DNA from: Deltaproteobacteria bacterium
Lineage (GTDB): Bacteria > Desulfobacterota > Desulfobacteria > Desulfobacterales > C00003060
Assembly (NCBI GenBank): GCA_016930875.1
Contig: JAFGFW010000077.1
Location: forward strand, 1 to 38,873
Length of the DNA: 38,873 nt
Direction: 5' to 3'
Below, piece after piece: positions 1-38,873 of this stretch. Under the pieces are notes generated by a model that saw nothing but the letters and a program-made list of their open reading frames with translations, made no database searches and was not told the DNA's origin. Both the position numbers and the translations under genes were made by a program. Numbering within the stretch: the stretch's first letter is position 1; each line of letters begins with the position of its first letter.

Positions 1-2
1 CC

Positions 3-1292
3 ATCCGCATGAAACTCGTTAATGTTATCGGCCTGTTGGCGATGTTGTTAGTGTGGCAAATGATCTGTTGCAATTTTGGGCTTTATAATTCTCGAAGATT
101 GCAGAATAGTTTTCAGGAATGGAAAGACATCATCAAGGCCACGAGTCTTGTGACGGTCCTTTTCCTCCTGGGAGCGCACACCTTCAATATCGTGCTTTTC
201 ACACCGCTTTTCACATCTGTTTTCTGGCTGTCTCTGACCGTTTTGACCATTTTTTTCCGAACCGTGTTAAGGTACGGCCTGAAGAAGATACGCGTCCACG
301 GCAAGAACTTGCGATTTATCCTGATCGTCGGGACGAACGAGAGGGCATATGACTTTGCTGATATGGTAAAGGAAAACAAGGAGTCCGGGTATCGGGTGGT
401 GGGATATGTTGATGATCTAATCTATCTGCAAAAGCCAGGGATAAGGCTTTTGGGAACCATGGAGGATTTTCGCGACATCATCGGACAACTTGTCATTGAC
501 GAGGTGATCATTGCCCTGCCTGTCAAGTCCAAATACGAGAAGATTCAAACAATTATAGAGACAGCGGAAGAACAGGGCATCACAATACGTTGTCTTTGCC
601 ATCTGTTTAATACCAAAAGATCTGTCTTGACCGCCACAACGCTTGGGGGTTTTCCTGTGTTGGAAATTACCTCTAAACCGCGAGAAGACATCAGGTTTAT
701 TTTGAAAAGGTCCCTGGACATTGTGTTGGGATCGGTATTGCTTTTATTGACGCTGCCTGTGATGGCGGTTACCGCCATTGCGATAAAACTGACCTCCCGA
801 GGCCCTGTCTTGTTTATTCAGCCCCGGGTAGGCTACAACAAGCGGATATTTGCATTATACAAGTTCCGGACAATGGTTGTGAATGCAGAAAAGATGCAGG
901 ATAGACTGGAGGATTCCAACCACATGGATGGTCCGGTGTTCAAGATTAAAGATGACCCGAGGGTTACCAATTTTGGCCGATGGCTGCGTAAGGCCAGCAT
1001 TGACGAACTGCCACAGCTCTACAACATTGTCCGGGGCGACATGAGCCTGGTCGGCCCCAGACCACTTCCGGTGCGTGATTACAATGGTTTTAAGAAGGAC
1101 TGGCAACGGAGGCGGTTTAGCGTGCGACCAGGGCTGACTTGTCTTTGGCAGGTTAATGGCAGAAACGGAACTTCTTTCGAAGATTGGATGAAGCTCGATA
1201 TGAAGTATATTGATAACTGGAGCTTTTTCGGCGATATGAAGATCCTCGTTCAAACCATTCCAGTTGTCATAAACGGAAAAGGGGCGTATTAG
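3..1292 (+). CDS. Polyprenyl-phosphate sugar-1-phosphate transferase (WbaP/ExoY-like), 5' end missing
   Basis: Transfers a sugar-1-phosphate from a nucleotide sugar to undecaprenyl phosphate, the first membrane step of exopolysaccharide repeat-unit assembly. Counting from the ATG at position 9, two hydrophobic segments (about residues 3-20 and 45-85) precede a Rossmann-like CoA_binding_3 region (about 100-215). A further membrane helix (about 238-258) leads into the bacterial sugar transferase domain. Diagnostic motifs are visible: KFRTM, IDELPQ, GPRP and RPGLTC-W near the C-terminus. The frame is open to the left edge (codons for Ile-Arg precede the ATG). Full-length relatives have four or five N-terminal helices and about 460-480 residues, so the gene probably begins outside the window. 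It heads the EPS locus and is separated from the next gene by about 390 bp. The family call is firm; the sugar is unknown. Confidence 0.93.
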   Translation: MRMKLVNVIGLLAMLLVWQMICCNFGLYNSRRLQNSFQEWKDIIKATSLVTVLFLLGAHTFNIVLFTPLFTSVFWLSLTVLTIFFRTVLRYGLKKIRVHGKNLRFILIVGTNERAYDFADMVKENKESGYRVVGYVDDLIYLQKPGIRLLGTMEDFRDIIGQLVIDEVIIALPVKSKYEKIQTIIETAEEQGITIRCLCHLFNTKRSVLTATTLGGFPVLEITSKPREDIRFILKRSLDIVLGSVLLLLTLPVMAVTAIAIKLTSRGPVLFIQPRVGYNKRIFALYKFRTMVVNAEKMQDRLEDSNHMDGPVFKIKDDPRVTNFGRWLRKASIDELPQLYNIVRGDMSLVGPRPLPVRDYNGFKKDWQRRRFSVRPGLTCLWQVNGRNGTSFEDWMKLDMKYIDNWSFFGDMKILVQTIPVVINGKGAY

Positions 1293-1560
1293 ATCCACCG
1301 GAGAGGCGCGGTGAGCGCAGCGATTTGATTCTTTTCTCTTGTTGAATCTACCCTTCGCCCAATGAAGAAACCGGAGACGATGAGAAAAACGCTCTATCCT
1401 TCCGAGTTCGCATACCTTGATACACCTTGACATTCATTCAGTCCCTCTGCAATTTCCACCTATCGGGATGAGGTATGTGGTCCTCATCCCTAAAGGAAAA
1501 GGCTATTCCTCAGTATGCTTTGCGATTTTTCGGTGAAGCATTCCTCCTAGTTTATTCGAA

Positions 1561-1576
1561 ATTTGATCGATCAAAT
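1561..1576. promoter_or_regulatory. 16-bp perfect palindrome, candidate operator
   Basis: The sequence ATTTGATCGATCAAAT is its own reverse complement over 16 bp. It lies about 40 bp upstream of the -24 element of the sigma-54-like promoter at 1615-1630. A dimeric transcription factor could bind here; no regulator is identified. Confidence 0.35.
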
Positions 1577-1614
1577 GGAAGGTGACGGGATGTTCGTAGT
1601 CGAATTGATGGTAT

Positions 1615-1630
1615 TGGCTTGGCTTTTGCA
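1615..1630 (+). promoter_or_regulatory. Sigma-54-type promoter (-24/-12) for the synthase gene
   Basis: TGGCTTGGCTTTTGCA has the sigma-54 architecture: GG at 1616-1617, exactly 10 nt, then GC at 1628-1629, with TGGC and TTGCA matching the consensus cores. Transcription would start near 1640, about 44 bp before the ATG at 1684. Two other sites with the same spacing precede EPS genes in this window (12094 and 29883). Confidence 0.5.
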
Positions 1631-1683
1631 GAAAAGTTGCTACAATTAAATTAGGTTTTTTATCCTTGAAAGGTATCTATATT

Positions 1684-4600
1684 ATGCACAGGTTCCAGAT
1701 TATTGCGCTTTCTCCTCCAGGCCTTTTCGATCCGGCTATTGCAATAGCTGCCAGTCGTGCAGGCGAGATCGGCATATTGGATCTCGAGTATGTCCGAAAA
1801 GAGGAAGCCGCCAGGGCTGCTTTGGGCAAACTGGCCCTGTATGCAAGGAATAGTTGCGGTGTTAGGCTTGATGCGGGAGATGATGAGTTCTTTTCAAGAT
1901 TGATTGGCCACCTTCCGGAACAAACAGAGTATGTGATCTTGACTGGCATTGATTTCAAGAACTTGTCAGGCCAGGTTGAAGCCCTCCGTGGTCGAAATAT
2001 TACCGTCTTATGGGAAAGTAAAAGCCTTGATCAGGCGCTTCAAGGTGTAGATGCCGGGGTGGACGGTTTGATCGCCAAGGGCAACGAGGCCGCTGGCTGG
2101 GTCGGGCAGGAAACCGCCTTTATTTTGCTTCAGCGGCTATTGCGCAACACATCGCTGCGAGTTTGGGCCCAGGGCGGGATCGGTTCGCATTCAGCAGCAG
2201 GCTGCTACGCGGCAGGAGCTGCAGGCGTGGTCGTGGATTCACAGCTTCTATTGACGCGGGAGTCTGCTATACCACACCGGGCCAAGGCGACCGTTGCCGG
2301 CATGGACGGCAGTGAAACGGTGTGTTTGGGAGAGGAGTTGGGAACATTATGCCGTGTATACGCGCCTCCAGGATTTTCCACACTGACAGGCATTCGAAAA
2401 ATACTATCAGACTTTATTCAAAATGACCTATCAAATTCAGAAAAAATAAAGATATGGAAAAAGAAGATCGGATCACACCTTGGATGGGAGTATGGGAAGG
2501 AATGTCTTTGGTTTCTCGGGCAAGATATCGGTCTTGCCAAATGGTTTGCCCAGCGCTTTTTGACGGTTGGAGGGGTTTTAGAAGGGATCCGACAGTCCAT
2601 TGATACCAATGTGGCTATTGCGTCCAATACTCAGCCCTTTAATGAAGCGTCTCCTCTTGCTCAGTCGCATGGTACACGTTATCCGATCGTCCAGGGCCCT
2701 ATGGCACGGGTCAGTGATCGGGCCTCCTTCGTCGCCAAAGTTGCCGATGCAGGTGCGCTTCCTTTTTTGGCTTTAAGTTCCATGGGGCCCAGAGATATTG
2801 AGGGGCTTTTGGGTGATGCCCAAAAACTGCTCGGGAACCGTCCATGGGGGGTTGGCATCCTCGGTTTTCTTTCTTCACAGCTTCGCCAGGAACAGTTCCA
2901 CGTGATTCGGCGTTTTCGCCCGCCTTTTGCCATTATCGCCGGAGCGCGTCCTGCTCATGTGAAACCTCTGGAACAGGAAGGCATTCGCACTTATGTGCAT
3001 GTTCCCTCTCCCGGCCTGCTTAAGATGTTTATTGAAGCCGGGACACGCAGATTCATCTTTGAAGGACGCGAGTGCGGTGGCCATGTTGGGCCGCGATCCA
3101 GCTTTGTGCTCTGGAATGCCATGACCGATGTCCTCCTTGAGTGCGTTCCTGCGGGCGAACTTGCAGATTGCCATGTATTGTTTGCCGGCGGTATCCATGA
3201 TGAACTTTCTTCCTGTATGGTGGCGGCTATAGCAGCTCCTTTGGCTGAGAAAGGTGTTAGGGTGGGCATCCTTATGGGTACAGCCTACCTATTTACCGAA
3301 GAAGCGGTATCTACCGGGGCACTGCTGGAGGGCTTTCAGAAAGAGGCTTTAAGGTGCAAAGAGACTGCGTTGCTGGAAACCGGACCTGGCCATGCTATCC
3401 GTTGTGCTATGAGTCCTTATGTAGAGAAGTTCAATCAGGAAAAGCGCCTGCTATTGCAGAAGGAAAGACAGCCGGACGAGGTTCGCAAGACCCTGGAAGA
3501 GATGAACCTTGGCCGTTTGCGTATTGCCTCCAAGGGCGTGAAACGAAACCCTGAGTGCCAACGATCTCGAAATGCCTCTGTGTTCATTACATTGGGGGAA
3601 GAGAAACAGCGCAGTGAAGGGCTTTATATGATTGGCCAGTTGGCAGCTTTGCGGGATGAGACGTGTACCATGGAGGGGTTGCATCAAAAAGTCTCTTTAG
3701 GGGGCTCCCGACGTCTAGCTGAACTTGAAGATTCAGGCCTTTCTTGTTTTTCAACGCAAACTCGGGAAAGCCCATGTGAAATTGCAATAATCGGTATGGC
3801 TTGTCTTGTGCCCAAGGCCCCGGGACTTCAGTCCTATTGGGAAAACATTATCAATAAAGTCAGCGCCATTACTGAGGTGCCGGAAGATCGCTGGGACTGG
3901 CGGTTATATTTCGACCCAGATTCGGACGCTCAAGACAAGTTTTATTCAAAATGGGGCGGATTTCTTGATCCCGTCCCATTTGACCCCATTCAATATGGGA
4001 TGCCGCCTAATTCGTTGAGATCTATTGAACCGTTGCAACTACTTACGCTTGAAACGGTTGCAGCAGCTTTACGAGATGCCGGCTATGAAAACAGACCCTT
4101 TGCCAGAGAACGCACCTCAGTCATTATCGGGGCAAGTGGAGGCTTGGCAGATCTTGGCCAATATTACGCCTTTCGGGCTGCCCTGCCGACGTTTTTCGAG
4201 GATGTCCCTGAAGAAGTCCTATCACAACTTCCGAAGTGGACGGAGGATTCATTCCCCGGCACCCTTGCTAACGTGATTGCAGGTCGGGTGGCCAATCGCT
4301 TTGATTTTGGTGGGGTAAACTACAGTATGGATGCAGCCTGCGCTTCCTCTATGGCTGCAATCCACTCGGCTATGAGGGAACTGGAAAACAGGGCTAGCGA
4401 TATGGTGCTTGTGGGAGGTGCTGATACGTTTCAGAACCCCCATTTTTTCTTCTGTTTCGCCAAGACCCATGCGCTGTCGCCAACAGGAAGGTGTCGGACC
4501 TTTGATAAGGATGCCGACGGAACCTGCATCAGCGAGAGTGTTGCAGTCGTGGCTCTCAAGCGGCTGGTTGATGCCGAGCGAGATGGAGACCGGATCTATG

Positions 4601-7600
4601 GCGTGATTAAAGGGGTGGGAGGGTCAAGTGATGGCCGTCACAAGGGACTCACAGCCCCGCACCCCGAAGGTCAGGCCAGGGCATTAAACCGGGCCTATGC
4701 CAAGGCGGATATCTCTCCTGCCACTGTAGGTCTCATTGAGGCCCATGGCACAGGCACAGTGGCAGGTGATCGTTCTGAAATTGAAACGCTGAAACAGGTA
4801 TTTCAGTCGGCTGGCGCCTGCGCCAGAAGCTGTGCCCTCGGATCAGTCAAATCTATGATCGGCCACACAAAATCTGCCGCAGGAGTAGCCGGGCTTATCA
4901 AGGTTGCGTTGGCTCTTCACCACAAGGTCTTGCCGCCTACGATAGGGGTGGACAGCCCCAATCCGAGCTTGACGGAAAGTCCCTTCTACGTAAACACCGA
5001 AGTGCGCCCGTGGATTCACGGATCCAAGGACTATCCACGACGTGCTTGTACTAGCGCTTTCGGTTTTGGAGGTACAAACTTTCATGCTGTCATTGAAGAA
5101 TATACAGGGAATTTTTTGGATTTCACCAACCAAGCAGTATCCCGACAGTGGCAAAGTGAAATCATTTTGTTGACAGCACCATCCCGCGAAGGACTTATCA
5201 AAGAGGTTAATGCACTTGATGAGAGCCTGGAACAGGGGGGCGAGCCCGAGTTGGCAGACCTGGCCTGCACGCTGTGGCAGAAGCGCGGTAATGCGAAGAA
5301 ATTGAAACTGGCAATTGTAGCCCAGTCCTTGGATGATCTGCGGCAGAAACTCAAAACAGCGCAAAAGTCCTTAAAGGAATCTGGAGATATCTGGAATGCC
5401 AGTGGCATCTATTTTACTGAACGGCCCTTGGCCAAAGACTGTAATATTTGTTTCTTGTTTCCGGGGCAGGGATCTCAGCATCCAGACATGCTTCGAGAGC
5501 TTGCCATCTATTTTTCGGAGGTACGAAAGGCCTTTGAGCTGGCAGACCGTGTTTTGGAAAAACAGTATCCGAAGTTTTTGAGCAGCTATGTATTTCCGCC
5601 CCCTTGCTTCAGCAAAGAAGAAGAGCTCAGATGCCAAAAAGAACTTACCCAGACCAATATAGCCCAAGCAGCGCTTTCCGCTGCGGCTATGGGGGTTTTT
5701 CGACTGTTGGAGGCATTGAATGTAAGCCCGAATATGGTCGCCGGTCACAGTTCCGGCGAATACGTCGCATTGTGTGCCTCAGGTGTCTATGAAGAGGAAG
5801 ACCTCTACAGGCTTACCGAGGCGAGGGGCCGGTTCATAGTGGAAATGGCGGGAGATGATACCGGCACAATGGTTGCTGTAAAGGCGGGGCGCAGGGAAAT
5901 AGAAGATGTTATCAAGTCTATCGAACAAGTCTGGGTCGCTAACGTGAATGCCCCTACACAGACGATTATTTCGGGCAGAAAGGCAGATATGGCAGAAGCT
6001 GTAAGGCGTCTTGAAAATGAAGGTATGCAGGTACGTCCAATCCCGGTATCGTGTGCCTTTCACTCGCCACTCGTTGTCCCTGCACGGGATCGTCTTGCCG
6101 AGTTTATCTCGACTATTCATTTTGCCAAGCCGAAAATGGGGATTTTTTCCAATACGACCGCCGACTTATACCCACAGGATCCAGAAGAGATGAAGGTCCT
6201 GTTAAGCAAACATTTGATCAGTCCCGTGGAATTCACCAGAGAGGTTGAGCAAATGTACGACACGGGCGCCCGGATTTTCATAGAGGTGGGCCCACGTAAT
6301 GTGCTGACAGGCCTGACAGGAAAGATCCTCGGTGAACGAACGCACCTGGCCGTGGCAGTGGACAAACGTGACCGTACAGGCTTGCTTCAGCTTCATCATG
6401 TGTTGGCACAACTGGCAACACATGGTGTTCCCCTTGAGCTTGATCGTTTCTACAGAGGGAGGGGCTTGCGTCTTCTAAACCTTGGTGCACTTGTGAAGGA
6501 AACGAAAAGCCAGCCGCTTTCTTCAACGACGTGGATGATTACTGGTGGCCGGGCTGTGCCTCTTAAAGAGGCACACGGTAGTGAGCGGGAAGAGAAAAGT
6601 CCGAGACGGGTGCGGGTGAAAGCCCCCAATTTGAGAACGAAACAGGAGGCAGGCAGTTTGACCATGGCCAAAAAAACAGGATCAAATCATCTTTCACAGG
6701 CCGGAACACAACGTCCTTGTGCGCTTCGTGGTTCTCGTTCTTCCAGTAATGAAGTTGACCGAGTCATGCTCGAGTTCCAACAGGTGATGGGTCGGTTCAT
6801 GGAGCGGTTTCTGGAGACGCAGCAGGAAGTCATGAAGGCCTACCTTGGCAGGACGAGGAAGAGTGCCGGGTTGGCCAGTGGCGATTTTTCTGCGGCAAGT
6901 TTAGAGAAGATGACTGAATCGACCTTAAAGGAACTGGACCAAGTACGAGGTGAGCTGGAAAGTGGCAGGGAGGTTGACGATGTCGGGGAAGCCGAGAGCC
7001 AAAGAATGGAAGAAAGGCCTGCAGCAACCTCCGAGGAACGTTCCGGCCGTATAAGTCCTGCGGGTATTGACAGGGAAGAACTGACGAAAAATCTTGTTCA
7101 GATTGTAAGCGAGCGTACGGGGTATCCGCAGGATATGATTGACCTGGATCTTGACCTGGATGCGGAGCTTGGCATTGACTCGATCAAGTGGGTGGAGATC
7201 CTTGGTAAGCTTCAACAGTCTTATCTGAATCTCAGTGAGCAGCAAGCACAGGCAGCAATGGAAGAGCTGTCTGAAATTGCTACATTAAGGGGAGTGATTG
7301 ACTGGTTTACAGGGACTTCAGGTCCCGGAAGACAAACCATGGACGAGATGTCCAATGATGTTATGGGGCAACAGGAAACCTCAAACAGGGGGTCCGCTGG
7401 GGCAGATAGCAGTGTTGCTGCACAAACCCTGCCACGTTTTGTCCTTTCTGCACTTGATATACCGCTCGAAGATTCCCACCTTCAAGTCGAGGGAGGATCT
7501 GTTTTTATCGTCACTGACGATGAGCGCGGCATTGCCCGGAGCGTGGCAGATGAACTTAAAGCCCTTGGGGCTCGTGTGGCCCTTGTTGGCATGGGCAAGA

Positions 7601-9942
7601 AGGTAAAGAAAAGGCGTAGGAACATTTATACGGCAGACTTGAGTGCGCCGGAGCAGGTCGATGAACTGGCAAGACTTGTTCGGCGAAAAGAGGGAGAGAT
7701 TACCGGTGTCATTCACCTTTTGCCATTGAGAGTGGGAAAGCGCCTTGAGGAGATGGACCTTAAACAATGGCAAATGCGTCTTAGGGAAGAGGTAAAAAGC
7801 TTGTTCTACCTTGCCAAAGCTTGCGGCGAGGACCTCAGAAGAACCGCCAAAACAAAAAAAGCGCACTTGTTGACTGCCACTGGCATGGGGGGTACCTTTG
7901 GTGCTGGTATGGAGATGCCCAGGACTACGTTTGCAGGGCATGGGGGTTTGGCTGGGATTGTTAAGACTCTCGCCCTGGAGTGGCCTGACGTGCGGTGCCA
8001 AGTTGTGGACCTGGATCCGACAGATTCCATTTCAAGACTGGCAGGATACGTGCTTCGTGAAATGGGAAGTGAGGATGCAAATGTTGAAGTGGGTTACACG
8101 GAGGCACGTCGTCTGGCGCCTGTTCTAAAGCAAGCCCCCTTGGATATTGGAATGGCCGCTGTATTGACGATGGATTCAAGTTGGGTGGTTCTGGCAATTG
8201 GCGGGGCCCGTGGCATTACAGCGGAGGCGACCTTAGGGCTAGCCAAACGTTACAAGCCGACGATCTTGGTGGCAGGACGTTCCCCGCTTCCAGAGGAAGA
8301 GCCCCCTGAGACAGCAGCACTTACATCCACAGAGGAATTAAAGGCCGCATTGATTGAAAGGATGCGTCACTCAAAGGGTAAACCTACGCCAAGGCAGGTA
8401 GATGATGCCCTTAAACAAGTTCAGTGTAACAGAGAAATACACAGTAATCTTGCGGCCATGCAGGAAGCTGGGGCAAGGGTGAAATACTACCAGGTCGATG
8501 TGCGGGATGAAGAGGCTTTTGGTAATGTCATTGAAGAGATCTGCCAGGAGTATGGGCGACTGGATGGTTTGATTCATGGAGCGGGTGTCATCGAAGACAA
8601 GCTCATTGAAGACAAGACGGCTGATTCGTTTGATCGGGTTTTTGATACAAAGGTTGATAGCGCCTTTGTTCTTAGCAAAAAGCTCCCAATTGACTCCGTT
8701 AAATTTCTTGTTTTATTTTCGTCTATAGCAGGGCGTTTCGGCAATTGGGGACAAAGTGACTACGCTGCAGCTAATGAAGTGCTTAACAAGCTGGCCGTTT
8801 ACCTTGACAGCAGATGGCCGGGACGGGTTGTGGCTATTAATTGGAATCCCTGGGCCAAGGCAGGGATGGCTACTGCCGAGGCTTTAAGGCAGTTTGCCGA
8901 GCAGGGCATACAGGCCATTGAACCGAGTGCTGGCCGCCGCATGTTGGATGAGGAACTCGGCTATGGTCGGAAAGGGCAGGCGGAAGTCGTCATTGGTGAT
9001 GGCCCGTGGAACAGGGCTGCATCAACGGAGTTGACCTCCACTCATATTGCTTTTCCTCTTCTGCACGGGACACCGTTGAAGGTGGGTTACGATCATGGCG
9101 TGGAGGTTGTGCTGGCATTGGATCCCGAACGTGATCGTTATTTGCAGGACCATCGAATTGATGGGAAGGCAGTATTTCCGTTTGCCGTTGCCATGGAGTT
9201 GATGTCAGAAGTAGTCCAGCAGGGTTGGCCTGAACTGGTCGTGACGGGCATTCAGTCTGCGCGTCGTTTCCAGGGGATTGTATTGGACGGCGAAGGACAA
9301 AAAATCCGCGTGGTAGCAAAACCTCAGTGCGGTATTTCTGCGGAACAGGGGATCTCGAGACTGGATGTGACGATAGCGGGACTAAATCAAGATAAGTTGC
9401 CCTATTACAGTGCCACGGTGGAGGTGGGAAATCAACTTCCCCTTTCTCCAGAGTATAATGCCGAAATGCTTTCGAGACTTCAACCTTTTCCCATGAGCGC
9501 CGATGAGGCTTATAAGAAATGGCTTTTCCATGGCCCTTGTTTTCAAGGTATATCGAAGGTGGATGGTTTTAATGACAAGGGCATAAGTGCAGTGTTGCTG
9601 CCTTCAGTGCCGTCAGTGTGTCTGAACCGGAAAGTTGACAGCCCGTGGCTGATTGATCCTGTGGTGATTGATAGTGCCTTTCAGCTCTCAATCTTGTGGG
9701 AACGCGCTCATTATGACATGACATTTCTGATCTCGCGCGTCGGGTCTTATCGACGCTTTGGTTCGTTTTCCAATCAGCCTGTTCGATGCTGGGCCGAAAT
9801 GCACGCCGGTGCCGGGGGACACCTTCTTTCCACCAATTTCCGTTTTGTAGATGAAAGGGGCAAGGTGATTGCCCTTATTGAGGAAATGGAAGGTTCTTGC
9901 AGCAAGGAGTTGAACCGGATTGTTGATCATGTCGGCATATAA
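1684..9942 (+). CDS. Pfa-like type I polyketide/fatty-acid synthase (NPD-NPD-KS-AT-ACP-KR-DH)
   Basis: A 2,752-residue iterative-type synthase that should build a reduced or unsaturated acyl chain. Domains in order: a degenerate FMN TIM-barrel (about 1-200); a second nitropropane-dioxygenase/PfaD-like enoyl-reductase barrel (about 333-590, motif ECGGH); KS (about 697-1140) with Cys886 in DAACASS, His1021 in EAHGTGT and His1061 in GHTKSAAG; AT (about 1255-1550) with GHSSGE (Ser1356) and AFHSP (His1460); a helical linker; one ACP (about 1795-1865, GIDSIK, Ser1833); KR (about 2170-2450, GGARGITA and a YAAAN active site); and a double-hotdog DH (about 2460-2750) with HRIDGKAVFP and DSAFQ. I chose ATG 1684, preceded by AAAGG at good spacing, over the in-frame TTG at 1666. 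There is no thioesterase. The next gene encodes the matching phosphopantetheinyl transferase. It resembles the secondary-lipid/PUFA synthase group; the product is unknown. Confidence 0.93.
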   Translation: MHRFQIIALSPPGLFDPAIAIAASRAGEIGILDLEYVRKEEAARAALGKLALYARNSCGVRLDAGDDEFFSRLIGHLPEQTEYVILTGIDFKNLSGQVEALRGRNITVLWESKSLDQALQGVDAGVDGLIAKGNEAAGWVGQETAFILLQRLLRNTSLRVWAQGGIGSHSAAGCYAAGAAGVVVDSQLLLTRESAIPHRAKATVAGMDGSETVCLGEELGTLCRVYAPPGFSTLTGIRKILSDFIQNDLSNSEKIKIWKKKIGSHLGWEYGKECLWFLGQDIGLAKWFAQRFLTVGGVLEGIRQSIDTNVAIASNTQPFNEASPLAQSHGTRYPIVQGPMARVSDRASFVAKVADAGALPFLALSSMGPRDIEGLLGDAQKLLGNRPWGVGILGFLSSQLRQEQFHVIRRFRPPFAIIAGARPAHVKPLEQEGIRTYVHVPSPGLLKMFIEAGTRRFIFEGRECGGHVGPRSSFVLWNAMTDVLLECVPAGELADCHVLFAGGIHDELSSCMVAAIAAPLAEKGVRVGILMGTAYLFTEEAVSTGALLEGFQKEALRCKETALLETGPGHAIRCAMSPYVEKFNQEKRLLLQKERQPDEVRKTLEEMNLGRLRIASKGVKRNPECQRSRNASVFITLGEEKQRSEGLYMIGQLAALRDETCTMEGLHQKVSLGGSRRLAELEDSGLSCFSTQTRESPCEIAIIGMACLVPKAPGLQSYWENIINKVSAITEVPEDRWDWRLYFDPDSDAQDKFYSKWGGFLDPVPFDPIQYGMPPNSLRSIEPLQLLTLETVAAALRDAGYENRPFARERTSVIIGASGGLADLGQYYAFRAALPTFFEDVPEEVLSQLPKWTEDSFPGTLANVIAGRVANRFDFGGVNYSMDAACASSMAAIHSAMRELENRASDMVLVGGADTFQNPHFFFCFAKTHALSPTGRCRTFDKDADGTCISESVAVVALKRLVDAERDGDRIYGVIKGVGGSSDGRHKGLTAPHPEGQARALNRAYAKADISPATVGLIEAHGTGTVAGDRSEIETLKQVFQSAGACARSCALGSVKSMIGHTKSAAGVAGLIKVALALHHKVLPPTIGVDSPNPSLTESPFYVNTEVRPWIHGSKDYPRRACTSAFGFGGTNFHAVIEEYTGNFLDFTNQAVSRQWQSEIILLTAPSREGLIKEVNALDESLEQGGEPELADLACTLWQKRGNAKKLKLAIVAQSLDDLRQKLKTAQKSLKESGDIWNASGIYFTERPLAKDCNICFLFPGQGSQHPDMLRELAIYFSEVRKAFELADRVLEKQYPKFLSSYVFPPPCFSKEEELRCQKELTQTNIAQAALSAAAMGVFRLLEALNVSPNMVAGHSSGEYVALCASGVYEEEDLYRLTEARGRFIVEMAGDDTGTMVAVKAGRREIEDVIKSIEQVWVANVNAPTQTIISGRKADMAEAVRRLENEGMQVRPIPVSCAFHSPLVVPARDRLAEFISTIHFAKPKMGIFSNTTADLYPQDPEEMKVLLSKHLISPVEFTREVEQMYDTGARIFIEVGPRNVLTGLTGKILGERTHLAVAVDKRDRTGLLQLHHVLAQLATHGVPLELDRFYRGRGLRLLNLGALVKETKSQPLSSTTWMITGGRAVPLKEAHGSEREEKSPRRVRVKAPNLRTKQEAGSLTMAKKTGSNHLSQAGTQRPCALRGSRSSSNEVDRVMLEFQQVMGRFMERFLETQQEVMKAYLGRTRKSAGLASGDFSAASLEKMTESTLKELDQVRGELESGREVDDVGEAESQRMEERPAATSEERSGRISPAGIDREELTKNLVQIVSERTGYPQDMIDLDLDLDAELGIDSIKWVEILGKLQQSYLNLSEQQAQAAMEELSEIATLRGVIDWFTGTSGPGRQTMDEMSNDVMGQQETSNRGSAGADSSVAAQTLPRFVLSALDIPLEDSHLQVEGGSVFIVTDDERGIARSVADELKALGARVALVGMGKKVKKRRRNIYTADLSAPEQVDELARLVRRKEGEITGVIHLLPLRVGKRLEEMDLKQWQMRLREEVKSLFYLAKACGEDLRRTAKTKKAHLLTATGMGGTFGAGMEMPRTTFAGHGGLAGIVKTLALEWPDVRCQVVDLDPTDSISRLAGYVLREMGSEDANVEVGYTEARRLAPVLKQAPLDIGMAAVLTMDSSWVVLAIGGARGITAEATLGLAKRYKPTILVAGRSPLPEEEPPETAALTSTEELKAALIERMRHSKGKPTPRQVDDALKQVQCNREIHSNLAAMQEAGARVKYYQVDVRDEEAFGNVIEEICQEYGRLDGLIHGAGVIEDKLIEDKTADSFDRVFDTKVDSAFVLSKKLPIDSVKFLVLFSSIAGRFGNWGQSDYAAANEVLNKLAVYLDSRWPGRVVAINWNPWAKAGMATAEALRQFAEQGIQAIEPSAGRRMLDEELGYGRKGQAEVVIGDGPWNRAASTELTSTHIAFPLLHGTPLKVGYDHGVEVVLALDPERDRYLQDHRIDGKAVFPFAVAMELMSEVVQQGWPELVVTGIQSARRFQGIVLDGEGQKIRVVAKPQCGISAEQGISRLDVTIAGLNQDKLPYYSATVEVGNQLPLSPEYNAEMLSRLQPFPMSADEAYKKWLFHGPCFQGISKVDGFNDKGISAVLLPSVPSVCLNRKVDSPWLIDPVVIDSAFQLSILWERAHYDMTFLISRVGSYRRFGSFSNQPVRCWAEMHAGAGGHLLSTNFRFVDERGKVIALIEEMEGSCSKELNRIVDHVGI

Positions 9943-10852
9943 GCGGGTCGAGACTCATCGCAGGAGCCCCAGTGCGATTTTCCGGACCTACGGGGCAGGC
10001 GCAGAGGACGCAGAGAGGATATATTTTTCTTTTTCAGCGGTGCAGAAAAAGAAAAAAGCTCACCGGTTTTCGCATTTTCGTGGTGAACGTTTTATTTGCG
10101 CTGAACCCTGGTCGGCACCAGTTACTCGTATGCCCGGTTCATTGAGGTTGCAGTGTTGTCGTGCCTTTGATATTGGCAATGGAGGGTCGCTTCAGAATCT
10201 GGCCAATGTCATCCTGAGTTCCAGAGAGATGAGAACCTGGTCGCAGTTGCGGGTTCCAGAAAGGCGCTGCCGAGAATGGCTCCTTGGTCGCCTTTGTGCC
10301 AAGGATGCGGTGCGAGTTCTTGTCAACGAAAAAAAGGGGTGGGGATTGGTCCCGTCGGAGATAGAAATCGTCACAAATGACTACGGACGTCCCTTGGTTG
10401 GTGCGAAGCTAGCCAGCGAGCTGGATTATCCTTTGTCCATTTCTATTGCCCATTCGGAGGGTGTGGCGGTGGGAATTGCTGGTGAATGTCGTGATTTTAG
10501 GGATGTAGGTATCGATATAGAGCCTGCCACTCGGGACTGCCGGGGACTAGAGAGGATAATTCTACGTACGAGTGAACGATCCCTTCTATCGACGATGAGT
10601 CGATTTAGAAGGCAGGAGTGGTTACTGTGTTTTTGGTGTGCCAAGGAAGCCGTGGCCAAAGCCCTCGGACAGGGAATGGTTGGAGGACCATGGGGTTTTC
10701 TGGTGAAAGGTGTGGAACTTAAAACGGGCAGGATAGTCTTGAAGCTTGCCGGCAAAGCTTTGCAGCAGTTGCCTCGTTACAGAAACAGGGTTTTCACCGT
10801 TTATTCGGGCTGTGAAACTGACTTTGTTTATGCCACATCGGTTGTAGACTGA
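9929..10852 (+). CDS. Sfp-type 4'-phosphopantetheinyl transferase
   Basis: Attaches the phosphopantetheine arm of CoA to carrier-protein serine, here most likely Ser1833 of the upstream synthase. The diagnostic motifs VGIDIEP and WCAKEAVAKALG are present, and RREWLLGR-AKDAVR-type residues (CREWLLGRLCAKDAVR) match PKS-associated family members. The ATG at 9929 overlaps the synthase stop by 14 bp, but residues about 20-55 are translated from repeat-like DNA (9996-10088, including a 12-bp hairpin) and look unlike a protein domain. An in-frame ATG at 10130 would give a 240-residue protein of usual family length, though some family-like sequence (AEPW) lies before it. The start is therefore unsure. 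The frame differs from the synthase frame, so this is not simple readthrough. The function call is firm. Confidence 0.88.
   Translation: MSAYKRVETHRRSPSAIFRTYGAGAEDAERIYFSFSAVQKKKKAHRFSHFRGERFICAEPWSAPVTRMPGSLRLQCCRAFDIGNGGSLQNLANVILSSREMRTWSQLRVPERRCREWLLGRLCAKDAVRVLVNEKKGWGLVPSEIEIVTNDYGRPLVGAKLASELDYPLSISIAHSEGVAVGIAGECRDFRDVGIDIEPATRDCRGLERIILRTSERSLLSTMSRFRRQEWLLCFWCAKEAVAKALGQGMVGGPWGFLVKGVELKTGRIVLKLAGKALQQLPRYRNRVFTVYSGCETDFVYATSVVD
9996..10088. repeat. Intergenic-type repeat relic inside the PPTase 5' region
   Basis: The segment begins with CGCAGAGGACGCAGAGAGG-type sequence (9996-10019). It contains a perfect 12-bp inverted repeat (10024-10035 with 10045-10056, 9-nt loop) and ends with TTTTCGCATTTTCGTGGTGA-like sequence (10067-10088). 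Similar fragments recur at 10924-10960, 21401-21431 and 27557-27575, all outside genes. This suggests repeat DNA inserted at the synthase/PPTase junction. Confidence 0.6.
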
Positions 10853-10923
10853 CATCGGTTTGCACATCTGTTTCGGGGCAGGCTGATAAATGGGAGGGGG
10901 CTGCCCACTAAATGGAAATGGCG

Positions 10924-10960
10924 GTTCGTGGGCGTGTTTTGGTGTTTTCGTGGTCAAATC
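10924..10960. repeat. TTTTCGTGGT-type repeat relic before the GNAT gene
   Basis: The run contains GTTCGTGGGCGTG and GGTGTTTTCGTGGTCAAAT. It resembles the TTTTCGTGGTGAA fragment at 10067-10088. It lies directly upstream of the RBS of the GNAT gene and is probably non-coding. Confidence 0.45.
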
Positions 10961-10972
10961 ATTCATTTCCTC

Positions 10973-10980
10973 AAAGGAGG
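10973..10980 (+). promoter_or_regulatory. Strong RBS that sets a TTG start for the GNAT gene
   Basis: AAAGGAGG lies 5 nt before TTG at 10986, in the GNAT frame. The upstream in-frame ATG at 10890 would force translation of the repeat relic at 10924-10960 and has no comparable ribosome binding site. Confidence 0.6.
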
Positions 10981-10985
10981 GATGT

Positions 10986-12044
10986 TTGGGAGAGGCTTTA
11001 CGTTATCGACGGCTTCGTAGAAGCGACAAAAAGGGACTCTGCGAACTTTTTTACGAGGTCTTTGGCGATGGAAAGGGTACTGATTACTGGGACTGGAAGT
11101 ACTACCAAAATCCAGCAGGTTCGCATGCATCAGTAATAGCCTTGCATGGGTCTGAAGTAGTGGGCATTTTAGGTGGTATCCCCCTGAGAATGAAAGTGGG
11201 CGGTGATACATTGCTCGCCTGTCAGGGCGTTGATACCGTAATTTCTGGAAGACATCGGAAAAGTTCTACATTTTTCAAACTAGAAGCCAGGGTTACTGAA
11301 CAAATGGAAAAGGCCCAACTGGCTTTTAGATATGCCTTTACTATAAAAGAAACTTACCGACTGTTTACAACAGCGCGCGGTTTTTCCGGTGTTTGTCCGA
11401 TAATCAAGATGGCCAAGGTGATCAATCCGAGGCCATATCTTCGGCAGAAGACAGAGTTAGGCTTATTGACGGATACGTTGGGCGGTGTGGCAAAATGCGC
11501 TATTAGGAAGTGGAATAAGAAGAAGCTGTCTGTGCCTGAAGGCGTTGACATTGTCGAAATAAGCCGCTTTGATCACAGATTTGACGATCTTTGGCACCGA
11601 GAACGGGGAAACTATGAAATAGCAGTGGCCAGGAATAGTGAGTATCTCAACTGGCGATATGCTTACGCACCCAGGCGGTATAAGGTTTTTGGTGTTGAAT
11701 GTAGGCAGGTTGTTAAAGGGTTTATCGTATTAGGGTGCTACAAAGAGGAGGTTACGAGGGGCCGAATCCTGGATATTTTAGTGGAAAGGGGACAGAAAGA
11801 ACTGGTGGATTTGCTCGTTTCTGAGGCGCTAAACTATTTCATTGATCAAGACGTGGATGTCATCACGTGCTGGATGCTGGAAGGTTGGCCTGCTTTTCAT
11901 GCCTTGAAGGAAAAAGGTTTTGTTCCAAGGCAAACGTCCCATGACCTTATTGTTCGGTCATATTTTCCGGACAAGATCAGCAATGAATACTTGGCTGACA
12001 GCTCTAGATGGTATGTAACAATGGGGGACAGTGATTATTATTGA
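10986..12044 (+). CDS. GNAT-family acyltransferase in the EPS locus
   Basis: A predicted cytoplasmic acyl-transfer enzyme of 352 residues. The N-terminal GNAT fold begins at about residue 5 with LRYRRLRRSD and contains the WDWKYYQNPAG stretch typical of a GNAT subgroup with an extended acceptor site. It continues with VIALHGSEVVGILGGIPLRM and a probable acyl-CoA-binding segment VDTVISGRHRKSS. The second half (EYLNWRYAYAPRRYKVFG, then LDILVERGQKELVDLLVSEAL) repeats a GNAT-like pattern, so the protein may hold two GNAT folds. It follows the synthase and PPTase, so it could pass their acyl product to a sugar or amine acceptor; that link is inference. The TTG start is favoured by the AAAGGAGG site; ATG 10890 is the alternative. 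Confidence 0.75.
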   Translation: MGEALRYRRLRRSDKKGLCELFYEVFGDGKGTDYWDWKYYQNPAGSHASVIALHGSEVVGILGGIPLRMKVGGDTLLACQGVDTVISGRHRKSSTFFKLEARVTEQMEKAQLAFRYAFTIKETYRLFTTARGFSGVCPIIKMAKVINPRPYLRQKTELGLLTDTLGGVAKCAIRKWNKKKLSVPEGVDIVEISRFDHRFDDLWHRERGNYEIAVARNSEYLNWRYAYAPRRYKVFGVECRQVVKGFIVLGCYKEEVTRGRILDILVERGQKELVDLLVSEALNYFIDQDVDVITCWMLEGWPAFHALKEKGFVPRQTSHDLIVRSYFPDKISNEYLADSSRWYVTMGDSDYY

Positions 12045-12093
12045 GGATGTTTTTGGGACCCATACGTTGGATTATCATCTATTTCAGAAAATC

Positions 12094-12109
12094 CGGCTCA
12101 AAATTTGCA
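12094..12109 (+). promoter_or_regulatory. Sigma-54-type promoter before the first kinase/Wzz pair
   Basis: CGGCTCAAAATTTGCA has GG at 12095-12096 and GC at 12107-12108 with exactly 10 nt between, and a consensus TTGCA. It lies in the 155-bp gap after the GNAT gene, about 110 bp before the P-loop protein gene. Only the leading T of TGGC is missing. Confidence 0.45.
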
Positions 12110-12219
12110 CGGAATCTACGTGCGTGTTGTCAAAGAGTTCCGAGGGTGAGTCACTGTAAGTTATCGCCTGTGGTAATAATATTTGCGTCCTTAAAGAAAT
12201 GGGAGGGATTACGGGAAAA

Positions 12220-12900
12220 ATGACAATATCGAAGGTGCCGCCTTTTTTGCAATTGCCACCGGTCGTGCGGGCGCAATTTGAAAAGCTTGCGTCGAGTATT
12301 GTCATTCCCCAAAAAAAACAGAAGTTAAGGTCGATCGTTTTTATGAGTTACAATCATGGGGAGGGTACATCCACTATAGTAAAGTATTTTGCCGAGTCCT
12401 TGGCCCTCGGGCAAAAGCACAACGTGCTGGTAGTTGACGCAAATACCCGAACCCCTAGCCTGGGACAAAGATCAAATGGCAACGAGGTTAAACACAAATT
12501 TTCCTTTTCAGACCTCTTTACGGGGCAGATTGAAGACTGGGCATTGCCCAAGCCTTCGCCTGATTCCAACTTTTCTACCGTTCCAAGTGGAGATATTACA
12601 TATCACCCATCACAGGTATTCGATCATGAACAATTTGACAGGTTCATAGATAGCGCAAAGAAACTGTTCCATTTTGTGATTTTCGATTCAAGCCCCATCG
12701 GTTTATACTATGACTCAATTGTCTTGAGTTCGCACGTAGACGGCGTCATATTGGTCGTTCAGGCAGAAAGAACGCAGCCGAACGAACTAAAACGGGCGAA
12801 ACAGATGTTGCACGATAGTGATATCCCTGTACTGGGGGTCGTCTTGAACAGGCGGAGGTTTCGTATTCCAGCTTTTGTTTATCAAAGGTTTTTTGGATAG
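12220..12900 (+). CDS. CpsD/Wzc-type P-loop protein with degenerate Walker A (probable inactive BY-kinase partner)
   Basis: Related to the cytoplasmic domain of bacterial tyrosine kinases that control polysaccharide chain length. The 226-residue protein (233 from ATG 12199) keeps the overall fold: SIVFMSYNHGEGTSTI at the Walker A position, VLVVDANTRTPSL (Walker A') and FVIFDSSPIG (Walker B). The catalytic P-loop lysine is replaced: GEGTST instead of GEGKST. The C-terminus (AFVYQRFFG) lacks the tyrosine cluster used for autophosphorylation. It sits 14 bp before a Wzz-like gene with which it would pair, as in split Wzz/CpsD systems. A GGGAGGG sequence 12 nt upstream favours ATG 12220, though 12199 is possible. 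It could be a regulatory ATPase-fold protein rather than an active kinase. Confidence 0.8.
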   Translation: MTISKVPPFLQLPPVVRAQFEKLASSIVIPQKKQKLRSIVFMSYNHGEGTSTIVKYFAESLALGQKHNVLVVDANTRTPSLGQRSNGNEVKHKFSFSDLFTGQIEDWALPKPSPDSNFSTVPSGDITYHPSQVFDHEQFDRFIDSAKKLFHFVIFDSSPIGLYYDSIVLSSHVDGVILVVQAERTQPNELKRAKQMLHDSDIPVLGVVLNRRRFRIPAFVYQRFFG

Positions 12901-12914
12901 AAAGGCGTGGGATT

Positions 12915-14471
12915 GTGGAGGAGATGTTGAAAAAAGGAGAACTCCTGTATAACACTTTGTACGTCGTGTTCAGGAGAAGGGTTACGCTTACATTGTTGTG
13001 CGTTCTTTCCTTTGGATTCGTTGTTCTTTTTGCATCGTTGACAACACCGACTTTCAAGGCGACCACAAAGATCCTGATTCGGTCAAATCCGCAACAACAG
13101 TTGATCCTGTTCAAGAATCTGGCGACTCCAGGCAAGGAGAGTCCGGGTATTAATCCGGGGCATAATTTGATTCAGATACTAACGGGCAGGCAGATGGCTA
13201 CAGAAGTTGTGGAGAAATTTGAACTCGACAAAAGGGCTCTGAGAAAAGCGAACGAATCCAAAGAGTCTAGGAGTAAAATCGTAGAATCTATTTTTGATAC
13301 CCTCAACGTCATTGCTACAACTCTTAAAGGCTTGATTGGACTCGAATCTGACCCAGAGGACTATGTCTTACAGGAGGTTAAGCATCTTATTGAGAAGGCA
13401 GAAGACGTGCAATTGGAGGAAGAGAGTGACGTCATCAACCTGACTATATGGGAGGAGACGCCAACGCTATCTTCCGATATCGCCAATTTTATGGCTCATC
13501 GGCTCGTGGAAAGGGCTAGAGAACTGGAACAGGAGAACGCAAATCAGGCATATCTGTTTACCAGAGACAGAATCGAAAAAGCGGAGATAGACTTGCAAAA
13601 AGCCGAGAAATCACTGTTTGCCTTTAGAAAGAGGCACGGGGTGATCAATTTTAGTGATCAGAAAATGGAGAGGCTAAGAAATCTGACTGGCGTAGAAGAC
13701 AGGTTCCGGATTCTCGAAGTTCAGATTGGAGAAAATGAGGCAAAGCTGGAAGAAATGAACAAGAGGATAGAGGGCCAAAGAAAGCTCCTCCAAAATGCCC
13801 CCGTCTTTTCCAACAACCCGGTTGTTAAAGGGTTGATAAGCGCTTTAAACATCCAAGAAATCAAACTTGCAGGCGCCCTGGAGCGATTTACGGAATCGAG
13901 TGAGGATGTGAAGACCCTTAAAGCTCAGGCCGCAGAAAGCAAAGACAGAATCGAGAAAGAACTAAGAGCGCTGCTGAATAGTGAGACGGCTATCCTTCAG
14001 TCTATTCATCCCGATTTGGCTGAGGAATATACCAGACTTCTGGTCGAAACTGGAGGGCTTCGTTCCAAACGGGCGATACTGGAATCGCAGATTAGCGGAT
14101 TGAGGGAAGAGGCCTTTGAAATGGCTGAACTGGAAATGGAGTTAAAGAACCTGAACACGCGCAGAGCGGCAAAGAACACGATATATGATAACCTTTTGGG
14201 GAAGCTTTCCCAGCTCGAAGTCCAGAAGGCCTTTGAGATCATGGGCCATGATCTCAAAATCATTGATAAAGCCGATATCTCCAAAGATGCCCGTCCTGAA
14301 CGGCCGGATTGGTCATTGCTGCTTCCTTTAGGTTTTGTAGGCAGTTTCTTGCTCAGTTTTGGACTGGTCTTTTTCATCGAGTATTGGGATGAATCCTTCA
14401 AGTCCCCCCAGGATGTTGAACAGAAGCTGGATCTGGACGTTCTATGCACAGTTCCCGATATGTCCACATGA
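12915..14471 (+). CDS. Wzz/GumC-like chain-length determinant protein
   Basis: Inner-membrane polysaccharide co-polymerase controlling chain length and coupling polymerisation to export. The N-terminal transmembrane helix (about residues 23-45) is followed by the Wzz-type segment (TPTFKATTKILIRSNPQQQL). A long periplasmic alpha-helical/coiled-coil region (about 190-430) and a second membrane helix (about 470-492, LLLPLGFVGSFLLSFGLVFFIEY) follow. The protein then stops shortly after, with no kinase domain, unlike the fused Wzc-like protein at 31157. Its partner is the degenerate P-loop protein just upstream. The start may be GTG 12915 or ATG 12924. Family identification is firm. Confidence 0.88.
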   Translation: MEEMLKKGELLYNTLYVVFRRRVTLTLLCVLSFGFVVLFASLTTPTFKATTKILIRSNPQQQLILFKNLATPGKESPGINPGHNLIQILTGRQMATEVVEKFELDKRALRKANESKESRSKIVESIFDTLNVIATTLKGLIGLESDPEDYVLQEVKHLIEKAEDVQLEEESDVINLTIWEETPTLSSDIANFMAHRLVERARELEQENANQAYLFTRDRIEKAEIDLQKAEKSLFAFRKRHGVINFSDQKMERLRNLTGVEDRFRILEVQIGENEAKLEEMNKRIEGQRKLLQNAPVFSNNPVVKGLISALNIQEIKLAGALERFTESSEDVKTLKAQAAESKDRIEKELRALLNSETAILQSIHPDLAEEYTRLLVETGGLRSKRAILESQISGLREEAFEMAELEMELKNLNTRRAAKNTIYDNLLGKLSQLEVQKAFEIMGHDLKIIDKADISKDARPERPDWSLLLPLGFVGSFLLSFGLVFFIEYWDESFKSPQDVEQKLDLDVLCTVPDMST

Positions 14472-14693
14472 GCGTAACCGACGATAGCCTACTGAAACAG
14501 CATATTAGGTTGGGGGACAGAAAACGAACACCGTTCAAGCTGTGCAACATGAGAGGGTCAATTCAGAATCCTTGGTAATGGAATACCTTGTGGTCGATGC
14601 CGTGTTCAGCTTTGTTTCCCGCTTCGTGGTTTGGGCCGATGCCTGTTGACGGCTGTTTTGGGCGGAGCTGCAGGAAGGGTAAGCTGAATTGAC

Positions 14694-16253
14694 ATGAAGC
14701 GCTTATCAGTACAGGGGATTGCCGAGGCGACTGTCATAATCGCCATTGCTCGAGCCTTGGCAGGCTTTTTGAAGCTACTTGTCATTGTTTTTATCGCGCG
14801 GGAGTTCGGGGCTGGTCTCATAGTCGATGCTTACATGGTTGCAAAATCGGTACCTATGTTGTTTTTCGTCATAGGTGAGGCGACATTTGTGACCAGTTTT
14901 TTGCCTGTATTCGTCAATTACAGGGTCAAGGAAGGTGAAAATCAGGCCTGGCTCCTGTCCGATTCCGTCTTTAGTTTCCTGCTCCTTTTCCTGACTGCCG
15001 TTGTCGCTTGTGTTGTGTTCTTTGCCCCCGGCCTGACCTTTGCGCTTGCTCCCGGGTTGCCCGAAGAAACCCTGTCCCTTGGGGCTTCCCTGGTAAGAAT
15101 GATGTCTCCCGTCATAGTGCTTGCCGGTGCTTCCAGCATGGCAGCATCCATTTTCAATTCCTATCGTAACTTTACGATTCCGGCGGTTGCTTCGGTTTTG
15201 TTTCCCTTGGGAATCATAATTGCTGTCTGGCTGTTTGCCGACGTGATAGGCATTTACGCTATTCCCCTGGGGGCAGTTGCTGGAGCCGTTGCCCAAGCCG
15301 GCATCACGATAGCAGTTCTGGGAAAGACAAAAAGATGGCTTAGGCCGACGCTGCATTTTCAGTGTTCGGGATTTTTTGAGACGGTGAGGTCAACTGTACC
15401 CAGGCTTTTGACGCTTGTGGTCAACCGGGCAAACATCATGGTCGACAGGGTTTTTGCTTCAGCCCTGGGAGGTGGATATATCGCTGCGCTAAGTTATGCG
15501 GATAGAGTGGTGCAGATTTCTGTGGTTCTTTTTACCAGTTCATTTGCAAACGCAGCCATGCCGGTCTTGAGCAAGTCTGGTGCGTCTGGTGATTTCGATC
15601 GAGTAAGGAGACTATTTCATAAAATGACCGGATTTCTCTTTTTTGTTACCATGCCAGCGTCGATTATTCTCATTCTTTTTGGAAAAACGATCACCACCCT
15701 TTTGCTCCAAAGAGGTGCCTTCGACGTTGATGCGGTAATTTTGACCTCTTCCGCCATGATGTTTTACGGATTCGGACTGTTGCCCTTTGCAATGACCATG
15801 TTGCTGGGTGTGTTTTTCTACGCCTTGAGTGATTCAATGACTCCGATGAAGGCGGCTTTTGTGTGTTTTTTCCTTAATGTAGGACTTGATGCCCTCCTGG
15901 TTCGGTTTCTCGAACTCGGTGGCCTCGCCCTTACCACTTCGTTGGTGGCGATCTTCAGTACAGTCTTTCTATTCTGGTTCCTCAACAAGAAAATCGGCCC
16001 CTTGGATTTGAGGCGAATCATGGCCTCTTTTGGGAAGACCTTGACGTCGGCTTGTCTCATGGGGGTGATTATGTGGGGAGTCATGGTCTATTTTGAACGT
16101 TCAAACGCTCAGCCGGGATTATGGCTCCAGTTAGGGGGTAGCCTATGCCTTGGTTTTGTTGGATATGCTGGCATTTGCTGTTTGTTTAAGGTGGATGAAT
16201 GCCGCGTGATCGTGGATGCCGTGTGTAGAAGATTTCAGCCTCGCCATAGGTAA
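14694..16253 (+). CDS. MurJ/MviN-type lipid-linked oligosaccharide flippase (likely the Wzx of this locus)
   Basis: A 519-residue integral membrane protein of the MOP exporter superfamily with about 13-14 predicted helices. The N-terminus (VQGIAEATVIIAIARALAG) and the DAYMVAKSVPMLFFVIGEAT segment match MurJ/MviN. MurJ flips lipid II, but the position inside an EPS locus directly before a polymerase-like gene suggests it moves the EPS repeat unit across the inner membrane. No other Wzx candidate exists in the window. The 222-bp gap before it holds no recognisable gene. The start ATG follows a GGAAGGGTAAG stretch, a plausible ribosome binding site. Assignment to the superfamily is firm; the substrate is inferred. 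Confidence 0.88.
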   Translation: MKRLSVQGIAEATVIIAIARALAGFLKLLVIVFIAREFGAGLIVDAYMVAKSVPMLFFVIGEATFVTSFLPVFVNYRVKEGENQAWLLSDSVFSFLLLFLTAVVACVVFFAPGLTFALAPGLPEETLSLGASLVRMMSPVIVLAGASSMAASIFNSYRNFTIPAVASVLFPLGIIIAVWLFADVIGIYAIPLGAVAGAVAQAGITIAVLGKTKRWLRPTLHFQCSGFFETVRSTVPRLLTLVVNRANIMVDRVFASALGGGYIAALSYADRVVQISVVLFTSSFANAAMPVLSKSGASGDFDRVRRLFHKMTGFLFFVTMPASIILILFGKTITTLLLQRGAFDVDAVILTSSAMMFYGFGLLPFAMTMLLGVFFYALSDSMTPMKAAFVCFFLNVGLDALLVRFLELGGLALTTSLVAIFSTVFLFWFLNKKIGPLDLRRIMASFGKTLTSACLMGVIMWGVMVYFERSNAQPGLWLQLGGSLCLGFVGYAGICCLFKVDECRVIVDAVCRRFQPRHR

Positions 16254-16303
16254 AGGATGCCAGCTAGGGTTACATTTCTTATTGCTAGACTGCTTTTGCA
16301 GGC

Positions 16304-17791
16304 ATGAAAATGGATGTAGTCGATTCGCAGTTTGAAAAAATCCCACAAACTTCGCGAGCGGGTTACTTGGCGTTTGGGTTGGTGTGTGTCGCTTTTGTGG
16401 CGGCATGGGCTTTCACATTTAGCTACTCAGTTCTCGCAGGACTGGGGATCTTGGTGGCTATAGGGCTATGCACTGTTACGTTTATGTATCCTTTTTGGCT
16501 CGTGTTAGGCGTGATGTTGACGTTACAGCTTGGCGAATTCCTGAATCTTCCGGTAACCAAGGATGGTTTGCCGTTGTACCTGGTACTGCTTTTTTTTGCA
16601 TTTGCGATTTGGGTTGTCAGGGCCCTTCTGACAAAGGATCGGGATCTGTTCTTGACGCCATTGAGTAAGTCGACGCACATCCTGGTCTTGGTTTTTTGGC
16701 TCATTATGGTCGTATCGCTGGTAAACAGTAGTGATATGGATGCCTCGCTCAAAGTTGTAAAGAGGTTCACCTACTGCGTCATCGTTTATTTTTTCATACT
16801 CTTTAACATCAAAGACAAGGATCAGCTTCGGAAAGCTATGGTGATTTTCGTTTGCGGTAGTTTTGTAGTTGCCATCTTAGGATTGGTAGAAGGTGCGTCT
16901 GGAGAGCAGCTCTATGCGCTTCCTTTTTTGAAGTGGAAATCCTTATTTGGTGCGGGACTGCCGGAAATGGTTCTGAAGATTGAGCCTAACAGAATCGCCG
17001 GCCCCACAGGCAACTCTGAAAGACACACGATGTACATGATTACCCTGACTTTTATCTGCCTCTATTTGTTTGGCGCCATCAAATCAAAAGGGATGAAAGC
17101 GTTTATTGGCGCCATTATCGTCGTGGCTGCTGTGAATATCGTCGGGGCTGCTTACAAGGTTGGGATAGTTGCCCTAACTGCCTCATTAGTCATTTTTTGT
17201 TATTTTAGTGGGGCAAAGAAAAAATGGGTTGTGCTCATTTCGAGTATTGCGGCATTGTTTGTGATGATCTTTCTGGTATACCTTGTTTTCCCGGACATCA
17301 ATGTAGAGCGTTTGATTTCCCTAAGCGGTGAGGCTGGGCAGCATGCGAAGCTGAGAATTCGCAATATGTTAATAGCATTGCAAATGTTTTTCCACAGTCC
17401 GATTATTGGCTCCGGCCCTAACGGTTTTATTAATGAATATTTTCGGTATGCCCTGTTTTATCCGGAGGCTGTGCAGCAGAAGCTGACAGCCCACAATTTA
17501 TATTTACAGGTATTGGTGGATCATGGGTTGCTGGGTCTGCTTGTATTCTTGTTTGTCCTGATCACGGTGGCAAAAAGTCTGCGGCGTCGGATCACCGGAA
17601 CAATCAGCCGTAATAGAGAGCTGGCAGTTGCCATTTTTGCGGCTTTATGTGCCTATGCAATCGTATGGTTGGCCTCCAGTTTGTTACTTGATCTGAATGT
17701 CTGGTTGCTCTTTGCTGTTGCGGGCGTTTTGGAAAGAATTGAGAGAACTGGCGAAAGTGCGCGCGACCTGTCCAGGAAGATGGCTGCATGA
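16304..17791 (+). CDS. O-antigen ligase/polymerase-like membrane protein (Wzy role likely)
   Basis: Would polymerise or ligate lipid-linked repeat units on the periplasmic face. The 495-residue protein has about 11-12 hydrophobic segments. A large loop around residues 205-250 is followed by the typical Wzy_C segment: MLIALQMFFHSPIIGSGPNG and then TAHNLYLQVLVDHGLLGLLVF. The sequence H-N-x-Y-L plus a preceding G-x-G-P-N is characteristic of the WaaL/Wzy family. It is preceded by the flippase gene and followed 13 bp later by a glycosyltransferase. Ligase and polymerase cannot be separated by sequence; polymerase is favoured by the EPS context. Confidence 0.85.
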   Translation: MKMDVVDSQFEKIPQTSRAGYLAFGLVCVAFVAAWAFTFSYSVLAGLGILVAIGLCTVTFMYPFWLVLGVMLTLQLGEFLNLPVTKDGLPLYLVLLFFAFAIWVVRALLTKDRDLFLTPLSKSTHILVLVFWLIMVVSLVNSSDMDASLKVVKRFTYCVIVYFFILFNIKDKDQLRKAMVIFVCGSFVVAILGLVEGASGEQLYALPFLKWKSLFGAGLPEMVLKIEPNRIAGPTGNSERHTMYMITLTFICLYLFGAIKSKGMKAFIGAIIVVAAVNIVGAAYKVGIVALTASLVIFCYFSGAKKKWVVLISSIAALFVMIFLVYLVFPDINVERLISLSGEAGQHAKLRIRNMLIALQMFFHSPIIGSGPNGFINEYFRYALFYPEAVQQKLTAHNLYLQVLVDHGLLGLLVFLFVLITVAKSLRRRITGTISRNRELAVAIFAALCAYAIVWLASSLLLDLNVWLLFAVAGVLERIERTGESARDLSRKMAA

Positions 17792-17804
17792 TCGAACTAG
17801 CCGC

Positions 17805-18950
17805 ATGAATATTCTCTATGTGATAGAAGGGGATGGCGGAGGTGCGGTAACGCACGTCTTGACACTGGCGCAAGGCTTGTCAGCAATGGGTGTGTCAGTC
17901 AGGATTGCCTTTATGTGCAAGGGGCCTGCCGTGACAGAAGCCGGAAAACTGGGGCTGAGTTTTTCGGTGGTTAACAAGACAATGCCACTGGACATTCGTC
18001 CTGTCCTGGAGCTTCTATCAGTTTTAAAAAAGCATGGCATTGATATTATACACAGTCATACTATACGTGGGAACTTTTATGCGAGGCTGGCCGGATTGCT
18101 GTACAGGAGGCCGATAAAATGTGTTACAACAATACATAGTCATATCGTTGATGAACTTAGAGGAGAGGGGACCTTCGGGTTCCGGGATTGGCTGTTGTGG
18201 AAAAGGGAGAAGCTGACCTGGAAGAAAGTAGACCATTTCATATGCGTGTCAGAGGGGTTAAGGCACAGGCTACTATCAAACAGTGTCCCTTATGACAGGA
18301 TATCGGTAGTAGCGAATGGTGTCGAGGTGTCTGACTTGACGGCCAGGGAGAAACATAGAAAGTCTGTGAGAGAGGAGTTTTCATTACAGGATGATGAGGT
18401 ACTGGTAACAACCGTTGGACGACTGGTCCCTGTGAAAAACCACATATTATTTCTTCAAGCTGCAAGGACTGTAGTGAAGACGAAAAGCGTGAAGTTTCTT
18501 GTTGTCGGAGATGGCGTGCTCTTCAATTCACTCAAGGAGAAGACGAAGGGGTGGAACCTTGAAGGCAGAGTGTTTTTTGCCGGATGGAGAGACAACGTTG
18601 GAAGGATACTCTATGCAACGGATATATATGTGATTACGTCCGTTGTAGAGGGGCTTAATCTTTCCGTATTGGAGGCCATGGCACACGGTGTGCCAATTGT
18701 GGGAACGGACGTGAAGGGAGTTTCTGACATTGTAGTGGATAAGGAGACCGGCTTCCTGGTTGAGTTGAATAATGTTGATAGGCTTGCAAACGCTATACTC
18801 ACACTGGCCGGCAACAGGGAGTTATCCGAGCGAATGGGGAGAAATGGCAGACAACTCGTTGAAGAGAGATATTCAGTTCAGGCAATGGTGGACAATACCG
18901 CAAGGGTCTATGAAGACTTGTATAAAATTTCAGGCAATGAGGTATTATAG
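17805..18950 (+). CDS. GT4-family glycosyltransferase
   Basis: A cytoplasmic, membrane-associated GT-B enzyme that adds a sugar to the growing lipid-linked repeat unit. The 381-residue protein starts with MNILYVIEGDGGGAVTHVL, the usual GT4 N-terminus with a glycine-rich acceptor-side loop. The C-terminal nucleotide-sugar domain shows TVGRLVPVKNHILFLQAA, FLVVGDGVLFNSL, and the EX7E-type segment VVEGLNLSVLEAMAHGVPIVGTDVKG. ATG 17805 was chosen because the longer frame (from 17697) runs backwards into the polymerase gene. The stop codon directly abuts the next ATG at 18951, indicating tight translational coupling. Confidence 0.9.
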   Translation: MNILYVIEGDGGGAVTHVLTLAQGLSAMGVSVRIAFMCKGPAVTEAGKLGLSFSVVNKTMPLDIRPVLELLSVLKKHGIDIIHSHTIRGNFYARLAGLLYRRPIKCVTTIHSHIVDELRGEGTFGFRDWLLWKREKLTWKKVDHFICVSEGLRHRLLSNSVPYDRISVVANGVEVSDLTAREKHRKSVREEFSLQDDEVLVTTVGRLVPVKNHILFLQAARTVVKTKSVKFLVVGDGVLFNSLKEKTKGWNLEGRVFFAGWRDNVGRILYATDIYVITSVVEGLNLSVLEAMAHGVPIVGTDVKGVSDIVVDKETGFLVELNNVDRLANAILTLAGNRELSERMGRNGRQLVEERYSVQAMVDNTARVYEDLYKISGNEVL

Positions 18951-20480
18951 ATGGGGTGTAAGAAAATACTGTTCATAGAGCTGGATGGTGCTACATGGGA
19001 TGTTATAACCCCGCTGATTGGGAAAGGAAAACTCCCGAGCATCAAGCGACTCAGAGATATGGGTTCGTCTGGTATCCTGATGTCTGAACATGCGGCGATA
19101 TCCCCAAAGATATGGACATCCATGTTTGCAGGGAAGGGCCATGAGAAGACGGGGATTGATTTTTTTGGCGGTACTTCGAGGATGGTGAAATGCAAACGAT
19201 TATGGGATATCTTTAGCGAAAATGGGTATAGAGTAGGAGTCTTTGGCAGCTTCGCCACATGGCCGCCCTATGAGGTCAATGGGTTTATGATACCAGCCAT
19301 TGATTCGGTCGGGACAGAAACCTACCCGCCGGAATACACGGTCTTCCAAGAGCTCGCCTTGAACGAACGAAAGAAATCTAAAGGGATGGAGGTCGGCTCT
19401 TTGCCTCTGACTAGTACGTTGGAGTATGCCATCAAGTTGAAAAAGATAGGGGTTTGTTGGAAGACCTACTTGAAGGTTTTGGGGTTTTTTACAGAACGTG
19501 TGATGGGCTATCTTGGCAGACCGAAAGATCAGCATTGGAAGAAAGTGATCCTTCATTCGGAGATTTCCGCAGATGTCTTTATCCATTTGTGCAGGCGCTT
19601 CCGACCGGATTTTGCCACAATTCACATGCATATTTGCGATTTTCTTTCTCACAGGTACTGGATGGCCTATGAGCCATCCAAGTTTCCTGGGATAGAGAAA
19701 AAGCTGGTTGAGCAATACAGGGAGGTCATACCCAGGGGCTATATTCAGGCTGACAAGGCCATCGGAAGGATCTTGGATTCAGTTGGCAAGGAGGCAAACA
19801 TTGTTTTAGTGTCCGATCATGGTTTTGAGGCAAAAGCGGGCGGGTTCAACCCTCACGAGATAAGTATTGATAAGTTGTTGGAGGTGTTAAGGTTACGCGG
19901 AAAGGTCATCGGCGCCCGGTTTGGGCCTGGGGTATACATAAACTTTCAGGATGAAATGCTTATGCATCATGCAGCTGATGTGCTGGCCCATGCCTTCTCG
20001 GAAGAGACAGGTGAAAAGGTGTTTCACGTACGAATTTTCGAAAAAACACTTATTGTTCAAAAACCCATGGAGAAATTGAATCGAGACGAAATTTTGAAGA
20101 GTGATTCATTTATAGATTTTGGAGAATACGGAACGCATCGTGCCCTTGATTTGTATGTCAGGGAAAAGCAAATGATGTCCGGAGTTCATGCTGAAGAAGG
20201 TGTTATAGTCATGTGTGGTCCTGATATAAAAAGTGGCGCGCGACTGGAGAATCTGTCATTCTATGACATAGCACCAACGGTCCTGTGGCTCATGGGTTTG
20301 CCTGTGGCCAAGGATATGTGCGGCAGGGCAATAATAGAAGCTGTAGATGAAACTTATTTGAGAGAAAACCCATTGAAAGAGATTGACACCTATGAAGAAG
20401 GCGTAGATGCAGAGGATACTGTTGAAGAATTAGACTACGGCAAGATAGAAGAACGACTCAAGAGTTTGGGATATCTTTAG
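18951..20480 (+). CDS. Alkaline-phosphatase-superfamily phosphodiesterase/phosphotransferase, copy 1
   Basis: A 509-residue type I phosphodiesterase/nucleotide-pyrophosphatase-like protein. Metal and nucleophile motifs are visible: IELDGATWD (Asp12), SPKIWTS with the Thr nucleophile (Thr56), VSDHGFEAK, and GVHAEEGVIVMCGPDI with a metal-binding His. No signal peptide is evident, so a cytoplasmic role is possible. Such proteins cleave or transfer phosphoester groups; here the likely substrate is a nucleotide-sugar, lipid-linked sugar or phospho-substituted glycan. It begins on the base after the GT4 stop and ends 3 bp before the deacetylase. The C-terminus (RLKSLGYL) is almost identical to that of its paralogue at 23494 (RLKGLGYL). 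Confidence 0.82.
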   Translation: MGCKKILFIELDGATWDVITPLIGKGKLPSIKRLRDMGSSGILMSEHAAISPKIWTSMFAGKGHEKTGIDFFGGTSRMVKCKRLWDIFSENGYRVGVFGSFATWPPYEVNGFMIPAIDSVGTETYPPEYTVFQELALNERKKSKGMEVGSLPLTSTLEYAIKLKKIGVCWKTYLKVLGFFTERVMGYLGRPKDQHWKKVILHSEISADVFIHLCRRFRPDFATIHMHICDFLSHRYWMAYEPSKFPGIEKKLVEQYREVIPRGYIQADKAIGRILDSVGKEANIVLVSDHGFEAKAGGFNPHEISIDKLLEVLRLRGKVIGARFGPGVYINFQDEMLMHHAADVLAHAFSEETGEKVFHVRIFEKTLIVQKPMEKLNRDEILKSDSFIDFGEYGTHRALDLYVREKQMMSGVHAEEGVIVMCGPDIKSGARLENLSFYDIAPTVLWLMGLPVAKDMCGRAIIEAVDETYLRENPLKEIDTYEEGVDAEDTVEELDYGKIEERLKSLGYL

Positions 20481-20483
20481 GAC

Positions 20484-21335
20484 ATGAAGGAAATGGGACG
20501 GAGTATTGGTAAAGGCAAGAGATTCCTGTCGGCCGCATTGGTTCTTTGGGGACATCTGTATCCAAGGAGAGTAATCCCTGTCCTATTGTATCATTCTGTT
20601 GATGATTCAGGTTCCGTAATTTCCATTTCTCCAGAACAATTCAAAGCGCAGATGAGATACCTGAAATATGAAGGTTTTAGTACTATATCCTTGAAAGAGT
20701 ACTTGAATTATTTGCTTGGCGACGAGCAACCTTCTGGGAAAAAGGTAGTTATTACCTTTGATGATGGATTTAAAAATAACTACACCGAAGCCTTCGCCGT
20801 GCTAAAGAAGTATCGATTTGCCGCCACAATCTTTATTTCCACAGAGCATATCGGGGGGACATGCTCCTGGGAGAGAGACAAGTCTATTCCGGAACTTCCC
20901 ATGTTGACATGGGACGAAATAGAGGAGATGAGTGACTACGGTATTAATTTTGAGTCCCATGCCTGTGGCCACCGTTATCTGTCTAAACTCTCAGAAAATG
21001 AGGCAAGAGATGAACTAATGATGAGCAAATCGACCATAGAGAAAAGGACCGGGCGGCAAGTGGACTTCTTTTGTCATCCCTACGGGGATTGGAGCGAGCA
21101 AACAAAGCTGTTGGCAAAGGAATGCGGTTATAAGGGGGCTTTTACACGGCCGGGTTTCAGTTCTATGAGTTCTAAGGAAGATCTGTATGATTTGAAAAGA
21201 ATTGGGACGGCGCAGTTTTCATGTTTGGAGGATTTTAAAGCCGGACTCTTGGGAACATATGATTGGTATGTGAAGTTTAAGGAATATTTGGGGATTAGGA
21301 GATTTAGGGATTTACAGATTTGGGATTGCGACTAG
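20484..21335 (+). CDS. Polysaccharide deacetylase (NodB/CE4 domain)
   Basis: Removes N- or O-acetyl groups from a glycan. The 283-residue protein carries the CE4 motifs: YHSVDD, TFDDGF (catalytic base and metal-binding Asp, about residues 93-98), SHACGH (metal-binding His pair, about 156-161) and FCHPYGDW. The N-terminal 30 residues include a short hydrophobic patch (FLSAALVLWGHLYP) that may be a membrane anchor, but no clear cleavage site is seen. It is the last gene of a packed run starting at 17805 and is followed by element copy A. EPS deacetylation, as with PgaB/IcaB-type enzymes, is the natural role. Confidence 0.9.
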   Translation: MKEMGRSIGKGKRFLSAALVLWGHLYPRRVIPVLLYHSVDDSGSVISISPEQFKAQMRYLKYEGFSTISLKEYLNYLLGDEQPSGKKVVITFDDGFKNNYTEAFAVLKKYRFAATIFISTEHIGGTCSWERDKSIPELPMLTWDEIEEMSDYGINFESHACGHRYLSKLSENEARDELMMSKSTIEKRTGRQVDFFCHPYGDWSEQTKLLAKECGYKGAFTRPGFSSMSSKEDLYDLKRIGTAQFSCLEDFKAGLLGTYDWYVKFKEYLGIRRFRDLQIWDCD

Positions 21336-21400
21336 ATGGTTCGAAAACATTGGACCTGTACGGATAGGTTTCGGTCTTGCAGTCCCATGAAAATCGTGCA

Positions 21401-21431
21401 TTCACCGCAGGGACGCAAAGAGCGCAAAGGA
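21401..21431. repeat. CGCAGGGACGCAAAG-type repeat relic
   Basis: Tandem-like ACCGCAGGGACGCAAAGAG and GCGCAAAGG units. They resemble the fragments at 9996-10019 and 27557-27575, and lie 5 bp before the left inverted repeat of element copy A. Confidence 0.5.
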
Positions 21432-21435
21432 AGTC

Positions 21436-21674
21436 AACCGCAGACGTTCGCAGACACCGCAGACTTTATGTCCGGCCGACCTGACCGGACATAAGGGGCC
21501 TATCCGCCTAGTGGCGGATATAAACCAATTATTAGAGCGACTTTGAAAGTGAACATAGCCTTGTTTTGGGGACCTCAGGATTTTTGATATGCCCGCAGGG
21601 CATGACTGTTAATGTCTCCGCAGGTCGCGGAGACATTAGTCTGCGGCTGTCGGCGAGAGTCTGCGGTTTCATAA
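21436..21674. mobile_element. GxxExxY-type inverted-repeat element, copy A (internally deleted, MITE-like)
   Basis: The left end carries three CGCAGAC units starting at 21439, 21449 and 21458. The right end carries GTCTGCG at 21639, GTCGGCG at 21649 and GTCTGCG at 21659, i.e. the inverted arrangement at 10-bp pitch. Between them lie three hairpins: 21468-21475/21485-21492, 21501-21508/21513-21520 and 21614-21621/21627-21634, all 8-bp perfect stems. The stretch CAGGGCATGACTGTTAAT (from 21596) matches the last codons of the GxxExxY gene in copy C, so this copy retains only the gene's tail. Confidence 0.65.
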
Positions 21675-21734
21675 GGGTTTTAGATAGATTAACCGCACAG
21701 CTTGAAAACATTGGAGGGGTTGGCTAGTACCGGT

Positions 21735-23426
21735 ATGAAAAAGATTATTTGGATATCTCTTGTGTCTTCAGTATGTTTTTTATCTATGCATTGGTGTGCC
21801 CTAGCAGCGGAGATAGTAGTTGATTTTTCTGAGACACAGAGGGGGCCATTTAAGAACATTGCTGGGGGGATCAATTTCTGGGGGCAAAACAAGGCGCAGA
21901 AGCGTTTTATTGAAGAGGTTGGGACAGATCTTTACCGGTTGAAGGTCAGGTTGCACCGGGTCAAAAAAAGTGACGGCGGTTACACCAACTTTCCATGGCA
22001 AGGCGATGATTTGACTCTGGAAGATATGAAAACGATTGTCCGCAACATGAATGTGGCCAAAAAGAAGGGCTGCCAAATTATACTTCAGATATATGGGATA
22101 CCCGCCTGGTTATCTGTTTCTAAAGACGGACAGGTTGTAACGAACAACCTGCCTAATTTTGCCAAGTATCCTCCGGAAGACTACGATGAGTGGAAAAGGC
22201 TAGTCTCCGCCACAATTCAGCAACTGGAAAAACTTGGGCTGACGCGGGTAGATTACTACGAGATTTTTGGCGAGCCCAACGCCGGATCCACATGGTATAT
22301 GCAGATGATGCCTTGCAAAGAAAAAGGGGGAGCTATTGTCTACGACTGCCGGCCAAATGAACTCGGTCACAATGCCTTACAGGTAATGAAAGAATTCTTC
22401 AAGATTTATAAGTTCTCTGCAGCTGGAATTAGGCATGCCGACCCAGACGCAAAGATAGGTGGTATGGCTGTGATTCCTAACCCGAGCGGTATATGGTGGA
22501 CACGGTTTTTCACTGAATACGTTCAGTCGCATACATTGCCATTGGATTTTTTTTCATGGCATTGGTACGGCGTTGATGAGGCGCTGTCACATATTCTGGG
22601 GAAAATAGGATCAAAAGAACTTAACGTAGCTCTGGTTCGCCGATTTTTCGAAGGGAAACTCAGGAAACAAGGTTTTGACGATCTGGATATAAACCGTATC
22701 ATCGTTGATCTATATATTTACTTAAAAGATCTTAAAACGTTGACCAGCAAAGCCATTGCGTATCCCTACTCTTTTGTAAGCTCTCATCTCAAAAGAATTC
22801 TGAATCAGGAGGGGCTGGATTCAACAAAGTTGTTCTTGACTGAGTGGAATGTAAATCATGTTGCAGATAGCAGGCATGATACCCACTATGGAGCTTCATT
22901 CATAACAAGAGGGCTGATTGATATCACGGGTTCGAGTACTGAGGGCCAGAACCTGTACGTGCTGTCCAATCGAAGAGTATCTTATCATGATCAAGGATTT
23001 GGTGGTTTTTACGGACTGTTCAGGTCAGACAAGATAAGTAGTCCCAAGGCGAGTTTTAATGCCTTTAGACTATTTGCGATGATGGGAAATAGAGTAAAAT
23101 CTACAAAGGTGCGAGTTTTCGGTGATGATATCTATGCAATTGCGACGCAGGATGGTGATAGTGCTTCACTGCTGCTGACCTATTATAAGATGGCCAAGCG
23201 TCCTGATTATGGCTTGGCTCAAGATGTGACGATAAGTATGGAGAATATTCCCTTTTCCGAGTACACGTACAAGGTCTACTTGATAGATAAGGACCATTCG
23301 AATAGTTACTATGGTTTCGGTCCGGAACTGGAGGTTGTTGAACAGGGCAATGGGAGTAGCGTTTTGAAAAAGAAAATCAATTTGCCCGTTTATGGTGTAT
23401 GGATGATTCAACTTGAGCGGACCTAG
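21735..23426 (+). CDS. Secreted GH39-like glycoside hydrolase (PslG-like role)
   Basis: A predicted periplasmic glycosidase of 563 residues that may trim or release EPS. The N-terminal signal peptide is MKKIIWISLVSSVCFLSMHWCALA with cleavage near residue 24. The catalytic TIM barrel shows the clan-A acid/base motif EIFGEPN (Glu180) and the nucleophile motif LTEWN (Glu370), followed by a C-terminal beta-rich region (about 455-563). The in-frame TTG at 21702 adds 11 residues before the signal peptide, so ATG 21735 is preferred. A GGAGGGG lies rather far upstream, so the start is less than certain. Pseudomonas PslG is a GH39 enzyme encoded in an EPS locus, which gives a functional precedent, not proof. 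Confidence 0.8.
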   Translation: MKKIIWISLVSSVCFLSMHWCALAAEIVVDFSETQRGPFKNIAGGINFWGQNKAQKRFIEEVGTDLYRLKVRLHRVKKSDGGYTNFPWQGDDLTLEDMKTIVRNMNVAKKKGCQIILQIYGIPAWLSVSKDGQVVTNNLPNFAKYPPEDYDEWKRLVSATIQQLEKLGLTRVDYYEIFGEPNAGSTWYMQMMPCKEKGGAIVYDCRPNELGHNALQVMKEFFKIYKFSAAGIRHADPDAKIGGMAVIPNPSGIWWTRFFTEYVQSHTLPLDFFSWHWYGVDEALSHILGKIGSKELNVALVRRFFEGKLRKQGFDDLDINRIIVDLYIYLKDLKTLTSKAIAYPYSFVSSHLKRILNQEGLDSTKLFLTEWNVNHVADSRHDTHYGASFITRGLIDITGSSTEGQNLYVLSNRRVSYHDQGFGGFYGLFRSDKISSPKASFNAFRLFAMMGNRVKSTKVRVFGDDIYAIATQDGDSASLLLTYYKMAKRPDYGLAQDVTISMENIPFSEYTYKVYLIDKDHSNSYYGFGPELEVVEQGNGSSVLKKKINLPVYGVWMIQLERT

Positions 23427-23480
23427 AAAATGTGGTGGATAGCGCCTAAACGGCTTGAGAATATTAATCGACTAAGTGAC

Positions 23481-23485
23481 AAGGA
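23481..23485 (+). promoter_or_regulatory. RBS favouring the GTG start at 23494
   Basis: AAGGA lies 8 nt before GTG 23494. In-frame GTG codons at 23476 and 23488 lie upstream of it or too close to it. Confidence 0.45.
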
Positions 23486-23493
23486 CGGTGCTT

Positions 23494-25167
23494 GTGTCTG
23501 AGAACGGGAAAAGAAAAGTGGTGGTAATCGGTTTGGATGGGGCAACCCTTGATATTATCAGGCCCTTGGCCAACAGAGGGAGGCTGCCTAATCTGGCCAG
23601 GATAATGAAAGATGGCGTGCACGGCGAATTGGAATCGACCATACATCCTATCACTCCCCAGGCATGGACTAGCTTTTTAACGGGGAAGAAGGCAGGCAAA
23701 CACGGTATTCTTGATTTCAGCCGTAGAAAGAAGGATTCCTATGATATTGAATTCGTTAACGCCAGTCTGAGGAAAACTGAGAGCATTTTCTCCATACTAA
23801 GCGGGGCTGGCAAGAAAGTGGGGGCAATAGCAATACCATTTACCTTCCCGCCCGAAAAGGTAAATGGCTTTATGCTTTCGGGCATGGACTCGCCAGGTGA
23901 AGACATCAGAGCCGTGTATCCCGATGCGCTTTACGATGAGATAAAGAAAGCATTTGGTCACTATCACATACATCTGGCTTCGCCTGTGGGACGAAGAATC
24001 GACCAGGCAAAATTCTGGAAGGACATCAAAACAGAAGATGAAAACAGGACACAGATTAGCAGATATCTGATGCAAAAATACTCCTGCGATCTCTTCATGA
24101 CCGTCTACAATAACACAGATCGCGTTGCGCACCAACATCTCGACGAGTCTGTGTACAATAACATTCAAAATGGCAGAGGCATAGATGCAGAGGACCTATT
24201 GGTAAAGACCTATGAGAATACCGATTCCCATGTAGGCGCTCTCATTTCGGATTTGGGCGGAGATACATCCGTTATTATCATGTCAGACCACGGTTCGGGT
24301 CCGATAAAAAGAGTCTTTTTCCTGAACAGATGGTTGGAGGAAAACGGCTTTCTGGCATACAGAAAAGAGAAACAAGATGCGGTGAAAAGGGCTGTGCGTC
24401 AGGCTCGATTTCTTGCGAAGCGCTTCTTGCCACGGTCTGCAAAAAATTTCATTGAAGCAAGGTTCGGGGGGGTAAGAGACAAGGTCGAATCGATGTTATC
24501 TTTTTCAGACATTGACTGGGAAAAGACAAAGGCCTACGGCTTCGGCATGTATGGCAATATCTATGTGAACCTTAATGGCAGGGAACCAAATGGTGTTGTG
24601 GAGCCTGGCAGGCAATATGAGGATCTGCGCGATCAGATCATCGAGAAGCTCAAAAGCCTTAGAGATCCTGACACGGGGGAGAAAATTGTAGAAAAAGTAT
24701 ACAGGCGGGAGGATTTGTACGACGGGCCTCAAGTTGAGGATGCCCCGGATTTGCTGATCGGCTGGAATGATTATGCCTATTATACTTCAGTTACCCTGGG
24801 CAAGGAAAAGGGAGAGATTTTCGGTCCCCACATGAACATTGACTGCTCAGAGTATAAACACGTAGGTACTCACCGGCTCAACGGGACCTTTATGGCAATG
24901 GGACCTGACATAAAAAAAGGCATTGAGATCTGCGGTGCTGGGATATGTGATGTGGCGCCAACGATCCTTTATATGCTTGGTGAACCGATCCCCGATGATA
25001 TGGACGGAAGGGTGTTTGCTGAGATATTCGAGGAGGATTTCTACAGGGACAATCCTCCCCAATACAGGCGCTCCGGACAGATTGAGAGGGCTGATGAGGT
25101 TGTTGCCTATTCAGACGAAGAGAGCCGGAATGTGGCGGAGAGGTTAAAGGGGTTGGGGTATCTATAG
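23494..25167 (+). CDS. Alkaline-phosphatase-superfamily phosphodiesterase/phosphotransferase, copy 2
   Basis: A 557-residue paralogue of the protein at 18951. Motifs: VVVIGLDGATLD (metal Asp), TPQAWTSFLTG (Thr nucleophile), YNNTDRVAHQHLDE (metal ligands), IMSDHGSGP and GTHRLNGTFMAMGPDI. It lacks an obvious signal peptide. Like copy 1 it ends in a RLKGLGYL tail. It is slightly longer than copy 1, with an extra helical segment around residues 290-340 (KRAVRQARFLAKRFLPRSA), rich in basic residues and possibly membrane-associating. The following GT26 gene begins 2 bp after its stop. GTG 23476 is an alternative start. Reaction and substrate are unknown; involvement in transfer or removal of a phosphate-linked group on the glycan is inferred. 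Confidence 0.82.
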   Translation: MSENGKRKVVVIGLDGATLDIIRPLANRGRLPNLARIMKDGVHGELESTIHPITPQAWTSFLTGKKAGKHGILDFSRRKKDSYDIEFVNASLRKTESIFSILSGAGKKVGAIAIPFTFPPEKVNGFMLSGMDSPGEDIRAVYPDALYDEIKKAFGHYHIHLASPVGRRIDQAKFWKDIKTEDENRTQISRYLMQKYSCDLFMTVYNNTDRVAHQHLDESVYNNIQNGRGIDAEDLLVKTYENTDSHVGALISDLGGDTSVIIMSDHGSGPIKRVFFLNRWLEENGFLAYRKEKQDAVKRAVRQARFLAKRFLPRSAKNFIEARFGGVRDKVESMLSFSDIDWEKTKAYGFGMYGNIYVNLNGREPNGVVEPGRQYEDLRDQIIEKLKSLRDPDTGEKIVEKVYRREDLYDGPQVEDAPDLLIGWNDYAYYTSVTLGKEKGEIFGPHMNIDCSEYKHVGTHRLNGTFMAMGPDIKKGIEICGAGICDVAPTILYMLGEPIPDDMDGRVFAEIFEEDFYRDNPPQYRRSGQIERADEVVAYSDEESRNVAERLKGLGYL

Positions 25168-25169
25168 GC

Positions 25170-25937
25170 ATGCCTTCCACGGTAAACAGAGACAAAGATT
25201 CCGTAGGTTTCATGGATGTTGATATAGCAATAGTCGATGAAAAGCAACTTTTTGACAGAATTATTCTTTTTGTCCGGCAGGAGAAACCGCGCAAGGTCCT
25301 GTACGTGAACGCCCACTGCATGGTGATATCAAGAAAAGATAAGGTGTATCGCAATATTTTAAATAACGCGCATTTGGTGTACGCAGACGGTATTAGCCTT
25401 GTATGGGGGGCCAGGCTGTTGGGTCATTACCTGCCTGGCCGGTTGACGGCCGCTGATTTTATGCCAAGGTTTTTCAGTCTTTTTGCAGAAGCGGGGCTCA
25501 GAGTCTACATGTTGGGGGCGCGTCCTGGTGTGGCAGAGACTGCGGCACAAAGGCTCAGGGAGGACAACCCTGGACTCGAGATTGTTGGCACACAACACGG
25601 ATACTTCAAAGAACGGGAGTCCGAGAGAATAATTGAAGGGATCAACAGGGCCGACCCTCATATATTGATGGTCGGCATGGGGGTGCCTTATCAGGAGAAG
25701 TGGATCGATCAGCACTATGACGAGCTGAATGCTTCTGTGATCTGGGGGGTGGGGGCCTTGTTCGATTTCCTTTCAGGCAGGCTTGCGCGCGGACCTCAGT
25801 GGTTGTTGGCCAGTGGATTTGAGTGGCTTTGCAGGCTGGTGGCAGAGCCTAGGCGGCTGTGGCAGCGCTATCTTGTCGGGAATCTTTTGTTTGTCTGGTA
25901 TGTCTTGCGCTGGAAGCTGGAGAACAAAAAGAGCTAA
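25170..25937 (+). CDS. WecG/TagA/CpsF-family glycosyltransferase (GT26)
   Basis: Adds a sugar such as N-acetylmannosamine or its uronate to a polyprenyl-pyrophosphate-linked acceptor. The 255-residue protein contains the family landmarks VNAHCMVISRKD, ADGISLVWGARLLG (the conserved catalytic Asp region), PGRLTAADFMP, VYMLGARPGVAETAA, ILMVGMGVPYQEKW and the C-terminal membrane-targeting part GRLARGPQWLLASGFEWLCRLVAEPRRLWQRY. It begins 2 bp after the phosphodiesterase gene, so the two are co-translated. Its TAA stop lies at the outermost bases of element copy B, so the last codon may have been set by that insertion. Confidence 0.92.
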   Translation: MPSTVNRDKDSVGFMDVDIAIVDEKQLFDRIILFVRQEKPRKVLYVNAHCMVISRKDKVYRNILNNAHLVYADGISLVWGARLLGHYLPGRLTAADFMPRFFSLFAEAGLRVYMLGARPGVAETAAQRLREDNPGLEIVGTQHGYFKERESERIIEGINRADPHILMVGMGVPYQEKWIDQHYDELNASVIWGVGALFDFLSGRLARGPQWLLASGFEWLCRLVAEPRRLWQRYLVGNLLFVWYVLRWKLENKKS

Positions 25938-26343
25938 CCGCAGACTTGCGCAGACGACGCAGACATTTTGTTCGGCCGACCCCAGTTTAAATAAGGCTAC
26001 GCCATTTCACGGGGCAGGCCTGGCCGAACAAACAATGCCATCCGACTTTCGGCGGTGATGTCCTCAAGCCGCTGGGCGCAACTGGAAAATAATGGACACG
26101 AATGCGATGACTCACGCTATTAATGGCACTGCGTTTGAAGCAAATCTAATGCTCGGGCAAGCTTCCTTGCAGAATGATTCCTGATTTGCTCACATTGCCA
26201 ACTGTCGGCTGAAAGGTCGAGGGAACGGCATGACAGTTATTAGGTGTGCCACAGGCCTGCCCCGATAAATGCACAGCATATTTGGCCGGGTTCGCCCAGC
26301 CACTCTAGTCTGGGTTAGTCGGCGTGTGTCTGCGGTTTCATAA
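25935..26343. mobile_element. GxxExxY-type inverted-repeat element, copy B (eroded)
   Basis: The left end has CGCAGAC at 25939, 25949 and 25958. The right end has GTCTGGG, GTCGGCG and GTCTGCG at 26308, 26318 and 26328, exactly 10 bp apart and inverted relative to the left. The left part shares TTTTGTTCGGCCGACC and GGCCTGGCCG with copy C. The copy contains the start of a GxxExxY gene (26092-26184), which decays after about 30 codons. It fills the whole space between the GT26 stop codon and the GT2 start codon (2 bp away). Confidence 0.65.
26092..26184 (+). pseudogene. 5' relic of a GxxExxY gene
   Basis: The frame reads MDTNAMTHAINGTAFEANLM and then LGQ before running into a stop. It aligns with the start of the gene in copy C (ITYAINGAVFEVNRVLG). 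The defining G-x-x-E-x-x-Y motif and the nuclease core are lost. Confidence 0.55.
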
Positions 26344-26345
26344 TA

Positions 26346-27551
26346 ATGGTTGTATTCGATTATTTTTTCTGGATATCAGGCGGACTGCTCCTTGCGGTTA
26401 TGGTTTACCTGTGGTTTCTGGCTGTTGTGAGTCTTATACCGGAAAGAACGGTCGCTATTACCAAAGAGTCTCAGACAAGATTTGCGATTTTGATTCCAGC
26501 GCATAATGAAGCGGCGGTTATAAGGGCCACTCTGGAGAGTGTGAAAACGTTAGATTACTCGGAGATGCTATATGACGTGATTGTCATTGCCGACAATTGC
26601 ACGGATGAAACGGCCGAACTGGCCAGACAATATGAGGCTAGAGTGCTGGAGAGGAAAGACGAAAGAGAAAGGGGTAAAGGCTTTGCCCTACAGTGGGCTT
26701 TTGAAAGTCTGAAAGCAAGAGGAGATTTTGCCGGTTATGATGCCTTTGTTATCATAGATGCCGATACAGTATTTGATCCACTTTTTTTGGAGGCAATGAA
26801 TAAGAGAATAGCAAAGGGCGAGATGGCCATTCAGGGGTATTATGACGTTAAAAATCCTGGAGCATCTCCCATGGCGAGTCTTTCATATCTCGGTTTTGCC
26901 TTGAGTCGAAACCTCAGGTACAAGGGCAGAACCAGCTTGGGTTGGTCCAGCAATCTTTTGGGGAACGGCATGTGTTTTTCAAAGGAGATCATAAGGCGGT
27001 TCGGGTGGGATGCCACCTCCATAGTGGAGGACATGGAGTATGCCGTGATGTTGCGCTTAAACGGCATAACGGTCTCTTTTGGGCCGGAGGCTCTGGTATT
27101 TGCTGAAATCCCCGATACATTTAAGGATTCGAAAATACAGCGCTCGCGCTGGGATATTGGTAGATTTCAGGTCAGAAACAGGTATCTTGTGCAGCTTATT
27201 AAAGAGGCTCTCAGAAAGAGGGACATAGGCTATTTGGACATGGCTATGGAGCTGCTCATTCCGCCCTTTTCACTATTTGTAGTACTTTGCCTCATATTAT
27301 TCGGGCTATTTCTTAGCAGTTCTTTTACAGCAATCGATACACTTTCGACCATGTGGTTTACTATAATATTGATGCTCGTCACATACATACTGCTCGGCCT
27401 GGTTAAGGCCAAGACGGGCTGGAGAACGTATATAAACCTTGTGTATGCCCCTTTTTTCCTTATGTGGAGGGTGAAGACGGTAATATGGGGATACTTTGCC
27501 AAGGTTGGAAAACATTGGATAAAGACAGCAAGGAAGGATATTTTGAAATAA
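26346..27551 (+). CDS. Membrane GT2-family glycosyltransferase (cellulose-synthase-like)
   Basis: A 401-residue GT-A enzyme with an N-terminal membrane helix (about residues 5-30), a cytoplasmic catalytic domain and C-terminal helices (about 298-322, 330-352 and near 370). The D-D-D-QxxRW set is present: VIADNC (Asp), IIDADT (DxD), SIVEDMEYA (catalytic Asp) and IQRSRWDIGRF. QxxRW usually marks processive or polymer-type GT2 enzymes. It starts 2 bp after the right inverted repeat of element copy B and no good RBS is seen, so translation probably depends on readthrough transcription from upstream. It may add several sugars or act on the lipid-linked repeat unit. Confidence 0.9.
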   Translation: MVVFDYFFWISGGLLLAVMVYLWFLAVVSLIPERTVAITKESQTRFAILIPAHNEAAVIRATLESVKTLDYSEMLYDVIVIADNCTDETAELARQYEARVLERKDERERGKGFALQWAFESLKARGDFAGYDAFVIIDADTVFDPLFLEAMNKRIAKGEMAIQGYYDVKNPGASPMASLSYLGFALSRNLRYKGRTSLGWSSNLLGNGMCFSKEIIRRFGWDATSIVEDMEYAVMLRLNGITVSFGPEALVFAEIPDTFKDSKIQRSRWDIGRFQVRNRYLVQLIKEALRKRDIGYLDMAMELLIPPFSLFVVLCLILFGLFLSSSFTAIDTLSTMWFTIILMLVTYILLGLVKAKTGWRTYINLVYAPFFLMWRVKTVIWGYFAKVGKHWIKTARKDILK

Positions 27552-27580
27552 CTGACCCCAGAGGCGCAGAGGAGATAAAT

Positions 27581-28151
27581 TAACCGCAGACAGGCGCAGA
27601 CTACCGCAGACTCTTTTGTTCGGTCGATCCGCCTTCGCTCAGCGAAGCTACGGGGGGACAGGCCTGGCCGGACAAAAAATGCCATCCGCCTGACGGCAGA
27701 ATAAAAGAAAATATGGATGTCAACGACATTACCTATGCCATAAATGGAGCGGTGTTTGAGGTAAATCGGGTGCTTGGGCCAGGTTTTCTTGAGAAGGTGT
27801 ATGAAAATGCCCTAATGGTTGAGTTGACAAAGCGAGGGCTCAAGGCTGAAAATTAGGTTCCGATAACAGTCTATTACAAAGGGAATGCGGTTGGCGAATA
27901 TGTTGCGGATATGGTTGTCGAAGGGAAGGTCTTGATTGAACTGAAGACAGTTGAACAGCTTGACAGGATACATGAAGCACAGCTTCTGAACTACTTAAAG
28001 GCTACAGGGCTACAGGTTGGGCTGTTGGTCAATTTCAAGCACGAGAAAGCCGACATAAAGAGAATGGTCTTGAACCTGCCCGAAGGGCATGACTGTTAAT
28101 GGCTGGCCAGGTCGGGCAGACATTAGTCTGCGTGTGTCTGCGGTTTTATAA
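27581..28151. mobile_element. GxxExxY-type inverted-repeat element, copy C (most complete)
   Basis: CGCAGAC units start at 27585, 27595 and 27605 on the left, exactly 10 bp apart. GTCTGCG units at 28126 and 28136 form the inverted right end. Inside the left end is a structured region: TTTGTTCGGTC pairs imperfectly with GGCCGGACAAA, enclosing the 7-bp hairpin CTTCGCT-C-AGCGAAG. The GxxExxY gene (27713-28099) occupies the centre. A GACTGTTAATGGCTGGCCAG stretch with weak inverted symmetry follows the gene, matching the 21614-21634 hairpin of copy A. Confidence 0.7.
27713..28099 (+). pseudogene. GxxExxY-family (PDDEXK-like) gene with one in-frame amber stop
   Basis: The 129-codon frame begins MDVNDITYAINGAVFEVNRV and carries the family signature GFLEKVY (G-x-x-E-x-x-Y). 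TAG at 27854-27856 interrupts it after KAEN. The same frame then continues VPITVYYKGNAVGEYVAD, with the nuclease-like D-x(n)-ELK pattern (ADMVVEG, LIELK), HEAQLLNYLKATG and a C-terminal PEGHDC. Length and motifs match the family's usual 120-130 residues. Relatives usually have Gln at the stop position, as I recall them, so a single C-to-T change from CAG explains the lesion. The family's cellular role is not established. Confidence 0.75.
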
Positions 28152-28162
28152 AGGATTATTAG

Positions 28163-29635
28163 ATGAAGGTATTTATTAGCTATCCACCTTTTCGAGACAA
28201 GGGAAGTCCCATGTGGACACAAAACAGGCAGTTTCAGTGGTACCATATGGGTTCTTTCATATATCCTCTTGTGCCCGCTATGGCAGCTACGTTACTGGAC
28301 CGGGAAGGCTTTGAAGTAACGTGGGATGACGCCATTGCTGTAGGTGAGAGCTTGGAACAATTCACGAACAGGATCCATTCCGAAAAACCCGATCTGATAG
28401 TTTTTGAGACCAAAACGCCGATCATCAAGAGACTTTGGAGGCTGGCTGGAGACTTGAAAGGACAAGGTGTTGAATCAAAGCTGGTCATGGTTGGAGATCA
28501 TGTCACAGCGAAGCCGGAAGAATCGTTGTTGGAGTCACCGGTTGATTATGTAATTACAGGGGGAAATTATGACATATCTTTACTCTCACTGGCCAAACAC
28601 CTAAGAGATGGCGATGATCTTTCCCCCGGCATTTGGTATAGAAATGGAGATCAGGTAGAAAATACCGGGAAATTTAGGCTCGATTTTGACCTTAACAAAC
28701 TTCCTTTTGTTGATAGAAGACTCACAAAGGCCCACCTTTATGGCGAGAAATGGAAGAAGCGCCTTCCCTTCATGTACACGATGGTGGGAAGAGATTGTCC
28801 GTGGGCCAAATGCACTTTTTGCTCGTGGACGACGCTATATCCTCGCTTTAAAACGAGAAGCCCCGACAGCCTTTTAGATGAGATTGGCTACCTGATTGAT
28901 GAGTTTGGGACAAAAGAGATTTTTGATGACACCGGCACTTTTCCAGGAGGAAATTGGCTCAGGACCTTTTGTAAGGGGATGATTGAAAGAGGCTATCACA
29001 AAGAGATTTTGTTTTCCTGCAACATGAGATTTGACTATATGCTCGACCCGTCCATGCCGGCACTGATGAAGGAGGCCGGTTTCAGGAAGGTGAAATCGGG
29101 CCTTGAGTCTGCCAGTGACGAGACACTTGCCAAGATAAGAAAAGGATACGGGGTAAAAGAGATTATAAGAGGATGCCAGAATGCTGCCAGGGCAGGAATA
29201 GACGTGCATCTCACAGTGATTATCGGTTATCCGTGGGAAACAAGAGAAGATGCACAACGGACACTAGAGTTGGCCAGGCAACTCATGGCCGACGGAGACG
29301 CAGAGATGCTTCAGGCCACAACTCTTGTACCTTATCCTGGAACACCGCTTTACAAGTATGCGGTAGACAATAATCTATTCAGATTTGACCCAACGGATTA
29401 CGATCGTTTTGACATGACCGAAGCGGTACTCAAGACGCCCGACATGACACCGGAAGAGGTGACTCACATGTGCCAGGGCGTTTATCGGTCCTTTCTCGCG
29501 CCCAGGTTTATTTTAAGACAGATTATGAACGCACGCTCATGGGAGGATGTGGAATATTTACTCAGGGGAGTAAAAGCGGTAGTCGGGCACTTGAGGGATT
29601 TTGGAAGGGTAAGAAGTAGAAAGACAGTTCGGTGA
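28163..29635 (+). CDS. B12-binding-type radical SAM protein
   Basis: A 490-residue enzyme with an N-terminal cobalamin-binding-like Rossmann domain (about residues 1-150: VFISYPPF, LLDREGFEVTWDDA, LIVFETKTPI, MVGDHVTAKPEE) and a radical SAM barrel (about 190-420). The [4Fe-4S] motif is DCPWAKCTFCSW, a Cx4CxxC variant also found in other CPWxxCTFC proteins. The usual DxHxxG cobalamin-binding motif is not evident, so B12 may bind without it or not at all. SGLESASDETLAKIRKGY and VIIGYPWETREDA are typical core segments. It sits between the GT2 and Wza genes in the EPS locus and might methylate or rearrange a sugar or lipid carrier. The substrate cannot be read from sequence. Confidence 0.85.
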   Translation: MKVFISYPPFRDKGSPMWTQNRQFQWYHMGSFIYPLVPAMAATLLDREGFEVTWDDAIAVGESLEQFTNRIHSEKPDLIVFETKTPIIKRLWRLAGDLKGQGVESKLVMVGDHVTAKPEESLLESPVDYVITGGNYDISLLSLAKHLRDGDDLSPGIWYRNGDQVENTGKFRLDFDLNKLPFVDRRLTKAHLYGEKWKKRLPFMYTMVGRDCPWAKCTFCSWTTLYPRFKTRSPDSLLDEIGYLIDEFGTKEIFDDTGTFPGGNWLRTFCKGMIERGYHKEILFSCNMRFDYMLDPSMPALMKEAGFRKVKSGLESASDETLAKIRKGYGVKEIIRGCQNAARAGIDVHLTVIIGYPWETREDAQRTLELARQLMADGDAEMLQATTLVPYPGTPLYKYAVDNNLFRFDPTDYDRFDMTEAVLKTPDMTPEEVTHMCQGVYRSFLAPRFILRQIMNARSWEDVEYLLRGVKAVVGHLRDFGRVRSRKTVR

Positions 29636-30059
29636 TGAGGAGTGAAGTTGTCATAACAAAGTCCCCACGTTCGTCTCAGCTTTCATATGTTCTTTTTGTC
29701 GAACGATCATCTCGCAAAGCCTATCCGTCTGTGAAACGGATAGAGCCTTTAGACTCATACTTTGTTTAGCCCTCATGCGCTCAAATTCAGGGACAATAAA
29801 GTCCTGAAGAAGAGACCTTGTGGTTTTCTTTCGCTAAGGGACGATATACACCAGGCCTGTTTTTCACATGATAGAACAAATATGGCATGAAATGTGCTAT
29901 TTGTAAGAACTTCGGTAGCCCAGTGTGTTTTTCCTTCATTAAACGCTCTGGCAGCAGACATCATCGGCTTGGAAGAGCCGGGGACCGGTCGAGGATCAAA
30001 ACGTTAATGTTTATCGAAGCGGGTACCGATTTAGAAAAAAATATACCCAAGAGAACAAC
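29636..30059. other. Long leader region before the export genes
   Basis: A 424-bp gap with no convincing gene. It contains an 8-bp hairpin (29721-29728 with 29736-29743) flanked by AAAGC and GAGCC, and a sigma-54-like promoter at 29883-29898. The hairpin resembles the TATCCGCC-GGCGGATA hairpin of element copy A, so it may be a stray repeat rather than a riboswitch. Confidence 0.5.
29883..29898 (+). promoter_or_regulatory. Sigma-54-type promoter for the wza-wzc-HEAT operon
   Basis: TGGCATGAAATGTGCT has GG at 29884-29885, 10 nt, and GC at 29896-29897. The -24 half TGGCA is consensus. Transcription would begin near 29908, leaving a leader of about 150 nt before the ATG at 30060. Confidence 0.5.
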
Positions 30060-31133
30060 ATGAAGAAATATGGGTCATTTCCCCATTTAGCCTTATTCTT
30101 CTTTTCTTTGATTTTCTGTCTTGCCCACTCAGGCTGCGGACGTTCTGTGGATCGGACCGCCGTGAAAAAGACAAACTCGCCCCCAAGCGCTTCCAGGGCC
30201 AGTTCGGTCAATATGGTCAAGCAAGACCTTTCCATGGCGAAAAGACTGAGGCAGCGCCAACCCTCGGAATACATAATTGGACCGGAAGATGTGGTGGAGA
30301 TTTCCGTATACGGGCACGATGATCTGAGGATGGAAGCCACCGTCAGTTCCACAGGCAAGATTTCATATTACCTTGCCGGGGACATTGACGCAGCCGGATT
30401 GACTCGATTTCAGTTGAGGGACAACATTAAAAACAAACTGGCCACGTACGTAAAGGATCCTCACGTGATTGTGCGAGTCAGCCAATACCGAAGCCACAAG
30501 GTCTTTGTTTTAGGTGAAGTGCGAAAGCCCGGGGTATACCGTATGAGAAACGACATTACGCTAGTTGAAGCTATCTCTGCGGCCGGTGGCGTAGGTCCTG
30601 ACGCCTACCTGAGCGGGGCCTACGTGGTCAGGGACGGGAAAATTTTGTTGATCAATTTTTACAAGCTGATCGAAAAGGGAAATACCGAAGAAAACATACC
30701 GCTCACATCCGGTGACGTTGTCTATATCCCTGATGATAAAGAGCAAAGAGTGTTTGTGCTTGGCGAGGTGAACAAACAGGCCGCCATACGAATGCGGGAC
30801 AGGATGAGCCTGTTTGAGGCCGTTGCCGAGGCCGGAGGCTTCACACGGGATGCCAGAAAGGATTCCATTGTAGTGATGAGGGGAAACCTCAGCGAGCCTG
30901 AAGTAATGCAGATAAATGCTGAAGATATGAACCTTAGCGCCAATATCGTCTTGGAGCGCGGTGATATCATTTATGTTGCCAGCACTACGTTTGCCAATGT
31001 GGAACGAATCGCTGTGAGGATCTCCAACATCTTGCGGCCGTTTCTGGATGTGGCCCGAGGCATCATTTTACACGACGCCACAGTGGATGTTTTGGAGGGA
31101 GACACGAGACAGCCGAGTGTGGTCGTGCCCTAG
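30060..31133 (+). CDS. Wza-like outer-membrane polysaccharide export protein (SLBB lipoprotein)
   Basis: Forms the outer-membrane exit channel for the EPS. The 357-residue precursor has a lipoprotein-type signal ending SGC at residue 26. The polysaccharide export domain follows (about 68-150: YIIGPEDVVEISVYGHDDL, VSSTGKISYYLAGDIDAAGL), then two SLBB domains (about 153-225, KVFVLGEVRKPGVYRM; and 232-300, RVFVLGEVNKQAAIRM). The C-terminal helix (about 305-330) is typical of Wza-type pores. The -3 residue of the lipobox is His, not the preferred Leu, but the Cys is well placed. It is followed 23 bp later by its kinase partner. Identification is firm. Confidence 0.92.
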   Translation: MKKYGSFPHLALFFFSLIFCLAHSGCGRSVDRTAVKKTNSPPSASRASSVNMVKQDLSMAKRLRQRQPSEYIIGPEDVVEISVYGHDDLRMEATVSSTGKISYYLAGDIDAAGLTRFQLRDNIKNKLATYVKDPHVIVRVSQYRSHKVFVLGEVRKPGVYRMRNDITLVEAISAAGGVGPDAYLSGAYVVRDGKILLINFYKLIEKGNTEENIPLTSGDVVYIPDDKEQRVFVLGEVNKQAAIRMRDRMSLFEAVAEAGGFTRDARKDSIVVMRGNLSEPEVMQINAEDMNLSANIVLERGDIIYVASTTFANVERIAVRISNILRPFLDVARGIILHDATVDVLEGDTRQPSVVVP

Positions 31134-31156
31134 AAGGGATTGAGGGAAAAAGGCGG

Positions 31157-33274
31157 ATGGGGCTGACGAGGATTGGGGAAATCGTCTTAAGAAGAAGACG
31201 GATCATCGGGCAGACTTTATTACTCGTGATCCTTGTGGTGGTGGTGGGAAGTTACTTGGCTACGCCAATCTACGAGTCTTCTGCTAAGATATTGATTAAA
31301 AAGACGGAGAAAGAGCATGTTGCTGCTGTAAGCGGCAGTTCCATTCGTGGTTCCGAAGTCCCTATCACCAGGCGTGAAGTAGACGTCAACAAGGTCCTTG
31401 CTGTTTCGAGTCCGTATATCGACGGCATGGCCTTCAAACTTCAGTTAAGGGATGGGCAAGGCAATCTGATTAAGGCATGCCAGATGACAAGACGTGGGAT
31501 ATTTGCCGCCATCAAAGAAAGGCTGTTTTGCGAGCCAGGGATCGGTATTGACCAGTATCAACAAACGGATGTCTTGGAAATCACAGCGACATCTCCGGAT
31601 GCAGAACAGGCGATGTTTATGGCGAATACCCTTGCTGAGATCATGGTCGATCAAAGCCAGGCTCAAGTTAGGGATGAATACAGGAATGCCAGGGATTATC
31701 TGGAGGATCAGATACACAACATAAGGCAAGACTACAACAAGGGCCTTCAAAAGATGGCTGTTTTCAAAAAACAACACCAGACCATTGACCTGAAGACAGA
31801 GACAAGACTGGCGGCTGAAAACATGGCCGATCTACTGAAAGAAAAGCAAGACAATGTCATCAGTCTGGCTCAGGCCAGTGCCAAGCTAAGAAGCCTAAAA
31901 GACCACCTTGAAAAACAGAGTCCCGAGTTCGTATCGACGACCACGTTGCAGGAAAACCCCCATATTAAGGTTCTTAAGAGGAAGCTCACAGAACTCAGAC
32001 TGGAGTTTGCACAGGTCAGCAGCGAACTGACTGAAAGGCACCCAAAGGTTCAGGCCATAAAGCAGCGAATGAACAAAGCTGAGTCGGAACTGAAAAGTGA
32101 AATAGCGGTATATCGATCCTCAGCGCCGGAACTTTTGGCGCTTTACGGAGAGATACGTGCACTGGAGGCCCGCCTGGAAGGGATAAATACGCAGATTGAC
32201 AAGGACTCTAAGTCCATTGAGGGACTACCTGATATGGAATTCGAGCAGGCGAATTTTGATATGGAGTTTAAGGCGATGCCGAAGGTTTACAGCTCACTCT
32301 TGGATTACTTATATCAAAATGGGATGGCTAAAGCTACAACGCTTTCCAAGATTAGGGTGATAGAGACGGCAGCGAAGCCCCTTTCGCCTGTATGGCCAAA
32401 CAAACCCGCAAATGCCGCTGCAGGAGTGATCTTTGGACTGGTCCTTGGGTTGTGCCTTGCCTTCATCAGAGAATATCTGGATGACACTATCAAGACGGCG
32501 AGGGACGTAAAGTTGCTCAGGTCATCGGCATTGATCGGCGTTGTGCCAAGGCTGAAGGCAGAAGAGACGCCTTTGATTGCAGGCAGAGATGCAAATGATT
32601 CCCTTTGCGAATCCTATCGAATGATCCGGACTCACCTTCATCTTATCGAATATGTCGAAGAGAGGCGTCTCCACAGCGTATTGATCACCTCGGCCGGTCC
32701 GGGAGAAGGCAAATCAACCATGGTTGCGAATCTCGGAGTTTCTGTTGCACGTGAAGAAAAAAGGGTACTCATTGTGGACATGGATTTGAGGAGGCCAAGG
32801 CTACACACATATTTTGACGTCCCAAATGATGCGGGAGTGGTTGACGTGTTGAAAAGCACTTGTTCTTTTGACAAGGCCATTCAGCAGACAGGGATTCCCG
32901 GTCTGAGTATCATGCCCAGCGGTCCTGAGTATCATGACCCGGGGGCATTGATAGAATCAGATGAGGCGGGTGAGTTGATATCAAAGATGCGGGCGTACTT
33001 CAATTTTGTCATTCTTGATACAGCCCCGTTGCTTGTGAAAAGCGATGCCCTGGCGCTGGCCCGATATGTGGAAGGTGTTGTTGGCGTACTTGAGAGTGAA
33101 AAGACGACGCGTCGTGCTTTCTGTGAATTAGGGGATATCCTTACAAAGGCCAATATCATGCCACTCGGTTTTGTGCTGAACAGATACCCTGTCCAAAAGG
33201 GGAAATATTTATATCATAGATCTTATCGCGGCCATTATGGCCGACAATTGTCAACGAGTACGGGCAGTATATGA
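31157..33274 (+). CDS. Wzc-like chain-length determinant fused to a BY-type tyrosine autokinase
   Basis: Controls EPS chain length and export through cycles of autophosphorylation. The 705-residue protein has an N-terminal transmembrane helix (about 18-38), a Wzz domain and periplasmic coiled coils (about 175-400), and a second helix (about 420-442). The cytoplasmic kinase (about 490-705) has Walker A SAGPGEGKST, Walker A' VLIVDMDLRRP, Walker B FVILDTAP, and a C-terminal tyrosine cluster YLYHRSYRGHY. In contrast to the split pair at 12220-14471, all catalytic residues are intact. The start codon of the next gene overlaps its stop (ATGA), so the HEAT lipoprotein is translationally coupled to the kinase. 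Confidence 0.93.
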   Translation: MGLTRIGEIVLRRRRIIGQTLLLVILVVVVGSYLATPIYESSAKILIKKTEKEHVAAVSGSSIRGSEVPITRREVDVNKVLAVSSPYIDGMAFKLQLRDGQGNLIKACQMTRRGIFAAIKERLFCEPGIGIDQYQQTDVLEITATSPDAEQAMFMANTLAEIMVDQSQAQVRDEYRNARDYLEDQIHNIRQDYNKGLQKMAVFKKQHQTIDLKTETRLAAENMADLLKEKQDNVISLAQASAKLRSLKDHLEKQSPEFVSTTTLQENPHIKVLKRKLTELRLEFAQVSSELTERHPKVQAIKQRMNKAESELKSEIAVYRSSAPELLALYGEIRALEARLEGINTQIDKDSKSIEGLPDMEFEQANFDMEFKAMPKVYSSLLDYLYQNGMAKATTLSKIRVIETAAKPLSPVWPNKPANAAAGVIFGLVLGLCLAFIREYLDDTIKTARDVKLLRSSALIGVVPRLKAEETPLIAGRDANDSLCESYRMIRTHLHLIEYVEERRLHSVLITSAGPGEGKSTMVANLGVSVAREEKRVLIVDMDLRRPRLHTYFDVPNDAGVVDVLKSTCSFDKAIQQTGIPGLSIMPSGPEYHDPGALIESDEAGELISKMRAYFNFVILDTAPLLVKSDALALARYVEGVVGVLESEKTTRRAFCELGDILTKANIMPLGFVLNRYPVQKGKYLYHRSYRGHYGRQLSTSTGSI

Positions 33275-34020
33275 ACGTGAAGTGTGAAAGACAATCTGCC
33301 ACTGTGAGAGTAATATCGGTTTTCTTTGCATCAGTATTATTGATAGTGGTCTCAGGCTGCGGGAACGTTACCGATCAAGACCTGGCAGATCTCCAGAGTT
33401 CCAATGCCGTTGTGAGGAAAGATGCTATTGACAGGATTTCTCAAGGGAGGGCATTTTCCTTTCCTTTAGTTAGTAGCCTTGTAGACGCCAGGCACAAGGA
33501 AGAGGCTGTCAGGATCATGATGGAATTATTGTGCAGCGGAGATGAGTCAAAGGATATGCAGTTGAATATACTCGCCCGCTTGGGGGAATTAGGAGGAGAG
33601 GTGGAGGTACCGTCTTTCCCCTTGATTGAAAAGCTTAAAGACAAAGACCCGGAGATTCGTAACGCGGTCATAAGCACCCTGGCAAAATTGAAGGCCAGGG
33701 CGGCATCAAAGCCCCTCGTTGATTTGCTGGAGCAAGAGACCGGGAAATATACGATCATATGGGCTCTTGGTGAGATCGGAGACCCTGATGCGGTTAAGAC
33801 TCTTAACCGGTTGTTGGCCAGTGATGACAAATACGTAAAGTATAACGCTCAGCAGGCCTTGGCAAAGATTGCGAAAAGTGAAGGCGAAAATGCTTCGGCC
33901 AAACTTGAAGTAAAGAATTTGCCTGCTATTATCAAGATGGCCTTCAGAAAATATCAACAAACAATGATGGTTATGTTTGCGAAAATGAGAGGAGTTAAAA
34001 AGGGCTGGGCTGGAACTTAG
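33271..34020 (+). CDS. HEAT-repeat lipoprotein coupled to the Wzc-like kinase
   Basis: A 249-residue predicted lipoprotein: hydrophobic signal VISVFFASVLLIVVSGC with the lipobox VSGC (Cys at about residue 30). The mature part consists of HEAT/PBS-lyase-type helical repeats: SSNAVVRKDAIDRISQG, KDPEIRNAVISTLAKL and WALGEIGDPDAVKTLNRLL. Such repeats mediate protein-protein contacts. Overlap of ATG with the kinase TGA indicates a stoichiometric partner, perhaps a periplasmic scaffold linking the Wzc-like protein to Wza; that is inference. The gene is the last of the plus-strand locus and is followed by a terminator hairpin. I know of no standard EPS component of this type. Confidence 0.8.
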   Translation: MNVKCERQSATVRVISVFFASVLLIVVSGCGNVTDQDLADLQSSNAVVRKDAIDRISQGRAFSFPLVSSLVDARHKEEAVRIMMELLCSGDESKDMQLNILARLGELGGEVEVPSFPLIEKLKDKDPEIRNAVISTLAKLKARAASKPLVDLLEQETGKYTIIWALGEIGDPDAVKTLNRLLASDDKYVKYNAQQALAKIAKSEGENASAKLEVKNLPAIIKMAFRKYQQTMMVMFAKMRGVKKGWAGT

Positions 34021-34055
34021 AGTGGCGGGATTGCTATTGTTGTGTGAACTGTAGA

Positions 34056-34085
34056 AAAGGCGGAGCCGATGTCGACTCCGCCTTT
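34056..34085. terminator. Bidirectional rho-independent terminator between convergent genes
   Basis: AAAGGCGGAG (34056-34065) pairs perfectly with CTCCGCCTTT (34076-34085) around a 10-nt loop. On the + strand it is followed by a T-rich stretch (GTTGTTTAG, then ACTTTTTTCC). On the - strand the stem ends in TTTT. It lies between the HEAT lipoprotein and the convergent cytochrome gene. Confidence 0.85.
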
Positions 34086-34112
34086 GTTGTTTAGACTTTT
34101 TTCCTCAAGCAG

Positions 34113-35963
34113 TTACGGAAGGTCCGCAGTGCTGAAGTCCCAGGTCATTTCATCTTGGTCCAGCAACGTGCCGCCCTGCGTATCATAAACGTAAATACGC
34201 ATTAGGACTTTTGCCGGGCTACCGTCCCCGGCAGTTGCGGGAATGGCGCCCTGCCACTGGACCTCAAAGGTCCCCGAACCGACTGTCCCCTGTTTGTTAA
34301 GGGGAAAAGACCAGTCCGGTCCGGACATGGACACGCTGTTGCCGACTGCCGAGTTCGTTATCTGCACGAAGTATGGGCCTGATGTGCCGCCCAGCGTAAA
34401 AGAGGCATGAACACGGAAAGCTTCCGGCGGACTTATATCAAACTCTTTCTTCGTCACGTCGCTTGTATTGGTGGTCCACACGGCATCCAGGGTAATACCC
34501 TGCGGCCCTTGCGGATTTCGGAACCACGTTAAGCGGCCGGTCGGATGGCAACCGGAGCATACATTATTGACAGATGCATTTGGGATTAACCCGCATATCA
34601 GACTTCCATACCGACTTTCGCCAAACACTGTGGTCTCTGTTGTTCCATCGGCCTTGTACCAGTAAAAATCCAAGGCCGGCACCTTGTCTGAGGTCCCAGG
34701 CGTGCTCATAAGCTCTCCATGGCGGATCATGGCCGGATTGGGTGGCCCGTGAACATTATGACAGTTGACACATGTCATGGCAGAATCTTGACAAGCACCG
34801 CTCGTGCAACCAACGCCGTCAAAGTCCGAGTCTGAAGCGATCCAGGCCGGCCACCAATTGAGATGCATTTCGTGGTATTGCTGGCCCGTCCCGTCGTCCC
34901 GAAAGTTGCTGTCATTACCTGTGATGTCTGTATAGAGGTGGCAGTTTGTACAGAGCCTGAAGGCGACCGGATGAACTTCACCGTTTCTGGGCACAGCCAT
35001 GTCTTCATTCAGGCGATAGCCGGTTCGATAGTTGTTTTGTGAAGCAGAGGCGGAATAAGTTCTGGCTTCGCCATCCGTATGGAGCACACTCAGGTCATGG
35101 CAGTCTTCGCACACAACGTCGTAGTTCCCATGGCCAGTGTGGTTGTAGCCCCATGAGCTGTTATTGCCTGTCACGCTGGGAGCGTCAGCGCCATAGACCA
35201 CGGACGTCCCGTCGTCATGACAGGTGGCACACCAATTTTCATTCCCCGGTTGCAGGTCTGTTCCGTTTTCCTCGTAGACCGCATTTTCCCACTTTGCTTT
35301 AGCCTCTGCAGACCCGTCAAAGGCGCCACTTGGACTGTGGCAGGGGTCGCAGACTGTTGTGGTGGCTTTGGGCTGATCGTCGATGAACAGACTGAAGTTG
35401 CCCGATTTATGGCATTGAATGCAGGCGTCTGTGCCATACTGAATGTCAAAGCGAGGCCCTTTCAGATCGCTCAAATGAGTGGCATGCGACTGTGGTCCTA
35501 CCAAAGTGGGTTCGAAGTAATTCTCCATGTCATCCTTAAAGTGGGGATGACAGGTGGTGCAGTGTTCCCCGGCATAATGGCGAGGATTTAGGGGATCTCC
35601 GATATTATTATGATAAATGGTTGTTGTGTGGCATACCTCACAGGGCCCGTCGAGATCGCTGTTATTGCCGTCTGCCAGGGTTCCGTCTGCCGGCAGTGGG
35701 AGATCATCGGTCTTCGTGTAGGTGACGCCTGTAAACTCCACCAGGCCGCCTACCGGCCAATCGATGGACGATTTTACCCACCGGAGATTTCCTGTGCCAG
35801 CATACTCGCCGCTGATAAAATCGTGGCAGACGTCACACCCTCCCAGGTAGGTTCCAGGAATGCCATAGTGCCCAATGGCGTGTGCATTAGACAAACCCAT
35901 CGGGATTGACAATAACAGGGCCAAAAAAGCGTAACTTATCACGAAAACCGCTTTTTTCATCAT
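34113..35963 (-). CDS. Secreted decaheme c-type cytochrome with a C-terminal beta domain
   Basis: An electron-transfer protein of 616 residues. The signal peptide is MMKKAVFVISYAFLALLLSI and on to NAHA. Ten CxxCH heme-binding motifs follow, from CDVCH near residue 44 to CSGCH near residue 475: CDVCH, CEVCH, CTTCH, CIQCH, CDPCH, CATCH, CEDCH, CTNCH, CVNCH and CSGCH. The final 130 residues have no heme motif and look like an immunoglobulin-like beta-sandwich. A GAGGGAGGAA ribosome binding site lies just before the ATG pair. Such proteins occur in dissimilatory metal or sulfur metabolism and extracellular electron transfer; which one applies here is unknown. It is convergent with the EPS locus and transcribed separately. 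Confidence 0.92.
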   Translation of the reverse strand: MMKKAVFVISYAFLALLLSIPMGLSNAHAIGHYGIPGTYLGGCDVCHDFISGEYAGTGNLRWVKSSIDWPVGGLVEFTGVTYTKTDDLPLPADGTLADGNNSDLDGPCEVCHTTTIYHNNIGDPLNPRHYAGEHCTTCHPHFKDDMENYFEPTLVGPQSHATHLSDLKGPRFDIQYGTDACIQCHKSGNFSLFIDDQPKATTTVCDPCHSPSGAFDGSAEAKAKWENAVYEENGTDLQPGNENWCATCHDDGTSVVYGADAPSVTGNNSSWGYNHTGHGNYDVVCEDCHDLSVLHTDGEARTYSASASQNNYRTGYRLNEDMAVPRNGEVHPVAFRLCTNCHLYTDITGNDSNFRDDGTGQQYHEMHLNWWPAWIASDSDFDGVGCTSGACQDSAMTCVNCHNVHGPPNPAMIRHGELMSTPGTSDKVPALDFYWYKADGTTETTVFGESRYGSLICGLIPNASVNNVCSGCHPTGRLTWFRNPQGPQGITLDAVWTTNTSDVTKKEFDISPPEAFRVHASFTLGGTSGPYFVQITNSAVGNSVSMSGPDWSFPLNKQGTVGSGTFEVQWQGAIPATAGDGSPAKVLMRIYVYDTQGGTLLDQDEMTWDFSTADLP

Positions 35964-36293
35964 TTCCTCCCTCTTTTCATGCTCATGTGCACTGTGTCAC
36001 GGACATGTAGCACCATTGGCCGAGACATAAAAGATTTTGAACACTCATTTTCTAACTTTAAAGGTCAGGCTAACAAACCGAAAACGCTACTGCAAAACTT
36101 TCCTTATTACTAAATACCACGCAACAGAACCTCAACGCAACGGCCTAAAATGATTGCGACAAAAAAAGCCGAAATCTCCTTGTCCCTAGTTTGAGATCCC
36201 AAAAAAGGAAAAAGAAATATCTGCAATTTAAGTATGTTAGACATATGACATTGCGACTGCAAGAAGCATATCTCATATAAGGGTCTTAATGTC
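35964..36293. other. Upstream region of the cytochrome gene
   Basis: A 330-bp AT-rich gap containing the RBS of the cytochrome at its left end. No GG-N10-GC site was found on the minus strand, and no gene or strong hairpin was recognised. Confidence 0.5.
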
Positions 36294-36812
36294 CTATGGT
36301 AATGGCCTTACAACAACTTGCTCCAATACCGTGTTTGTTTCAGTAGCGCTTGGTAACTCGCCCGTGGGGAGCCATTTTACCCAAACTTTTGCACCAATCG
36401 TTTTATTCCCCTCACCGCTGACCAGGAAATAGGCGCTGGTGCTGTAAGTCCCGTCGGAACGGAGTGTCCAAGTTCTCGGAGCGGTTTGATAGCCCAGCCC
36501 GCCGAATACAATTTGTATTTGTATGGGCAGAGGCATATCTGAAGTTACCGTCAGTGTTGCCTCAATCTTTACTATATCATAAAGATCAAGCTGTTCCTGT
36601 TGATCCCCAACACCATCGAACACGGGGAGCTCCACTCTTCCCGGTATATCCGGGCTTTCCCCAAGCACGCTAACCTCTGTGTCAATGATTAGCATGGTCT
36701 CCAAGTCGGGATCCGTCCATTCCGCGCTGGCCGGAGCCACAAGAAAGAGGGTTATACCCAAACAAACAAACAAGCACCACAAAAAGCCTTTAGCTGTCTT
36801 GATCTTTTGCAC
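36294..36812 (-). CDS. Small secreted beta-rich protein of unknown function
   Basis: A 172-residue protein with a clear signal peptide (FLWCLFVCLGITLFLVAPASA, cleavage after ASA near residue 30). The mature part is dominated by alternating hydrophobic residues (VKIEATLTVTSDMPLPIQIQIV, then TIGAKVWVKWLPTGELP), as in a single immunoglobulin-like or carbohydrate-binding beta-sandwich. No catalytic motif or cysteine pair is seen. It lies between the cytochrome and a caspase-fold-like gene and is transcribed in the same direction, with about 190 bp to its upstream neighbour. I do not recognise the family. Confidence 0.7.
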   Translation of the reverse strand: MQKIKTAKGFLWCLFVCLGITLFLVAPASAEWTDPDLETMLIIDTEVSVLGESPDIPGRVELPVFDGVGDQQEQLDLYDIVKIEATLTVTSDMPLPIQIQIVFGGLGYQTAPRTWTLRSDGTYSTSAYFLVSGEGNKTIGAKVWVKWLPTGELPSATETNTVLEQVVVRPLP

Positions 36813-37002
36813 GTCGTTTCCCTTCCTTTGTTTTTAAGGTTCTGAAGATTATTAATTATTCACCGGACCAAAACCGAAGCAGGCCCACTCATAAACAGTC
36901 TTCCCCTTGATATCTGGGCCACTAGTTTTTTTCTAACTAGGCTGTTTTCACCTCCTTTCTGCCGTCTGCGGAACTATTTGTATTCTCAGTTCATACGCTT
37001 GG

Positions 37003-37884
37003 TCAAATCGTTTGGGTGGGTCTCACTACTCTTTCTTCATGTGCATCAAGGCTGTAGTTTCCGGCCTTAATGGGCCAATATAGAAGCGTGCTATTGTACG
37101 TCGGATCCGGGCCGACGGTCTTCATGGTCTGCATGACGGCCACGTTGACGGAACGATTTTCGTCCAGAAGCTGTCTTAAGAGATGCATTGTCGCCCTGTC
37201 CGTATGGGAAGCTGAGACCGACCCATTCCAGCCTATATAAGCTCGTGCTCCTTTTTGTACGAACGCACTGGCAGCGCATTTTTTGACACCAGTGCACCCC
37301 ATCATGAGAACAACCGCACCATCAAAAGAGCCCTTCATGTTAAACCGGACAAACTTGTCAGTAATAACCAGGTATTTGGGATCTCCTTTTTTGTACGGCG
37401 TGAGGTATCCGGAGGCTACCCGATTGCGGAGCTGCTCATAAACGTATCGGTGTTTTGTGTAGGGTTCTGACGTAAACATTGCCAGAGATAAATATTGAGG
37501 GATGTAGGCAGAATGGACCCTGAGGATGATCAACTTGTATCCATGAGTTGGAAGGTTTCTGTATAATTCCACCGTCACGTCCCCGCCTTTGAAGTAGTCC
37601 ACCTTGTATCCCGCGCCTTCCAATATGGCCGTGCATTCCTTGACAAAGGCAGGGTTGGGCCACGAAGTGCTCAAATGGTCAACAATCGCAGCCTTTGAGG
37701 GATTCTCTTGGCTGCTGCTGGCTAGGCAAGCTGAATTTGATGGGCGAAAAAGAAGCAAAGCCACAAAACACACGAGGCTCGTGCCGATGATCCTCCATCT
37801 CGGCTTTTTGTAATGTGCCGATATAATGTCTTGCTTATCTTTCTTCACGGCTCCTTTTACAAAGTCCGTCGTTTTTTCCTCCAT
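37003..37884 (-). CDS. Membrane-anchored caspase-fold-like (clan CD) protein
   Basis: A 293-residue protein with an N-terminal basic stretch and one hydrophobic segment (about 34-55, IGTSLVCFVALLLFRPS), followed by a periplasmic domain. That domain resembles clan CD peptidases: LIILRVHSAYI supplies a candidate His, and FDGAVVLMMGCTGVKKCAAS supplies a Cys at the end of a core beta strand. Then comes AFVQKGARAYIGWNG, the usual strand after the catalytic Cys. The preceding SKAAIVDHLSTSWPN is the first core strand. The ATG at 37884 overlaps the upstream surface-protein gene by 28 bp and has no RBS; GTG at 37848, just after AAAAGGAG, is an alternative. Peptidase activity is not proven. It may process the surface protein encoded upstream. 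Confidence 0.65.
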   Translation of the reverse strand: MEEKTTDFVKGAVKKDKQDIISAHYKKPRWRIIGTSLVCFVALLLFRPSNSACLASSSQENPSKAAIVDHLSTSWPNPAFVKECTAILEGAGYKVDYFKGGDVTVELYRNLPTHGYKLIILRVHSAYIPQYLSLAMFTSEPYTKHRYVYEQLRNRVASGYLTPYKKGDPKYLVITDKFVRFNMKGSFDGAVVLMMGCTGVKKCAASAFVQKGARAYIGWNGSVSASHTDRATMHLLRQLLDENRSVNVAVMQTMKTVGPDPTYNSTLLYWPIKAGNYSLDAHEERVVRPTQTI

Positions 37885-38873
37885 ACAATAATCGACATCG
37901 CAATCCCTGCCAGCAACATAAACCGGCCGAGGAGAGAAGAGACCAAGTCCAACTTATTCACCGGCAAACCAACACCGCCAACGCCTCCCGTACTGGCACC
38001 GAGGGGAGTGGGATAATACAAATGGAGGGTTGGGTCCGTGTTCAGGTTAATGGGATTTCCCGCGGCATCCTGCCCAGTCCATAGAATATCCAGTGAATAG
38101 TCCCCTGGTTGGCTCCCGGCACCCACATTGAAACACGGGTAAAAGACAGTGCGGGTCTGTCCTGCAGGGACTGTCATATTTCCAGGCAGGAGTGTCGTTT
38201 GGACATCTGACGGTGCCGTCTGATGCCAAGAGATGTCTTGAGATACCTGAACATCATGAGGTCCTGGGTTTTCAATCTGTATCCTAAAGCACTTGTATCC
38301 TGGAATATTGACGCTGATGGTCTTTGCCAGCGCGACAGCAGTGGGGAGACAGGCCGCCTTGCCTGCGCAATCGGTATCCTCGCAGTTCAAGTCTCCGTCG
38401 CAGTCGTTGTCTTGGCCGTCATCACAGATTTCAGTAGCTCCTGGGTGGACCGACGCGTCATTGTCATTGCAGTCAACCGGTCCGCAAATGCCCCCTTGAA
38501 AATAGTAGCCGTCGCCGTCATTGTCCGTACAGGTGAGGCAGACCGGGTTTCCCGAGCAGTCAGAATCATCGCAGTTGATGTCTCCGTCGCAGTCATTGTC
38601 TACCAGGTCATCACAGATCTCAATAGCGCCTGGGTGAACTAACGGGTCATTGTCATTGCAGTCCGTGGCGATGGGATACCCGTCACCGTCAAAATCGTCG
38701 TCCAAGGTGGTGAGGTTGCAGTCGTCGTCTTTGCCGTTGTACGGAACTTCTGTAGCGCCTGGGTGGACGCTGGAATCCGTATCGTTGCAGTCGGTTTGAG
38801 GTCCATTCGGACAGGAAGTCACACCTGGGTTCCCGTAACCATCCTTATCATTGTCCTGACAGACGGGGGGACA
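37857..38873 (-). CDS. MopE-repeat surface protein with C-terminal membrane anchor (5' end missing)
   Basis: At least 338 residues, open to the right edge. The N-terminal half consists of Asp-rich MopE-type putative metal-binding repeats, each with DCNDND-x-x-VHPGA-x-E-x-x-DD and DNDCDGD elements (four or five visible, some partial). They are likely to bind calcium or another divalent cation outside the cell. A beta-rich domain follows (about 170-280 from the first visible Met). The C-terminus carries VGGVGLPVNKLDLV, then a hydrophobic helix (FMLLAGIAMSIIVW) and a basic tail RKKRRTL, a tripartite sorting-signal layout. The caspase-fold-like gene starts inside its last codons. The true start lies outside the window. 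Confidence 0.85.
   Translation of the reverse strand, partial: CPPVCQDNDKDGYGNPGVTSCPNGPQTDCNDTDSSVHPGATEVPYNGKDDDCNLTTLDDDFDGDGYPIATDCNDNDPLVHPGAIEICDDLVDNDCDGDINCDDSDCSGNPVCLTCTDNDGDGYYFQGGICGPVDCNDNDASVHPGATEICDDGQDNDCDGDLNCEDTDCAGKAACLPTAVALAKTISVNIPGYKCFRIQIENPGPHDVQVSQDISWHQTAPSDVQTTLLPGNMTVPAGQTRTVFYPCFNVGAGSQPGDYSLDILWTGQDAAGNPINLNTDPTLHLYYPTPLGASTGGVGGVGLPVNKLDLVSSLLGRFMLLAGIAMSIIVWRKKRRTL

Follow-up and report, generated by a model that had tools for sequence, protein, structure and literature searches.

A predicted ArsA-clade fatty-acid synthase beside a putative GNAT acyltransferase in an exopolysaccharide locus

The window, meaning the whole 38,873-nt stretch of DNA analysed here, carries a polysaccharide (EPS) locus that spans positions ~1 to 33,274 and opens, on the forward strand, with a gene for a polyprenyl-phosphate sugar-1-phosphate transferase (9..1292; PF02397, 226 bits; TIGR03025 above cut-off). 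On the same strand there follow an iterative type I synthase (1684..9942), a PPTase (9929..10852, alternative start 9920; PF01648) whose open reading frame overlaps the synthase stop, and a double-GNAT (Acetyltransf_9) protein (10950..12044), for which a start at 10890 is possible and homology begins at ~10950. The initial annotation had given the order sugar transferase, iterative synthase, PPTase, GNAT, and the open reading frames at these coordinates bear it out. It had continued with Wzz, Wzx and Wzy; that order also stands, except that a gene for a Wzc-like tyrosine autokinase domain protein (12199..12900; TIGR01007, 96 bits, just below cut-off) intervenes before the Wzz/XrtA-type chain-length determinant (12915..14471; TIGR03007, PF02706), and that the protein in the Wzx role (14694..16253; PF03023, 282 bits) is a MurJ-family flippase. 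Farther along are a Wzy-like O-antigen ligase/polymerase (16304..17791; PF04932), a polysaccharide deacetylase of the NodB/PgaB superfamily (20484..21335; PF01522, 101 bits; the NodB and PgaB models both match below cut-off) and, at the end of the locus, a Wza exporter with a second Wzc (30060..33274; PF02563, SLBB; TIGR01007 above cut-off), all likewise on the forward strand. Profile searches of the window find the Wzx/Wzy EPS gene set complete (sugar transferase, Wzx-like, Wzy-like, Wzz, Wza and Wzc), and two PF01663 proteins are encoded in the locus. A B12-binding radical SAM protein (HpnJ/BchE-like; 28163-29635) is encoded within it, and a multi-haem cytochrome gene (C7/CXXCH; 34113-35963, minus strand) lies just past it; such a cytochrome gene likewise adjoins the corresponding locus of the congener G019. 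Scans for promoters and terminators found sites no more common than in shuffled sequences.

The synthase is a protein of 2758 aa, read from the ATG at 1684, with Pfam domains in the order ER-ER-KS-AT-ACP-KR-DH (two NMO-type ER domains, KS, AT, a single ACP, KR and a PKS-type DH). Active-site motifs are kept in the KS, AT (GHSSG, AFHS), ACP (GIDSI), KR and DH domains; the second ER region keeps the GGH motif, and the first has AGW in its place. No thioesterase family model matched the protein, in agreement with its earlier description as a synthase without thioesterase. In the KS tree it falls within a clade of 13 sequences (support 100/96) that includes the synthase of the Beijerinckia indica plasmid pBIND02; the clade is one of ER-ER-KS-AT-ACP-KR synthases, and its sister group consists of PfaA/Hgl-like synthases. 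On this comparison, which used the Beijerinckia protein and left out Azotobacter ArsA itself, we assign the synthase to the ArsA-clade (“Type P”) type I fatty-acid synthases. A PUFA synthase (PfaA) was ruled out: the protein scores above the TIGR02813 cut-off and shares the KS-AT-ACP-KR order, but it has one ACP in place of a tandem array, lacks PfaB/C/D partners and has its KS in a clade sister to theirs. No relative of the synthase was found in viral contigs.

Type P synthases make the alkyl chains of phenolic lipids and were recorded by Shulse and Allen in two organisms, Beijerinckia and Azotobacter vinelandii (PMC3098273). In A. vinelandii, the long chain comes from the fatty-acid synthase ArsA, the type III PKSs are ArsB and ArsC, and ArsD is a PPTase (PMC4824345); the Beijerinckia locus comprises the synthase, two type III PKSs and a DH-PPT protein. 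The window locus resembles these ars loci in its ArsA-clade synthase, with tandem NMO-type ER domains, KS-AT-ACP-KR and no thioesterase, and in the PPTase gene downstream of it (ArsD). It differs in that the DH is fused to the synthase and the PPTase lacks a DH part, in that the synthase sits among EPS genes next to a GNAT gene, and in the absence of type III PKSs: profile searches found no ArsB/C gene in the window, and PF02797 had zero matches in the organism's own genome (an assembly 97% complete). Another acceptor enzyme is therefore needed.

Full-length relatives of the synthase in the genomes G414 and G672 (48-50% identity) adjoin a second subunit of the form KS-AT-(ACP)-DH-PPT, as does the relative in G633; G716 has both proteins too, split over separate contigs. 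In all four genomes the second subunit is followed by a PF01663 phosphodiesterase, beyond which G414 (annotated) has an alpha/beta hydrolase, an SDR and a UDPGT-like transferase. The N-terminal ~75 residues of the window PPTase align with the DH-PPT linker of these four B subunits, and the PPTase thus looks, from its sequence, like a remnant of the usual second subunit (KS-AT-ACP-DH-PPT). The reduced PPTase and the loss of the B subunit are common to the window species and its congener G017.

The GNAT protein matches PF13527 above the gathering score (38.8 bits, cut-off 25), which places it in the GNAT superfamily; this was the sole family found at E up to 1, and the NodA family model did not match. 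Its double-GNAT family, marked in the alignment by a conserved WRY motif and a C-terminal GDxD, is present in 42 of the 389 genomes of the order (Desulfobacterales). The profile gave a weak match to N-myristoyltransferases, and its best PDB matches, AAC(2') among them, transfer small acyl groups; AlphaFold, run from a two-row alignment, returned no usable model (pLDDT 30.7). After the G017 protein, the closest relative in the family tree is a sister protein from another genome (G168:C122; 50% identity, support 100/99), whose EPS locus has homologous Wza, kinase (53%), Wzz (47%) and MurJ (40%) proteins and in which no synthase was found. The GNAT was thus arguably part of the EPS locus before the synthase arrived. 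Of 43 loci, 5 have a deacetylase directly next to the GNAT, a suggestive, uncontrolled count.

Synthase and EPS genes adjoin in two congeneric species only, that of the window and G017. A tract of 11.5 kb (1480..13050, forward strand) is 93% identical to G017 at the nucleotide level, and identity at 4-fold sites reaches 0.88-0.94 for the synthase, PPTase, GNAT and kinase genes, as against 0.45-0.67 for most EPS genes and 0.34-0.46 for core genes (rpoB, fabD region). To judge by these identities, the synthase-PPTase-GNAT-kinase tract has been exchanged recently between the two species, so the linkage in G017 does not count as a separate sign of selection for it; on the same 4-fold-site comparison, long-term conservation of the synteny between the two was rejected. 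The initial annotation had proposed a survey for conserved synteny of synthase and EPS genes. What emerged was one recent event in two species, with other ArsA-like synthases lying elsewhere: in surveys of up to 395 genomes each, plus named plasmids and contigs, none of those with readable flanks lay in an EPS locus, while the ArsA-like synthases of L044 and L045 have half-known flanks, their contigs ending downstream. Literature phrase searches brought up no relevant paper on a synthase placed among EPS genes. Recombination has left the EPS locus a mosaic. The GC of the synthase and PPTase genes (0.51-0.52) is above that of most EPS genes, and in G017 the sugar transferase and the synthase are separated by formate dehydrogenase and molybdenum genes. 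G017 also has a second B12-binding radical SAM gene, between phosphodiesterase and deacetylase. The first phosphodiesterase gene of the window (18700-20486) forms a second recently exchanged patch with that genome (~93-95% at the nucleotide level), and the Wzz gene (12915-14471), directly after the 93% identical kinase gene, has 57% identity to its G017 counterpart.

The corresponding slot of G019, flanked by a sugar transferase on one side and a kinase and Wzz on the other (68%, 58% and 52% identical to those of the window, respectively), is filled by the genes GNAT-OYE-FMN reductase-FAD oxidoreductase-FabG-ACP-FabZ-KS-KS, all on one strand and with the GNAT 3 nt from the next gene. This GNAT is 28% identical to that of the window and is not its ortholog; a type II acyl synthase with a GNAT took the same EPS slot in G019 independently. 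This type II operon, which is inverted and begins with the GNAT gene, occupies positions 2180-11430 of L061 (G019:C437), and its KS-beta gene has only weak matches (32-36% identity) in three other genomes among the 389 of the order. Elsewhere, genes for KAS III, ACP and a GNAT of the double-GNAT family stand in direct succession (L100 8369-10724; G168:C156), G136 and G208 have the order deacetylase-GNAT-ACP-AMP-ligase with a GNAT of the same family, and Azospirillum plasmids (L168, L169) have, in an EPS-type locus, the tight order deacetylase-ACP-AMP-ligase-asnB-nadE-GNAT, again with a GNAT of this family. Two Desulfobacterales polysaccharide loci (L097 8223-13302; L098 8560-13663) read deacetylase-GNAT-ACP-lactate racemase-like-AMP-ligase. 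The asnB-ACP-AMP-ligase-nadE cassette also occurs without a GNAT of this family (rhizobia), and most GNAT loci have no ACP nearby. A free-standing ACP was found in 6 of 41 GNAT loci, as against 0 of 40 windows of 20 kb drawn at random from the order (Fisher p 0.026). In this comparison the control is random windows and not other polysaccharide loci, the six positive loci include two sisters, and some of the tested loci, though not L107, one of the six, went into the ACP model. Some fabF/fabD neighbours showed an apparent in-frame TGA.

The layout suggests, short of proof, a polymer with home-made fatty tails. An ArsA-type (Type P) iterative fatty-acid synthase may have been recruited into a Wzx/Wzy-type EPS locus, where the adjacent PPTase would charge its single ACP. 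The synthase would build a long chain, probably saturated and C20 or longer by analogy with ArsA, whose product is a C22-C26 saturated acyl. Because there is neither a thioesterase nor a type III PKS, the neighbouring double-GNAT protein, a putative acyl-ACP-dependent N-acyltransferase, is proposed to take the chain from the synthase ACP. It would join the chain in amide linkage to an amino sugar, either in the EPS repeat unit or in its polyprenyl-linked precursor, ahead of flipping and polymerisation; the NodB-like deacetylase (20484..21335) is a possible source of the free amine. We put this transfer of a long acyl-ACP, made on site, to the EPS or its lipid-linked precursor at somewhat short of an even chance. 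Parts of it had been anticipated in the earlier reading of this DNA. An acyl chain made on site is consistent with a lipid-type, thioesterase-less synthase of the ArsA clade with a PPTase of its own, the chain itself being what we infer. Direct transfer from the ACP likewise agrees with that clade, in which starter chains reportedly pass directly from type I FAS to type III PKS (so the title of Miyanaga et al. 2008); here the GNAT would be the recipient. Transfer by the GNAT to the glycan or its carrier gains from the G019 slot and the ACP neighbours and loses from the sister locus without synthase, the acceptor being a prediction. Counting against acyl transfer are that sister GNAT, the small number of ACP neighbours, the low identity of the G019 GNAT and the AAC(2')-like matches; the deacetylase may act outside the cytoplasm, which would also count against it.

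A serious rival, though an unlikely one in our estimate, is that GNAT and synthase work apart, the former as an ordinary EPS acetyl- or short-acyl-transferase with a sugar nucleotide or a repeat unit as its substrate, the latter making an unconnected lipid (free fatty acid, membrane lipid or wax). The synthase-free sister locus, the AAC(2') match and the occurrence of the family mostly without ACP or KS all favour such a division, whereas the G019 operon that unites a type II synthase with a GNAT in the same slot, the recurrent ACP neighbours and the lack of any gene found beside the synthase for another release route speak for a joint function. It is quite unlikely, we judge, that the synthase provides the alkyl chain for a glycolipid, as seems to hold for its relatives, and that enzymes of the locus glycosylate it, the polymer itself staying unacylated. 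Synthase relatives in Beijerinckia and Streptomyces do lie near glycosyltransferases, those of the four genomes with a second subunit precede a phosphodiesterase (in G414 also the hydrolase, SDR and UDPGT-like transferase), and the window locus has its two PF01663 proteins; yet searches of that locus yielded neither a GT1/GT28 enzyme nor an alpha/beta hydrolase, and PF01663 proteins are found in EPS loci without an ArsA-like synthase too.

The synthase might also be a passenger, a mobile biosynthetic gene that was captured where recombination is frequent, next to the EPS genes, and that is functionally unconnected with them. The recently exchanged tract, the higher GC of synthase and PPTase and the restriction of the adjacency to two species are what such a history would leave, but PPTase, GNAT and kinase moved in the same tract with frames intact, catalytic motifs are kept in every synthase domain except the first ER, and the loss of the B subunit is common to both species; we consider a mere passenger very unlikely.

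Acylation of the EPS from the synthase would have partial precedents. Emulsan-type exopolysaccharides bear fatty acyl groups, as is proposed for the window polymer; we know of no dedicated type I synthase inside their EPS loci that makes these groups, and the type I synthase in the locus sets the window apart. In the jawsamycin system, amide release is performed by a GNAT. The jawsamycin PKS is, like the window synthase, iterative and thioesterase-less and needs a separate release enzyme (PMC13389473), whereas its architecture is unrelated, its acceptor is a nucleoside and polysaccharide genes are absent. The rhizobial Nod factor pathway (NodA/NodB/NodEF) follows the same logic, with a dedicated ACP-bound chain, a deacetylase and an N-acyltransferase in one glycan locus, and NodA takes fatty acids from ACP (PMC5080398). 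The window differs from it in a GNAT without a NodA match, in a large type I synthase and in a product that would be a Wzx/Wzy polymer.

ArsA-type synthases are known for phenolic lipids; one set among EPS genes is so far known only from the window species and one congener. A broader reading, which we find doubtful, is that double-GNATs dependent on carrier proteins form a general class in bacterial polysaccharide loci and would attach, in amide linkage, custom acyl groups supplied by makers on site that can be exchanged for one another (an ArsA-like type I FAS, a type II KS-CLF set, KAS III with ACP, or AMP-ligase with ACP). If acyl transfer by the GNAT is true, the ArsA-type synthase would gain a second use, in exopolysaccharide with lipid tails, and a GNAT family that is common in polysaccharide loci but unassigned would acquire a function, the transfer of acyl groups from carrier protein to glycan; there would then be many lipo-polysaccharides beyond those that current annotation predicts.
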